Shown: piece after piece, positions 1 to 53,089 of the stretch
Numbering within the stretch: the stretch's first letter is position 1
Layout of the letters: the number at the start of each line of letters is the position of its first letter
Origin: Deltaproteobacteria bacterium
GTDB lineage: Bacteria > Desulfobacterota > Desulfobulbia > Desulfobulbales > Desulfobulbaceae
Reading direction: 5' to 3'
DNA length: 53,089 nucleotides
Assembly: GCA_024280455.1 (NCBI GenBank)
Contig: JAJRQC010000048.1
Coordinates: forward strand, 1 to 53,089
Notes under the pieces: generated by a model
What the model was told of the DNA's origin: nothing
Seen by the model: the letters and a program-made list of their open reading frames with translations, nothing else
Database searches by the model: none
Made by a program: the position numbers and the translations under genes

Positions 1-122
1 CCTACTGTGTCAACTCCTGACGATAACATTTGTATTCTCCTATCGTTGTGTTTATACTGGAGAACATAAAGGCACGGCCTGCGCTTAACGTCAGAAATTC
101 ACCCTCACTTTCTGATGAAGAA
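1..122. other. Left-edge stretch without a recognisable gene
   Basis: No gene is supported here. I looked in all reverse frames for the rest of the neighbouring Bro-N protein and found none: after its stop the reading is closed by several stops. The stretch may be what replaced the 3' part of that gene. Confidence 0.5.
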
Positions 123-710
123 TTATAGTCTATGACACTTATGCTTTTTATATTCCGCAGGAGTCATCCCAAAAGCGGCCTTGGAAATTTCAGCCGTCAA
201 AATAGCATATTCCGGTTGTTCCTGGACACCACGACGCCTCCACTCGTCAGTAAGCTCTGCCCGGACAGCAATACCACGCATACGTTTTTCAATCCAGGCT
301 TCGGAATATCCCTTGGCCCGGTACAAAGCCTTGGTTCTTTGGGTCGCCAACTCAGGATCTTCAATCTCCTGAACCCGTTCATAACCCACCTTGGCCAGCC
401 AACGTTTGAAGGGCTCGGCCTTGGGAGAAGGAATAGATTGGATGACGCGAAAAAGAGTCTCCGTATTGGCGCAGTCTGTTTCTCTTTGTTTGCCATCAGT
501 TGAGAGTAATTTCAACCGTACGATTTTTTCGTACGGTTGCCCGGAGCCTGATTCTTGTTTCAATTTTCGCTTTAAATCCGACCAATATCGTTTTGGATTG
601 TTACTTTCAGAAAGAGCTCCACAGACATCAATAACCGAAAACCACCACTCGTTGTTGTGTAACGTTCTCCGGATTTCCTTGTTTTTGAAAACGACCAGTT
701 TTTGGTCCAT
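123..710 (-). CDS. Bro-N domain protein (phage antirepressor type), short C-terminus
   Basis: Protein of 195 residues. The first ~110 residues read as a Bro-N domain, with an early NNEWWFSVIDVCGAL stretch, then an acidic-basic region (EDPELATQRTKALYRAKGYS). Bro-N domains bind DNA and are typical of phage antirepressors, but near-identical stand-alone genes are common in bacterial chromosomes, so function here is open. The start is well supported by AGGAGAGCCGC before ATG. The gene begins 18 bases after the 84-residue gene on the same strand and is probably the last gene of the cas operon. It ends abruptly in YKKHKCHRL, whereas proteins of this type as I recall them continue with a longer conserved tail. 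A 3' truncation is likely. Confidence 0.8.
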   Translation of the reverse strand: MDQKLVVFKNKEIRRTLHNNEWWFSVIDVCGALSESNNPKRYWSDLKRKLKQESGSGQPYEKIVRLKLLSTDGKQRETDCANTETLFRVIQSIPSPKAEPFKRWLAKVGYERVQEIEDPELATQRTKALYRAKGYSEAWIEKRMRGIAVRAELTDEWRRRGVQEQPEYAILTAEISKAAFGMTPAEYKKHKCHRL

Positions 711-728
711 GCGGCTCTCCTGTTTACC

Positions 729-983
729 TTAAATCTTTTCCAACAGTTCCACGCCGGCAGGGGCTTCACCCACTGTCACAGTATAGTCGGCAAAGGAACG
801 AGTCGGGTCGTCGCCGCAGTTTTTTTTCACCGTGACCAGGTCAAAAAGCTTGCTGGCCGGGGCGTTTCCAAGTTCGGAATCGTGTTTGTGATAACCAGGC
901 TGTTTCATTTTCAAGAAGGATATCAACAGTGGATTGACCGTTCTCGGATTGATAGCGATGAGTTCTCCTTTGCTAAAATCCAT
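729..983 (-). CDS. Unrecognised 84-residue protein at the end of the cas operon
   Basis: I do not recognise this protein. ATG at 983 is preceded by GGAG at a good distance (GGAGATAATTG), and the start overlaps the cas7 stop, so it should be translationally coupled to cas7. A TTG one codon upstream is also possible. The protein has no signal peptide, membrane segment or Cys pair. It has a basic-polar first half (FLKMKQPGYHKHD) and a compact second half (KLFDLVTVKKNCGDD). It sits where cas4 would normally follow in type I-C loci but shows none of the Cas4 cysteines or nuclease motifs. It could be an accessory Cas protein, an anti-CRISPR-like protein, or unrelated cargo that landed in the operon. 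Confidence 0.6.
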   Translation of the reverse strand: MDFSKGELIAINPRTVNPLLISFLKMKQPGYHKHDSELGNAPASKLFDLVTVKKNCGDDPTRSFADYTVTVGEAPAGVELLEKI

Positions 984-1830
984 CAATTATCTCCGGCTCA
1001 AGCCCATCCATTGCTTTTTTCAGCGAATTTTCATCAAAACTGCCGTCGGCAGCTATTAGTTCTTCCAGGCTACGATGTACTTTGGCCGAAGAATATTGAC
1101 CAGGTTTACTCTTATGCTGCCACCAGATTACCTTCTTAACCGCCATGGATCCTTCCGGTCGGGCTGAAGAGGCATCCCCTTCGAAAAGCCTTGGTAAAAT
1201 GTTCTTTATGGTTTCTGCATCCTCGTTAGTAAAGTCGGTACGCTTGGCAAGTTGAGGACTCATGGCTCCGTAGGTAACATAAATTGCATGGTCAACTCTG
1301 TGTTTCATACCCATGGTATCAGCACCTTTCTTGCTGCCATCACCTTCACCGCTGACGCTTTTTGTTATCTGAGTGCTGGTCACATTAACCGGCTCTAAGC
1401 TAAACGCGGATTGAATAGTCACCGGCCCCCGGATTGGAATAGAAACACCGTCTTTTCCAGTTCCTTTAAAGGCAAAAAGTTGACCAAAACTCCTGACATC
1501 AAGCCATTTAGCACAGGCCATCCGGCCGGCTTTTTCTGGTGGCGTTTTTTTACTGTTTAAGGCATCCTTGCCAAGACCAAATTCTTCCGATTCCGCCCTG
1601 GCCTTAAGACTGACCATCCCATCAACTTTATTTTCATCGGATTGAACAAAAATTGGCTGGCCGTCTGCCATAAGCAGGTTGCGGATTTTTCTTTTCAGGC
1701 AGACATCAGAAATTTCACCAAAACCATCATAGTCAACCCGAGGCCGATTGCCGTTTAAAGGGTCACCATTGGGGTTGGCATTTTTCACAGAAAAAATAAT
1801 GGCAAAATCAATTTTATTTTCCAGACTCAT
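973..1830 (-). CDS. cas7c: Type I-C Cascade backbone protein Cas7 (Csd2)
   Basis: Cas7 of type I-C (Csd2/Csh2 family), 285 residues, the usual length. Several copies polymerise along the crRNA to form the Cascade backbone. The N-terminal signature NPNGDPLNGNRPRVDYDGFG followed by EISDVCLKRKIRN is diagnostic, and the C-terminal part has the conserved ASSARPEGSM and WWQHKSKPGQYSSAKVHRS stretches. The start has AGGAGA 5 bases upstream, inside the end of cas8c, with only two bases between the cas8c stop and the ATG. The gene looks intact. In type I-C loci it is normally followed by cas4-cas1-cas2; here it is followed by an overlapping unknown gene. Confidence 0.97.
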   Translation of the reverse strand: MSLENKIDFAIIFSVKNANPNGDPLNGNRPRVDYDGFGEISDVCLKRKIRNLLMADGQPIFVQSDENKVDGMVSLKARAESEEFGLGKDALNSKKTPPEKAGRMACAKWLDVRSFGQLFAFKGTGKDGVSIPIRGPVTIQSAFSLEPVNVTSTQITKSVSGEGDGSKKGADTMGMKHRVDHAIYVTYGAMSPQLAKRTDFTNEDAETIKNILPRLFEGDASSARPEGSMAVKKVIWWQHKSKPGQYSSAKVHRSLEELIAADGSFDENSLKKAMDGLEPEIIDGF

Positions 1831-1832
1831 GG

Positions 1833-3911
1833 CTATTCTCCTTTTGTAATGTCTAATTTATTATTGACCTGGGTTTTCAGAATCCATTTGCCTTTGTCCA
1901 ATTTATGCTCTCTGAACCATTTTCTTTGTGAGTGATAACCTAACAAATATTCACCCGAAAGATGCTCTTTTGACTTGAAATCTTCAATTTTAAAGGCATC
2001 ACAGACATCATCAATCAATCGTTTGTACCCTTCGGCCAGGGGAGCTATATTGTTTTTCAAGCGTTCCTGATATGGGACAATCCCTTTTTCAATATTCAGC
2101 CAAGTTGAAAAGGGGTTGTCGGAAAAACGCTGCATAAGACGACTTGCAACGGTTGTCCTTGGTTTTTCATCGGCTACAATCATAGCCATTTCCTCAATTC
2201 GTTCAGCGATAGCCAGTAAACGGCCATAGAGATAATCCCGTGTTGTCCTGTCTTCTTCCAGGGCCATAATGTATTTCCTCCTTTCATTTTCCATAGGGTG
2301 ACGCAGATAGTAGCCTTTATATAAGGCACAGACGACACCAAGATGTTTTTCCCATGCACCTTTTTCACTTTCAGAATTAGAGTATTGCTCAGATAGTCTT
2401 TTCGTCTGTCGGTTTCCTGCCCGGCGTACTGCAGATTCAACGATATCACGGGGAAAAGGCCTGCCGTCTATAATACAGGGTAAGATGCGCTCGATAACGC
2501 TTTTCTTCAATGTCTCGTTACTCTTGAGAATATTCCCGTAGGCGGCCTCAGCAATCATGCGCGGCGCCGGGCAGGAAACAGTCCAGGTTGTTTTTTTAAT
2601 AACCTTTTTTTTACCTGCCGGGTCTGGTATCTCAATGGTATGGCGTTGGAACCAGGCAAACTGGGTATGCCATGATTCAAGGCGTTGCAGAAATTCACTG
2701 GCCAGTAATTGTCGATAATAAACAACTCCCATTCTGCCGGGAGTGGCGGAATCCAGCCCCATCACGATGATCTGCTCATTAGGTTCCAGACTGGCAGAGT
2801 AGCCGGCCATGTATTTTTTCAACTTAACGGCAAAGGATGCGCCAAGATTCACTGAGTGATCAACAGCAGGGTGTTGTTTCTGCTCCTGTTCTTCCTGTAA
2901 TTGCAGTTCGGTTTGAAAAAAATCAAAGGTTGGCTGGAGAGGTTGGGGTGTCTTTTTTCCTGAAACTGCCCAGCAGATATATACCTGCTCGTTGTTACGA
3001 AATCCCTGCCTGCTGATAAGCCAGCGCAAAGCATTATGGGCCTTTTGCGTGACATCAAAACCGACACTGGATGCTTGTTGACCTTTTTTGTCTGTAAAAC
3101 GCCCCCTGAAGGTAAACCCTGAAGAGTCGTTTGCAGAAATCAGCTTAGCTTTATCCCCGGTATGGCGTAATTTAGCGGGATGACTCACGGCAATAACCTT
3201 TTCTTCGCCTGTTACAAAACAAAAACCGGCATCCTCCCCTATCTGGGTATCAAAATCGATCCAACTTTGCTGTAGGGTTTCATCCAGCCATGTGTTGCTA
3301 TCAGATTCACCATCAATCTCAACTGTCCAACAGACCAATGCGTCACCCTGTTCCATTTCGGGGGCATCCTCGATGACTCTTTTTTTCTTTTCAAGTGGAG
3401 GTAAAACTTTAAATATTTTAGGAGTAGGACAGATATCCTCAAAAACATCCGGCCAAACTGCCAGCAGTTTGTTGTTGTGATCAGCAAACATTATGTTGCT
3501 ATTGATCAGATCTCTCACTACATGCCCTCTACTAATATATTTATGAATGGCAATTACTTTTGGGTGGCTATAGGGGGAATTATTCCACTCTGATAAGAGT
3601 TTTTCGTAGCTGCAGAAATATGTTTTCTTTTTCCCAAAAAAGTCCGGGTAATCTTTTGCCAAATATTGGATTTTATCAGCTAAAGGATGGGGAGCCTCTC
3701 CACTCGACCTTCCAGCTGATTTTTCGGTAGCAGGCAAAACAACTTTTGTCTTTTCCAGCACTGATGCTCTTTTAAAATTACCAACTCCGTCAATGACGAT
3801 ATTAATATGGGCATTTTGCAAAGTATGACAGATAGGCATGAGCTTTTCTCCTGGCAAGCTCATCTTCTGGCCTTCCTCGTAGGTTTCATACAGCTTGAGC
3901 ATCCAGGTCAT
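1833..3911 (-). CDS. cas8c: Type I-C Cascade large subunit Cas8 (Csd1)
   Basis: Large subunit of the type I-C effector, 692 residues, slightly above the typical Csd1 length. It recognises the PAM and recruits Cas3. Evidence is the Csd1-like N-terminus (MTWMLKLYETYEEGQKM), the ISRQGFRNNEQVYICWAVSG segment, and the later MGLDSATPGRMGVVYYRQL and PFPRDIVESAVRRAGN segments, all typical of the family. The ATG overlaps the cas5c stop as ATGA, so translation is probably coupled. In other I-C systems an internal start within cas8c yields a small Cas11 subunit; a plausible C-terminal region exists here but I did not identify a decisive internal start. No frameshift is seen. Confidence 0.96.
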   Translation of the reverse strand: MTWMLKLYETYEEGQKMSLPGEKLMPICHTLQNAHINIVIDGVGNFKRASVLEKTKVVLPATEKSAGRSSGEAPHPLADKIQYLAKDYPDFFGKKKTYFCSYEKLLSEWNNSPYSHPKVIAIHKYISRGHVVRDLINSNIMFADHNNKLLAVWPDVFEDICPTPKIFKVLPPLEKKKRVIEDAPEMEQGDALVCWTVEIDGESDSNTWLDETLQQSWIDFDTQIGEDAGFCFVTGEEKVIAVSHPAKLRHTGDKAKLISANDSSGFTFRGRFTDKKGQQASSVGFDVTQKAHNALRWLISRQGFRNNEQVYICWAVSGKKTPQPLQPTFDFFQTELQLQEEQEQKQHPAVDHSVNLGASFAVKLKKYMAGYSASLEPNEQIIVMGLDSATPGRMGVVYYRQLLASEFLQRLESWHTQFAWFQRHTIEIPDPAGKKKVIKKTTWTVSCPAPRMIAEAAYGNILKSNETLKKSVIERILPCIIDGRPFPRDIVESAVRRAGNRQTKRLSEQYSNSESEKGAWEKHLGVVCALYKGYYLRHPMENERRKYIMALEEDRTTRDYLYGRLLAIAERIEEMAMIVADEKPRTTVASRLMQRFSDNPFSTWLNIEKGIVPYQERLKNNIAPLAEGYKRLIDDVCDAFKIEDFKSKEHLSGEYLLGYHSQRKWFREHKLDKGKWILKTQVNNKLDITKGE

Positions 3912-4618
3912 AAGGCAGCCTCCTCCTTTTCTACTGGTAGGATATTCTCATCCAGCCCGAATTGCTTGGCGGTCATTAGACGGATGAACCGGCGTTTACA
4001 CGCTTCAGATCTTGGAAACTCAAGAATCCCCTTTCGCATCGTTGCCTGCCAGAAGCGGCTGGCCAACTCATCCTTGCCTGTTTCATCCGGATAATCAAAG
4101 CTGTGGAACATCAGACCAAAGGAAAGTTCATCTATCTCGGCATAAGCTCCTTCTCCCTCTACGAAACTGCAAGGTTCCACATATCCCTGGCAATCACGAA
4201 CGCCTAAAAAAATATCCTGCCGACCGCCCTTTTCCAGCATCCGCTTGGCAATATTGTAGTGTTTACCGTCAATGCGATCCTGCGCCAGTTCCGGTCGATG
4301 TTCGTTCCACTCAAAATGGGCCTCGATTTGATATTCTACTTCGTGGAGAAATGTGTAAATGGATAGATCACTTTTCTTTTTTCCTCCACCCCAGACCAAG
4401 GGCTTGGTACCCTTGGTCTGGGTACGGATAGGGTTCATCACCTGCACCCTGTCCACGTACCAGATCAGGGTAGGCTTCCAGTAGATGGATTTTAAAACAC
4501 CTTTGATGGCCTCATAGGTCGGTACATGATACGAGCATTTTTCCCCGCCGACCTTGGTCACCGGATCGGTAAACATGGCGTAACGTCCCCAGAGTTTAAA
4601 ACTGATACTGTTTTTCAT
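3908..4618 (-). CDS. cas5c: Type I-C Cas5, crRNA-processing subunit
   Basis: Cas5c (Cas5d), 236 residues. In type I-C systems it replaces Cas6: it cleaves pre-crRNA in the repeat and stays on the 5' handle. I chose the ATG at 4618 because AGGAGA lies just upstream and the protein then begins MKNSISFKLWGRYAMFTDP, the normal family start; a longer reading frame to 4678 has no such support. Tyr46, Lys119 and His120 (in GKHYN) line up with the Tyr46/Lys116/His117 set described for the Bacillus halodurans enzyme, so processing activity is probably intact. The gene lies 10 bases after the cas3 stop and overlaps cas8c by four. Confidence 0.96.
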   Translation of the reverse strand: MKNSISFKLWGRYAMFTDPVTKVGGEKCSYHVPTYEAIKGVLKSIYWKPTLIWYVDRVQVMNPIRTQTKGTKPLVWGGGKKKSDLSIYTFLHEVEYQIEAHFEWNEHRPELAQDRIDGKHYNIAKRMLEKGGRQDIFLGVRDCQGYVEPCSFVEGEGAYAEIDELSFGLMFHSFDYPDETGKDELASRFWQATMRKGILEFPRSEACKRRFIRLMTAKQFGLDENILPVEKEEAAL

Positions 4619-4628
4619 AAATTTTCTC

Positions 4629-7061
4629 CTATGCATCCAGAAAGTCCATATCTTCCACAACCTCTGCGGACACCCCAAATTCTTTACTGTAATAACGTTT
4701 ATCTAAATAATAAATTTCTTCCCCTTTCTGTACCGGGTGGACAGCTCCGGCCTCTGTTAATTTTTTCCAGACATTTGGAAAGACATTGACAGAATATTGC
4801 TGTGCCTTTTTCAAGAGATTATAGGCCTTGGAAGGTTCAAAATCAGCACAGAGTCCGGCTATAATTTCATTCCCCTCACAAAAGGGGACAATAACGGCCT
4901 GGGTTGGGGCATCAATGGCTCTGAACGCCCGTCCCGCACTCTTAAAGGATTGCTGAAGTGTGACCTTGTTTGTATCCTGCTCACGACCGACATTAAGTGG
5001 ATTGTCACTAAGCAGGTTGAGCAGGTTGTCTATTTGTCCAGCCTGCTTCTCATCCAAGGGGTAGAGCATGGGATTCGGATTTTCCTGCTGCCGTTCATAA
5101 AAATAATAACTGAAGTAACGCTCCATGGCTGAGGGGCTGAGGAAGTCCACATGCTCTGCTTCGCCAAGAATCCTCCGAGTTTTTTCCTGACCGACTCTGA
5201 TATCATCAAGCGATACAATTGATTCTTCGTTCGGGTTTACCACAAACACCTCGGCAAGAGGAAAATTACCGTTGCGATTACAGCGGCCAGCAGCCTGGGC
5301 TATGGAATCAAGTCCTGCCAGAAAACGAATAACCGCATTGACATCTACATCAACTCCGGCCTCAATCAGCTGGGTTGACAGGCAGAGTAGCGGCTGGTGG
5401 CTGTTTAATCGTTCAGAAACTTCAGCGAGAATTTTCTTCCTGTGGGCAGGGCAAAGGCTGGTGCTGAGATGGAAAACATTCTCTTTGCCGACCTGCTGAC
5501 TGCAACATTCATAAAGAGTTCGTGCCCAGGCCTTGGTATTGACAACCACAAGACAGTTTCCCTTTTCCCTGTACTGTTCACAGGCAACTTCGGTAATGTC
5601 ATCAATATTCCACCCTTGCGGTCTAGTTTTATCAATTATTTCAACTCGATTTAGATCTGCAAACAACTTTCCAGCATCAGTCACAAGCTCGTTTTCAGCT
5701 GAAATTGACAGTGCCCCGTATTCCGGATTTACCCCGGCAAGTAACGGTTGCGTGGCCGTACACAGTAAGGCGGTCGAACCGCAATGTTCCACCAGAAATT
5801 GCAGCCCATTATTAAAAAGATGTACGCAGGTTATCGGCAATGATTGAATTTCATCAAAAATAATAAGCGAGTTGGCAAGGTTATGCATCCTTCTTGCCCC
5901 CCTTGTGCCGCCTCCAAACAGTACTTCAAGAAATTGCACCATGGTGGTAAAAATGATGGGAGCATCCCAGTTCTCGGCAGAGAGCTTTGCTCCCCAGGTT
6001 TGGGTTTCCGGTTCAAGGTTGGAATGGTGTTCCAGGACCCAAGGGTGTGCGTCATTACTGCACTCCAGTATCTCCCGGACAACCTGGGCGTTTTGCTCGA
6101 TAATGGAAGTATAAGGAATAATGTAATAGATATGATCAAGATTATGTTTTTTTGCATGATGCAGACCGTAACGAATGGAGGTAAATGTCTTGCCGCCCCC
6201 GGTGGGAACAGTGAGGCTGTAAATTCCTTGCGGTTCGTTTGCCCTTGCCAGGCATTGAGCAGAAATTTTGTTTCGAATGATATCAACTTCATTTCGTACT
6301 TCAAATGCTGATATCGCCGCTTCCAGTCGATCAATGGGGATTTGCCAATCAACTTTTTCCGTAGGTCTGAGATCACGATTAGCCGGGGTTTCAAAATCCG
6401 CACTGTCGACTCTGTCGGCATCAATCAAACAGCTAAAGAGAAATCGGGTCAGAAAACCTATGCGAAATGCTTTCAGGCGGAGAGGCTCTTCTTGGTTCTG
6501 TCCATAAATACCGGCAATTTTGGCTAAAAAGTCTTTCAAAAAATCAACTGTGGCCAATGCCTTTAACCGGGTTTTTATTTCCTCGTCGCAAATCTTCAAA
6601 CATTCCTGTAGATGGGTCTGTTCATCCTTTTTATTAATTCGTTTCAAGAACCCATTATCACCATCAAGTTGTAAGCAATCGAGCATGCCACCATGATGGG
6701 AGGCAAGGCATACAGCAAGAATCTGACCAACGAGTTTTCCTTGATCTCCATACCTATTAAATTGTTGCCACACCCATTGCGCACCGGATGTAGAATGATC
6801 AATCTGCCCTTTTAAACTTACGGCATCTACCCAACTGTCATCCCGGTCAGGATCCAGAATCTCGGTGGCCGATTGAATATACGCCTGAAAATCATGACTG
6901 TATTTTCCCAAATCATGGAGGAGTCCTAAAAGTTGTCCACCCTTGGGCAGCTTCAACTTGGCAGCATTTTTTTCTGTCAGCAATGCGACATTGGCAAGAT
7001 GTTGGCAAACATACTGCTTCTCATCATCACTCTTGCGATAATGAGCGATACAGTTTTCCAT
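4629..7061 (-). CDS. cas3: Cas3 helicase-nuclease (type I-C)
   Basis: Signature protein of type I CRISPR systems, 810 residues. It is recruited to the target-bound effector, then unwinds and degrades the DNA. The N-terminal HD nuclease domain has His21, the HD pair at 49-50 (LLHDLGKYSH), SHHGG at 121-125 and DADR around 214-217. The SF2 helicase follows: Walker A PTGGGKT at 286-292, DEIQ at 403-406, and a C-terminal AQAAGRCNRNG motif VI. All expected catalytic motifs are present, so interference should be possible if a matching crRNA exists. The start has only a weak ribosome site (GAGAAA). First gene of the operon, with a plausible promoter 25-50 bases upstream. Confidence 0.97.
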   Translation of the reverse strand: MENCIAHYRKSDDEKQYVCQHLANVALLTEKNAAKLKLPKGGQLLGLLHDLGKYSHDFQAYIQSATEILDPDRDDSWVDAVSLKGQIDHSTSGAQWVWQQFNRYGDQGKLVGQILAVCLASHHGGMLDCLQLDGDNGFLKRINKKDEQTHLQECLKICDEEIKTRLKALATVDFLKDFLAKIAGIYGQNQEEPLRLKAFRIGFLTRFLFSCLIDADRVDSADFETPANRDLRPTEKVDWQIPIDRLEAAISAFEVRNEVDIIRNKISAQCLARANEPQGIYSLTVPTGGGKTFTSIRYGLHHAKKHNLDHIYYIIPYTSIIEQNAQVVREILECSNDAHPWVLEHHSNLEPETQTWGAKLSAENWDAPIIFTTMVQFLEVLFGGGTRGARRMHNLANSLIIFDEIQSLPITCVHLFNNGLQFLVEHCGSTALLCTATQPLLAGVNPEYGALSISAENELVTDAGKLFADLNRVEIIDKTRPQGWNIDDITEVACEQYREKGNCLVVVNTKAWARTLYECCSQQVGKENVFHLSTSLCPAHRKKILAEVSERLNSHQPLLCLSTQLIEAGVDVDVNAVIRFLAGLDSIAQAAGRCNRNGNFPLAEVFVVNPNEESIVSLDDIRVGQEKTRRILGEAEHVDFLSPSAMERYFSYYFYERQQENPNPMLYPLDEKQAGQIDNLLNLLSDNPLNVGREQDTNKVTLQQSFKSAGRAFRAIDAPTQAVIVPFCEGNEIIAGLCADFEPSKAYNLLKKAQQYSVNVFPNVWKKLTEAGAVHPVQKGEEIYYLDKRYYSKEFGVSAEVVEDMDFLDA

Positions 7062-7085
7062 TATATTGTTTCTCGGGACCAGAAA

Positions 7086-7114
7086 TTATTAAAAAACCTC
7101 ATTGAGCACTTCAA
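7086..7114 (-). promoter_or_regulatory. Putative sigma-70-type promoter of the cas operon
   Basis: On the minus strand, TTGAAG (7114-7109) and TAATAA (7091-7086) are separated by exactly 17 bases. This places a start site near 7079 and leaves a short leader before the cas3 ATG at 7061. Assigned by inspection only. Confidence 0.45.
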
Positions 7115-7336
7115 TATCATTCGTTCGTTTTCCTTGCTGTTCTATTAACTATTCCAACCAGTCAGTTCCTTTTCTATAAATCTGTGTATCTCCGGAATTG
7201 CAGGCCGCATCTACCTTTTCTGTTCTGCGGTTTCATAAGAAGATGGTACGATTTTCCACTAACATAACAAGGCTCTGGTTGTTCCTGTTCCATTAAAGAC
7301 CTCCCTGAATTTCCCCAACCGACCATAAACATATTT

Positions 7337-7540
7337 CACCATACCCGCTCTGCCACACAGCGAGTAGCCATTTGTTTTTTCGTTCCTTTTGAGGATTAAA
7401 AAAAGTGTTGCCCTGCAAGGGGTTCGGTTCATCCGACTGTTTTTTTTAATTCTATATTCTATACTTTTCCGGTGATGCTCCTCCAGCTGAAAAGGAAACC
7501 TCCGTATCGTCATGCCCGAGTGTTGTTATCGGGCATCCAG
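7337..7540. repeat. Direct repeat copy A upstream of the HIRAN gene region
   Basis: About 205 bp, closely matching 8184-8391 in the same orientation. Shared landmarks in order: ACCATACCCGC, a T-rich stretch, GCCCTGCAAGGGGTTCGGTT, TTTTTTTTAATTCTATATTC, TTTTCCGGTGATGCTCC, GGAAACCTCCGTATCGTCAT, and the start of a palindrome (ATGCCCGA...TCGGGCAT). It encodes matching minus-strand reading frames in both copies, which I regard as spurious. Confidence 0.85.
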
Positions 7541-7604
7541 TACGCTGGAAACGATCTGGATGCCGGCCTATGCCGGCCTATGCCGGGACGAAGGGCTCGA
7601 ATAT

Positions 7605-7638
7605 CTGGATCCCCGCTAAAAGCATGCGGGGATGACGG
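7605..7638. repeat. Short palindromic repeat (dRS3-like half)
   Basis: CTGGATCCCCGC...GCGGGGATGACGG; the inverted counterpart of the palindrome at 7507-7540. The two form a composite of about 130 bp, with tandem TGCCGGCCTA units near 7561-7580 in between. The same family recurs at 8357-8391, 8437-8470, 10293-10326 and 13011-13093. Confidence 0.8.
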
Positions 7639-7694
7639 AGAGTGGTTGTACCTGTCCGGGGATAACGGAAAAAAATGTGAGGAAGTAGAAGGAA

Positions 7695-8096
7695 TCACCC
7701 ACCCGTTTTCCTTTCCAGTATCACAGCCACTTCCAGCATCTCCCAGGACTGCTGATGGGGTGCGGTACTGTGAACAAGGGCGTACAGCTTTTCCCCATTA
7801 TCCAGCTGGGCAGCGGGGATCTGGTTCAAGTGGCGAGGGATATAACCCAATTTTCCGTGCTCAGGAGTGTAGAGCGCAACCGCCTTGGAATCGTAGGCAT
7901 TGTCGGGCTCTCTCTTCAGATGCAGGTGGTCACCCGGTGTCAGCTTTTCGATGATCGCGGGTCCTTCATAATATTGAAACCCGGCGGTCACGCAGGTAAA
8001 AAGCGGAATGTGTTCAGCGCGTCCCCTCCTGGACGGGAGCAGGACCAGCGACACAATCCCTGACAATATCCCCTTGATAAATTGACGGCGCAGCAT
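7695..8096 (-). CDS. HIRAN-domain protein with twin-arginine-like signal
   Basis: Protein of 133 residues with a single HIRAN domain at about 35-120. Family hallmarks are visible: VTAGFQYYEGP, LKREPDNAYDSKAVAL and KLGYIPRHLNQIPA. HIRAN domains are best known as DNA-end binding modules fused to helicases and nucleases (HLTF, Rad5), and also occur alone in bacteria. Here the N-terminus, LRRQFIKGILSGIVSLVLLPS, has the shape of a Tat signal: twin Arg, a hydrophobic stretch, then RRGRAEH. The protein is therefore probably exported. The start has GGAGGAGACT before ATG. The gene stands alone between two ~205-bp direct repeats, which suggests it arrived or was rearranged with them. Substrate unknown. 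Confidence 0.85.
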   Translation of the reverse strand: MLRRQFIKGILSGIVSLVLLPSRRGRAEHIPLFTCVTAGFQYYEGPAIIEKLTPGDHLHLKREPDNAYDSKAVALYTPEHGKLGYIPRHLNQIPAAQLDNGEKLYALVHSTAPHQQSWEMLEVAVILERKTGG

Positions 8097-8183
8097 AGTC
8101 TCCTCCGACAGCCCGGCAGTGTGAACCTGATATCTTCAAGCCGCAGCACAACCAGCGATAAAAGTATTGCCTTCAGAAACACC

Positions 8184-8391
8184 GTACCATACCCGCCCTG
8201 TCATATAGCGACTACCCATCTGTTTTTCTGTTTTTTTTTGCGATCCGGACAAACCATTGCCCTGCAAGGGGTTCGGTTCATCCGGAAGATTTTTTTTAAT
8301 TCTATATTCTTTTCTTTTCCGGTGATGCTCCGCCAGCAGAGAAGGAAACCTCCGTATCGTCATGCCCGAGTATTATTGTCGGGGATGACGG
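8184..8391. repeat. Direct repeat copy B downstream-side partner of 7337-7540
   Basis: Second copy of the ~205-bp repeat, same orientation and same landmark order as copy A. It ends in the palindrome ATGCCCGA...TCGGGGATGACGG. With copy A it brackets the HIRAN gene; the spacing between copies is about 847 bp. Sequence after the palindrome differs between copies. Confidence 0.85.
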
Positions 8392-8436
8392 ACAGAGGGA
8401 AAATGCCAGACTTCGATCCAGGGCATTGCCGACTCA

Positions 8437-8470
8437 CTGGATCCCCGACAACAGCACTCGGGGATGACGG
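8437..8470. repeat. Short palindromic repeat (dRS3-like half)
   Basis: CTGGATCCCCGA...TCGGGGATGACGG, inverted relative to 8357-8391, forming a composite of about 114 bp with it. Confidence 0.8.
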
Positions 8471-8550
8471 TGTTAATACGCACATTAAATGACCCGGAAA
8501 ATCGATTTTCTTGGCAAATTAATAAAAATTATCCGACTTTTTCTCACTTT

Positions 8551-8585
8551 AAAATAACACAGTTATTTTATTGAAATAACTGTTA
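8551..8585. repeat. AT-rich inverted repeat
   Basis: AGTTATTT (8561-8568), a five-base spacer, then AAATAACT (8574-8581). The stem extends outward to TAAC/GTTA with a two-base bulge. It lies 210 bp upstream of the toxin-antitoxin pair and is not followed by a T-run on either strand, so it is more like an element end or a binding site than a terminator. Confidence 0.5.
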
Positions 8586-8790
8586 AAAATTATAAAGCGC
8601 AGAATGCTATTGTTGCAATGCCGGTGGAGCGTAGCGAAATGGCTGCATTCCCATTTTGTCGCAATGACAAAAACACCCTTGTTTGTATTGACTTTCCGTG
8701 GGCGGTGCCCACACTCTGGCAGGCGACATTGACAACCAGACCAGACCAGACTATATTAGTAAGAAATAAAGACTGCGAAAGGAGTATAAA

Positions 8791-9051
8791 ATGCAAATCA
8801 CCAATATATCGGAAGCAAAAGCCAGTTTGTCGTACTTGATAAAAACCGTACAGGAAACAGATGAGCCAATCATCATCGGCAAGGCCGGCGAACCTGTCGC
8901 GGTTCTTTCCCCTTACAAAAAGGATATGTCTCCACGGCAACTTGGAGGGAGCTGGGAAGGGAAAGTGAAAATTTCTTCTGATTTTGATAAAGCTGATGGA
9001 GAAATTTCCGATAGCTTTTATGCCTCATCTCTTTTTCCGGATGCATCATGA
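8791..9051 (+). CDS. Antitoxin, Phd/YefM family
   Basis: Protein of 86 residues beginning MQITNISEAKASLSYLIKTV, the typical Phd/YefM start in which the N-terminal half dimerises and binds operator DNA. The next segment, DEPIIIGKAGEPVAVLSPY, is also characteristic. The acidic C-terminal tail (SSDFDKADGEISDSFYAS) is the expected toxin-neutralising part. The ribosome site AAAGGAG lies seven bases before ATG. It overlaps the downstream PIN toxin by four bases (ATGA), the classic arrangement. It probably autoregulates the pair by binding upstream DNA; no operator was assigned with confidence. Confidence 0.92.
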   Translation: MQITNISEAKASLSYLIKTVQETDEPIIIGKAGEPVAVLSPYKKDMSPRQLGGSWEGKVKISSDFDKADGEISDSFYASSLFPDAS

Positions 9052-9425
9052 ATATCCTTCTTGATACCCATGTCTTGATATGGGCGCTGGAAAATAACCC
9101 GACCCTGTCGGATGCTGCCAGAGAAGCCATAGTTACAGCCACACACATGGTTTTTGTCAGTTCCGTCTCGATATGGGAAATGAGTATCAAAAAAAGCCTG
9201 GGCAAACTTGAAACTCCGGACAATCTGCAGGAGGAAATCCAGCTGCATCGCTTCACTCCTTTACCAATAACATGCGACCATGCAGAACTTGCCGGAAAGC
9301 TCCCTGATATCCATAAAGACCCTTTTGACAGAATGCTTATCGCCCAGGCCACCATTGAAAAATTCAAACTGGTCACCAGGGATGAACTGATTGCACAATA
9401 TGATGTTGGTGTGATTAAGGCATAG
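9048..9425 (+). CDS. PIN-domain ribonuclease toxin (VapC-like)
   Basis: Toxin of 125 residues with a complete PIN domain. Candidate acidic metal ligands are Asp6 (LLDTHVLIWAL), Glu44 (SIWEMSIK), and Asp91 and Asp94 (KDPFDRMLIAQA). This subgroup (the COG3744 type) usually pairs with Phd-type antitoxins, as here. PIN toxins cleave specific RNAs, often tRNA or rRNA; the target cannot be read from sequence. Start codon overlaps the antitoxin stop, so the two are translationally coupled. No truncation is visible. Confidence 0.93.
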   Translation: MNILLDTHVLIWALENNPTLSDAAREAIVTATHMVFVSSVSIWEMSIKKSLGKLETPDNLQEEIQLHRFTPLPITCDHAELAGKLPDIHKDPFDRMLIAQATIEKFKLVTRDELIAQYDVGVIKA

Positions 9426-9689
9426 TTCAAAGCGAAAGTAACGGATCACAGGGGTGGTAACCGCATGTTGTTATTTACCTCAAGCCTGTAAGTGGTCAGG
9501 GATAACATCGCTTTGCATCCAGACTTTGCGGTGCTCCCATAAATCTGAAAACTTTTGTCGTGTTCCACTGATATAACAGCCGGCAACGACGGTATCCCTT
9601 GTGCGCTGAAGGTAATACAAACCGGAAGCTAAGATTGAATGGCAACCAGAAGGTTTTATGTATCCAGAAACATTACGGAGCGTTTGGTT

Positions 9690-10250
9690 ATGTTGAAATT
9701 TCTGATCGGAATTCTACTGGTGCAGGCCGGCACGATAGCGCTCTTTTTTGCCGCCACCCGGACCGGACTTGAAAATACTCAGTTGATGCTGACCATCGGA
9801 TTACTGGAAATTCTTTTCAGCGTACTGACGGCCTTCTGGTTTTCCTCCATTGCCCGGCAGCGGTTTCGTGAAGAACTGGAAACGACCAAAGAGGAACATG
9901 CCCGGGAGCGGGAGAAAATCAGGGTCAATGCGGAACGGCAGAAGGCCATGATTGTCAGCAAGAGTCATAAGCAGCTGCTCAAGGAAACCCGGCGTGCCCA
10001 TGCTGCGGCCAACTTCAAAGTCGGGGCCGCCTTTGCCGGGGCGCTGGCATTCGGCGGGGTAATGCTGTACTCACAGTTTGTCACCTTCGGCCTGCTGATC
10101 CTGACCACCGCCGGTGGCGGACTGGCCGGATATCTGGCACGGGGAAAGCAGATTGCCCGGGTTCGGCACAAGGAATTGATTGGTGGAGAGCAGAAAAAGA
10201 TCAGCCGGGGGAAATCTGAGAGCAAGTCGACGCGAGGACAGCACAAATGA
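9690..10250 (+). CDS. Membrane protein with four hydrophobic segments and a central coiled coil
   Basis: I do not recognise a named family. I chose ATG at 9690 because ACGGAG stands nine bases upstream and the protein then opens directly with a membrane segment (MLKFLIGILLVQAGTIALFF); an in-frame ATG at 9639 adds 17 residues without a ribosome site. The 186-residue product has two N-terminal hydrophobic segments (about 3-22 and 30-53), a long charged helix (about 55-110: EELETTKEEHAREREKIRV), two further hydrophobic segments (about 112-155), and a basic tail. This could be a scaffold or signalling membrane protein. It is flanked by non-coding DNA and shows no operon partner. Confidence 0.75.
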   Translation: MLKFLIGILLVQAGTIALFFAATRTGLENTQLMLTIGLLEILFSVLTAFWFSSIARQRFREELETTKEEHAREREKIRVNAERQKAMIVSKSHKQLLKETRRAHAAANFKVGAAFAGALAFGGVMLYSQFVTFGLLILTTAGGGLAGYLARGKQIARVRHKELIGGEQKKISRGKSESKSTRGQHK

Positions 10251-10255
10251 CAATG

Positions 10256-10399
10256 CGTTCCCACGCAGAGCATGGGAACGAGATAAAATCTTCTGGATGC
10301 CCGATAAAAACACTCGGGCATGACGAATCCTGCTGCAAACACCCCATTCATTCCCGCAGTCTTTTCATCCTTGTTCCCACGCAGAGCGGGGGAACAAGG
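10256..10399. repeat. Two hairpins with a shared ACGCAGAGC loop, bracketing a palindromic repeat
   Basis: Hairpin 1 at 10256-10282 (CGTTCCC-acgcagagcat-GGGAACG) and hairpin 2 at 10371-10399 (TTGTTCCC-acgcagagcg-GGGGAACAA) share the same loop. Between them, 10293-10326 is another member of the CTGGATGCCCGA...TCGGGCATGACG palindrome family. The whole 320-bp gap between the membrane protein and tpx is filled by these repeats plus unremarkable sequence. Confidence 0.75.
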
Positions 10400-10571
10400 A
10401 TGAAGATAAAAAAATCGGCCGGGGAACGGTGAAAGGGAACCAGTGGAATTTTCGACCCGGAGTGGACTTTCCAGAACAACAAGCTTATGGTTTATTTGTT
10501 TTCAGGGCTATTGCCTGTGCAAACCGGCATAAGCCCGTCCATTCCACGACCACAACCCAGGAGGCGTCACC

Positions 10572-11072
10572 ATGACCACAATTACCTTTAAGGGAAATCC
10601 CGTTTCCACCGGAACACTGCCCGCCGTTGGCGACAAGGCACCGGGCTTCACCTTGACCGCAACCGATCTTTCCAATAAAACTCTTGCCGACTTTACCGGT
10701 AAAACGATTGTCCTCAACATTTTCCCCAGTATCGACACTCCAGTCTGTGCGGCCTCGGTCCGCCGGTTCAACCAGGAGGCATCCAAACTCGACGATACCG
10801 TTGTCCTCTGTGTCTCGGCTGATCTTCCCTTTGCGCACCAGCGTTTTTGCGAAGGCGAAGGACTTGACGATGTCATTCCGCTGTCGGTCTTTCGTTCACC
10901 GGAGTTCGGCAAAGACTATGGTGTGCTGATCACCGACGGCCCTCTTGACGGCCTGCTTTCCAGGGCAATCGTCATCATCGATCCCGACGGTACGATACGC
11001 TATATCCAGCATGTTTCGGAGATCACCGAAGAACCCGACTATCAGGCTGCGATTGACGCGCTGGCCGCGTAA
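10572..11072 (+). CDS. tpx: Thiol peroxidase Tpx
   Basis: Atypical 2-Cys peroxiredoxin of the Tpx type, 166 residues, which reduces H2O2 and organic peroxides with thioredoxin as partner. The N-terminus TITFKGNPVSTGTLPAVGDK is the Tpx signature. The peroxidatic Cys59 lies in FPSIDTPVCAASVRRFN with Thr56 in the usual TxxC position, and the resolving Cys92 in AHQRFCEGEG; these correspond to the E. coli Cys61 and Cys95 pair. AGGAGG lies upstream of ATG. The protein is complete. It stands alone, convergent with the downstream cytochrome pseudogene. Confidence 0.96.
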   Translation: MTTITFKGNPVSTGTLPAVGDKAPGFTLTATDLSNKTLADFTGKTIVLNIFPSIDTPVCAASVRRFNQEASKLDDTVVLCVSADLPFAHQRFCEGEGLDDVIPLSVFRSPEFGKDYGVLITDGPLDGLLSRAIVIIDPDGTIRYIQHVSEITEEPDYQAAIDALAA

Positions 11073-11078
11073 CGATCT

Positions 11079-11872
11079 TCAATCATCCCCGTCACCGGAC
11101 GATCCTTTCCGGTGCGGGCCTTCACTCCTGTCGGGATTGCCGGTGTGACAGACCATACAGGTATTGATGGTTCCGGCATGGCCCTGGAGCAGAATAGCCT
11201 GAATGTTGTCATTTTCTTCCCTTGAGGGGGCAACAGCATGCTGGCTTCCATGGCATGCCTGGCAATAAATACCCTTGTGTCCCTTTGAAAACCGATACAA
11301 CGTACCGCTGTTTTCGGCATGCGCGGCATCGTGGCATGCTCCACAACGGGGTTCATCAAGCCAGGGCCTGCGGTTCGGATTTGCGACTGCAGTCAGGTTA
11401 CCGTGACAGCTGTAGCAGGTTTTTCCGGCCTGTGCCATCGCGCCCCGCAGGCATTTCGTCCGGGGACCGGGATGACAGGCATAACAGGTTCCCCCCATTG
11501 TTCCATCGTCAATTCCGGCCCGTGCATGCTTGCCATGGATAGCACTGGACAGGTTGGGGATTCCAGGTTTGTCGGGTTTGCCGAGCGCGTTTGATCCGTG
11601 GCAGTCGACGCAGAGCACGGGCCGTTGCTGCATAAGGGACGTTCGGGGTATTGGCCATTCCCCTGGGGCGGAAGCCCTATACCCGGTGGCGGAGTCGCCT
11701 CGGAAGGATGACTGACTATTGCCGGCAGGAAGAGAAAAATGTTTGTCCTGGATTCAGCACGATAAGGAACGAGCAGCAGACAGCCAATGCCGACAACGGA
11801 AATTGTCGAGAGTACTCCGGCTGAAATACGGCCCCAAACGCTCTTTGTTTCATTTTCATCCTCACTGCCCAT
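11079..11872 (-). pseudogene. Membrane-anchored hexaheme cytochrome c, frameshifted
   Basis: Two overlapping minus-strand frames together make one cytochrome. The 5' frame, from ATG at 11872, gives a cytoplasmic tail, a signal-anchor (AGVLSTISVVGIGCLLLVPY) and a Pro-rich linker. The 3' frame, read from about 11633 down to 11079, carries six heme motifs: CVDCH, CYACH, CYSCH, CGACH, CQACH and CMVCH. The frames meet near 11620-11635. Restoring one C in the GGCCCGT run would read NGPVLCVDCH straight through, so a one-base deletion, or a sequencing error there, is the simplest explanation. The internal ATG at 11633 has no ribosome site. The intact protein would be a small periplasmic electron carrier of the NapC/NrfH or split-soret kind; which one is unclear. 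Confidence 0.75.
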
Positions 11873-11912
11873 CGTGCGGCCCCTTTCGTGTTACAGGTAT
11901 GCTGCTGAATCG

Positions 11913-12794
11913 CTATTTCAATTTGTCTTCCAGATGTTCCAGCGATTTTTCCAGTTTTGCAGCCTCTTGACGTATCTTCTTATCACCACTTTTCCCGGCC
12001 CGCTCAATCCAGGAACCTGCTTTTTTAAGGTCAGCCTTGGCAGCATCATATTTCTTTGCGGTATAATTCTCTGTTGCCTGCAATAGACTATGATGAGCCT
12101 TGACGAGTGGACTCTCGACCCCCATGGAAAGGAGCTGCACCCCATCCTCGGCAGCCTTTAATGCGTTGTCGGCCTCCTGTAATTTATCCTGATCCAGGAA
12201 CCCGCGGGCAAGCTCAACCTGACGCTCGGTATTCGATAACGGCAGATCTATTTCCGTATACACCATAGCCTCATCAACAGCGGCAAGTTGCTCTTTTGCC
12301 GCCTTCTTATCCCCTTTTTTCAGGCTTTCCCCGGCCTTATCAAGATCTTTCCGCGCCTGCTCAACCGGGATAAAATCCTCTATATCAATGAAATCGGAAT
12401 AAATAGGAATCAGGTCGGCCGCAACCTCTTGGGTATTTTCATAATCCAGATGCTTTTTTGCCACCCAGATGTGATCTTTTACTTTTGCAACGGGTCGGCC
12501 GGCTTTGATGATTTTGATCAGACTGTCGACTTTCTGAAGATCTTCTTTTGCCGCTTCCGGTTTCTTGTCATGAATGGCACCCCGGGCACTGGCAATCTGA
12601 CGGAGAATATTTGCCGCTGCATTGGCCAGGACCTGTTGCTGATCCGGCGTTACAACCCGTGCCGGTACCACGGAAATTTCTTCGACAACCCCTGAATCCG
12701 TCGTCTTTTCCGTATCTTTTGCGGCAACAGGACCGGCGGCAAGCAACCCGGCAACAACGGCAATTAACACCTTCTGTTTCATGGACGCTTTCAT
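11913..12794 (-). CDS. YfdX-family periplasmic protein
   Basis: Protein of 293 residues with a signal peptide (KQKVLIAVVAGLLAAGPVAAK) and a long all-alpha YfdX domain. The repeated segments VLANAAANILRQIASARGAI, AAKEDLQKVDSLIKII and the later AKADLKKAGSWIERAGK are typical. YfdX proteins are periplasmic or envelope stress proteins of unclear biochemical role; in enterobacteria yfdX is acid- and EvgA-responsive. GGAGG lies before ATG at 12794. An adjacent cytochrome gene on the same strand begins 41 bases after its stop and could be co-transcribed. An AATCTAG-TT-CTAGATT palindrome lies about 160 bp upstream. Confidence 0.85.
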   Translation of the reverse strand: MKASMKQKVLIAVVAGLLAAGPVAAKDTEKTTDSGVVEEISVVPARVVTPDQQQVLANAAANILRQIASARGAIHDKKPEAAKEDLQKVDSLIKIIKAGRPVAKVKDHIWVAKKHLDYENTQEVAADLIPIYSDFIDIEDFIPVEQARKDLDKAGESLKKGDKKAAKEQLAAVDEAMVYTEIDLPLSNTERQVELARGFLDQDKLQEADNALKAAEDGVQLLSMGVESPLVKAHHSLLQATENYTAKKYDAAKADLKKAGSWIERAGKSGDKKIRQEAAKLEKSLEHLEDKLK

Positions 12795-12950
12795 TGTATG
12801 ACCTCCACTGATGTAAAATAGTATTATAAGTCCCCATGACCCGGCTCAAACCGGCAAGGGAAAGCACTAAATCCATGCCGACAGTACAGGGTCCAGGCAT
12901 CCACTTCTGCCACTTAAGTCACACAATTTGTTTTTTTATTTTTCCGATGA

Positions 12951-12966
12951 AATCTAGTTCTAGATT
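12951..12966. promoter_or_regulatory. Perfect palindrome, possible operator of yfdX
   Basis: AATCTAGTTCTAGATT: two seven-base arms around TT, in the intergenic region upstream of the yfdX-type gene. No second copy was found in the window. Assignment as an operator is a guess. Confidence 0.3.
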
Positions 12967-13010
12967 GTCACATTAAAGAAAGATGATGGACTCGTAAAAG
13001 ATCTTCAATT

Positions 13011-13093
13011 CCGTCATCCCCGAAGATAGTTATCGGGGATCCAATGCGCTGGAAACGTCCTGGATCCCCGCCAAAAGCACGCGGGGATGACGG
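13011..13093. repeat. Composite palindromic repeat (dRS3-like)
   Basis: Left arm CCGTCATCCCCGA...TCGGGGATCCA (13011-13043) and right arm CTGGATCCCCGC...GCGGGGATGACGG (13060-13093) form an 83-bp inverted-repeat element. Each arm is itself a hairpin. The same terminal CCGTCAT...ATGACGG organisation is seen at 7507-7638 and 8357-8470. The rest of the gap 12795-13207 shows nothing else apart from the palindrome at 12951. Confidence 0.85.
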
Positions 13094-13207
13094 AAATTAG
13101 AAAAATCACAAAGTAGATGCAGGGACAAAGGAAAAACCGGAGAGGTGCGGTGGTTTAAAAACAACAGAAGACAGAGAGGGGGCAGGATGGAATAACAAAA
13201 AAAAAGG

Positions 13208-13963
13208 TCAAACCCAGTGGTCATGTTTGCTCTTGCGCTCGTGCAGGTATTTGCCCGCCTGCGACGCCAGGATCTCCAGATTTTTCACGGTAAGGTGTCC
13301 GCGGTGAAAATCCACCGCACCATCTTTTTTTAACTGCTGCAGGTGACGGTTAACCACGGTACGGACTGAGCCGACCATACAGGCGAGGGTATCATGGGAA
13401 AAATCATTGATCAGACGCAGCGGATACTTACCGGTGATGGGGGAAGCATTGTTTAAATCAACATAATGAAGAATCAACCGGGCAAGGCGGGTTACCGTAT
13501 CATGCAGGGCCAGATCCGTGGACAGGTTTTCCAGCTGTCGCATCCGTTCGGCAACATAGGGCAGGAAACACCGGTTAAATTCAGGATGGCGGGAGATCCA
13601 CTCCCGAACGGTACTCAGACCTGTTGTCAGGGTTTCGACATCATCAAGGACAACCGGCAGGATATCGTGCCCCTTGCCGTCCAGCAGGGTGATAATATCA
13701 TAGCCGTCACCGGGACCAAGAAGCCACAGCGTGACTCTACGTCCTGTCTCCGGGTGGATTCTTGTCAGTTCAAGACGACCACGAATGACAATATGAAAAT
13801 ATTCTACGCTTTCCTGGCGGGAGAGGCATGTGCCTTTGGCAAAGGTTCTCCGGTCAAACAACTGTAGCATATCCTCCAGGACCGGCCTGTTCAGGCCTTT
13901 ACACAGGGGAGACTGCTGCAGTATTTGAAAGCCGTTCTGATAAAGTGGTGAATCAGGTAACAT
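13208..13963 (-). CDS. Crp/Fnr-family transcription regulator
   Basis: Regulator of 251 residues. The N-terminal cyclic-nucleotide-binding-type beta roll spans about 25-130 (FAKGTCLSRQESVEYFHIVI, RGRLELTRIHPETGRRVTLW, LGPGDGYDIITLLDG). The dimerisation helix follows (LPYVAERMRQLENLSTD). The C-terminal winged helix has the recognition segment DTLACMVGSVRTVVNRHLQQ and the wing KKDGAVDFHRGHLTV. No N-terminal Cys cluster for an FNR-type Fe-S center is present, and the usual CRP cAMP contact residues are not clear, so the ligand is unknown. Upstream of ATG is only an AAGAG-like ribosome site. No target site was assigned. Confidence 0.9.
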   Translation of the reverse strand: MLPDSPLYQNGFQILQQSPLCKGLNRPVLEDMLQLFDRRTFAKGTCLSRQESVEYFHIVIRGRLELTRIHPETGRRVTLWLLGPGDGYDIITLLDGKGHDILPVVLDDVETLTTGLSTVREWISRHPEFNRCFLPYVAERMRQLENLSTDLALHDTVTRLARLILHYVDLNNASPITGKYPLRLINDFSHDTLACMVGSVRTVVNRHLQQLKKDGAVDFHRGHLTVKNLEILASQAGKYLHERKSKHDHWV

Positions 13964-14067
13964 CTCTTTTTCTACTCTTCAGGGCTCACCCTGGAAAAGT
14001 TCTATACGCTCAACTGAGCGAGTTTATTTTTCGACAAAAAGGTTCAAAAACCAATAGACCCCCCGGT

Positions 14068-14775
14068 CTATTCTTTCAGCTTGATATAGAGCTGCCCTTC
14101 CCGAACCCGGATGGTTTCCACCCCGTCGCTGAAGCTTTTCCAGAATCCCTGGTCGCCGCCGAACTCCCGGACCAGATCAATATTTTTAAGCCCGCCCAGC
14201 CAGGCATTAGGGATTGGAACACCCATCAGGGAAACTCCTTTGAGAATCACCACCGGTTTTCCCTCTCGATACGCCAGTTCCGCTCCCGCTTTGGCCCGCA
14301 CGGTTTTACCGCCCATGACCGGAAAATCCGGGTCAACCGGCACCAACAACCGCAGGCTGATCAGATCATCAGCCAGATCAATGGCCATTTTCCGGGCAAG
14401 ATCGGTATTCTTTGCCAGCAACGCGTTGATCTCCCGTTCACTAAAATGAATTTCCAGGCTTGCTCCCTCTTCGGAATAGGCTTCGGGATTAAGCTTACCC
14501 TCTGTATCGAAATCTTCTTTTGGTGCGGCTTGCCCCGGAACAGGGGCCTGTTTTTTCTTTGCAGGCAGGGCGGCAAAAGAATCCAGTTGTTCCAGCTTCT
14601 GTTCAAGCTGCTGTTCCTCCTTTTGATCCAGTACCACCGGGGTAAAGGGCTGGGGAAAGAGCCAGGTTCGAATGGCAAAAATGGTAACAATGATGGTCAA
14701 CAACATCACGCCGACCACTATTCCCAGCACCTGCATGGCGGAAAAACCCTTCTTCGCTCCTTGTTGCTGCTCCAT
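14068..14775 (-). CDS. Membrane-anchored periplasmic protein of unknown function
   Basis: Not recognised. I use ATG at 14775 (GGGAG eight bases upstream) rather than an in-frame ATG at 14817. The 235-residue protein has a Gln-rich cytoplasmic start, one membrane helix at about 14-36 (MQVLGIVVGVMLLTIIVTIF), a coiled-coil stretch with Gln/Leu (KEEQQLEQKLEQLDSF), and a linker rich in Pro/Lys. A folded C-terminal domain ends SDGVETIRVREGQLYIKLKE. The C-terminal part (SLMGVPIPNAWLGGLKNID) looks like a beta-rich lipid- or ligand-binding fold, but that is an impression only. The neighbouring Crp-type gene is on the same strand about 100 bp away. Confidence 0.75.
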   Translation of the reverse strand: MEQQQGAKKGFSAMQVLGIVVGVMLLTIIVTIFAIRTWLFPQPFTPVVLDQKEEQQLEQKLEQLDSFAALPAKKKQAPVPGQAAPKEDFDTEGKLNPEAYSEEGASLEIHFSEREINALLAKNTDLARKMAIDLADDLISLRLLVPVDPDFPVMGGKTVRAKAGAELAYREGKPVVILKGVSLMGVPIPNAWLGGLKNIDLVREFGGDQGFWKSFSDGVETIRVREGQLYIKLKE

Positions 14776-15006
14776 AGTCGCTGCTCCCTGAAAATATGCC
14801 CCCGGACTCCTGCTCAAGCAAGTCAGGCAAACGGCTCGAATATCACAACGGCATGAGTAACATTACGATTTGCGACTGAATGCCTGTAAACATGCACGTT
14901 ATCAAACCATTGCCTGGATAGCAACTATTGAAAATAATGTCATGTTCATGTGGTCACGCTGTCGTGTTCAAACTTGATCTGATGTGTATACTGGAACTAT
15001 GAAAAC

Positions 15007-15441
15007 TTGAGACTCAATCAAAAATGCACAGGTTTGAGCGTACGCTCAATTCAGCGCCTTGAAAATGGCGGTCAAATGAGCCTTGAATCGCGTAAAGCGA
15101 TTGCATCGGTCTTTGATCCTGATGTAACGGATCTGGATGTTGAAGAAAAAACAGCGGGGACGGAGGGATCAACTACGGCAGAGCAACAGGCCATAGCCGA
15201 GGTGAGAGATCTTAAACGGTTTTACCTGAAACTCATCCGCTATGGGGTGACAATGCTCCTGTTGCTTGTAATCAACCTGATTGTTTCGCCACACAATCTC
15301 TGGGTCGTCTGGCCCGCCCTGGGCTGGGGGATTCACCTGGCCCTGAAAGGTCTGGAAGTGTATTCTATTTCCACCCCTTTTGGTCGGACATGGGAAAAGC
15401 ATCAGATCGATAAACGACTGAATGAAAAACCAACTGGTTGA
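15007..15441 (+). CDS. HTH-2TM protein with damaged N-terminal HTH
   Basis: The C-terminal half is a 2TM domain: two membrane helices at about 76-96 (LIRYGVTMLLLLVINLIV) and 100-118 (WPALGWGIHLALKGLEVY), followed by a Trp/Lys amphipathic end. It is preceded by part of an HTH_3 domain (TGLSVRSIQRLENG, SLESRKAIASVF). In intact relatives the HTH begins with a helix such as LRxxRxWTQEQLAE before GLSVRTIQR. Here only RLNQKC remains, and the natural ATG at 15000 runs into TGA after three codons. The listed start is a TTG. I infer a small deletion or frameshift that broke the DNA-binding domain; the fragment may or may not still be expressed. Confidence 0.6.
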   Translation: MRLNQKCTGLSVRSIQRLENGGQMSLESRKAIASVFDPDVTDLDVEEKTAGTEGSTTAEQQAIAEVRDLKRFYLKLIRYGVTMLLLLVINLIVSPHNLWVVWPALGWGIHLALKGLEVYSISTPFGRTWEKHQIDKRLNEKPTG

Positions 15442-15502
15442 TTTTCGGTTCAACCATGACAACCATCACTTTGCAAACCGATCCGGGTTTCCCGGGCGCT
15501 GA

Positions 15503-15775
15503 TCACGAATACACACTCTGCGTTTCGTAGCAACCACTTCCCTGCGAAACGCAGGTGAAGCCGGTCAGAACGACCGGGGAAAGAATCCGGGCGGTTAAAA
15601 CAGTGGAGCGGCTTTTCCGATCGCGACCAAAAGCCACTGACAGCTCATCCATGATCTCCACGTAACAGTCCGGACAGTATCCGTGTGAAACCGGGTCACC
15701 GGTCGGATCTCGATAGTTTACAACCCAGGCTTCCTGCTCCTTGACACGATTACAGCTGCAACAGACAGTCAACAT
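15503..15775 (-). CDS. Small cysteine-rich (zinc-ribbon-like) protein
   Basis: Protein of 90 residues from ATG at 15775, chosen because GAGGTG lies six bases upstream; in-frame starts further up have no support. Two CxxC pairs (VCCSCNRVK and GYCPDCYVEIMDEL) about 30 residues apart form a likely zinc-binding knuckle. Between them is WVVNYRDPTGDPVSHG. The C-terminal third is Ser/Val/Thr-rich with two more Cys (FTCVSQGSGCYE). Similar small proteins accompany sensor proteins in deltaproteobacteria, but no function is known to me. Confidence 0.65.
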   Translation of the reverse strand: MLTVCCSCNRVKEQEAWVVNYRDPTGDPVSHGYCPDCYVEIMDELSVAFGRDRKSRSTVLTARILSPVVLTGFTCVSQGSGCYETQSVYS

Positions 15776-16189
15776 GATCATCACCTCATCTTGGTTTGAA
15801 GGGAATCTACATGGTGTAAAGCATGTTGCGTGCCAGACAGAATTGTTACCAACTGTCACACATACATCATACCGGAACAACAAAAAATAATTAACGACAA
15901 TCCTTTGAAGCCACCTCTTGCTTTCGGATTTTCAGGAATATCTTCGCCACGTCGTACTCATTTACGGACAGTTGTGTTCCCTTCCGGCGACGGTAAAAAG
16001 CAGGCTTTTTACACCTGATTGAAATTACGTTATTTTTTTTGTCTCCAGCAAAAGACGTCCTGGGGAATTCTTGAATAATTCAAGAAGGATAACAGGGATG
16101 AACAACACAACAGCAGGAACGGAATGAAAATAGTCATTTTACACCCCGACAACTCCCGGTCCAAATGATTCAGCCGTTCCGCCGGCCGG
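15776..16189. other. Intergenic, no gene seen
   Basis: Read in both directions. It has no open frame with a credible start and composition, no strong hairpin with a T-run, and no RNA gene signature. Confidence 0.5.
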
Positions 16190-16676
16190 GGAAAGATGGA
16201 AAAAAAACCGCCGGCATGTCATGCTCGACCAGTAAAATCGTCACGCTGCCTTTAAGACTGTTGATAAGCTCAGCAAGGTTGCGGGAACTTCCAGGGCCCC
16301 GACCATGGGCTCGTCAAGCAGGAGCAGATCCGGCCCGGTTGCAGAACCGGTAACCGGAGCCCAGGGTTGCCTGCACGGCCAGACTGACATTCTCCTGCAC
16401 AGTGAATCCCTGGAACGGGGCGGTTATCTGGAACGAACGGGCCATGCCAAACTGCGCCCGGGCGTAAACCCGCGTTTTTGTGATATCGGTTCCCTTGAAA
16501 CACAAGCCGCCACTATCCATTTGCAGCAGGCCGGTCACCAGGTTGAGCAGGGTCGCCTTATCGGCTCCGTTGGGTCCAATCAACACATTCAGGTAGAGAT
16601 CATCACAGACACGGAGGCCGCCAAAGGATTTTGTTACCCCCTGCAGCTGCAATATCGGGCCGACCATCTCCTTCAT
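16190..16676 (-). pseudogene. Remnant of a LivG-type branched-chain amino acid ABC ATPase
   Basis: The 5' part reads ILQLQGVTKSFGGLRV, then a decayed Walker A (GPNGADKATLLNLVTG, where GPNGAGKTTL is expected), then FKGTDITKTRVYARAQFGMA and SFQITAPFQGFTVQENV, the LivG pattern. After about residue 110 the sequence jumps to LLLLDEPMVGA (Walker B) in another phase. After a further shift come LINSLKGSVTILLVEHDM, the LivG D-loop/H-loop end. So a large central part, including the ABC signature, is missing, there are at least two frameshifts, and the Walker A Gly and Thr are lost. No working transporter genes lie nearby. Directly upstream, 16677-16770, is a short open tail (ending VELLVADDGRKPEKG) that may be the end of another lost gene. 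Confidence 0.8.
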
Positions 16677-16885
16677 CCCTTTTCCGGTTTGCGGCCGTCA
16701 TCGGCTACCAGCAGTTCAACCGGCACCCAGCCCAGGGAACCACCACCAAGTTCAATCGCCAGAAAGCTGTTTGACTTTTTCCCCGTCCAGGGGCATAATA
16801 TTATATTCTATAACGTACCGGCAGTACTCCACCTGCAGTTTACACTCTTTCGTAAGAAGCACACTGCCGAGCTGCTTAAATATCC

Positions 16886-16980
16886 ATAAACCAGCATGGC
16901 TGGACCAGTTTTTTCGGCTCCAGCCACAACGAACCATGAAAATAGCCTGATTGAGCATCCCTTGCGGGCTACTTTCGGAT
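16886..16980 (+). repeat. ~100-bp dispersed repeat, copy 1
   Basis: Begins with the palindrome CCAGCATGGCTGG (in ATAAACCAGCATGGCTGGAC), continues through CAGCCACAAC, and ends in a stem (GAAAATAGCC...GGGCTACTTTC). Located just upstream of the epimerase gene. Further copies at 18086-18224, 18225-18319 and 23264-23357, all in the same orientation. Confidence 0.85.
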
Positions 16981-17008
16981 AAACAGTTAACCCAATCCGA
17001 TATAAATA

Positions 17009-18037
17009 ATGCTTTATACACAACGAAAGAACGAACTCCTCGACCAGCCCAAGACATGGATGATCACCGGCGTGGCCGGATTCATCGGTTCAAACCTCCT
17101 TGAAACCCTTCTTAAACTGAACCAGAACGTCGTGGGCCTCGATAACTTTTCCACCGGCTTTCAACATAATCTGGACGAGGTCCGGGGGTTAGTCACCGAT
17201 GAACAGTGGCAGCGATTCCGTTTTATCCAGGGCGATATCAGGGAACTTGCGAGCTGTCATGAGGCCTGCAGCGGGGTTGATTATATCTTGCATCAGGCTG
17301 CACTCGGCTCCGTGCCGCGCTCCATTGAAGATCCGATCACCACCAATGAGAACAACATTTCCGGTTTTCTCAACATGCTGGTTGCCGGTCGGGATGCCGG
17401 AGTCAGCCGCATGGTGTATGCCGCCTCCAGTTCAACCTATGGCGACCACCCCGATCTCCCCAAGGTCGAAGACAAAATCGGCAATCCACTCTCCCCATAT
17501 GCGGTAACCAAGCTCGTCAACGAACTCTACGCCCAGGTCTTTGCCCGCACCTATGGTTTCAAGACTATCGGCCTGCGCTATTTTAATATCTTCGGCCGAC
17601 GCCAGGACCCGGACGGAGCCTATGCAGCAGTGATTCCAAAATGGTTTGCCGGTTTATTGCAACAGGAAACAGTGTTCATCAACGGTGACGGTGAAACCAG
17701 CCGGGATTTCTGTTTTATCGACAACTGTGTCCAGGCCAACTTGATGGCAGCCACGGCCGACAACGAACAGGCGGCGGATCAGGTGTACAATGTCGCCTTT
17801 GGCCAGCGCACAAGTTTAAATGAACTCTATGCCCTGATTCGGGAACGGGTGTCAAAAAAATTCCCCCCGGCAGCGGATGCCAAACCGGAGTACCGGGATT
17901 TCCGGGCCGGGGACGTTCGCCATTCCCTGGCCGATATCAGCAAGGCCGGCGACCTGATCGGATATCAACCTGAGTACAGTATTCACAAGGGGCTGGACAA
18001 GGCGGCGGACTGGTATATACAACGGTTCACTAAATAA
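17009..18037 (+). CDS. UDP-N-acetylglucosamine C4-epimerase (WbpP/TviC type)
   Basis: Extended short-chain dehydrogenase of 342 residues, closest in overall pattern to WbpP/TviC, which interconvert UDP-GlcNAc and UDP-GalNAc (and the uronic acids) for surface polysaccharides. The NAD-binding GVAGFIG is at 21-27. Ser142/Thr143 (ASSSTYGD) and the catalytic Tyr164-xxx-Lys168 (SPYAVTK) are present, and [20 protein letters not shown] and [15 protein letters not shown] are typical. Length matches the family. The start has little ribosome-site support, but the N-terminus (about 15 residues before the Rossmann fold) is what the family shows. No other polysaccharide genes are adjacent. It is flanked on both sides by the 100-bp repeat. 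Confidence 0.93.
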
Positions 18038-18085
18038 GAGAACATCCGCATGCCGTACATCAACCGTCCATTTCGCTTTTTTTCC

Positions 18086-18224
18086 ATAAACCAGCATGGC
18101 TGGACCAGGTAAGCGGAGCGAAGCGCAGACTCCGGGATTTACAGGTCACAGCCACAACAGATAAGCGTAGACTTCGAAGAATGAAAATAGCCTGATAAGA
18201 CACAGCTTCGCGGGCTATTTTCAG
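18086..18224 (+). repeat. ~100-bp dispersed repeat, copy 2 (with insertion)
   Basis: Same unit as copy 1, expanded to 139 bp by an inner segment containing GGTAAGCGGAGCGAAGCGCA and GATAAGCGTAGACTTCGAAG. Ends in the GAAAATAGCC...GGGCTATTTTC stem. Directly adjoined by copy 3. Confidence 0.85.
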
Positions 18225-18319
18225 ATAAACCAGCATGGCTGGACCATATTATACAGGTCACAGCCACAACCAAGGATGAAAATAGCCTGATACGACATCA
18301 CTTCGTGGGCTATTTTCGG
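18225..18319 (+). repeat. ~100-bp dispersed repeat, copy 3
   Basis: Tandem to copy 2. The cleanest copy: CCAGCATGGCTGG, then TACAGGTCACAGCCACAACC, then a perfect ten-base stem GAAAATAGCC/GGGCTATTTTC with an 18-base loop. Confidence 0.88.
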
Positions 18320-18328
18320 ATAAACCCT

Positions 18329-18367
18329 GTAGAGTAAACCGGATTTCCTGCAACCGGTTTACTCTAC
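18329..18367. repeat. Strong hairpin, 14-bp perfect stem
   Basis: GTAGAGTAAACCGG (18329-18342), an 11-base loop, then CCGGTTTACTCTAC (18354-18367). No T-run follows on either strand, so it is not a standard terminator. It directly follows copy 3 of the 100-bp repeat in the epimerase-kinase gap. Confidence 0.8.
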
Positions 18368-18453
18368 GCTGCTCCGCTGGATAGAATTTGAATCCTTCTC
18401 ATTATATCATAAGATCCAGCCACCCGGACGCCCACTTTCCTTAATCAATATAT

Positions 18454-20658
18454 ATGTCATTTTTTCCGCTTACCTTTTTCAGTCGACGATCCATTGCAAG
18501 AGATCTGGCTCTTGGGCTGACCGGGATCATTGTTCTGATAACCCTGATCCTGATCATCCTGTATCAGACCTACTCCAATAGAAAACTTGTCATCGACACC
18601 CAGGCCCGGGCGGAACATATAATCGACGAGGCCGGTGATATTTTTTTCCTCCCCCTGTACAACTTCGACAACCAGACCCTGCAGCATATTGCCCGGGTCT
18701 ACCTTGACGGCAATGATTTTGTCAGCGGCATCACCATCAAGACCGAATACAATGATCTGTTGTTTAATGAAGTTAACGGCCCCGTGGACCAGCTTATCCG
18801 TAAAGACAAGGTTCTTTTTGCAAAGAATAAGGAAATAGGGACCGTTACCCTCTACTTCAGCAATCAGAAGCTGCGGGAACAGCAGCGAGACACCATCAAG
18901 ACAGGGGTCATCGTCATCCTTGTCCTTTTAATCGTCATGCTGGCAGCCATGGACCTGTTCATGCAGATATGGCTCAAGAAACCACTCCTCCAGCTGACCA
19001 ATGGAATCAGGCAGATTGCAAGCGGTGATTACACCCACCCTCTGCCTCCTGCTCCTCAACAGGAGGTGAATGCCATTATCGATGAAGTCAACACAATGGC
19101 CCATCGGATCGCCGAGCAGAAAAAACAATTGGAAGACTCAGAGAAGAGGTATCGCTCCATCTTTGAGGGTGCAATGGAAGGCATTTTCCAGGAGACCCCG
19201 GAAGGTTCTTTTTTGACCGCAAACCCAGCCATGGCAAAAATTTTCGGCTACGACTCGCCGGAAGAACTCATGCACTCCTGCACGGATACGGCCAGACAAC
19301 TCTATACCCATCCCCGGGTTCGGCAACAGCTTATGCATGCCTTGGAAACAGAGGGGTTTGTCACCAACCTGCCCCTGGAAATGCGGCACCGAAAAGGACA
19401 TGTCCTGACCATCGCCATGACCGCCCGGTTCGTTTGCAATGAAAAAAAAGAACCCGTATATATCGAGGGCCTGGTTTCAGACATTTCCAGACAGCAGCAA
19501 ATGGAGGCTGAACTGCGGCAGGCCCAGAAGATGGAAGCTATCGGCACTCTGGCCGGAGGAATCGCCCACGATTTCAACAATATTCTCTCCGCCATTTTCG
19601 GATATATTGAGCTGGCCGATATGCAGGCCAAAAACGACGACAAACTTCGGGGGCACCTTGCAAATGCCCTTGCCGGTGCCCGCAGAGCACGGGATCTGGT
19701 TCAGCAGATCCTGACCTTCAGCCGTAAGGCGGATCATCAGAAAAAGCCGTTTCCACTGGCGATTATCGTCAAGGAGGTCTGCAAACTGTTGCGTTCTTCC
19801 ATTCCCGCAACCATTGAAATTACCCAGGATATCCAGAGCCGGGCCGTGGTCATTGTCGACCCGACCCAGATCCACCAGCTGGTAATGAATCTCTGTACCA
19901 ACAGTTACCATGCCATGGAAGATACAGGCGGCAGCCTGACTATCCGGTTGCATGACCAGAAATCGGACAAACGGCCACAGGAAACCAAAGACACCGCGGA
20001 GCCGGATAATTTTGTTGTCCTGGAAATCACCGATACCGGCAGCGGCATGGATGAAGAGACCCGGTCGAAAATTTTCGAGCCCTATTTTACCACCAAAGCC
20101 CATGGCAAGGGAACCGGGCTCGGTCTGGCCCTGGTCCACGGCATCGTCAGCAACTGCCAGGGAAAAATCGAGGTCACCAGTGCAGTCGGCAAGGGCACAA
20201 CCTTTCGTATCCTTCTGCCTGCCGTCGACCAGAAGGCCAAACTTGCAGAAGCGGCGGATCTGTCACTGGCCCGGGGGAACGGCCAGAAAATATTCCTGGT
20301 GGATGATGAAGAACCAGTACGGGAGGTTTTAAGCAGTTTTCTTGAAGCATCCGGATACACGGTTTCCGCTTTTGCAAGCGGCCGCGAGGCACTTGATGCC
20401 CTCCAGAAAAATCCCGACGGCTGTAAGTTGCTGATCACCGACATGGCCATGCCGAAAATGACCGGGGCTGAAGTTGCCCGGGCCGCCCTGGCCATTAATC
20501 CGGAGCTGCCCGTTATCCTCTGCACCGGCTACAGTGCCGACCTCAACCGACAACAGGCCCTGGAGATCGGCATCCACTCCGTCATCCAGAAACCAATACA
20601 GCGGATGCGTTTCCTCCACACCATTTGCGAAGCCCTGACCAGGGACAAAGGGTCGTGA
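18454..20658 (+). CDS. Hybrid sensor histidine kinase (periplasmic sensor-HAMP-PAS-HisKA-HATPase-REC)
   Basis: Protein of 734 residues. Order: membrane helix at about 16-38 (LALGLTGIIVLITLILIIL); a small periplasmic domain; a second helix at about 150-173; HAMP at about 175-230; PAS at about 230-350. The phosphoacceptor His372 is in GGIAHDFNNILSAIFGY. The ATPase has NLCTNSYHAM, DTGSGMDEE, and GTGLGLALVHGIV. A C-terminal receiver follows with FLVDDEEPVREVL and the phosphoacceptor Asp663 in LLITDMAMPKMTG. All motifs are intact. The His-Asn type (HDFNN) is typical of deltaproteobacterial hybrid kinases. Start: ATG at 18454 has no clear ribosome site but leads straight into the first helix. No response regulator adjoins, so its partner is unknown. 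Confidence 0.93.
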   Translation: MSFFPLTFFSRRSIARDLALGLTGIIVLITLILIILYQTYSNRKLVIDTQARAEHIIDEAGDIFFLPLYNFDNQTLQHIARVYLDGNDFVSGITIKTEYNDLLFNEVNGPVDQLIRKDKVLFAKNKEIGTVTLYFSNQKLREQQRDTIKTGVIVILVLLIVMLAAMDLFMQIWLKKPLLQLTNGIRQIASGDYTHPLPPAPQQEVNAIIDEVNTMAHRIAEQKKQLEDSEKRYRSIFEGAMEGIFQETPEGSFLTANPAMAKIFGYDSPEELMHSCTDTARQLYTHPRVRQQLMHALETEGFVTNLPLEMRHRKGHVLTIAMTARFVCNEKKEPVYIEGLVSDISRQQQMEAELRQAQKMEAIGTLAGGIAHDFNNILSAIFGYIELADMQAKNDDKLRGHLANALAGARRARDLVQQILTFSRKADHQKKPFPLAIIVKEVCKLLRSSIPATIEITQDIQSRAVVIVDPTQIHQLVMNLCTNSYHAMEDTGGSLTIRLHDQKSDKRPQETKDTAEPDNFVVLEITDTGSGMDEETRSKIFEPYFTTKAHGKGTGLGLALVHGIVSNCQGKIEVTSAVGKGTTFRILLPAVDQKAKLAEAADLSLARGNGQKIFLVDDEEPVREVLSSFLEASGYTVSAFASGREALDALQKNPDGCKLLITDMAMPKMTGAEVARAALAINPELPVILCTGYSADLNRQQALEIGIHSVIQKPIQRMRFLHTICEALTRDKGS

Positions 20659-20737
20659 TATATTGGTAATGATCCGGTAAATAACTGCTACTTGACCGTA
20701 CCCGGCAGATTGTTATCAAAAAAAATGCGTGTACCCA

Positions 20738-23224
20738 TCACATCCCGCCCGAGCTCCCGTACTCTCCGGCTGAATAACTCGTGCACCCGCTGAAATTGCA
20801 GGCCCTGACCCGGTAACAATACTCTTGCCAGTCCCCGACATTATCATCAAAACGTGTTGTTGTGAAGGTGTTCAGAACCGAGTAGGTTGCCCCGGAACAA
20901 CCGGTACTTATAGAATAGGGAGCCCGTTGAACTTCGTACCACCCGGCACCGCTTGTGGAGGTCCAGCCCACCATGATCTTGCCGGGGTAGTATTCGGTGG
21001 CGGTAATCCACGGAGTAGACCCGAGCGCGGCTACTCCTCCGCCGCTGCCGCCGGACGGCAGGGTTTTGCCCGTAATGACAATCGGATCACTGAAGACATC
21101 CTCCCGGATTCCATCACCATTGGTATCGTAGAGATAATGGGTCGAAATTCGGAGAGTTGCGCTTGTATCCGGGGTTAGATTGGTTAGATCAACCTGCTGA
21201 TACTGCCAGTTGTTCTGTGTGAGCGGCTGTTGATAACATTCTGTAGCCAAATTCCAGGGGTCCGAATCGAACTGGTATTCAATCCTGAAACAGTTGGCAT
21301 AGATCGCTACACCGCTGCCATCGCTGGTGTATTGAAGCGGAACATCATCCCAGGTAAACGTCACCCTGTCGGCCTGATCCGTCGATGCCCATGGATACTT
21401 CGGCTGGTCACCGAAGGCATTGCCCACAGCCGCCTCGCAGGAAGTGGAATCATCGGCAACAACATTGCGATATCCTGCCTTGACACTGCAGCTCAACGGC
21501 CCGATAACGCCGCTGCTGCTCTCGGCAGCGACCCTGTAGTAGATATAGGTCTCCGGCTTGATGCCGATATTGGTACTGCCCACTACCCCGTCGAGCAGGT
21601 CCTGTGATTCAGGGATTTGCTGGTAATCCGCATCCTGGGGATTTTTTGCATAGACATGATAACGCGCCGTGCACTGGTCACTGTTATTGCTCCAGTACAG
21701 GGAAGTGGACCTGATGATATAATTGGTGCTGTACAGATCGACGGGCGCAGGCGGCGCCGTTGTCGCAACGGCACGATTGGTCGACCTTGCCGTGCCGATA
21801 TTGTTTTTCGCAACAACCCAAAAGTAGTACGTGGTGCAGGCGGTCAGGTTCCGGGCCGTGAAACGGGTTGTATTAGCGCTGACCGTTCCCGCCTGCCGGG
21901 CCGTGCTGAAGTTGTCTGTTTTGCTCAGGTAGATGAGAAAATTATCCTCGTTGTTTGAATTGTCCCGCCAGGATACGGTTATGTCAAAGGTGTGGTTTTG
22001 GGGAGTGGCCGCTACCTGGCTGGGCGGTGACGGTTTAGTCAGGGGAACCTGATGCCGGCCGCTGATGGCCGACGCCACCTGCAGGGCTATATTCATTCCC
22101 CCTTTCTTCCGTAACAGTGTGTTTGCTCCAGCCCCATTGGCACAGGCAAGATCATTGCGGCGGTCACCGTTAACATCGGCCATCACGAGCCGATACGATT
22201 CACCCGTATCATTGATCGAGAAGGCATCGCTGTCCTGAAAGTGGCCGTTTCCCTTGTTTTTCATAAGCAGGTTGACCTGACCGTCGTTTGCCACAAAGAC
22301 ATCAAGATCGCCGTCCCGGTCTATATCACCCACGGAGATGCCGTAGGTCTTGTCGGTAAAGGTCCCGAGATTGGAAAAACTGTAACTAGTACGCGAACTG
22401 AACTGATAGACATGATTGATGCCGTTATAATTACCGGTCAAAATTTCCGGCCGACCGTCTCCATTGAGATCACCGATTGTCAAGGCATAGGTGGCCTCGG
22501 TATCGAGACCGAACGTTTTTCCCGTAGGCGCACTGCCACCGTTGTTAAATAATATGTAATTTGAGGTGTCTGCGTTACTAACGACGATATCCTCTTTGCC
22601 GTCCCCATCAATATCGGCAACGGCAATGGCCGTCGTATTGGCACCAATGGTTGACAAATCATTGCAGGACCAGCTCTGCACATCGGCACCCTGAAAACAG
22701 GCGCGATTTCGGCCGTAGTAGGCGATGACCACGTCCTTTTTCCCGTCCTGATTCAGGTCGGCTGCGGTAATACTTTTACCGTAGTCAGGCGCGGTCCGGC
22801 TCTCGAAACCAATTCCCGCGCTGAAATGACCGGTGCCGTCATTGATATAGAGCAGGCTTGCGACCGTACCGCTGGTGGCGGCAGATCCTTCTGCGGTGAT
22901 AATATCAAGATCGGAATCATTGTCCATGTCGACAAGATGGATAGCCCGCGTCTTCAGGGCATCGGCGCTGATATATTCCTCCTGGAAAGAACCGTTGCCA
23001 TTATTGCGATAGAGGCGGTTTCGTGTTCCGTCATTAGCGACAACAAAATCGATGTCGCCGTCACCGTCTACATCGCCCGCATCAATGTCGGTACTCATAT
23101 CACCGGCAGTGCCGATTTCTTGAATGGATACAAACCCCTGTATCGGTGCAATAGCGGCCCGGGTAATGCCGTTTGACAGTGTAAACATCAGTATTGCAGC
23201 AGCGACAGAAACGATGACTTTCAT
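20738..23224 (-). CDS. Secreted FG-GAP/VCBS repeat and fibronectin type III protein
   Basis: Protein of 828 residues from ATG at 23224 (GGGGG before it); the upstream ATG at 23275 lies within the 100-bp repeat and is rejected. Signal peptide: KVIVSVAAAILMFTLSNGIT. Residues about 35-375 hold six or seven FG-GAP/VCBS units with Ca-binding loops (DVDGDGDIDFVVAND, DMDNDSDLDIITAEG, DLNQDGKKDVVIAYY, DIDRDGDLDVFVAND), probably a beta propeller. FN3-like domains follow from about 400 (SWRDNSNNEDNFLIYLSK). The C-terminus (FSGCTSYSAGEYG) has no membrane anchor. Likely a surface or secreted adhesive protein. It lies on the opposite strand to the FN3 gene cluster downstream and shares its FN3 style. Confidence 0.9.
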   Translation of the reverse strand: MKVIVSVAAAILMFTLSNGITRAAIAPIQGFVSIQEIGTAGDMSTDIDAGDVDGDGDIDFVVANDGTRNRLYRNNGNGSFQEEYISADALKTRAIHLVDMDNDSDLDIITAEGSAATSGTVASLLYINDGTGHFSAGIGFESRTAPDYGKSITAADLNQDGKKDVVIAYYGRNRACFQGADVQSWSCNDLSTIGANTTAIAVADIDGDGKEDIVVSNADTSNYILFNNGGSAPTGKTFGLDTEATYALTIGDLNGDGRPEILTGNYNGINHVYQFSSRTSYSFSNLGTFTDKTYGISVGDIDRDGDLDVFVANDGQVNLLMKNKGNGHFQDSDAFSINDTGESYRLVMADVNGDRRNDLACANGAGANTLLRKKGGMNIALQVASAISGRHQVPLTKPSPPSQVAATPQNHTFDITVSWRDNSNNEDNFLIYLSKTDNFSTARQAGTVSANTTRFTARNLTACTTYYFWVVAKNNIGTARSTNRAVATTAPPAPVDLYSTNYIIRSTSLYWSNNSDQCTARYHVYAKNPQDADYQQIPESQDLLDGVVGSTNIGIKPETYIYYRVAAESSSGVIGPLSCSVKAGYRNVVADDSTSCEAAVGNAFGDQPKYPWASTDQADRVTFTWDDVPLQYTSDGSGVAIYANCFRIEYQFDSDPWNLATECYQQPLTQNNWQYQQVDLTNLTPDTSATLRISTHYLYDTNGDGIREDVFSDPIVITGKTLPSGGSGGGVAALGSTPWITATEYYPGKIMVGWTSTSGAGWYEVQRAPYSISTGCSGATYSVLNTFTTTRFDDNVGDWQEYCYRVRACNFSGCTSYSAGEYGSSGGM

Positions 23225-23263
23225 GGCCCCCTCGACAGAATATAATTTTGGTCTTTTTCTCGG

Positions 23264-23357
23264 ATAAACCAGCATGGCTGGACCAGGTTTTACAGGTCAC
23301 AGCCACAACCAAGGATGAAAATAGCCCGGAACGGCATCACTTTGTGGGCGTTTTTCG
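23264..23357 (+). repeat. ~100-bp dispersed repeat, copy 4
   Basis: Same landmarks as copy 3 (CCAGCATGGCTGG, TACAGGTCACAGCCACAACC, GATGAAAATAGCC). The closing arm is slightly degraded (GGGCGTTTTTC). It sits in the leader region of the FG-GAP gene. Confidence 0.85.
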
Positions 23358-24018
23358 GATACACGTCCATACCCCCGGCAGGACAATGCCTCAGGGATCG
23401 ATCTGCCACACCGTAGTAACCAAGAAAAGATGCAAAAAATATTCCAATATAAATCATCACCCCGGAAAAAGACATGCACCGTACTGATATTAAACAACTA
23501 TCCTGGAGATTAGATTTTCCGGCACAGGAATCCTTCTCAAGTTTACTCTTTCGGGAAATCGGAAAAAAGATCGCAGGATCCCGTGTATCAGATGTTGAAT
23601 GGACAACAATTTGTTACTAAAATACGGAAAACCGCCCGCAGCAAGGGCCAGAGGAGTTAAACTTTTCTTTCTTCAGGTGAAAAAAAGAAAGAAAAACAAC
23701 CAGTTTTTTTTACCCCCCTGGCACCAATTCCATAAAACAGGAATAACAGTAAGTCAGAAATAACGCGATAACATCCCAATATATCATGATCTTCAATTAT
23801 GGCCGGCATATATTTTCCGGAAAACAGTAAATATTGTGTGCCACCGGCTCGGGTCATTGCACAATGATCCATCTAACGCTATGGAACAAAACAAAAAAAT
23901 AAGATAAGAACCTGTGGAATATTTTTTGCATTTCCCGAATAAGAGGTCACCTGAATATCACCACCGGCAGCGGAAAAGCCGACAAACCTTTTCGTCAAAT
24001 TCTCCTGGAGGCGGAATT
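23358..24018. other. Intergenic, 660 bp, no gene seen
   Basis: AT-rich region between divergent surface-protein genes. Apart from an imperfect TTTCTTTCTT/AAAGAAAGAAA inverted repeat near 23665-23695, nothing is supported. It probably holds the promoters of both neighbours, but I could not pick a convincing box pair. Confidence 0.5.
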
Positions 24019-25473
24019 ATGAAGAGCCCGATAATGAAAAACAGTGCGCTCCTCTGGGCAACGTTTTTCGCCTGCACCCTTATGCTGCTCCAGTACCCGG
24101 CGCCGGGGTCAGCCCAGGAAATTGCGCCGCAGATTTCCTACCAGGGGAGGATTCTCAACGCAGCCGGACAACCACTTGCGGGCCCGGTGGACATGGAGAT
24201 TGCCATCTACCAGTCGGACACCGACCCGTCACCCAGCTACCGGGAATCGCATTCGGCGGTCCCCTTGGAGGATGGAATATACTCGATCCTTATCGGCCGG
24301 GGAACCGTGCTGGAAGGCGCGCTGAACGCCGATATTTTTTCCGGCGGCACAGCAATGCTTGAAGTAACGGTCAACGGGGAAGCCCTGACCCCGCGCCAAC
24401 CCTTTGCCTCAAGTGCCTACGCCTTCCGTTCCCTGGCCACAGCCGCACAGAACATCGATATTCAGGGCAGCTTTCGGGTCCAGGCAGGCAGCCAGTACTT
24501 CTCCCTCAGCGCAAACGATGTCGCCAACACCGCGCCTCGCTGCGAGTGCGATACCGATGTCTTGACCCAGGAGTGTGCCGCCAGTTTCTTCGGCACTCAA
24601 GATATCGGCACGACCTGTTATGACTGGTACGACGACTATAATTACGGCGGAAGCTTCCACCGGGCCAGGGCAAACAGATACACTAAAAGCTCTCCACCTG
24701 TCTCCCTGGCGGTCGACCCCTCGACAGGTACGGTCGAATCCGAAACCAGCTTCAGGGTAGTCTCCAGCGAGCCGACTCTCGTTCTCCGAGACACCGACGG
24801 GGGCGGCATACGCCCGAGGATACGGTTCGAGAACAACGGCATTGCCGCCTTTGAGGGGGATGACGGCGGCGACCAGTATTTCAACTTTTACTCAACGTTT
24901 CTGAACAACCGGACCAACAGCGCCCATCTCCGGGTATATGGCGCCGCCACCGGCTCCTGGGAGAAATATACCGAACTCAGCCACGACGGTACCAAGGGCA
25001 CGGTGAGCACCGACACCGGTGACCTGGTGCTTCAGACTACAGAAAAAATCGGCAGGATCAAGCTCGTCCCCGGCCATCTCGGCAGAGTCGACATAGCCCG
25101 TGGTTTTGGTCTTGAGTTTCCGGACGGCACCCTGCAGACCACCGCCTACCGGGGATATCCACGGCCGGCCTATGACAGCGGCTGGAGAACAGTTCCCAAT
25201 GGTAACTGGGACACGGTGACACTGAACCACAACCTCGGCGGTAATGTTGACAACTACGTGGTGGAACTGACGTTCAAAAACGACGGGGGTGCCCACAACA
25301 AAGGTATCGGTGGTGATGTCCATACAGTCCCTGCAGGTTCGGAAAATGAAGGCCGCTGGGGTAAATGGTGGCACAGCCTCACCTCCACTTCAATCAAAGT
25401 AACTGACTTTGAAAACTTCCCGTTCCTGCAAGGCCAGGAGTACTTCCGCGTGCGTATATGGGTTTACGAATAG
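24019..25473 (+). CDS. Secreted protein, tail-fibre-like, first gene of surface cluster
   Basis: Protein of 484 residues from ATG at 24019 (GGAGGCGGAATT upstream). Signal peptide ends near SAQEIA. The N-terminal domain (ISYQGRILNAAGQPLAGPV, MEIAIYQSDTDPSPSY, FASSAYAFRSLA) is a recurring module of large secreted and tail-fibre-like proteins. A Cys-rich patch follows (RCECDTDVLTQECAASFFG), then a beta-rich region (ETSFRVVSSEPTLVLRDTDG). The C-terminal domain with a GWRTVPNGNWDTVTLNHNLG stretch resembles H-type-lectin-like or carbohydrate-binding folds. Followed after 10 bases by the small secreted protein and then by the FN3 protein, so it is probably an operon making a surface structure. Confidence 0.8.
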   Translation: MKSPIMKNSALLWATFFACTLMLLQYPAPGSAQEIAPQISYQGRILNAAGQPLAGPVDMEIAIYQSDTDPSPSYRESHSAVPLEDGIYSILIGRGTVLEGALNADIFSGGTAMLEVTVNGEALTPRQPFASSAYAFRSLATAAQNIDIQGSFRVQAGSQYFSLSANDVANTAPRCECDTDVLTQECAASFFGTQDIGTTCYDWYDDYNYGGSFHRARANRYTKSSPPVSLAVDPSTGTVESETSFRVVSSEPTLVLRDTDGGGIRPRIRFENNGIAAFEGDDGGDQYFNFYSTFLNNRTNSAHLRVYGAATGSWEKYTELSHDGTKGTVSTDTGDLVLQTTEKIGRIKLVPGHLGRVDIARGFGLEFPDGTLQTTAYRGYPRPAYDSGWRTVPNGNWDTVTLNHNLGGNVDNYVVELTFKNDGGAHNKGIGGDVHTVPAGSENEGRWGKWWHSLTSTSIKVTDFENFPFLQGQEYFRVRIWVYE

Positions 25474-25483
25474 GAGGGGAGTG

Positions 25484-25816
25484 ATGAGATTCACAGGCAC
25501 TAAAAAACTCCTGCTCGCAGGGTGCATCCTGTCGGGACTCTACCTGTCACCGGCAGTCTCCCGAGCCGATGAGATGTCCTCTGCCGGGTATACGATCAAA
25601 ACCGATGTGTTCAGCAACGGCGGCAGTCGGCTTCTGTCGTCAAATTATCAAATGGCATCCACAATCGGCCAACCTTCGCCCATCGGTATTTCAAGGTCAA
25701 CATCATATACCAATCAGGCCGGCTTCTGGTTCCGGTCTGCGACAGGCTCTGCCTTAAAAAACAAGAATATTCTGTGGCTCGCACTGCCGGCAATTCTTTC
25801 GGGAGCCGGCGAGTAG
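25484..25816 (+). CDS. Small secreted protein of the SSNYQMASTIGQPS type
   Basis: Protein of 110 residues. GGAGGGGAGTG precedes ATG at 25484. A signal peptide (KKLLLAGCILSGLYLSPAVS) is followed by SSAGYTIKTDVFSNGGSRLL and SSNYQMASTIGQPSPIG, then NQAGFWFRS. The NYQMxSTIGQP pattern recurs in small exported proteins of Desulfobacterota encoded beside FN3 or FG-GAP proteins. A hydrophobic C-terminal segment with Leu/Ala (NILWLALPAILSGAGE) could be a weak membrane tail. Function unknown. Middle gene of the cluster. Confidence 0.75.
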   Translation: MRFTGTKKLLLAGCILSGLYLSPAVSRADEMSSAGYTIKTDVFSNGGSRLLSSNYQMASTIGQPSPIGISRSTSYTNQAGFWFRSATGSALKNKNILWLALPAILSGAGE

Positions 25817-25945
25817 TCAAAAAACACGACTGAAAGGAAGGAGATGAAGAGAAATTTGCATGGAAGCTTTCTCTTTGAAAGAGTCGGCTGGAGGGGATGC
25901 CGACCTACTAAATATTTTCTGCAATTGCAACAGGGGGAATGGGGT

Positions 25946-28549
25946 ATGAGAAGGTGGAAGTTTGTCGCTGTGCTGACTCTATTGTTTGCGGCCTGCTTTT
26001 CCCTTGCCTTTAGCCGCAACCTGGTGCCGATCTACGGCCTTCTGCTCTCTGGAGATCAATGGGCACCGCCTTCCAACCTGGTCGCCCGGAGTGTATCCGC
26101 CCGCTCTGTTGCACTTTCATGGGATGATAACTCAGACGGGGAAACCGGTTTCCTGATTGAAACGCGACATGGCGCGGGAGCCTGGGGACAAATCTATATG
26201 GTTGCCGCCGACAGCCGGTCGATTGCCCTGGGACCGGCCGTGGCAAAACCATTGCTCCCTGATACCCTGTATGAGTTCCGGGTGCGGGCCTACACTGGAA
26301 ATGCCTCATTCCCAACGAAGATTACGGATTATTCCAACGTGGCAACGGCCAGGACCAGCGTTGCGCCTACATCCGCTCCGGCAACTCCTGTTGCTCTTGA
26401 TGCCGTCGGTGTCGACATGGATTCCATTGTCGTATCGTGGAATGACCAGTCCGATGACGAAGATATGTTTACCCTGGAGCGATCACGGGATGATTGCTCT
26501 TCTTTTTCCTCCAGGGCCACCCTGAGCGCCGATGTAACCAGTTACAAGGACACCGGTCTGGATGCGAACCGGACGTACTGTTACCGGGTCAAGGCCTCCA
26601 ACTTGCAAGGCTATTCCGGTTATTCCAACTCAGGGAGCGCGACGACGCTCAATCCGCCGGTGCCGCCTGCCGCTCCCTCCGGGCTGGCGGCCCAGCCATG
26701 TGATCGCGGCGCGCCCTGCATTTTCCTGGCCTGGGAAGATAACTCTGCCAACGAGGACAGATTTGTCATTGAGCGCAAGCCTCCAGGTGGCGCATGGAAG
26801 GAGATCGGCACGTCGGATCGTAATCAGTACAAGTATACGGATGCCTATCAAATAGCTGCTTTAACCACATATGTATATCGGGTGGGGGCCGAAAATCGCT
26901 ACGGTACCACCTATTCCAATGAAAGCACGGGCTATTCCATGGGAGGTGAATTCAAACCTGACTGGCCAAAAGACCCGCTCGCCCAGGGAGAGTCAAGCAA
27001 TACCATCCTGCTGCAATGGACGGATGCCTCTGATAACGAGGAAAGGTTTGTCATCCATCGAAGTCTGTCCGGAGATACGGGAACGTATGTCCAGGCAGGT
27101 GAGGTCGGGCCAGGGGTGACCTCTTTTTACGACTCAGGTCTGAATCCGGACACCACCTATTATTATACCGTCTCGGCCTGTAATTTTGCCGGTTGCGGGA
27201 CCAGCGGTCCAACCAGTGGCAAGACCAAGCCTGCCGGCAGCCTGACTTCACCTTCATCACCCGGCAGCCTGGCCGTGAATGTGATCAGCCAGGACAGCTC
27301 CGTTCTTCACCTGAGCTGGACGGATTACGCCACCAACGAGGACGGATTCAAGCTCTACCGTAACACGGTCTACAGCAAGCCGTCCGCTCCTATCCAGACT
27401 CTGGGGGCCAATGTCAGCAGCTTTGACGACACCGGTCTGAACGGGTGCACGACCTATTACTACTGGGTCGAGGCCTTTAATTCTGCCGGAACGTCAACAG
27501 CACCAGCAAATTCCGGAACTACTCCGCCAGGTCCGCCCGGCGGCATGATCGCCTCGCAGGGGACCGTGCTCAACGGAATATATCTTGATTGGGACAATGT
27601 TACATGTGCCCAGGAATATAATGTCTACGAACTGACAAATCAAGATGGCAACTGGACTCGGCTCAACCTGCCCGGATCTATCACCACCAACCTGACAACG
27701 ATCGGTGATGTACAGCCCATGGTTTACCTCTTTTACCGGGTCACCGGTGTTGATTCCAGCGGCAACGAAGGAACACCGAGCCAGTATGTGACGGGTTGGG
27801 CATCGGGGGCGGTTCCAACCGGAGTTGCAGGCAGCAGAGGGACGTATTCGGATAAAATCGCTGTGACCTGGGAACCGGTTCAGACATGCCCCCAGGGCCA
27901 GGGGATTAATGCCAGATACATCAATCAATATGATATTTCCTGGTCTGACGCGCCGAACGGGGCCTTTACAAAGTTTAAAACGGTTCAGGTCGATCCAACG
28001 GCTTCAGACCCGGCCATGCCAATAGGAACATCACCCGACCCAGTCAGCATTGATATCTCCAACGCTGATGCATCCACTTATTTCCCGGGGTTGACCCAGG
28101 GGGTAAAATACTATTTTGCCGTCCAGTCTACCTACAAGGTTGATCTTATGTGCGATGATAGCGCTGATTCCCCGACTGTGTACGAGAGCGGTCTCAGCGC
28201 CCCGGCCGAAGGCTGGATACAGGCCCAGCCTACCAACTATCTGCCTGCCCCTGCCTGGTTGACAGCCTCGGACAGTCAGCTCTGTCGAATTGATCTCAAC
28301 TGGGCTCCTGTTTCCGGGGCCGCATCCTACAAGGTCTACCGGAGCCCGTCGGTTCTGGCGCCGACATGGAGCCTGCAGGCCACTGTAACCACGACCTCAA
28401 TGACACAGGTGGTCGATGCCGGCCTGAATGTCATTCCCTGGAGTTCGTATTGGTATATTGTCACCCCTGTCAGTTCCAGTGGTGTTGAAGGGTATGCAAG
28501 TCCGTACGATGGGGGGTATGCGAGTAGGGGTTTGACAAATTGTTATTGA
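25946..28549 (+). CDS. Large secreted multi-FN3 protein
   Basis: Protein of 867 residues. I use ATG at 25946, where GGGG lies upstream and the signal peptide (RRWKFVAVLTLLFAACFSLA) begins; an in-frame ATG at 25844 adds 34 residues that do not look like a leader. The rest is a string of about eight FN3-like domains of 85-100 residues, each with a SWDDNSDxExGF-type strand (for example LSWDDNSDGETGFLIETR and LAWEDNSANEDRFVIERK). Each has a closing YxYRVxAxN strand, and linkers are Pro/Ser/Thr-rich. No enzymatic domain, LPXTG or membrane anchor is seen. Likely an extracellular structural or adhesive protein. Convergent with the GTPase gene downstream. Confidence 0.88.
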   Translation: MRRWKFVAVLTLLFAACFSLAFSRNLVPIYGLLLSGDQWAPPSNLVARSVSARSVALSWDDNSDGETGFLIETRHGAGAWGQIYMVAADSRSIALGPAVAKPLLPDTLYEFRVRAYTGNASFPTKITDYSNVATARTSVAPTSAPATPVALDAVGVDMDSIVVSWNDQSDDEDMFTLERSRDDCSSFSSRATLSADVTSYKDTGLDANRTYCYRVKASNLQGYSGYSNSGSATTLNPPVPPAAPSGLAAQPCDRGAPCIFLAWEDNSANEDRFVIERKPPGGAWKEIGTSDRNQYKYTDAYQIAALTTYVYRVGAENRYGTTYSNESTGYSMGGEFKPDWPKDPLAQGESSNTILLQWTDASDNEERFVIHRSLSGDTGTYVQAGEVGPGVTSFYDSGLNPDTTYYYTVSACNFAGCGTSGPTSGKTKPAGSLTSPSSPGSLAVNVISQDSSVLHLSWTDYATNEDGFKLYRNTVYSKPSAPIQTLGANVSSFDDTGLNGCTTYYYWVEAFNSAGTSTAPANSGTTPPGPPGGMIASQGTVLNGIYLDWDNVTCAQEYNVYELTNQDGNWTRLNLPGSITTNLTTIGDVQPMVYLFYRVTGVDSSGNEGTPSQYVTGWASGAVPTGVAGSRGTYSDKIAVTWEPVQTCPQGQGINARYINQYDISWSDAPNGAFTKFKTVQVDPTASDPAMPIGTSPDPVSIDISNADASTYFPGLTQGVKYYFAVQSTYKVDLMCDDSADSPTVYESGLSAPAEGWIQAQPTNYLPAPAWLTASDSQLCRIDLNWAPVSGAASYKVYRSPSVLAPTWSLQATVTTTSMTQVVDAGLNVIPWSSYWYIVTPVSSSGVEGYASPYDGGYASRGLTNCY

Positions 28550-28559
28550 ATCCAGCCCG

Positions 28560-28725
28560 CATATTGTTTTTCTGGAACGTGAGCGTTTACCCGTGGTGCG
28601 GAGATGAAAGTCATCAGGACGTGGGGTACGTGACCCTACGCAAGGGCCCCGAACGTATTTAAGATGTGCTGCTGACCGGCAGCACACAGGACGTTCTAAA
28701 GGGAATTTTTTCTCAATGACGACCA
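28560..28725. other. Structured intergenic segment of unknown nature
   Basis: Contains a series of strong local stems: GATG-AAAGT-CATC near 28605, GGGG...CCCC across 28623-28652, and GTGCTGC-TGACCG-GCAGCAC near 28666-28686 followed by a T6 run at about 28706. It separates two convergent genes. It may be a structured RNA or element relic plus a terminator. I could not match it to a riboswitch, intron or retron RNA I know. Confidence 0.45.
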
Positions 28726-28730
28726 ATGCG

Positions 28731-30149
28731 TTATCCACCGGACAGGGCCGTCAACTTTTCAACCAGGAGCTGATGCAGAGCCTCGCTGCGATCGGCTATA
28801 TCCTCAACGACATCCCCGGTTATGGCCTGAAAAAAGCGTTCACAGATTTTCTGCTCGCTGCGGCTCCAGCCCCTGGTATACCCCTGTTTGCCCGGCTGTG
28901 CCTGCTTCTCGTCAACAGCTTCAGCATAGTCGCGGCGGCCGTGGGCCCAGTTGATAACCAGACTGTAAAAGAGCAGGACCCGGTCCAGCAGGATGTACAT
29001 GAGCTGGATATTGTTGACCGGTCCAAACTTAAGCTGCTGCTGATCCAGTTTCATGCCGAGCAGTCGAACACCGGATAGAAGCTCCCTGCCCTTCAAAGCC
29101 GTACCGGCGGCACCCAGCACTCCTCCTATTGCCGAGAACACGCCAAAGGTAATTCCTGCCGCCGCCAGATCGAGTCCGGCCCCCAAAGCGGCTCCGCCCA
29201 GGCCGCCGGTCATGATCAACTGCCTCTGATTCAGACCGAGGAACTGCCAGGTTTTTTCGCTGAACAGATCCTGGCGCAGGATAGACTGGGGGGGCAACTC
29301 CGGGGTAAAGATATTATGCTTGAATAGCTTTCGGATCCGCCGATGGGTCGAGTTCTCTTTTTTGCCGACAAATCGGGTGAAGGCCGCCCGCATTTTTTCC
29401 TGCAGCTCTTCTTCATCTTCCCCTTCCTTAAGAGCAACAGTTTTCCGATAGGAAAGCACCTCTTCCAGCAGTGCCGTTATCAAGCCGGCACTCTGACGGG
29501 TCCGGGCGCTCCAGTCCTCTTTAAAGGCACGGATAACCAACTCCAGCACGCCCTCAATGGTCTGGTCGATCCCCTTCAGACTTTCCAGCAGGGCGATACG
29601 CTCGGCATAGGTGGCCCGAATCGAGTTGAACACCCGAATCGAGTTGAAATGCTTGCGAAATTCTTGCTGCCACTGGCCAAGAAAACCGGAGTCATCCTCC
29701 TTGCAGTTGAGGATCGCCATCCGGGGACGACCGGTGAGGCGGAGAATTTCCATTTCAGCCTTATCCATGTTGCGAACCGGCCGCGAGCCGTCGACGACAA
29801 AAATAATCCCGGCCCCGTCAATGAGGGGTTTTAAAAGCCGACAATCATCATGAAAAGCGGCATCGTCGCCATGGGCGGCAATAAAATCGACCAGTAACCG
29901 CTCATCCGGCCCCTGGTAGTGCTGCATCCATTGCAGAGTTCGCCGGGGGTTCTGAAAACCCGGAGTGTCGACAAAGGCAATCACCTCCCGGCCGTCTATT
30001 GTAACCGGAAAACGACGACATTCCCTGGTTTCACCCGGGATCGGACTGATCCGGACACTGTCATCCTCGGCCAGGGTCGAGAGGACGGAAGATTTTCCCT
30101 CGTTGGGATGACCGACCACTGCAAATTCAGGTACCTCCTGCACTATCAT
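28731..30149 (-). CDS. GTPase with DUF3482 C-terminal domain
   Basis: Protein of 472 residues from ATG at 30149, which overlaps the stop of the DUF2868 gene as ATGA. The N-terminal Era/TrmE-like G domain has G1 GHPNEGKSS (13-21), a Thr-containing G2 region (GETRECRRF), G3 DTPG, and a G4-type NCKED. The C-terminal DUF3482 part has amphipathic and glycine-rich hydrophobic segments (IMTGGLGGAALGAGLDLAAA), consistent with membrane association. DUF3482 GTPases are regularly encoded next to DUF2868 membrane proteins in proteobacteria; the pair's role is unestablished. Translational coupling here supports a joint complex. Confidence 0.9.
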   Translation of the reverse strand: MIVQEVPEFAVVGHPNEGKSSVLSTLAEDDSVRISPIPGETRECRRFPVTIDGREVIAFVDTPGFQNPRRTLQWMQHYQGPDERLLVDFIAAHGDDAAFHDDCRLLKPLIDGAGIIFVVDGSRPVRNMDKAEMEILRLTGRPRMAILNCKEDDSGFLGQWQQEFRKHFNSIRVFNSIRATYAERIALLESLKGIDQTIEGVLELVIRAFKEDWSARTRQSAGLITALLEEVLSYRKTVALKEGEDEEELQEKMRAAFTRFVGKKENSTHRRIRKLFKHNIFTPELPPQSILRQDLFSEKTWQFLGLNQRQLIMTGGLGGAALGAGLDLAAAGITFGVFSAIGGVLGAAGTALKGRELLSGVRLLGMKLDQQQLKFGPVNNIQLMYILLDRVLLFYSLVINWAHGRRDYAEAVDEKQAQPGKQGYTRGWSRSEQKICERFFQAITGDVVEDIADRSEALHQLLVEKLTALSGG

Positions 30150-31714
30150 AACTCCACCAGCCGAATACATTGCAGATACGGATCCCCCAGCGTATCTATT
30201 TTCTTGCTCCAGATACGATAATCCTGGTCACCTGTTGTGGTAAAAATGGTCCCGGCATCAGGTTTTCCGATAAAGGCGATACTGAGAAGAACCTTTTCCC
30301 CCACCAGTTCACGGAGTCTGCGCAGAAAAAAGAAGAACTCTTCTATGGGCGGCTGCCAGGCCTCCTGGAGCAGAAACAGCGAATCCGCACCGGTCAGATT
30401 TTCCTGCCCTATTTCCAGAAAAACCTGCTGTTCCTCGTCCCCGCCCTGGTCGACACGCAGACAGCGTTCAACCTCCAGCCCAAGCCGGGCCCGGACCAGC
30501 CCGGCCAGTTCTTCTCTATCACAGTCATCAAAGAGTTCATCGGGGATCAAAGCCAGCACCCGGCCACCGGCCTCTAGTGCAATCTGGTTCCTGGCCGGTT
30601 CATCCGCCTCCTCCTCGTAGACCGGCGGCTGCTCCAGGCTGGATTCGGTTGAAAGACGGGGGGTCAGCATCCGGTGGAGTAACCGGCTCTGGTCGGCGGT
30701 AGTAAAGTCCAGCCGCCGGAGCAGGGAGCGGCTGGTCAACCATCCGGCCACCAGCAGACAGATCCTTGGCAGAAGCCCGTAAACCGCCACACTCAGACAG
30801 AGAAAGGGCCACCAGGAAACCAGATCGCCGGTGGCCAGATGATAGATGCCGTCCTTGAGAACCATCTGACTGCCCTTGATCTGGGCCGGATCAGGGAAGC
30901 CGATCCCGGCGGGCAGAAGCCATGACCAGGGACGAGCGATGGTCTCGACCAGTCGATACACGGTCTCGCTGCTGAGCTGCAGGGTCGACTGCCAGCCAAA
31001 GGCAATATCGGTCCCCACCACCTTGAGCAGGGTCGCCGCCAGCACCCCGAGGTTAAAGCCGATGCCCCCGAGCTGGATCAGGAGAAAAAAGGGGAGCACA
31101 AAGAGAAGGGCATAACTCCTGTGCCTCCGTCTCAGACGGCCCGATAAACCGGCAAGCCACCGGTGCGAATCCATGGCAGCCGGCAGACGTCCTATTTTTC
31201 CAGCCAGATACAAAATGCCTTTCCGGAGCAGGGTATAGAGTATCGGCAGAGATTCACCGCCGATCAGACGCCGGGCAAGAAAAGAAATCAGCAGGATCAG
31301 AAGCAGAAACAGCTGGCTGCAGACAAAGAAAAGGAAAAAAAAGGAGACGTTGACCGGAGTGGTTCCGGAATAACTGAGAAAAGAAAAAGCCGAACCCCAG
31401 CCGACAAACAGGGCAAATATAAAAATAAACCAGCCGCAGATCCGGGTCAACTCCCGAAAAAGTCCTCCCGGCAACACCGTGACCCCGCCTGTATCATGGA
31501 GGAATTGGTCACGACGCCGGGACAACCATTGCCTGAGCAGGCAGGCCCGGTCAACGGAGGAGTCGTCCTGTCCACAGAGTTCCCTGATCTGCAGGTATAT
31601 TGCCCGATCACGTTCAACCGGATGACCCTCTCCATCGCTGTCGATCAACTCCTGATCTGAACTGAGGAAAAATTCAAAATCCAGAATGTCGGCAAGCGTC
31701 CAGGGCTTTTTCAT
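30146..31714 (-). CDS. DUF2868 membrane protein
   Basis: Protein of 522 residues from ATG at 31714 (GGAGG eight bases upstream). The N-terminal LADILDFEFFLSSDQELI and ERDRAIYLQIRELCG are typical of DUF2868. At least four membrane helices are visible: two at about 95-150 (FIFIFALFVGWGSAFSFLSY and FFFLFFVCSQLFLLLILLIS), one near 200-230, and one near 310-335. The remaining C-terminal half is soluble and acidic (LEVERCLRVDQGGDEEQQVF). It overlaps the downstream GTPase by four bases. In family terms this is the constant partner of the DUF3482 GTPase. Confidence 0.9.
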   Translation of the reverse strand: MKKPWTLADILDFEFFLSSDQELIDSDGEGHPVERDRAIYLQIRELCGQDDSSVDRACLLRQWLSRRRDQFLHDTGGVTVLPGGLFRELTRICGWFIFIFALFVGWGSAFSFLSYSGTTPVNVSFFFLFFVCSQLFLLLILLISFLARRLIGGESLPILYTLLRKGILYLAGKIGRLPAAMDSHRWLAGLSGRLRRRHRSYALLFVLPFFLLIQLGGIGFNLGVLAATLLKVVGTDIAFGWQSTLQLSSETVYRLVETIARPWSWLLPAGIGFPDPAQIKGSQMVLKDGIYHLATGDLVSWWPFLCLSVAVYGLLPRICLLVAGWLTSRSLLRRLDFTTADQSRLLHRMLTPRLSTESSLEQPPVYEEEADEPARNQIALEAGGRVLALIPDELFDDCDREELAGLVRARLGLEVERCLRVDQGGDEEQQVFLEIGQENLTGADSLFLLQEAWQPPIEEFFFFLRRLRELVGEKVLLSIAFIGKPDAGTIFTTTGDQDYRIWSKKIDTLGDPYLQCIRLVEL

Positions 31715-31776
31715 GCAAAAAACCTCCACACAAAAAACCTGCCTGCGGCAGCGATGGTCTGCATCAGGAACTCCGA

Positions 31777-32436
31777 CTACTCAAAAACAACCATGGAGTT
31801 GCGCACCACATGCTTGACCAGGTCGACCGTGTTTTTCATCTTGAACTTCTTGAGCAGTTTCGCCCGGTAGTGATCCACGGTGCGCGGACTCAGACAGAGA
31901 ATATCCGCCATCTTTTTACTGGTATAGCCCTTGACGACAAGCTGCAGGACCTCCCGTTCCCTATCCGTTAACTGAATAATAGGAATCTCCCGGTGATCGC
32001 GAAAGGCTGAAATCATGTCATCGGTGACCTCGTTGGACAGCTGCGGCGACACATAACTTTTTCCCGACTGGACCGTACGGATGGCGGTCAGGAGTTCAGT
32101 ATCCGAATCATCTTTCATCAGATAGCCATGGGCACCGGCGGAGATGGCATTATAAAAATATTGACTGTTTCGATGCATGGTCAACATGAGAACACGCACC
32201 ACCGGGTATTTTTCGACAACTTCCCGCACCGCCTCTATGCCGTTGATACGCGGCATAGAAATATCCATTATGATCATATCAGGCTGCTCATGGACAAGAA
32301 GATCCAGTAACTCCTGACCATCACCGGCTTCACCGATCACCTGTATATCCGACTCAATCTCAATAATTGTCCGCAGCCCTTTACGAATCAGGCTGTGGTC
32401 ATCGGCAATAATTATGCAATAGGGTTTTTCCGTCAT
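31777..32436 (-). CDS. NarL/FixJ-family response regulator
   Basis: Response regulator of 219 residues. The receiver has the acidic pair Asp12/Asp13 region (IIIADDHSLIRKGL), the phosphoacceptor Asp58 (MIIMDISMPRINGIEA), Thr (MLTMHRN) and Lys (GYLMKDDS). The LuxR-type HTH at about 155-208 reads LTDREREVLQLVVKGYTSKK and LSPRTVDHYRAKLLKKFKMK. All key residues are intact. No histidine kinase gene is adjacent, so it is orphan. It lies 9 bases downstream of the nth-exo fusion gene, so the two may be one transcript. Confidence 0.95.
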   Translation of the reverse strand: MTEKPYCIIIADDHSLIRKGLRTIIEIESDIQVIGEAGDGQELLDLLVHEQPDMIIMDISMPRINGIEAVREVVEKYPVVRVLMLTMHRNSQYFYNAISAGAHGYLMKDDSDTELLTAIRTVQSGKSYVSPQLSNEVTDDMISAFRDHREIPIIQLTDREREVLQLVVKGYTSKKMADILCLSPRTVDHYRAKLLKKFKMKNTVDLVKHVVRNSMVVFE

Positions 32437-32445
32437 GATTTCACT

Positions 32446-33897
32446 TTACTTAAACCGGAGGCTGACCGGACAATGATCGGAACCGGTTACCTCATCATGG
32501 ATGGCGGCATCAAGGATCCGGTCCCGGCTGCCGGGATCAACCACAAAATAATCTATCCGCCAGCCTATATTCTTGGCCCGGGCATTAAATCTGTAACTCC
32601 ACCAGCTGTACTGCTCAGGGTCCTGATTGAACAGGCGGAAGGTATCTACATACCCGGCGTGAACGACTTCATCAATCCAGGCCCGCTCCTGAGGAGAAAA
32701 ACCCGGATTCTTCACATTGGCCTTAGGATTGGCCAGATCAATTTCCTTATGGGCCACGTTGAGATCCCCGCAGAGCACCACGGATTTCTCTTTGCCGAGC
32801 CGATCCATAAAGGCAAGGACAGCCGCGTTAAATGCCTGCTTATACTCTAGACGCTTAAGCTTCGCCTGTGCATTGGGGAAGTAGCAGTTGATCAGGAAAA
32901 AGTCATCAAACTCCAGGGTCAATACCCGGCCCTCGGCATCGAAGGCATCCTCGCCAAGTCCGTATATGACGTTTATCGGCTCTGTCCGACTCAGGACCGC
33001 TGTTCCGGAGTACCCTTTTTTTTGGGCAGGATACCAGAAGGCATGATAGCCGGGAATATGTTTCACCTCGTCGGGCAGTTGATCGGGCAGCGCTTTAATT
33101 TCCTGGAGGGCAAAAACATCGGCATCGAGTTCGTGGAAGGCATCAAGAAAGCCTTTTTTTAAGGCCGCCCGTAGTCCGTTGACATTCCAGGAGATAAAAG
33201 TACGGCCCTGATCGGCAGATGTTGCTCCTGGTTTTTCTCCTGGAATTTTTCGCGGGTGCACACCGTTTTTCGGACAAAGATCAGCCAGCACGCAGCGGTC
33301 ACAATGGGGCAGGCGAGGCTTACAGGTTCCCTGGCCAAAGGCGACCAGGATGGAGTTTATTCTGATCCAATAGCGCTGTGGAAGTTTGTCCCGCAGTGCC
33401 ATCTCCGTCTGCAAAGGGGTTTTTGTGTTAACATAGCCCCAGATGTTCATAATCCGGTGGACATGGGTATCTACACAGATGGCCGGCTTTGCAAAGGCAA
33501 CCGCAACCACCAGATTCGCCGTCTTACGGCCCACCCCGGGAAGCTGGACCAGCTCATCAATGGTATCTGGTACGCTGCCTGCAAATTTTTTCTGCAGGAC
33601 TTCCGGGAGTGCGGCCAGATATCCGGCCTTATTACGGAAGAAACCGACGGGATAGATAATTTTTTCAAGCTCGGAAACGGACAGGGCGGCGAGTTCCTTC
33701 ATTGTTTCGGCACGGGAAAACAACCTGCGGGATGCAGCAGCCGTAACCTCGTCTTTGGTTCGGGCCGAGAGAATGGTCGCGACCAGAACCTTGAACGGGT
33801 CTTTGGTCTGGGCCGCAATGAGGTCAACCACCGGCACCTGGTAATCGGCAACTTCTTTTTCAAGCCGGGCAACGGCCTGCTCAATAGTAAAGGCCAT
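32446..33897 (-). CDS. Natural fusion of endonuclease III (Nth) and exonuclease III-type AP endonuclease
   Basis: One uninterrupted frame of 483 residues. Residues 1-215 are endonuclease III: HhH motif LPGVGRKTANLV with catalytic Lys125, Asp143 (CVDTHVHR), and the 4Fe-4S ligands Cys192, Cys199, Cys202, Cys208 (C-X6-C-X2-C-X5-C). After a linker, residues 232-483 are ExoIII/XthA: SWNVNGLR (Asn240), Glu266 (ALQEIKA), GYSGTAVLSR, Asp378/Asn380 (CGDLNVAH), IGWRIDYF, Asp474/His475 (SDHCPV). The fused enzyme would remove oxidised pyrimidines and process the resulting AP site and 3' block, two successive base excision repair steps in one protein. ATG at 33897 has a poor ribosome site, but earlier in-frame residues do not belong to the family. 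Confidence 0.92.
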   Translation of the reverse strand: MAFTIEQAVARLEKEVADYQVPVVDLIAAQTKDPFKVLVATILSARTKDEVTAAASRRLFSRAETMKELAALSVSELEKIIYPVGFFRNKAGYLAALPEVLQKKFAGSVPDTIDELVQLPGVGRKTANLVVAVAFAKPAICVDTHVHRIMNIWGYVNTKTPLQTEMALRDKLPQRYWIRINSILVAFGQGTCKPRLPHCDRCVLADLCPKNGVHPRKIPGEKPGATSADQGRTFISWNVNGLRAALKKGFLDAFHELDADVFALQEIKALPDQLPDEVKHIPGYHAFWYPAQKKGYSGTAVLSRTEPINVIYGLGEDAFDAEGRVLTLEFDDFFLINCYFPNAQAKLKRLEYKQAFNAAVLAFMDRLGKEKSVVLCGDLNVAHKEIDLANPKANVKNPGFSPQERAWIDEVVHAGYVDTFRLFNQDPEQYSWWSYRFNARAKNIGWRIDYFVVDPGSRDRILDAAIHDEVTGSDHCPVSLRFK

Positions 33898-34122
33898 GCA
33901 AAAATCAATAAAGTTGAGGAAGATGAAGAGTATGAGACAGGATACCAGATGTAGCCCGGAGACGCAACAGCCCAAGCTCTTCCTGCATTCCCGGAGACCG
34001 TAAAGAGCCGTTCAAAATCTTCGCCTTTCCGCGGTCTGAATCCTTTCACAGGCTCGGCATGAAAGATGCAACAGTGGGCAGTATGCTACTAATGTGTATC
34101 AAAAACTGCAACGGAAATGCTT

Positions 34123-34164
34123 TATTTTGCAACACTAATGTTGTATTTTGCCACATAATCGTTG
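34123..34164. promoter_or_regulatory. Tandem 21-bp imperfect direct repeat upstream of the signalling island
   Basis: TATTTTGC begins at 34123 and again at 34144; each is followed by A/C-ACA and ends in GTTG, giving a 21-bp period (two helical turns). The first unit contains CAACA-CTAA-TGTTG. It sits 67-108 bp before the first gene of the island and could be a regulator binding site. Confidence 0.4.
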
Positions 34165-34230
34165 CAGGGAAACCTTGAAACACACACTTTTTCATGCTCT
34201 GCAAACGTTAAAAGTCCACAGGAGGAATAC

Positions 34231-35373
34231 ATGGCAGGTAAATGGAAAATAATGTCCGGAGTTATCGGCTCGTTTCTTCTCTGCGGTGGCCTGCTCATCC
34301 TTCTCGATTACCTGCAGGTGAAAAAACTGGCTGAAGGCAGCACCCTGCCGGTCACCCTCTGGTCCATCCTGATCCTTGGTGCCCTCCTCCTCTGCACCCT
34401 GATTCTGATCAATAACGGCTTAATCCGCATCTCACAAAAAGTCGCCGACTATAAACAACAACTCATCGATACGGATAATGCCCTGAAAGAAGCTCAGTCC
34501 GAGTTCAATGAAAACCTGGAGCGCCGCACCTTTGAGATCTCAGTGATTAATGCATCCCTCAACCGGGAAATAGCTGAACGTATCCAGGCTGAATCGGCAA
34601 GCAAACTGCTGCAGCGAAGGCTGGAGCTTATCCTGGATTCCGCCGGAGAGGGCATATTCGGCCTCGACACCAATGGAAAGGTTACCTTCGTCAATGTTGC
34701 CGCCACGGATATGCTTGGCTGGAGCGCTGGTGAAATGATCGGAAAATCACATCATGATATGGTGCACCATGCCTATGAAGACGGTTCCCCGTATCCCATT
34801 GCCGAATGCCCGATCCACATGGCCTATATGGACGGCGAGGTTCAATTCAGAGAAAATGACGTCTTCTGGACCCGGGACGGGAGAAGCTTCCATGTCGAAT
34901 ATATCAGTACTCCCATCGTTGAGCATAACAAACTGGTTGGGGCGGTTGTCGTCTTCTCCGACATCAGCCACCGACTCAGAACGGAAGAGGAAAAAAACAA
35001 ACTGCAACGAAGAATGGAGCTCATTCTGGATTCCGCCGGTGAGGGGATATTCGGCCTCGACCTCGACGGCAAGGTGATCTTTGTCAACAAGGCCGCCACG
35101 GTCATGCTTGGCTGGACCCCCGAAGAGCTGGAGGGGAGCTCTCTGCACGACCTTGTCCATCACACCTACAGCGACGGATCTCCACATCCGGCCGACCAAT
35201 GCCCCATGCGCATGACCTGCCGGGACGGCCAGGTTCACTTCAGATCCGATGATGTATTCTGGAGTAAGGATGGGGCAAGTTTCCCGATTGAATATGTCAG
35301 CACCCCCATTATAGAAGACGGCACATTGACCGGAGCAGTTATCGTTTTTCGTGACCTGAACACCTTTACCTGA
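34231..35373 (+). CDS. Membrane protein with two PAS domains and no kinase
   Basis: Protein of 380 residues; GGAGGAATAC before ATG at 34231 fixes the start. Two membrane helices are at about 8-27 and 42-65, then a coiled coil (DTDNALKEAQSEFNENLERR). Two very similar PAS domains follow, near 130-250 and 255-378. Each opens RRxELILDSAGEGIFGLD and continues ...VHHxYxDGSPxP, with a Cys in the ECPIHMA and QCPMRMT positions. There is no HisKA, HATPase, GGDEF or EAL domain. It is followed 12 bases later by a REC-PAS-AAA+ regulator, so it probably senses a signal and acts through protein contacts. Confidence 0.85.
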   Translation: MAGKWKIMSGVIGSFLLCGGLLILLDYLQVKKLAEGSTLPVTLWSILILGALLLCTLILINNGLIRISQKVADYKQQLIDTDNALKEAQSEFNENLERRTFEISVINASLNREIAERIQAESASKLLQRRLELILDSAGEGIFGLDTNGKVTFVNVAATDMLGWSAGEMIGKSHHDMVHHAYEDGSPYPIAECPIHMAYMDGEVQFRENDVFWTRDGRSFHVEYISTPIVEHNKLVGAVVVFSDISHRLRTEEEKNKLQRRMELILDSAGEGIFGLDLDGKVIFVNKAATVMLGWTPEELEGSSLHDLVHHTYSDGSPHPADQCPMRMTCRDGQVHFRSDDVFWSKDGASFPIEYVSTPIIEDGTLTGAVIVFRDLNTFT

Positions 35374-35385
35374 AACGAGGATCCA

Positions 35386-37194
35386 ATGGAACAGACCGGT
35401 TTAGAAAACACCGCTATTCTCATCATTGATGATGAAGAAAGCCTCCGCCTGACCTTTCAGCTCTTTCTGCAGCGTCAAGGATATTCGCCGATACGGACAG
35501 CCGCAAGTTTCGAAGAGGCCCTGACCGCTATTGCCGACAATCATTTTGACCTGATCATCAGCGACATCGTGCTGGAGGGGAATTCCGGCATTGATCTCCT
35601 GCGGAGAATACGTGAAATGGGGGTCCAGTGCCCGGTGGTCATGGTCACGGGATATCCTAATGTGGAGACCGCATCGGAGGCAGTTCGGCTCGGGGCCTTT
35701 GACTATATCTCCAAACCCGTTGACAAAGAGACCCTGCTCAAGACCGCCCGACTGGCCCTGCGGCAGTACCGGCTTGAGAGTGAAAAAGAAAAAGCCGAGC
35801 AGGAGAACAAACAGTACCAGACCCTGCTGGAGACTATCTTTCGCAGTGTCTCCGACTCCATAATCACCGTTGATTCCGAACTGAATATAGTCACCATGAA
35901 TCAGGCCGCGGCTTCTCTTTTGCGGGAATTGAATCCCGGCAGCACTGAGCGGTTAAACTTCAATGAATTCTGCCACCGAAACGACTTCTGCTCCCTGAAA
36001 GATGACGCCGAGCATGTCCTGAAGACGGGAACTGAAATCAGTGAACATCGAATCGAATGTTTGACAACCGGCAACAGCCGGAAAATTCTCTCCGTCTGCA
36101 TGTCGCCCTTTGATGATGGAGGAGGCAATTTCAGCGGTGTGGTGGTGGTCATTCGCGACATGACCAGAATAGCCCCGAAAAAGGCCGGCCACCGAACCAG
36201 GTTCCATCGTTTTATCGGTAAAAGTGATGTCATGCAGACCGTCTACACCATGATTGAAAATGTGGGCAAGGTCGACACCACCGTCCTGATCAGCGGTGAG
36301 TCCGGGACAGGACAAGAACTTGCTGCTGAAGCCCTGCATGAAGAAAGCCATCGCAAAAACAGGCCGCTGGTTAAGGTCGACTGTACGGCGATACCGGAGG
36401 GCCTGCTTGAGAGTGAACTGTTCGGTCACAAGAAAGGATCCTTTACCGGCGCGGACCGGGATCGGATGGGCCGTATTCTTCAGGCCGACGGCGGCACCCT
36501 GTTTCTGGATGAAATCGGCGATATTTCGGCCATGGTGCAGTTGCGCCTGCTGCGTTTCCTGCAAGAAAAAACCTTCTATCCCGTTGGCCGGGATACGCCT
36601 ATTCAGGTTGATGTACGGGTGATAACCGCGACTAACGTAAACCTACGGCAAAAGGTTGAAGAGGGGGAATTTCGCGAGGATCTCTATTTCCGCCTTCGGG
36701 TTATTGATGTGATCCTGCCGTCTCTCAGGGAACGAAAGGGCGACATTGCCCTGCTGACCCACTATTTTATTTCTCTGATATCCCGGAAGATAGGAAAAAC
36801 AATCAGCGGTATTTCCGACCAGACCCTTGCGACCATGGAACGTTACCCATGGCCGGGCAACGTTCGCGAGCTTGAGCATGTTCTGGAGCGTGCATGCGTA
36901 CTCTGCGACAGTCCGACCATTTCAGCCGATCAGCTGCCTCCGGAAATTATCCATTTCCAGCAGGAGGTGCCCATCACCCAACCTGAACCGGTACTCGCCC
37001 AGGTCGGCACCTCGATCATCACACCCCTGAACCGTTACAACGACCCGGCTCCGATGGCGGAGATGATCCTGAGCGCCTTGCGCAAGACCGGTGGAAACAA
37101 GGCAAAGGCCGCCAGGATACTCGGTATCGACAGGTCAACCCTGTATCGAAAAATCAAGGAAATGCAGATCGATTTATCGCCCCTTGACCTGTAA
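35386..37194 (+). CDS. NtrC-type regulator (REC-PAS-AAA+-Fis) with altered Walker A
   Basis: Protein of 602 residues. The receiver at about 8-125 has phosphoacceptor DLIISDIVLEGNSGID; PAS at about 150-265; AAA+ at about 285-510; Fis-type HTH at the end (NKAKAARILGIDRSTLYRKI). The AAA+ core has Walker A GESGTGQE, where Gln310 (codon CAA) replaces the catalytic Lys; the GAFTGA loop reads GSFTGA (351-356); Walker B is FLDEIGD; the arginine region is intact. Without the Walker A Lys, normal ATP hydrolysis is doubtful, so this may be a regulator that works without activating sigma-54 or that poisons mixed oligomers. It follows the PAS protein by 12 bases. Confidence 0.93.
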   Translation: MEQTGLENTAILIIDDEESLRLTFQLFLQRQGYSPIRTAASFEEALTAIADNHFDLIISDIVLEGNSGIDLLRRIREMGVQCPVVMVTGYPNVETASEAVRLGAFDYISKPVDKETLLKTARLALRQYRLESEKEKAEQENKQYQTLLETIFRSVSDSIITVDSELNIVTMNQAAASLLRELNPGSTERLNFNEFCHRNDFCSLKDDAEHVLKTGTEISEHRIECLTTGNSRKILSVCMSPFDDGGGNFSGVVVVIRDMTRIAPKKAGHRTRFHRFIGKSDVMQTVYTMIENVGKVDTTVLISGESGTGQELAAEALHEESHRKNRPLVKVDCTAIPEGLLESELFGHKKGSFTGADRDRMGRILQADGGTLFLDEIGDISAMVQLRLLRFLQEKTFYPVGRDTPIQVDVRVITATNVNLRQKVEEGEFREDLYFRLRVIDVILPSLRERKGDIALLTHYFISLISRKIGKTISGISDQTLATMERYPWPGNVRELEHVLERACVLCDSPTISADQLPPEIIHFQQEVPITQPEPVLAQVGTSIITPLNRYNDPAPMAEMILSALRKTGGNKAKAARILGIDRSTLYRKIKEMQIDLSPLDL

Positions 37195-37399
37195 TGTTTT
37201 CCCCGGCATGATCTGCCCGGCCCTGTTTTCTCTGACCGGTAAATTCTCCGGGGACGTTACATCCGAGCTCTACTGATCGAAATAGAGATTGTTTCTTCCC
37301 GGAACCAGATCAACATGGGCGCATGAACAGGATCCAGGTGAAAAGCCGACACTCTCCGGCTTCCACTACGTTCCATTCCCTCGCTTAGCAGGAGACGTT

Positions 37400-37900
37400 A
37401 TGGCTGGTCAGCTGTTTTCCATACACAAAAAGCCCGGATCCGTTCTCCTTGCAGCGGCCATCTGTTTCAGCCTGTGCTCTCCGGTCCTGTGTCACGGCGG
37501 CCGGACATCTTCACTCCCACGCTATGTCGGCTCCAGTGCCTGCAAGCCCTGTCATAAAAAAGAATATTTAAGTTTTACCAGATATGCAAAAAAAAGTACC
37601 TCCTATCGCAGCATTGAACGCCTGAAAAAAGGCCTGAGCACACAGGATCTGAACAAATGCTACGGCTGTCACACAACCGGCTACGGCAAGCCCGGAGGCT
37701 TCACCAGTATTGAAGACACCCCGGAGTTGAAAAACGCCGGTTGCGAGGTTTGTCACGGACCGGGCAGCCGACATGTTATCACCGGAGATCCCGACCGGAT
37801 CAAAAAAAAACCAACCAGAAAAGACTGCGAGAGCTGTCACACGCCTGAACGGATCCGGGCCTTCAGATATACACCCCTTATTCACGGCGGGGGACATTGA
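37400..37900 (+). CDS. Periplasmic tetraheme cytochrome c
   Basis: Protein of 166 residues from ATG at 37400 (AGGAGACGTT upstream). Signal peptide: KPGSVLLAAAICFSLCSPV. Four CxxCH motifs: CKPCH, CYGCH, CEVCH and CESCH. The HGPGSRH stretch after the third heme is as in cytochrome c554-like and related multiheme proteins. It ends two bases before the start of the histidine kinase that itself carries a heme motif, so the two are almost certainly co-translated. The likely role is to deliver electrons or a heme-bound ligand state to that sensor, or to be regulated by it. Confidence 0.9.
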   Translation: MAGQLFSIHKKPGSVLLAAAICFSLCSPVLCHGGRTSSLPRYVGSSACKPCHKKEYLSFTRYAKKSTSYRSIERLKKGLSTQDLNKCYGCHTTGYGKPGGFTSIEDTPELKNAGCEVCHGPGSRHVITGDPDRIKKKPTRKDCESCHTPERIRAFRYTPLIHGGGH

Positions 37901-37901
37901 A

Positions 37902-40415
37902 ATGCTGCGGGTTGTCGATTTTATCAGCAAACGACTGGCTCTGAAAATCATGGTCATCCTGGCTGTCGGCGTGGCCCTGATTATGACCCTGGACATTGCA
38001 CTCAGCGTCAGGAACCAACGGGATGAGATGCGGCAGACTATGACCGATTTCGGTCGGGAGCTTGGCTCGCTTGCCTATGCCGGTATTAAACATCCCATGG
38101 CGGTCGGCGACAGTCCTTCGATTGAAAAACAACTTCTCGATATCAAAGGCCAAACCCAGCGGGCTGAAATTGTGATCTGTGATTTCAAACAACAGATTGT
38201 CTTTGCCACCGATACGCGCAGAATCAACACCCACGTTGCACAGTTCATCCCTAACCGAAAAACGCTGGATGCCCTGGACAGATCCCTGCATGTAAAGGGA
38301 ACCGGAGCAGAAGAGACCTTTGAAGAAGAAGTAGACGGTAAACGATACATGGTGACCATTCGCAGCATCCTCAACGAAAACGAATGTCACCACTGCCACG
38401 GTGAAACCATACAAGTGCTCGGCGCCCTGCTGACCCGGTACTCCACCGATGCGACCTATGCCTCTATAGCCACCTTGCGGGAAAGGACCATTGCCATTTC
38501 CCTTCTCGGTCTGGCTGCCATTATAATCTATATCTATCTGGTCACCAAACCGTTGACCGAACTGGCCGCCAAGGCGGAACAGCTTGCCAAGGGCGACCTG
38601 ACGGTCTCGGTTCCAGTGACGACCAAAGACTCCATAGGCATTCTCGGCAAGGCATTCAATGCCATGGTCATGGGCATCAAGGATCAGATAGAGCTTGCCA
38701 ACAGCCTAAAAGAAACCATTGCCGACCCCCTGTTCATTGTCAATCTCGACATGACTGTAACCTATATGAATGACGCCTGTTCACTGTTCACCGGCTACAG
38801 CCATGAGGAGGTGGAAGGCAAACTGACCTGCAGCCAGCTGTTGCAATGCGATACCTGCGATACCAACTGTCCGGTACAGAAATGCATTCAGGAGGAGGGG
38901 CCGTTCAGAGGGGTCAGAGCAACGGCTATCACCAGAGAAGGAGAAGAAATTCCGATCATGGGCAGTGCCAGTGTCCTGAAAGACGCCCACGGGAAAATCA
39001 TCGGCGCCATGGAAGTCTTTAAGGATATCACCGATGTTATCAGGGCGGAACGGCTCCAGTATATCAAGCAGACCGCCGAGCGCGAGGAAGAGCAACGAAA
39101 ATATCTAGAAACCAGAGCTCAAAATATTCTGCAGACACTCTCGCTGGCCTCGGAAGGTAATCTGGAGGTACGGGCTGAACTCTCCGGCCAGAAAGGGGTC
39201 ATGGACAAGATTGTCGAACATACCAACCACATGCTCGACAACCTGGAAAAACTCTATCAAAAAATCTCTACTTTTAACAAAGAATTGGAACTGGAGGTTG
39301 CCGGACGCACGGCAATGCTCAGAGAACGCACCTTTCTGCTTGAGCAGGCCAACCGTGAATTGCGGGAACTTGACCGGTTTAAATCTTCGTTTCTGGCCAA
39401 CATGTCGCACGAGCTGCGGACACCGATGAATTCCATCATCGGCTATACCGACCTTCTTATCGACGGAGTGGACGGTGCTATCAATGAAGAACAGAAAAAG
39501 AGTCTGGGCAAGGTCTCCAACAATGCCAAACATCTTCTGCAGCTGATTAACGACATTCTCGACATGTCCAAAATCGAGTCCGGCAAGGTTGAACTGACTC
39601 CCGAGGAAACCGATATCCGCCTGCTTATCAAGGCAGTGGTCTCCACCTTTGAGCCGGCATTGGAAGATAAGCAACTGACGCTCACTTTTGACTTTTCTCA
39701 GGACCTGCCGCCGGTCTATATCGATAACGACAAGACCCGGCAGATTCTCATCAACCTGCTGTCCAATGCGGTCAAATTCACGGAGAAAGGCGGTATCATT
39801 ATCCATGCAAGCCCGTCTCCCATTGAGAGGACTCCCGGAGAAGGACCTCTTTTTGTGGAAGTATGCGTCGAGGATACCGGCATCGGCATTAAGCCTGGTG
39901 ATATGAAAAAGCTGTTTGACAAGTTCACCCAGATCGACGTCTCCACCATCCGGCAATATGAAGGAACCGGTCTGGGCCTGAGCATTGCCAGAGGTCTGGT
40001 TGTCCTGCACAAAGGGGTCATATGGGCGGAGAGTGAATTCGGCAAAGGGACCAGGCTGTACTTTACCCTGCCGATCAGCAGAAAATCGTTTGAAAAGCCG
40101 ACCGAACCGATCATTGAGTCTGCCATGTGCGAAAAGCTCGGCAACTTTTTTCATAAACCGGCCGATGTCTTCTGCCATGAGATAATCTACGGCGATACCC
40201 CGGTCAAATGCTGGGAATATACCCGCTGCGGTCAAACGAGCTGCCCGGGCTATGAAAGCGCTGAACATAGGTGCTGGCTTATTCCCGGCACCCACTGCAA
40301 AGGGACGAAAGTCTGTACCTTTCCGGAAAAAATAAACTTCTGCAAAACATGTGAAATGTTTGAACAACTGCTTCTCGGCAAGGATGAAAAGGCGGAAGGA
40401 GATGCAGTGTCTTGA
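37902..40415 (+). CDS. Histidine kinase with periplasmic heme c motif and C-terminal two-CW domain
   Basis: Protein of 837 residues (CGGGGGACATTGAA before ATG at 37902). Membrane helix 1 at about 12-35; a periplasmic domain of some 155 residues ending in a c-type heme motif C162-H-H-C165-H166 (NENECHHCHGE); helix 2 at about 195-216; HAMP to about 265. Next is a PAS domain at about 275-385 with an unusual Cys cluster (TCSQLLQCDTCDTNCPVQKC). The catalytic core has His503 (LANMSHELRTPMNS), NLLSNAVKFTEKGG, EDTGIGI and GTGLGLSIARGLV. The end, about 765-835, is a two-CW domain (KCWEYTRCGQTSCPGYE, HRCWLIPGTHCKG, CKTCEMFEQLL). All kinase motifs are intact. It likely senses redox state or a gas ligand through heme. 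Confidence 0.92.
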   Translation: MLRVVDFISKRLALKIMVILAVGVALIMTLDIALSVRNQRDEMRQTMTDFGRELGSLAYAGIKHPMAVGDSPSIEKQLLDIKGQTQRAEIVICDFKQQIVFATDTRRINTHVAQFIPNRKTLDALDRSLHVKGTGAEETFEEEVDGKRYMVTIRSILNENECHHCHGETIQVLGALLTRYSTDATYASIATLRERTIAISLLGLAAIIIYIYLVTKPLTELAAKAEQLAKGDLTVSVPVTTKDSIGILGKAFNAMVMGIKDQIELANSLKETIADPLFIVNLDMTVTYMNDACSLFTGYSHEEVEGKLTCSQLLQCDTCDTNCPVQKCIQEEGPFRGVRATAITREGEEIPIMGSASVLKDAHGKIIGAMEVFKDITDVIRAERLQYIKQTAEREEEQRKYLETRAQNILQTLSLASEGNLEVRAELSGQKGVMDKIVEHTNHMLDNLEKLYQKISTFNKELELEVAGRTAMLRERTFLLEQANRELRELDRFKSSFLANMSHELRTPMNSIIGYTDLLIDGVDGAINEEQKKSLGKVSNNAKHLLQLINDILDMSKIESGKVELTPEETDIRLLIKAVVSTFEPALEDKQLTLTFDFSQDLPPVYIDNDKTRQILINLLSNAVKFTEKGGIIIHASPSPIERTPGEGPLFVEVCVEDTGIGIKPGDMKKLFDKFTQIDVSTIRQYEGTGLGLSIARGLVVLHKGVIWAESEFGKGTRLYFTLPISRKSFEKPTEPIIESAMCEKLGNFFHKPADVFCHEIIYGDTPVKCWEYTRCGQTSCPGYESAEHRCWLIPGTHCKGTKVCTFPEKINFCKTCEMFEQLLLGKDEKAEGDAVS

Positions 40416-40524
40416 AGTCGGCTTCCAGAACATTCCGCACCGGCCGGCAGTCGGCCGGAGCTGTTATCCTGGAGTAAAAATATTTTAAGGATATGAGGAA
40501 CTCGAAAACCTCTGGAGTAAGGTA

Positions 40525-40917
40525 GTGAAAAAACATGCTGTTCCACCCCTGAAGATCCTCGTAGTTGACGACAATCAGGACAGTCGCGAGCTGGTGATAA
40601 AAATCCTGCAAAAAGAGGCGGTTCAACTTTTTGAGGCCATTGACGGCGAGGACGCTTTGGAAAAGGTGAAGCAAACATGCCCCGACCTTATCCTTCTGGA
40701 TATTCCTTTACCAAAAATCAACGGATATGAAGTCATCCGCAGGCTCAAGATCAACAACGAGTTCTCCTCCATCCCCATTATCGCCCTTACCGCACATGCA
40801 ATGAAAGGGGATAAGGAAAAAGCAATTGCAGCCGGATGTGACGGCTACATTTCCAAGCCCATTGATATTCACGACTTTTCTGATCGCATTGCATCGTTTT
40901 TGCAACAAAAAGATTAA
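40525..40917 (+). CDS. Single-domain response regulator (REC), copy 1
   Basis: Protein of 130 residues starting at GTG (GGAGTAAGGTA upstream). Complete receiver: ILVVDDNQDSRELV, phosphoacceptor Asp in LILLDIPLPKINGYEV, Thr in IIALTAHAMKGDKE, Lys in GYISKPIDIH. The SRELVxKxLxKEAVQLFEAI pattern is DivK/CheY-like with a PleD-type end. No output domain, so it is a phosphate shuttle or sink. Its partner copy at 42438-42821 is about three-quarters identical at protein level, and each is followed by a second REC-containing gene. Confidence 0.93.
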   Translation: MKKHAVPPLKILVVDDNQDSRELVIKILQKEAVQLFEAIDGEDALEKVKQTCPDLILLDIPLPKINGYEVIRRLKINNEFSSIPIIALTAHAMKGDKEKAIAAGCDGYISKPIDIHDFSDRIASFLQQKD

Positions 40918-40933
40918 TTCCGGAGCAGCCTGA

Positions 40934-42418
40934 GTGGAATCTAAAGAAAAAATTCTGATCGTCGACGATACGATTGATACGGTAGAGTTACTGACAAAAA
41001 GACTGCGGGCCGACGGTTATGATACCGATGCGGCCTATGACGGCGAGGAGGCCCTTGAAAAAGTGAAGGAATATGCACCGGACCTCATCATTCTCGATGT
41101 CATGATGCCGAAAATAGATGGTTTTGAAGTATGCCGACGCCTCAGCCTGTTCCCCAACAGGAAAGATTTTCGCATCCTCATGCTGACCGCCAAGAGTACA
41201 ATCCAGGACAAGGTCAAGGGACTGGATATAGGCACGGACTCCTACCTGACCAAGCCCTTTGATTATAAAGAGCTGGCAGCTATGGTCAGATCCATCCTTA
41301 CCCGTAAAAAATGCTACCGCGCTGTTGCCGGCGACGGGACTCCGGGGAACATCCCGGTCCCACACAACAAAACCCATGCCATCCCGGCCGAAATGAAGTC
41401 ATTTTCCGACATCTCCGGCATGGACAACCTGCGCCGAAAAATCTCTGAAAAATTCACTTTTCACAATATTATCAGTAAAAATGAGAAGATGTTGAAGATT
41501 TTTGCAACCCTTCCCAACATTGCAAAAAGCGACAGCAACGTACTCATTGAAGGCCCGAGCGGCTCGGGAAAGGAGCTGTTTGCAAAGGCGATCCATACGC
41601 TCAGCGAGAGGAATGGCACCTTCATCGCACTCAACTGCGCGGCCCTGCCCGATACGCTTCTGGAGTCGGAGCTGTTCGGATATAAAAAAGGAGCATTTAC
41701 CGGGGCGGTCAAAGATCGACAGGGGCGTTTTTCCCTGGCCCAGCATGGAACCATATTTCTTGATGAAATAGGTGACATTTCCCCGGCACTGCAACTCAAG
41801 CTGCTCCGGGTACTGCAGGAAAAAGAATTTGAACCGCTGGGCGGCACCACCACCATTAAGACGGATGTCCGGGTTCTGGCAGCGACCAATAAAAACCTGA
41901 AAGAGCAGGTTGTAAAAGGTCTCTTCCGAACCGATCTGTATTTCCGTCTCAATGTCATCCACCTGGCATTGCCCTCTCTTGCCGAGCGACGTGAGGATAT
42001 CCCCCTGCTGATCCTCCATATTGTCGACAAGTTCAGCAAGTTGAAAAAAAAGAAAATAGATGCCGTTCGGCCGGATGCGCTCAACATCATGATGCAGTAT
42101 GATTTTCCCGGCAATATCAGGGAACTTGAAAATATCATCGAACATTGCTTTGCCATGTGTCAGGAGACCGTCATTGATGTTCACTGTCTGCCGGAGGAAC
42201 TTATACAATCAACCTCAGCCAGTCGTATTGAAAATAATAACAATACTCGTGGAACAAATCCTCTCTCCAGTGCCGAGGCAACGACCATCCTGGCAACATT
42301 GCAGCGGTTCAACGGCAACAGAGGGGAGACATCGGCGCACCTGGGCATTGACAAGACGACCCTCTGGCGAAAAATGAAAAAATATCAGATTGACTATCCG
42401 GTGAAGAAAACCCGGTAA
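40934..42418 (+). CDS. Sigma-54 activator, REC-AAA+-Fis
   Basis: Protein of 494 residues from GTG at 40934 (GGAGCAGCCTGA upstream), 16 bases after the previous gene. The receiver has ILIVDDTIDTVELLTKRL and phosphoacceptor in LIILDVMMPKIDGFEV. The AAA+ domain is complete: Walker A GPSGSGKE (207-214), GAFTGA (253-258), FLDEIGDI, FRTDLYFRLNVI, and the Fis-type HTH (NRGETSAHLGIDKTTLWRKM). It should activate sigma-54 promoters on phosphorylation. This is the intact counterpart to the Walker A variant at 35386. It could be the protein that binds the paired palindromes at 47203-47249 and 49331-49377, but that is not shown. Confidence 0.95.
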   Translation: MESKEKILIVDDTIDTVELLTKRLRADGYDTDAAYDGEEALEKVKEYAPDLIILDVMMPKIDGFEVCRRLSLFPNRKDFRILMLTAKSTIQDKVKGLDIGTDSYLTKPFDYKELAAMVRSILTRKKCYRAVAGDGTPGNIPVPHNKTHAIPAEMKSFSDISGMDNLRRKISEKFTFHNIISKNEKMLKIFATLPNIAKSDSNVLIEGPSGSGKELFAKAIHTLSERNGTFIALNCAALPDTLLESELFGYKKGAFTGAVKDRQGRFSLAQHGTIFLDEIGDISPALQLKLLRVLQEKEFEPLGGTTTIKTDVRVLAATNKNLKEQVVKGLFRTDLYFRLNVIHLALPSLAERREDIPLLILHIVDKFSKLKKKKIDAVRPDALNIMMQYDFPGNIRELENIIEHCFAMCQETVIDVHCLPEELIQSTSASRIENNNNTRGTNPLSSAEATTILATLQRFNGNRGETSAHLGIDKTTLWRKMKKYQIDYPVKKTR

Positions 42419-42437
42419 TTTTTGGAGGGACAACGCT

Positions 42438-42821
42438 ATGGAAAAACAGGACAACCCGGCACTGAAAATCCTGGTGGTCGACGACAATCAAGACAGCCGC
42501 GAACTGGTGTTCAAAGTTCTGCGCAAAGAGGCGGTTCAACTTTTTGAGGCAATTGACGGCAAGGATGCCCTGGAGAAAGTGGAACAGGTACGACCGAACA
42601 TTATCCTGATGGATATCTCCTTACCGAAAATCGACGGCTATGAGGTGACCCGCAGGCTCAAGAACAGCACGATATTCTCCTCCATCCCCATCATCGCCCT
42701 TACCGCTCACGCCATGAAAGGGGATAAGGAAAAAGCACTTGCTGCCGGATGTGACGGCTACATTTCCAAGCCCATCAATATTCATGGTTTTTATGAACAA
42801 ATTGCATCTTTTCTCCATTGA
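42438..42821 (+). CDS. Single-domain response regulator (REC), copy 2
   Basis: Protein of 127 residues, duplicate of the 40525 gene. Receiver: ILVVDDNQDSRELVFKVLRK, phosphoacceptor in IILMDISLPKIDGYEV, IIALTAHAMKGDKEKALAAG and GYISKPINIH. TTGGAGGGACAACGCT stands before ATG. Some DNA blocks are near-identical to copy 1, showing a recent or selected tandem duplication. The next gene starts 25 bases later. Confidence 0.94.
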   Translation: MEKQDNPALKILVVDDNQDSRELVFKVLRKEAVQLFEAIDGKDALEKVEQVRPNIILMDISLPKIDGYEVTRRLKNSTIFSSIPIIALTAHAMKGDKEKALAAGCDGYISKPINIHGFYEQIASFLH

Positions 42822-42846
42822 CAGGGGAAAAGCCGGAATTTCCAGC

Positions 42847-43935
42847 ATGGAACAAAAAGAAAAAATTCTGATCGTCGATGACACCGTAGACACGGTGGAA
42901 CTGCTGACAAAAAGGCTGCGTGCCGACGGCTATGACACAGATGCGGCCTATGATGGCGAGGAGGCCCTCGAAAAGGTAAAGAAATATGCCCCGGATCTCA
43001 TCATCCTGGATGTAATGATGCCGAAAATCGACGGCTATGAGGTTTGTCGGCGCCTCAGTCGGTTTGCAAACAGGAGACACTTTCGTATCCTTATGCTGAC
43101 CGCCAAAAACGAGATCCAGGACAAGGTCAGGGGATTGGACACCGGTGCCGACAGTTACCTGGCCAAGCCCTTTGACTATAAAGAACTGAAGGCCATGGTC
43201 AAATCCCTTCTTTCGCGGAAAGAGGCGGCTAAGCAGGAGACGCAGAACGAAAAACGTGCCGCCCTTGATCATATGGTGGATGAGGTCTCACATGAAGTGC
43301 GCAATCCGCTTGTCACCATAGGTGGATTTGCCCGGCGGGTCCGGCAAAGCATGCAGGAAGATGATCCGAACTGCAAATATCTCGACATCATCCTGCAAAA
43401 CGTTGAATCCCTGGAAAAAATGGTTCTGCAGCTGATCGCGCTGAAGGATACGACCCTCTCGGAGGCCCAGCCGACGGATATCAACAAAGTCATCAAGGAG
43501 GCTGTCGACCGCTATCGACAGGAGATAAATAAAAACACAATCCAGATGACAACCCAATTTGCCGAAAACCTTCCCCTCATTCCCGCCGTCCGTGAGAACC
43601 TTGTCACTGCCGTCGCCAACATCATTGAAAACAGTATTGAAGCGATGCAGGACTGCCGGCACAAGGAACTGCAGGTTTCCACCAGGCTGGTGGATGGTCA
43701 GGTGTTTGTGGAGATCACCGACAGCGGGCGGGGCATTCCCCGCGAGACCATCAAAAATATCTTTGATCCATTTTATACTTCAAAAACCCGCGGGCCCGGC
43801 CTCGGACTGACCTTTGCACTGAAAACCATTCAGCATCATAAAGGAACAATCACCGCCCGCAGCAAGGTCGGTGAGGGGGCCTCGTTTATTCTTCGATTGC
43901 CGCTCAAAGGGGTGAAACAACCCGCCGCCGGTTGA
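42847..43935 (+). CDS. Receiver-histidine kinase (REC-HisKA-HATPase)
   Basis: Soluble protein of 362 residues. The N-terminal receiver (about 1-120) is very similar to that of the 40934 activator: ILIVDDTVDTVELLTKRLRA, LIILDVMMPKIDGYEV, DSYLAKPFDYKEL. It is followed by a coiled linker and the kinase core: His149 in DEVSHEVRNPLVTIGGFARR, NIIENSIEAMQD, TDSGRGI and GPGLGLTFALKTI. I place the start at ATG 42847; upstream in-frame residues match no family, and GGAA is the only ribosome-site-like element. With the preceding REC gene it repeats the REC + REC-output layout of the upstream pair but with a kinase instead of AAA+. Confidence 0.92.
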   Translation: MEQKEKILIVDDTVDTVELLTKRLRADGYDTDAAYDGEEALEKVKKYAPDLIILDVMMPKIDGYEVCRRLSRFANRRHFRILMLTAKNEIQDKVRGLDTGADSYLAKPFDYKELKAMVKSLLSRKEAAKQETQNEKRAALDHMVDEVSHEVRNPLVTIGGFARRVRQSMQEDDPNCKYLDIILQNVESLEKMVLQLIALKDTTLSEAQPTDINKVIKEAVDRYRQEINKNTIQMTTQFAENLPLIPAVRENLVTAVANIIENSIEAMQDCRHKELQVSTRLVDGQVFVEITDSGRGIPRETIKNIFDPFYTSKTRGPGLGLTFALKTIQHHKGTITARSKVGEGASFILRLPLKGVKQPAAG

Positions 43936-43968
43936 CTGCACAACAGCCCGAGGTGTACGACTTTTCCC

Positions 43969-44433
43969 TCACCATCTCTGTACTGCCAGGGCTGACTCCT
44001 CTCCCTGCCGTAAATACCCATCCTGATAACAGGACACATCGGTCATCATGGTCACAAGACACTCTTCCTGAATCGGAATAACGACATTGTTCAAAATCAA
44101 CGTTTCAAGTTGATCCAACTGCTCCGATTCAAACTCGCCAAAGATTATGGTGCGTTTCCTTAAGTTGAAACGGGAGATAAAGGAATTCTGGATGGAGATA
44201 TCGGAAATCGTCTTAAAAGGGAGCTCAACCAGGTAATCGTCATCCTGACTGAAAAGAACTCCGGTTGTTGGAAAGGTCTCCGATTCACGATCTTTCTCTA
44301 TATAATGAAAGACCAGCCCGCCGATGCCGACTTCCTGCACTTTTCCGAAATCCGAATGAATGACGAAAAGACCAGTGTCCACTTTAAATCTTGGAAACTT
44401 TCTTCGGTTGTTATATCGCAGCTTCTGAGTCAT
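43969..44433 (-). CDS. PilZ-like domain protein
   Basis: Protein of 154 residues. The N-terminal RKFPR (11-15) is the RxxxR half of a PilZ c-di-GMP site. The second half, expected as [D/N]xSxxG, reads EVGIGG here, with Gly in place of Ser. The rest (LPFKTISDISIQNSFISRFN) is beta-rich and fits a PilZ-type barrel. So it is a PilZ relative whose c-di-GMP binding is uncertain. It is convergent with the receiver-kinase gene; stops are 33 bases apart. A GGDEF protein with an intact active site is encoded at 50037, but no direct link is implied. Confidence 0.75.
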   Translation of the reverse strand: MTQKLRYNNRRKFPRFKVDTGLFVIHSDFGKVQEVGIGGLVFHYIEKDRESETFPTTGVLFSQDDDYLVELPFKTISDISIQNSFISRFNLRKRTIIFGEFESEQLDQLETLILNNVVIPIQEECLVTMMTDVSCYQDGYLRQGEESALAVQRW

Positions 44434-44631
44434 CTCTTTTCCCTCCGTTTTTTATGAAAGTAGTCTTCAAGGCCTCAACTCCTGGACGGCTTTCATCCTT
44501 CGTTGTCCCGGCCCGCCGGGATGGGGGTTACATGCTGTTTTTACTGTTCGCCAAGTTCCCGACCTGCCTGCAGCAACAGGTTCACACCTCTGCAGGAGAT
44601 GTTTGAATAACCTCTCCAAGGGTACCTCAAA

Positions 44632-45258
44632 TCAATGATGCTCCTCATAGCCGGTAAACATAGCTTTAAAATGGGCCAGCGGCGTATGCCCCAGAGTAGC
44701 GAGGTAGCAATGGATAAGAATAAATGTAGTGAAGAAGAAAAAGAGTACAACATGGATCGTATCGATAACCTTGATACCACCAAGCAGATTGATGTATTCG
44801 CTGTACCCTTTTATCTTCCAAAGAAAAACGCCCGATATCATCTGCGCAGGCAGGAGGACAAACATGATCATGAGATAGGCCTGTTGCTGCAGGGCGTTGA
44901 ACTTATTGTCCGGGGTCATGGCGTGCGGATTCGGTTTACCGACAAAGAAACCGTAGCCATAATACTTGACCTGTTTCACGGCAAGGGTCACCACCTGACG
45001 AAGATCAGGAATATAAATTCTGACCTTTCCGGAACCGACATAATAAACCAGCCACAGGAGATAATCGAAGATGACGGCAAAGCCGACATAGTTATGCAGG
45101 CTGATAGCGTCGCTCAGGGGCATGAGATTCAGCATCTCGGCATAGCGAATCTGGAGGCCGGTGAGGATGAGCAGGACAAAGCCAAAGGCGTTGATCCAGT
45201 GCCATACTCGTACCGGGGCGGAATGAACATATATCATTTTTTCTTTTTCACTGGTCAT
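44632..45258 (-). CDS. Membrane cytochrome b subunit (cytochrome b561-like)
   Basis: Di-heme type membrane cytochrome b, 208 residues. Candidate heme histidines lie in VHSAPVRVWHWINAFGF near the first helix, LHNYVGFAVIF, and the last helix DTIHVVLFFFFTTFILIHCY. Four to five membrane helices. This family includes the b subunits of NiFe hydrogenase, formate dehydrogenase and thiosulfate reductase, which exchange electrons between the quinone pool and a periplasmic partner. The partner here is the multiheme c-type cytochrome 36 bases upstream on the same strand, so the pair probably forms a quinone-linked electron-transfer module without a catalytic subunit in view. Confidence 0.88.
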   Translation of the reverse strand: MTSEKEKMIYVHSAPVRVWHWINAFGFVLLILTGLQIRYAEMLNLMPLSDAISLHNYVGFAVIFDYLLWLVYYVGSGKVRIYIPDLRQVVTLAVKQVKYYGYGFFVGKPNPHAMTPDNKFNALQQQAYLMIMFVLLPAQMISGVFLWKIKGYSEYINLLGGIKVIDTIHVVLFFFFTTFILIHCYLATLGHTPLAHFKAMFTGYEEHH

Positions 45259-45294
45259 GATGAAATCTCCTCATTTATTGTGTCAATAAAGGAC

Positions 45295-46404
45295 TCACGC
45301 TTCATCCTGATCCTTCTTTTTGCGCAATGGAATTGTCAAGACTCTAGCTGTAAAATGGATAAAAACGGCGCAGGCACCACCGGCCAGGAGAAATATGCCG
45401 ATTTTATCCATAAGCTTCATGCGGGTACCGGCAAGGAGATAAAAATGACTGACATGGTAACTTTCGAGAACGGGACGTGCGACATTGTAACGCTCCACAG
45501 TGCCGTCATCTTTTGAGAAGATGAGCGATACGGCGTTAAAATAGGGTGACTCGGCCGAATGACAGTTTTGGCACGTCTTTTCCGCGGTACCCCTGTTTAC
45601 ATGGTGGGCAATTGAATTGATGTCGGCGACCAGCTCGGCACGGAAAACGGCATGGATATTTTTCTGTTTAAGAAGGAGTACAAGATTGTCGAATTCAGCG
45701 GCATCTATGAGTCCATCCTTATTTGCGTCAATCGTTCCCATGAACTGCTCCGGCTCCATCCCCAGGACCTTGAACAGTTTGTCGCTTTTGTAAAAGCTGT
45801 CCGTAACAAGGTCGTACAGTTTAAGATTTATGTGGCGGGGAACATCAGGGGCATGGCAGACAACACATTCCACATAGGCGAAATGGGAGTCTCTTGAGGG
45901 TAGCCAGTCGTGGAACTGATACGGGTTGTGACATTTCAGGCAGATGGAGTTTTCCCGTTCAGCAACCGAGGCACTCTCCATATGTTGTACATAATGATAT
46001 CCATGACAGGCATAACAGGTCATGGTAATGCCCTTGTTTCGCATCTTCATGTGAACACTGTTCTTGAAATCATCCCCGGCCTCTTCATGACAGGAAGCGC
46101 AGCACACCGCTTTCAAATACTGCTCATGGGGTACTTCTTCATCATAATTGAGTTCTTCAATATCGGAATGGCAGTCCACGCAGGTAATACCGTTAATATT
46201 GTGTACGGAATGATTAAATTTTTCTTCGTCCACATAAAGGAACTCGGTTATCTCCGTCTTCAGAATGTTATCCGTGCTTTCCTTGGTGAGTCCCTCGTCA
46301 CTGTGACACTCAAACCATTCGCTGTTTTCATTGGCGAAACCGGCAGCCGGCCACAGCCAACAGATACAGACAATGCTCAACCCCCAACGTAGTATTTTTT
46401 TCAT
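45295..46404 (-). CDS. Membrane-anchored multiheme cytochrome c with an EF-hand
   Basis: Protein of 369 residues from ATG at 46404 (GGGAGAGCAGCC upstream). Signal peptide: KKILRWGLSIVCICWLWPAA. Six canonical heme motifs: C75VDCH, C102ASCH, C130YACH, C155LKCH, C180VVCH, C278QNCH. A seventh, near the mature N-terminus, is degenerate: W30FECH, where Trp (TGG) holds the first Cys position. Between hemes 5 and 6, residues 226-237 (DANKDGLIDAAE) are a perfect EF-hand calcium loop. A C-terminal membrane helix at about 334-358 is followed by a Lys/Asp tail. With the cytochrome b gene it likely forms a quinone-oxidising or -reducing periplasmic complex. Confidence 0.9.
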   Translation of the reverse strand: MKKILRWGLSIVCICWLWPAAGFANENSEWFECHSDEGLTKESTDNILKTEITEFLYVDEEKFNHSVHNINGITCVDCHSDIEELNYDEEVPHEQYLKAVCCASCHEEAGDDFKNSVHMKMRNKGITMTCYACHGYHYVQHMESASVAERENSICLKCHNPYQFHDWLPSRDSHFAYVECVVCHAPDVPRHINLKLYDLVTDSFYKSDKLFKVLGMEPEQFMGTIDANKDGLIDAAEFDNLVLLLKQKNIHAVFRAELVADINSIAHHVNRGTAEKTCQNCHSAESPYFNAVSLIFSKDDGTVERYNVARPVLESYHVSHFYLLAGTRMKLMDKIGIFLLAGGACAVFIHFTARVLTIPLRKKKDQDEA

Positions 46405-46518
46405 GGCTGCTCTCCCGACAGATTCTAAATTGAACAACTGCACCAATATAATCGTATTTTTTTGCTGCAACGAAACGGTTGTCAATTACCGGGGCCGGTT
46501 TACGTCAATTATGCTGTC

Positions 46519-46917
46519 TTATTCCACGGTTGCCGACCCGTTCTCTTTCACCCTGCTGTTTCTCTGATGGTTTATTTTCCAGCAACGCACACGGCGCTGA
46601 AAGGTGCGAAGCTTTTCATCCGGATATTCACCGGGATGATCTTTCTGCAATTTTCTGAACATCGTTATCGCTTGCAATCCAGGTCGTTCTTCCAGTTGCG
46701 GGATAATCTCGGAGTCCCATATCCCGGCAAAAAAATCCGGATGTGTTCGCCAGTATCGCCTGCAGGTTCCTCTTGTCTTCAGCTCCCCCTTTTCAATTCT
46801 GCGCCCTGAACGTTCCGACATCCCGGCCATTGCAGCTGCCGTTTTCTGTGTTTTCCCCGCCCTGCGTGCTTCCATGTAGAGCTTCACCTGCTGCGGATTG
46901 ATCGGCTTGCCCGACAC
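46519..46917 (-). pseudogene. IS21-type transposase (IstA), N-terminal fragment
   Basis: Reads as the beginning of IstA: NPQQVKLYMEARRAGKTQKT, then MAGMSERSGRRIEKGELKTR (HTH), then FFAGIWDSEIIPQLEERPGL and PDEKLRTFQRRVRCWKI. It then stops after NSRVKENGSATVE. The DDE catalytic domain and the IstB helper are absent. The element end probably lies near 47033, where ACCGGAC and AAATGAC words repeat (46992-47033) as in IS21-type terminal arrays. Immobile remnant. Confidence 0.85.
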
Positions 46918-46984
46918 TGTGCTCTCCCTGAATAAGGGGTATCATTATTTCGGCAGACACATGTCAAAACCAGACAGCATGACC

Positions 46985-47034
46985 GCATCACACCGGACCT
47001 GATAAATGACATAAACCGGACACCATAAATGACG
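46985..47034. repeat. Terminal repeat array of the IS21-type remnant
   Basis: ACCGGAC at about 46992 and 47014, and AAATGAC at about 47004 and 47027, alternate. Repeated short words of this kind at the transposase-proximal end are typical of IS21 elements. Confidence 0.5.
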
Positions 47035-47202
47035 GCTATCGGGGCATACTTTTATATTAGGACAATGCATTTTCGATACAATCCATGTCGTGTTCCGTAT
47101 TCCTCTGCCTTTGTTACCCTTAAGTGCACATTACATGCCAAATACATTTCTACAGAATTTCAGGCAGTTACGCAGAGCATACTGTTTTGACCGTCAGCAG
47201 GA

Positions 47203-47249
47203 TTGCAGAGCTGCAATCCTGTTTCACAACCAGAATTGCAGCTCTGCAA
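47203..47249 (+). promoter_or_regulatory. Paired palindromes TTGCA-N4-TGCAA, candidate enhancer
   Basis: TTGCAGAGCTGCAA (47203-47216) and TTGCAGCTCTGCAA (47236-47249), centres exactly 33 bp apart, about 350-390 bp upstream of the DUF3343-like gene. The first is embedded in a longer perfect palindrome (CAGGATTGCAG/CTGCAATCCTG). The same motif pair with the same 33-bp spacing occurs at 49331-49377 before another gene. Confidence 0.7.
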
Positions 47250-47433
47250 TACAGTACCGACCCCGCCGTACTGACCGGCAGCAAGTATCCTGCAGGCAAG
47301 GCTAAGCAGTGTGGTGAGGTTCAATCTGAAACCCAGGCACCATTGCACTCGGCGCAAAATGGGTTCACCATCCACCGCCCCTCCGCCGACAGGCATTACA
47401 ATTGCATCAGGGTACCGCAGGATGCTTTGAAAT

Positions 47434-47525
47434 ATTATGCTTTTCGTTCAGCGAAGACTTTGAGTCGTCCAGCTGGGCAAGGTAAGTGCAGACTCCGAAA
47501 TATATTTTTCCAAGGTAGCCCACCG
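47434..47525 (+). repeat. Dispersed repeat fragment, copy upstream of the DUF3343-like gene
   Basis: Shares GCTTTTCGTTCAG, GCGAAGACTTTGAGTCGTCC, GCTGGGC, GGTAAG, AGACTCCGA and TTTTTCCAAGGTAGCC with the segment at 48230-48435. The shared GGTAAGC(G)xAGACTCCG word also occurs in copy 2 of the 100-bp family at 18109. Confidence 0.65.
47474..47490 (+). promoter_or_regulatory. Possible sigma-54 promoter of the DUF3343-like gene
   Basis: GGGCAAGGTAAGTGCA has GG (47476-47477) and GC (47488-47489) ten bases apart, the sigma-54 rule, about 110 bp before the start codon. It overlaps a dispersed repeat (GGTAAG...AGACTCCGA), so it may be chance. Confidence 0.3.
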
Positions 47526-47598
47526 TGAGTCAATCTCTCCTGAAAGGTAATGGCCACCTAAGGAAGGCTCTCTTCAAATTCTTTACAATGGATCGACT

Positions 47599-48150
47599 AT
47601 GAAATGGTTCAAAAGACTTGCTCAGGCTGTGAAAACCGCTTCGAAAGATGAACCTGTTACCCGCGGGCTCCTTGTTTTTGCCCATCCGACAATCGTTATT
47701 TCTGTCGAAGAAATTCTTCTCTATGAAGGGTATACAATACGGATAGTCACCCCACCTCCCGCCTACAGAACCGGCTGTGATCTCAGCATTGAATTTCCCT
47801 TTGAAGCAGAGGCTGCAATCACCGAACTGCTCGACTCCATAGGCATAGTCCCCCTTGATGTGGTCCCCATTTCTTCACAGGGTATGGAACCGACCAAATT
47901 TGTCCATAAAAAGACTTTTGGCAAATACCTTATGATCAGGTGTGCAAACATGAAAATCAGTGTCGACCGGGAAACAAAAATCATTGTTAATATCTCCGGT
48001 GGTGGTTGTCCGGACGTTCCATATCTGGCGACCGAGATGATCGGCAAACGACTCAGTGAAGCACCTGACCCTAACGAAATCGGTTTTTCTCTTTGCGCGT
48101 ATTCTTTAAATACTGCCCGCAAAGAACTCATTCGAACCATAGGGGAATAA
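47599..48150 (+). CDS. Two-domain protein with DUF3343-like (Se/S carrier-like) N-terminal half
   Basis: Protein of 183 residues. Residues about 22-92 (LLVFAHPTIVISVEEILLYE, GYTIRIVTPPPAYRTGCDLS, then LLDSIGIVPLDVVPI) match the DUF3343 pattern of small putative selenium/sulfur carriers, with the conserved Cys in the TGCDLS position. The second half (KTFGKYLMIRCANMKISVDR, NISGGGCPDVPYLA) is a domain I do not recognise; it has Cys residues in RCANM and GGGCPDVP that could be functional. A weak ribosome site (GGAT) precedes ATG. Upstream are the paired palindromes, so this gene and the membrane protein at 48690-49097 may be regulated together. Confidence 0.7.
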   Translation: MKWFKRLAQAVKTASKDEPVTRGLLVFAHPTIVISVEEILLYEGYTIRIVTPPPAYRTGCDLSIEFPFEAEAAITELLDSIGIVPLDVVPISSQGMEPTKFVHKKTFGKYLMIRCANMKISVDRETKIIVNISGGGCPDVPYLATEMIGKRLSEAPDPNEIGFSLCAYSLNTARKELIRTIGE

Positions 48151-48229
48151 CTCGTCACCATTCACCCGAGACACAAGCCTGCAGTTCCCATTCTTTTAAG
48201 ATCTATATGAGGGGTGCCTGGAAAAATTA

Positions 48230-48435
48230 GGCTTTTCGTTCAGTGGTGCAGCTTGACTGCATGACGAGATCAGGTAAGCGTAGACTCCGAGGCATGCGCA
48301 AAATTTTACCACAGGCATATAATTGATATTCCGAGGATAAAATTTTAAGCATAACGCAGAGCCCGCAGAACGGTCAGATAGCGAAGACTTCGAGTCGTCC
48401 GGCTGGGCGAAAATACAATTTTTCAAGGTGGCCAT
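48230..48435 (+). repeat. Dispersed repeat fragment, copy downstream of the DUF3343-like gene
   Basis: Longer copy of the repeat at 47434-47525: GCTTTTCGTTCAG, AGGTAAGCGTAGACTCCGAG, then after a spacer GCGAAGACTTCGAGTCGTCC, GGCTGGGCGAAA and TTTTTCAAGGTGGCC. The spacer holds AAAATTTTA/TAAAATTTT inverted arms (48301-48346). With its partner it brackets the gene at 47599-48150. The rest of the gap to 48614 shows no gene. Confidence 0.65.
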
Positions 48436-48614
48436 GGGTTCACCATCCAGGCGCCCGGATGTGTTCATCCGGGATTTTGCTGCAGAGTTCTTTTTTTGTT
48501 CGAAAAGGGCAAAATGGATCAGGAAGGAAACAGATCACTGCACTTTGCAGGACAACGCCCGTAACAGAGGCACATCAATTTTCAAGAGTGGTGCTCCGAT
48601 CCGCGGAACATAAC

Positions 48615-48642
48615 AAAAGCCGCCATCCATGTGGATGGCGGC
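48615..48642 (-). terminator. Rho-independent terminator of the 135-residue membrane protein gene
   Basis: Perfect stem GCCGCCATCC/GGATGGCGGC with a four-base loop (48619-48642), followed on the minus strand by TTTTGTTA. It lies about 50 bp after the stop of the gene at 48690-49097. Confidence 0.85.
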
Positions 48643-48689
48643 CTTGTTCATTCAATGATAAATATTTGGAATCGCAGGTCAGACCCAGG

Positions 48690-49097
48690 TTAAAATCGAG
48701 CCATCCTGGCATCCACCCGTCCCTGTGTGTTTACCAGCTTTCTGTCAACGGAATAGCCGATCATCCCGTAACAGTAGGCAAACAGAACCGCGTTAACCAG
48801 ATTGATCAAGACCAGCTGGGAAGCCGTAATGACCACGCCCGGTTCCAGGATCCCGCTGCCCGCCAGGAAAAAATATCCTATTGAGCCATGGGTCAGATTG
48901 GTGACAAGGCCTATGAGTCCGAGGAATTTCCCTACAAGAGGGATGTATGTCATCTTGAGCAGTGCAAAGCTGATTGGGGCCACCACCAGACCAAAGGCGA
49001 TTCCATTAAGCATCCACCTGTTTTTTGTTCCGTACATTTTTGTTAACTCGAGACAGGATAACGGTACGATTGCAAGTAAAATTAACCATTGACTCAT
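48690..49097 (-). CDS. Small integral membrane protein, sigma-54 regulated
   Basis: Protein of 135 residues from ATG at 49097 (GGAGGCCCGTC upstream). Four membrane helices are evident: about 2-20 (QWLILLAIVPLSCLELT), 30-50, 58-80 (LVGKFLGLIGLVTNLTHG), and 95-118 (VLINLVNAVLFAYCYGMIGY). A basic tail ends VDARMARF. I do not recognise a family. Its regulation is the best resolved in the window: paired palindromes, a sigma-54 promoter, a ~130-base leader, and a terminator. Such isolated regulation suggests a specific stress or metabolic signal. Confidence 0.8.
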   Translation of the reverse strand: MSQWLILLAIVPLSCLELTKMYGTKNRWMLNGIAFGLVVAPISFALLKMTYIPLVGKFLGLIGLVTNLTHGSIGYFFLAGSGILEPGVVITASQLVLINLVNAVLFAYCYGMIGYSVDRKLVNTQGRVDARMARF

Positions 49098-49237
49098 GAC
49101 GGGCCTCCTATAATTAAAAGTAGTTACCATGAACTTGCATTACCATCTAACGTCACGATAAAATGGCAATCTTCCAGTCAGTTCCCTTACAGCCTTCTCT
49201 CCATTGTTTGAATTATGGGAGTCTTTGTCTATTAGAC

Positions 49238-49253
49238 TGCATAGAGCATGCCA
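49238..49253 (-). promoter_or_regulatory. Sigma-54 (-24/-12) promoter
   Basis: On the minus strand TGGCATGCTCTATGCA: GG at 49252-49251 and GC at 49240-49239, ten bases apart, with the preferred TGGCA and TGCA flanks. Predicted start near 49227, about 130 bp before the membrane protein ATG. Confidence 0.75.
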
Positions 49254-49330
49254 CAGGCCCAATTTGAGCATTTAAATTTATAAATCAATATGTTACAGAG
49301 GAAAATACCTTGCAGACTCGGAACACACCC

Positions 49331-49377
49331 TTGCAGATATGCAATCATGCAATACGTATTGTTTTGCAAAACTGCAA
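49331..49377 (-). promoter_or_regulatory. Paired palindromes TTGCA-N4-TGCAA, enhancer of the sigma-54 promoter
   Basis: TTGCAGATATGCAA (49331-49344) and TTGCAAAACTGCAA (49364-49377), centres exactly 33 bp apart, 98 and 131 bp upstream of the -12 element: ideal enhancer positions for a sigma-54 activator. Confidence 0.75.
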
Positions 49378-50036
49378 GGTATGGGGAGACAACGGCCTGC
49401 CAGCACGCTGGATCTGACAGGAGTTTATAGGGAAAAAGAAAATAACTATGCGATTACAGCCAGATATGACAAAAAAACTGCAAGACCCAACTCGACCATA
49501 CGTAAAATCAAGCAGTTACAATAATGAGTATTTTTTTCTTACATCATTACCGGTAGCCTTGTCAATCATTTTTCAAAAAGTAGGGTCTTACTTTCTTGAA
49601 CGGATAACAAGCTGTAATTACGATGTTAGTTAACCATCCGCATCGTATTCCTATAAACTCCTGTCTGACGTTGACGGAGGAAATGGGAGCTCTATGGTCA
49701 GACGCGGCCCTTGATTCTTTCTTTTCAGAAAATATTTCAGGTCGGACTGGGTGATGAAGCAAGAGGATGTGAACTCGCAAGCAGTTGCCTCTGTTTTTCC
49801 TGTTAAGCAATCTTCATGCCGAACAGGCTGCAGACCGGACCCTTTGTATCAGATGGTCTTGGCAGTATACGAGGAGGTAATCATTCCCTGCAGGATGCAG
49901 TGAACATGTGTCGGTTTGAGCGTGCGGAAAAACAGCTAGTACGGAGCTCCATGGTCAGTTCAACTGACCCGGAGGCCGAAGCAAGACCGGGAGTGGAATG
50001 ACCATGAAAATCGTTGGGGTCCATGTCATGTCTCTA
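49378..50036. other. Intergenic, 660 bp, no gene seen
   Basis: No credible gene. A short duplicated word (GGAGCTC(T/C)ATGGTCAG) occurs near 49687 and 49948. The region may hold decayed coding sequence, but no family could be read. Confidence 0.4.
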
Positions 50037-51080
50037 TCAATCCTGCTTCTTCGGTTTATATTTCAAAAACTCCAGTTGCTCGGAACAGGCTTGAGTCGAT
50101 AGAAGCGGGGGAGCGGATTCCGCACCCTGCCCTCTCTGGCCCCAGGTGGATTCCATGGCATCATCACACTCCTGCCACATCCGGGCCTCGAAGCTGACGA
50201 CCCTGTTTCTACCGGCCTCTTTTGCCTCGTACAGGGCAACATCCGCAAATTTTATCGCCTGGTACATAGAAGGAGTATTACCTGGAAAATCAGCGACCCC
50301 AATACTCACTGTTTTGCGGACAATAAGTCCATCTGAAAATTGAAAATGGTAATCCTCAATCGCGCTGCGTATTTTCTCGGCAACCATGCCCCCGGAGATC
50401 TCCTTTATATCCAGGAGAATGACCAGAAACTCCTCGCCACCATAGCGAACAATGAGATCACTCTCCCTGATCTGAGCACGGATAATGGTGACGACATCCT
50501 GTAAAATCTTGTCTCCGGCCTGATGCCCGAACTCATCATTGATGAGTTTGAAATAATCAAGATCGAGCATAAGCAGGGAGACCTGACTGTCGTTTCTCTT
50601 TGCCAGCGGTTCATACTGTTTGATAAAATCATCGAGAAAACGACGGTTGTAGCAATGGGTCAGCGGGTCTTTCAGGGCCTGCTGCTTCAACAGTGTCAAC
50701 AGGCGGAGTGAGTTTAATACAGGTGCACTTTCGTCTAAATATTGACGAATGAGTATCATCTGTTTCCTGCGGACATCCCATTGCTTTCTGGGGGCGATAA
50801 AGGAAAAGACGACCCCCACGCGTCCCCCCATGACCATGGGCAGGCAATATCGGTGGTATTCATCATGATCAATATTGAAATAGGGGCAGATCATGGGATT
50901 GCTATAGGAGCAGACCACCTCCCCCAACCTCTTTGCGCGGCAGTGATCACAGTTCTGGCTCACTTCCTTGATGCAGAGAGGTTCTGAATTTCTACTTTCC
51001 ATCATGACCTTCATGGTATTTTCCTTCGCCAGAACCTCCATGAGGAGGTAGAAATCGAGACTGGATTGTCGATCCGGCAA
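50037..51080 (-). CDS. GGDEF diguanylate cyclase, N-terminus lost at a junction
   Basis: Frame of 347 residues. The C-terminal half (about 150-320) is a complete GGDEF domain: KDPLTHCYNRRFLDDFI, LMLDLDYFKLINDEFGHQAG, and the active site YGGEEF preceded by an I-site RESD at the correct five-residue distance, so a cyclase with product inhibition. The N-terminal part (CDHCRAKRLGEVVCSYSNPM, ICPYFNIDHDEYHRYC) is Cys-rich and GAF-like but truncated. The frame opens in what was recombinase DNA: before about 51060 the same sequence codes for the recombinase in another frame. The true start is unknown; ATG at 51038 is possible but has no ribosome site. Expression in its present state is uncertain. Confidence 0.75.
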   Translation of the reverse strand: MPDRQSSLDFYLLMEVLAKENTMKVMMESRNSEPLCIKEVSQNCDHCRAKRLGEVVCSYSNPMICPYFNIDHDEYHRYCLPMVMGGRVGVVFSFIAPRKQWDVRRKQMILIRQYLDESAPVLNSLRLLTLLKQQALKDPLTHCYNRRFLDDFIKQYEPLAKRNDSQVSLLMLDLDYFKLINDEFGHQAGDKILQDVVTIIRAQIRESDLIVRYGGEEFLVILLDIKEISGGMVAEKIRSAIEDYHFQFSDGLIVRKTVSIGVADFPGNTPSMYQAIKFADVALYEAKEAGRNRVVSFEARMWQECDDAMESTWGQRGQGAESAPPLLSTQACSEQLEFLKYKPKKQD

Positions 51081-51220
51081 TCGAAATAGTTTCCGATCCG
51101 CCTGATCGCCCTTGAGTACGCCTCTATGGTCTTGGGCTGTAATCCACCCAGTTTCAGTAACTTCAGGTGCTTCCGGTAATAATTGTTGAATTGCGGATCA
51201 TTGGGCATGGTAGTGTTCAT
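51060..51220 (-). pseudogene. Tyrosine recombinase N-terminal fragment
   Basis: AAAGAGGTTACA precedes ATG at 51220. The product NDPQFNNYYRKHLKLLKLGG followed by LQPKTIEAYSRAIRRIGNYF is the SAM-like N-terminal core-binding domain of a phage-integrase-type recombinase. After about residue 52 (CRIDN) the homology stops and the reading continues as nonsense to a stop at 51011. The catalytic domain with the Arg/His/Tyr residues is gone. The breakpoint near 51062 coincides with the beginning of GGDEF-protein sequence. Confidence 0.8.
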
Positions 51221-52734
51221 TGTAACCTCTTTGTAATAATTGATAGAAACGCAGTGGTGTCGCCTGATGACACAACGAATACCCTTGCATTGCCGCTTTC
51301 TTTTTATTACAAAAAAAGTATGAAATTACACCATGTTATTTATGGAGGCCAAATTTAGTGGAACTGTCTGCCGCGCAGCGGCTTCGTCCAACAAACAGGA
51401 TAACCAGAAAAGCGGGCAGGTAGAGAAGCCTTGTTTTCAGAGTCCACTGCCTGGGATGACAGGAAGTCAGAAATTCTCGCAGAAAAAAACGTGGTCTCAA
51501 AATGAGGTGCCTCGTTAAATTTGCTAACCATCATTCTCACATCACTCCGACCTCAAGGTAATGTACCGGAACCATTGAAACAAGACTCATGAGGCATCCT
51601 TTGCAACTGGTGCTGCCGGAGATGCACGATGTGTGCAGCAGGCGCATCGAAAAGTTATAGACTCCACATGTTCCTCCCCGGCCTTGTGAATGATATCTGG
51701 AGAAGAACAAAAAGAAAAAACAAAGAAAAAAATGGAAGAATATTCAGGGATTAAAAAAACAGGGAAGAAAAAAGGAAGAAAAAAAGAAACTACAAGAACA
51801 CTGGCTGGTTTTTACACTGCTGTTTTGGCCGGGAAATACCCCGCTGATTTTGATCTGGAAGTAAACCGCTGGTTACACGATGTGGGCGAACTGGTTAAAG
51901 TTGTATGAAAAACGTCCCGAAAAATACCCTGATCCCGTGAAATTTTCGTTTTTTGCAGGCCTGGGAGTCTGCACCTCCTGATCTCGAACAAGAATAAGAA
52001 TACTCGTTTCCGGACAGATACAAATGCGAAACATACTCCTGTAAATTCATGATCATGATTGTATCTTCTAGGTGATTATAGCGATTAAGCAATAATCACA
52101 CCAGAGAAAAGCACCCCACCCCTGTTAGAATGGTCACGACTACAGATGATCTCGAAATCCTGCACGGATATGAAGAGAAGGTTGTCCTTATTGGCAGGTA
52201 TCTCATTTTACGACTATATTTGTTTGCCGGCAACAGTATGGAGCCTGCAGGTGTACCGTCCTTCCATCAATGTCCCCGGTCACACAGATGGCTTGCATGA
52301 ATCGAACACTCTGCCTATGGAGATACTCCTCATCTACTCTGGCTGCCGTCCCACAGAATGCAACAGTTCTGTAGCTACACAACCGTTGCACTTGCAACAG
52401 TTATGCTGTTTTTTCCGATCAAGGCCCTTTCTTCACGCATAAAAAACAAGGACAGGTGCACACGGAACAATAATACATATAACATAATGTAATAACATAA
52501 TAAAACAAACACACTCCCACCAGATTCCGCTCTCCCCTCTTCCCTGCTCTTTTCCAGGTTTTTTGAACATATCCACAAAAATAATGCACCGCCATCCACT
52601 AAGAATATCTTATAAAATTAAGAAGATACTCCTTCAGGTCTTCCCATAAAACAATTGCGATAATCACTCACAAAGGTTTTCTGGCATCATCCGTGCAGTT
52701 ATCAAGATCAAAGTGGATAAGTCAAACAACACTC
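51221..52734. other. Intergenic, 1.5 kb, decayed sequence
   Basis: The longest gap in the window. A short frame at 51690-51908 begins with a low-complexity Lys/Glu run and ends AGKYPADFDLEVNRWLHDVG, which could be a remnant of a real protein but is unsupported. A GTTGCA-CT-TGCAAC inverted repeat at about 52387-52400 resembles the TTGCA palindromes but has a two-base centre. It has no RNA gene. The composition and flanking element fragments suggest repeated insertions and decay. Confidence 0.5.
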
Positions 52735-52746
52735 GTGGGGATTTCA

Positions 52747-53089
52747 GTGCATACGGACAAAACAACAATATCCCATTTTCCAACAACCGAACCCGAATTC
52801 CACAACCTCTTTTCCGACGAAAACACCTGTGTGTCATATCTCTTTTTTACAAAATGGCCGCAAGGGTTTGAGTGTCCCAACTGCAGAGCCCGCAATAAAA
52901 CAATTCTCCCGGGAAGAGCAATCACCTGCCCCCAGTGCGGTTCTCACACCTCGCTGACCACCAACACGGTAATGCATGGAACCAAAAAAAAACTGTACAG
53001 CTGGCTGCTGGCCATCTGGTGGCTCAGCATAAGCACAGGTGGTACGAGTGCAAAAGATCTCCAACGGCTGCTGCATCTTTCCAGTTATC
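52747..53089 (+). CDS. IS1595-type transposase, 5' part, runs off the window
   Basis: Partial plus-strand frame open to the end. It reads FHNLFSDENTCVSYLFFTKW, then a zinc ribbon (FECPNCRARN and ITCPQCGSHTSL), then TTNTVMHGTKKKLYSWLLAI and the start of the next helix, STGGTSAKDLQRLL. This is the N-terminal zinc-ribbon part (PF12760 type) of IS1595-family transposases; the DDE domain lies beyond the window. I give GTG at 52747 as a provisional start; GTG at 52735 is equally possible. Whether the element is complete cannot be judged. Confidence 0.85.
   Translation, partial: MHTDKTTISHFPTTEPEFHNLFSDENTCVSYLFFTKWPQGFECPNCRARNKTILPGRAITCPQCGSHTSLTTNTVMHGTKKKLYSWLLAIWWLSISTGGTSAKDLQRLLHLSSY

Follow-up and report, generated by a model that had tools for sequence, protein, structure and literature searches.

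Why should the gene of a tetraheme cytochrome end immediately before that of a membrane histidine kinase that carries a heme motif of its own? Both genes lie in a 53,089-nucleotide stretch of a Desulfobulbaceae contig (hereafter the window, meaning the whole stretch that was analysed), in which the following features bear on the question:

34162..35373, + strand: membrane PAS-PAS protein (PF00989 twice), upstream; membership in the system uncertain
35386..37194, + strand: receiver - PAS - sigma-54 activator (domain matches), upstream; membership in the system uncertain
37400..37900, + strand: exported tetraheme cytochrome, Cytochrome_C554-like (PF13435, 69.0 bits against a cut-off of 20.8)
37541-37555, 37658-37672, 37742-37756 and 37826-37840, + strand: the four CxxCH motifs of the cytochrome (residues 48, 87, 115 and 143)
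37902..40415, + strand: membrane histidine kinase, c-heme sensor - HAMP - PAS - HisKA - HATPase - two-CW (domain matches)
38097..38099, + strand: Met66, paired with Met60, the distal heme ligand in GSU0935, by a profile alignment with 3b42
38385..38399, + strand: c-heme motif CHHCH (kinase residues 162-166) in the periplasmic sensor domain (PF21563)
38535..38681, + strand: HAMP domain (PF00672, residues 212-260)
38712..39035, + strand: PAS domain (PF13426/PF00989)
38778-38885, + strand: Cys cluster of the PAS domain (residues 293-328)
39381..40076, + strand: HisKA and HATPase_c kinase core (PF00512, residues 494-561; PF02518, residues 608-725)
40209..40352, + strand: two-CW Cys-rich C-terminal domain (Cys 770-817; NCBIfam NF045718)
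40525..40917, + strand: stand-alone, CheY-like receiver (PF00072)
40934..42418, + strand: receiver - sigma-54 activator - HTH response regulator (PF00072, PF00158, PF02954)
42438..42821, + strand: another stand-alone receiver, with 76% identity to that at 40525..40917
42739..43935, + strand: receiver - histidine kinase (PF00072, PF00512, PF02518); frame from 42739, start probably later

The cytochrome gene runs from the ATG at 37400 to the stop codon at 37898-37900 (166 amino acids) and the kinase gene from the ATG at 37902 to a stop codon ending at 40415 (837 amino acids). The open frame of the kinase extends upstream to 37773, and 37902 was taken as the start because a GGGGGAC stretch precedes this ATG. 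A single base (37901) separates the two genes, in agreement with the preliminary description, which had the cytochrome end two bases before the kinase. Ten sigma-54 promoter-like sites, detected with a simple two-block pattern, are scattered in the window, none of them directly before the cytochrome or the kinase. Downstream, a stand-alone receiver follows 37 of the 40 complete hybrid kinases of the named set, being the usual next gene in the hybrid-kinase cassette, and a receiver protein of at least 200 amino acids follows 33 of the 40.

The scores of the kinase core (77.1 against 26.9 for PF00512 and 87.6 against 26.4 for PF02518) identify the protein as a membrane sensor histidine kinase. 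Its CHHCH motif is located between two hydrophobic stretches (about residues 4-38 and 194-219), in a domain that exceeds the cut-off of 27 bits for PF21563 (Mcp40H-20_sensor), with 32.0 bits for the sensor alone and 27.1 bits for the whole kinase; the cut-off for PF11845 (Tll0287-like) is not reached (18.7 against 24.1 bits, residues 138-184 only). Of the six Cys residues in the PAS domain (293, 310, 316, 319, 323 and 328), five recur in 26-31 of 34 PAS-bearing kinase-type sequences and the sixth (316) in 3 of 34; PAS-bearing chemoreceptors keep only three of the six, in part. The match of the C-terminal domain is marginal (35.2 against a domain cut-off of 35 for NF045718), but seven of its eight Cys residues recur in 57 or 58 of the 58 sequences compared. 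The term 'two-CW domain' was not found in the literature searched.

The periplasmic domain of the kinase resembles those of the Geobacter chemoreceptors GSU0582 and GSU0935 (PF21563; PDB 3b47 and 3b42): it is Cache/PAS-like, contains a CxxCH motif and has Met as the residue at the distal-ligand position. In the kinase, HAMP follows this domain. The available text of PMC12889525 assigns the c-heme domains of both Geobacter proteins to the sCache_heme family. The CxxCH motif is present in 151 of the 151 sensors that we collected, although the profile used was itself derived from sequences with CxxCH and is thus biased towards this result; homologues without the motif, one of two kinds named beforehand as counter-evidence to a heme-sensing kinase with its own cytochrome, were therefore not encountered in this set. 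In the profile alignment, the conserved Met falls on position 26 of 3b42, corresponding to Met60 if H110 of the chain is His144 in the numbering used in the available part of PMC8396549; the Met segment of this alignment is weak when taken alone (i-Evalue 1.1). A Met occupies this position in 120 of the 133 cytochrome-paired sensors described below. All 77 kinase pairs have it, as do 38 of the 51 chemoreceptor pairs; the 13 other chemoreceptor pairs have Leu or Phe.

The AlphaFold2 model of the sensor domain is confident (pLDDT 94.2), and the predicted structure has the Cache/PAS-like fold of GSU0935. Its first Foldseek match is GSU0935 itself (3b42, E-value 1.9e-7, TM-score 0.40, rmsd 13.8), the low TM-score and high rmsd being taken as the result of domain swapping in the 3b42 crystal. 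Geometrically, the model best fits the heme-free WalK domain (Z 14.8), and the Cache domains of PctD and CitA also fit well; 3b42 is not among the 50 VIA-align matches listed, for which domain swapping is again a probable cause. A covalently bound heme c, with a redox-linked Met switch or NO binding, is putative for this sensor, whose Met66 aligns with Met60 of GSU0935. At the sequence level, the heme motif and a Met aligned with a redox-switched ligand agree with the earlier proposal that the kinase senses electron flow in the periplasm.

The partner cytochrome has a signal-like hydrophobic stretch at its N-terminus, as judged from hydropathy, and ends in a His residue. Its score and its four CxxCH motifs place it in PF13435 (Cytochrome_C554) at the family level, and identity as an ordinary c554 orthologue was rejected (37.1 bits against a cut-off of 400 for the NCBIfam equivalog NF043010). 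The nearest solved relative in profile searches is cytochrome c554 (1bvb, E-value 2.5e-11); the predicted structure of the protein is poor (pLDDT 56.4). Cytochrome c554 of Nitrosomonas (PF13435; PDB 1bvb, 1ft5 and 1ft6) is likewise a tetraheme protein and shares a common core around CxxCHxxGxGxxGG and GCExCHGPG, but the cytochrome studied here is shorter, has His as its last residue and is paired with a receptor. Every one of the 35 aligned sequences has all four CxxCH motifs, together with H124 and, at the C-terminus, H165 (numbered on a 165-residue query without Met1). As these two are the only invariant His residues outside the CxxCH motifs, at least two of the four hemes have no invariant distal His in the 35 sequences.

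These features also suit a chemical role, in which the cytochrome would bind or convert a small molecule such as NO, nitrite, hydroxylamine or a sulfur species, thereby concentrating, making or removing the ligand that the sensor heme detects. Cytochrome c554, the nearest solved relative, has one five-coordinate heme and reacts with NO, and the hemes without an invariant distal His point in the same direction. High-affinity binding of NO by a signalling-type heme Cache domain is also shown in the available text of PMC12889525. On the other hand, the conserved Met of the sensor favours a redox-switched six-coordinate heme, even though Met60 gives way to CO and NO in the sensors from Geobacter (PMC8396549, in the part available). 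We consider such ligand chemistry possible but unlikely.

The distribution of the two genes speaks for a functional link. Among the matches listed for 395 genomes of the phylum, 44 of the 44 close (class I) cytochrome homologues lie beside a c-heme sensor on the same strand, whereas none of 50 distant paralogues shares a contig with any listed sensor, which rules out chance adjacency. Adjacency was defined as sensor and cytochrome matches less than 900 bases apart on one strand of one contig; since the best 8 or 9 candidates were scored per genome, members may have been missed. The members of the query sets A1 and A2 were cytochromes and sensors located near each other. Class I is therefore defined by similarity to paired members, and its only boundary independent of this sampling is the gap in E-values (at most 2.1e-48 for class I and at least 3.4e-35 for the next class). 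Forty-one of the 44 are outside the query alignment, the three others being A1 rows (the window, G074:C11 and G087:C64). In a second set of 80 loci found via the cytochrome alone, the sensor is the next gene in 75, and the remaining five are contig ends with at most 258 bases left. The cytochrome is identical to an A1 row at 24 of these 80 named loci and not identical to a query row at the 56 others, 51 of which have the sensor. The cytochrome and the heme sensor thus form a conserved cassette, which occurs in many anaerobic bacteria and of which no description was found in the literature searched, and the earlier view that the cytochrome is dedicated to the kinase is strongly supported. Desulfoferrobacter suflitae DRH4 (locus L176) is a named strain with the pair.

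We assembled 133 distinct pairs, requiring at least four CxxCH motifs in the cytochrome and stretches of at least 105 (cytochrome) and 140 (sensor) amino acids, and counting identical cytochrome stretches once. Their median gap is 9 bases, measured to the first possible start codon. The outputs vary (77 kinases, 51 chemoreceptors and five unassigned), so the constant partner of the cytochrome is the input domain. His is the last residue in 121 of the 133 cytochromes, and the 12 others have class II type ends. A PAS match is present in 57 of the 133 pairs and a two-CW tail behind the ATPase domain in 56, not counting the matches of the two-CW profile to a stretch before the ATPase domain in eight kinase pairs. 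The claim of three redox-capable sites in one kinase consequently holds for this protein but not for the system, and the idea that the three sites form one logic was rejected, the PAS Cys cluster and the two-CW tail being found only in part of the receptors. One pair (G189:C131) has stop codons in both genes (TGA in the cytochrome, TAA in the sensor). Tree distances of the two proteins are correlated (r = 0.85 over 8778 comparisons of the 133 pairs), a co-divergence indicative of linked inheritance only and expected from linkage alone. Quick trees, with short sequences and mixed branch support, imply three output changes for the cytochrome and two for the sensor.

Could the cytochrome be an ordinary respiratory carrier, present in the operon as a regulated target or feedback gene and making no contact with the sensor? 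Genes regulated by two-component systems are often adjacent to them, so that proximity as such would agree with this explanation. However, the same cytochrome also precedes chemoreceptors, which do not themselves control transcription, it lies directly 5′ of the sensor gene with the short gap given above, and no class I member was found away from a sensor among the matches listed in the phylum sample. We therefore regard a simple carrier as improbable.

The association is not obligatory. Thirteen of the 54 best sensor matches have no cytochrome neighbour (12 of these loci were retrieved; one of the 12 and the thirteenth are at contig ends), including sensors of chemosensory operons that are otherwise alike (L262-L265 and L269), and seven more cytochrome-free sensors occur in the nearer set (L093, L094, L105, L107, L108, L109 and L113), of which L093 is a full kinase of the same architecture. 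Such homologues were the second kind that the preliminary description had named as speaking against its reading; their existence indicates that the cytochrome is an accessory. No cytochrome-sensor fusion, considered as direct proof of the link, was found among the open reading frames of L069-L116, L117-L196, L201-L256 or the window. An accessory might serve only to stabilise the sensor dimer or to aid heme insertion, without exchanging electrons: there are known cases of sensor kinases with accessory proteins in the periplasm, and absence of the cytochrome beside some related receptors agrees with such a role. Four invariant CxxCH motifs would nevertheless be superfluous for it, and we judge this explanation very improbable.

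The order of the sensor and cytochrome genes suggests that the receptor is wired to the flow of electrons in the periplasm, and we give a probability of about 55% to the reading that the two genes encode an electron-coupled receptor. The cytochrome would serve the c-heme sensor domain as an accessory subunit, swapping electrons with the single sensor heme, and the receptor would track the redox balance among the electron carriers of the periplasm and not have to wait for a small ligand. When the heme changes its oxidation state, the conserved Met would bind or leave, as reported for GSU0935 and GSU0582 (review PMC8396549, for Met release driven by redox state, in the part available). This switch may shift the two membrane helices and the HAMP domain, altering kinase activity, and the signal may then pass to the stand-alone receivers and sigma-54 regulators. 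The sequences show the gene pair, the heme motifs, the conserved position of the Met and the attachment of the input to different outputs, and the sensor fold is predicted. We infer the contact between cytochrome and sensor, the direction of electron flow, the occurrence of the ligand switch in this kinase and which genes are regulated.

Several known systems are close to this arrangement. The Geobacter proteins differ in that a tetraheme cytochrome gene lies directly 5′ of the sensor here, and none is reported for them in the available parts of PMC8396549 and PMC3460858. The sCache_heme NO sensors, as described in the available text of the preprint PMC12889525, similarly carry a covalently bound c-heme on a Cache domain that is joined to HAMP and to signalling outputs; fusion to a cytochrome c-like domain is mentioned there for Flavobacteria only, and no adjacent cytochrome gene is reported. 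For the cytochrome-dependent redox taxis of Shewanella ('congregation'; PMC5789149, available part), the idea is likewise that electron transfer by cytochromes informs taxis with a Cache-domain chemoreceptor, but general outer-membrane cytochromes are proposed there, whereas gene order here points to one small cytochrome and one receptor type.

For c-heme receptors, sensing of environmental redox potential or binding of NO is stated in the literature consulted, which names no electron carrier. A cytochrome encoded directly beside the receptor, whether the output is a kinase or a chemoreceptor, is the likely carrier and opens the question to tests on two small proteins. We put at even odds the broader proposal that Desulfobacterota and Nitrospirota possess a widespread class of transmembrane receptors with their own periplasmic multiheme electron relay, in which the cytochrome would combine with the heme Cache domain into one input module that measures electron pressure and can be plugged onto kinases or chemoreceptors. 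If true, this would provide a sensing module for engineering and would show how sulfate reducers and their relatives link electron flow to gene control and movement.

The gene pair in the window encodes an exported tetraheme cytochrome and, directly downstream, a sensor kinase whose periplasmic domain carries a c-type heme motif. Its features are as follows:

37400-37900, + strand: cytochrome gene (ATG at 37400, stop codon at 37898-37900), 166 residues, CxxCH motifs at residues 48, 87, 115 and 143
37902-40415, + strand: kinase gene, its start separated from the cytochrome stop codon by one base
Kinase residues 162-166: CHHCH motif in the periplasmic sensor domain, which is flanked by two hydrophobic stretches
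Kinase residues 212-260: HAMP domain
Kinase residues about 271-378: PAS domain
Kinase residues 494-561: HisKA domain
Kinase residues 608-725: HATPase domain
Kinase C-terminus, last domain: two-CW tail (NF045718, score 35.2, cut-off 35)

The cytochrome matches PF13435 (Cytochrome_C554) with 69.0 bits (cut-off 20.8) and the periplasmic domain of the kinase corresponds to PF21563 (Mcp40H-20_sensor), with 32.0 bits when searched alone and 27.1 in the whole protein (cut-off 27). The pair is surrounded by genes encoding two CheY-like receivers, two sigma-54 response regulators, a receiver-kinase and a PAS-PAS protein, the receivers being separate genes unfused to the kinase. Just past this signalling cluster, a multiheme cytochrome gene (45298-46485, - strand; Cytochrome_C7/NrfB-like matches) could be a target of the cluster. 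Elsewhere on the - strand, a single ORF (32449-33975) combines an HhH-GPD DNA glycosylase domain and an Exo_endo_phos domain (Pfam), a possible glycosylase/AP-endonuclease fusion, and genes for a DUF3482-GTPase and a DUF2868 protein adjoin (28734-31729). The presence of a gene for CRISPR-associated Csd1 (PF09709; 1836-3911, - strand) indicates that a CRISPR-Cas locus is probably located at the window start.

The sensor with its HAMP domain and the cytochrome were searched separately in the same 145 genomes. Matches at E ≤ 0.001 occurred in 127 and 111 genomes, respectively, many of them being HAMP segments alone or distant cytochromes; strong matches to the two proteins lay mostly side by side. 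The genes of 48 regions were listed and 36 pairs, including that of the window, were aligned. For a selection by cytochrome alone, the 35-row cytochrome alignment (A1) was scanned against genome contigs, yielding at least 538 relatives, of which the best 80 were taken. A c-heme sensor gene follows on the same strand in 75 of these 80 loci; in the other five (L121, L131, L161, L192 and L194) the sequence ends after 8-258 bases. The cytochrome is identical to an A1 row in 24 of the 80 loci, and the sensor is present in 51 of the remaining 56. Where given, group labels among these best 80 include Desulfobulbaceae, Desulfobacterales, Deltaproteobacteria, Nitrospirae, Thermodesulfovibrionales and similar, with Desulfoferrobacter suflitae DRH4 as the one named strain; the labelled groups fall in Desulfobacterota and Nitrospirota, some loci being labelled merely 'Proteobacteria' or 'Bacterium'.

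Scanning A1 against the 395 genomes of a phylum sample led to 110 places at E ≤ 1e-20. The 44 best (class I, E ≤ 2.1e-48) are set apart by a gap before the next match at 3.4e-35; they occur in 41 genomes, and 41 of them are not A1 rows. In all 44 cases a sensor match lies downstream in the same orientation, less than 900 bases away. By comparison, none of 50 more distant cytochromes in longer frames shares a contig with a listed sensor, in a control where many assemblies are fragmented and sensors were listed at E ≤ 1e-15 only. The preliminary description of the cytochrome as dedicated to the sensor is thus borne out in both samplings. Short tetraheme cytochromes with terminal HxH motifs form a further class that also precedes c-heme kinases (class II; L242-L250, L252 and L114), the sensor being next in 11 of 16 cases, 10 by match positions and one (L248) by reading of the locus. 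At L240 (G189:C131:21985-22943), both the cytochrome and the sensor match contain an in-frame stop, and judging from the sequence the two appear to have decayed together.

Sensors also occur without the cytochrome. Among the best 54 sensor matches of the phylum sample, 41 have it and 13 do not; 12 of these 13 were read in genomic context, and for one of them and for the remaining one the upstream sequence ends within about 200 bases. In the nearer set, no upstream cytochrome was found at L093, L094, L105, L107, L108, L109 and L113. At L262-L265 and L269 it is missing from operons resembling those with an ATPase gene before the cytochrome. A class I cytochrome therefore implies a sensor, not the reverse, and since similar receptors occur without it, the cytochrome is accessory to the receptor. 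None of the three sigma-54 versions of the sensor has an intact cytochrome: none was found upstream of L072 and L076 within the stretch inspected, and at L071 a degenerate cytochrome frame (673-960) that has lost every complete CxxCH precedes a sigma-54-activator heme receptor (944-3121), as if the cytochrome had become useless once the output changed.

The 151 distinct sensors are connected to 85 kinases, 54 chemoreceptor signalling domains and 3 sigma-54 activators, 9 being truncated or unassigned. The 133 distinct cytochrome-sensor pairs comprise 77 kinases, 51 chemoreceptors and 5 unassigned, and the distance from the cytochrome to the earliest possible start codon of the sensor has a median of 9 bases (quartiles -4 and 34). 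Pfam detected MCPsignal in L104, L109 (which has no cytochrome), L110 and L111, and Sigma54_activat in L071; the remaining output labels derive from profiles made in this analysis. On quick trees with uneven support, kinase and chemoreceptor outputs switched roughly three times (cytochrome tree) or twice (sensor tree). A large ATPase gene, a candidate CheA from its length and ATPase domain, lies directly 5' of the cytochrome in 7 of the best 80 of at least 538 loci. At L104/L168 a single cluster holds two cytochrome-receptor pairs, the receptor being a chemoreceptor in one pair and a kinase in the other, and a receiver-GGDEF gene lies between the pairs (GGDEF by a one-sequence profile). The common neighbours of the short-kinase versions (L100-L103 and L106), which by eye we take to resemble rhodanese, UspA and YeeE/YedE-type sulfur transport proteins, hint at a tie to sulfur metabolism.

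A two-CW tail follows the ATPase domain in 56 of the 77 kinase pairs, and in 48 of these 56 the kinase is followed by one or more fused receivers. Seven of the eight cysteines of the tail are nearly invariant (57 or 58 of 58). Five of the six PAS cysteines are kept in 34 PAS-bearing kinase-type sequences (in 30, 31, 31, 31 and 26) and the sixth in 3. When 24 chemoreceptor rows are aligned with the window's protein, just three are partly kept (14-16 of 25). These two cysteine-bearing domains may bind metal or sense the cytoplasm.

Four CxxCH motifs, H124 and the C-terminal H165 (numbering of the 165-residue query without Met1) are invariant in the 35 A1 rows. Histidine is the very last residue in 121 of the 133 paired cytochromes, the other 12 having class II type ends. 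For four hemes, just two invariant histidines outside the motifs can serve as distal ligands, so some sites could be open or bound by another kind of ligand. All 151 sensors have the CxxCH motif, the profile having been built on CxxCH-bearing sequences. A PDB profile search (E ≤ 0.1) retrieved only GSU0935 (3b42, E = 9.1e-12) and GSU0582 (3b47, E = 3e-8). On 3b42, a conserved Met of the sensor profile aligns with position 26, in a segment weak alone (i-Evalue 1.1), and the heme His with position 110. The GSU0935 heme ligands are His144 and Met60 according to PMC8396549; placing His144 at position 110 gives an offset of 34, so that position 26 is Met60. According to the same review, Met is bound when the heme is reduced and released when it is oxidised, with potentials of -156 mV (GSU0582) and -251 mV (GSU0935). 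The aligned Met is retained in 120 of 133 paired sensors (77 of 77 kinase and 38 of 51 chemoreceptor pairs). The confident predicted structure of the sensor (pLDDT 94.2) has 3b42 as first Foldseek match (E = 1.9e-7, TM 0.40, rmsd 13.8), and a geometry comparison gave the heme-free WalK Cache domain as best fit (Z 14.8).

Cytochrome-sensor pairs are described in none of the titles or abstract beginnings listed, in a search covering open-access papers and a minority of preprints. The sensor family survey PMC12889525 mentions, in the sections consulted, a fused cytochrome-like domain for Flavobacteria only, and a word search of its main text found no mention of an adjacent cytochrome gene or genomic context. 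In word searches of the other papers, operon or adjacent-gene wording is absent from PMC8396549, operon and cytochrome wording from PMC3831638, and operon or upstream wording from PMC3460858, whose cytochrome passages concern other matters.

The constant element across outputs is the cytochrome together with the heme Cache domain, and on the simplest account the cytochrome would exert its effect through the sensor domain. The main rival reading gives the cytochrome a role in handling a ligand, NO above all, because a signalling-type heme Cache domain binds NO, as reported in PMC12889525. Electron exchange between the cytochrome and the sensor heme would be the most likely mode of action.
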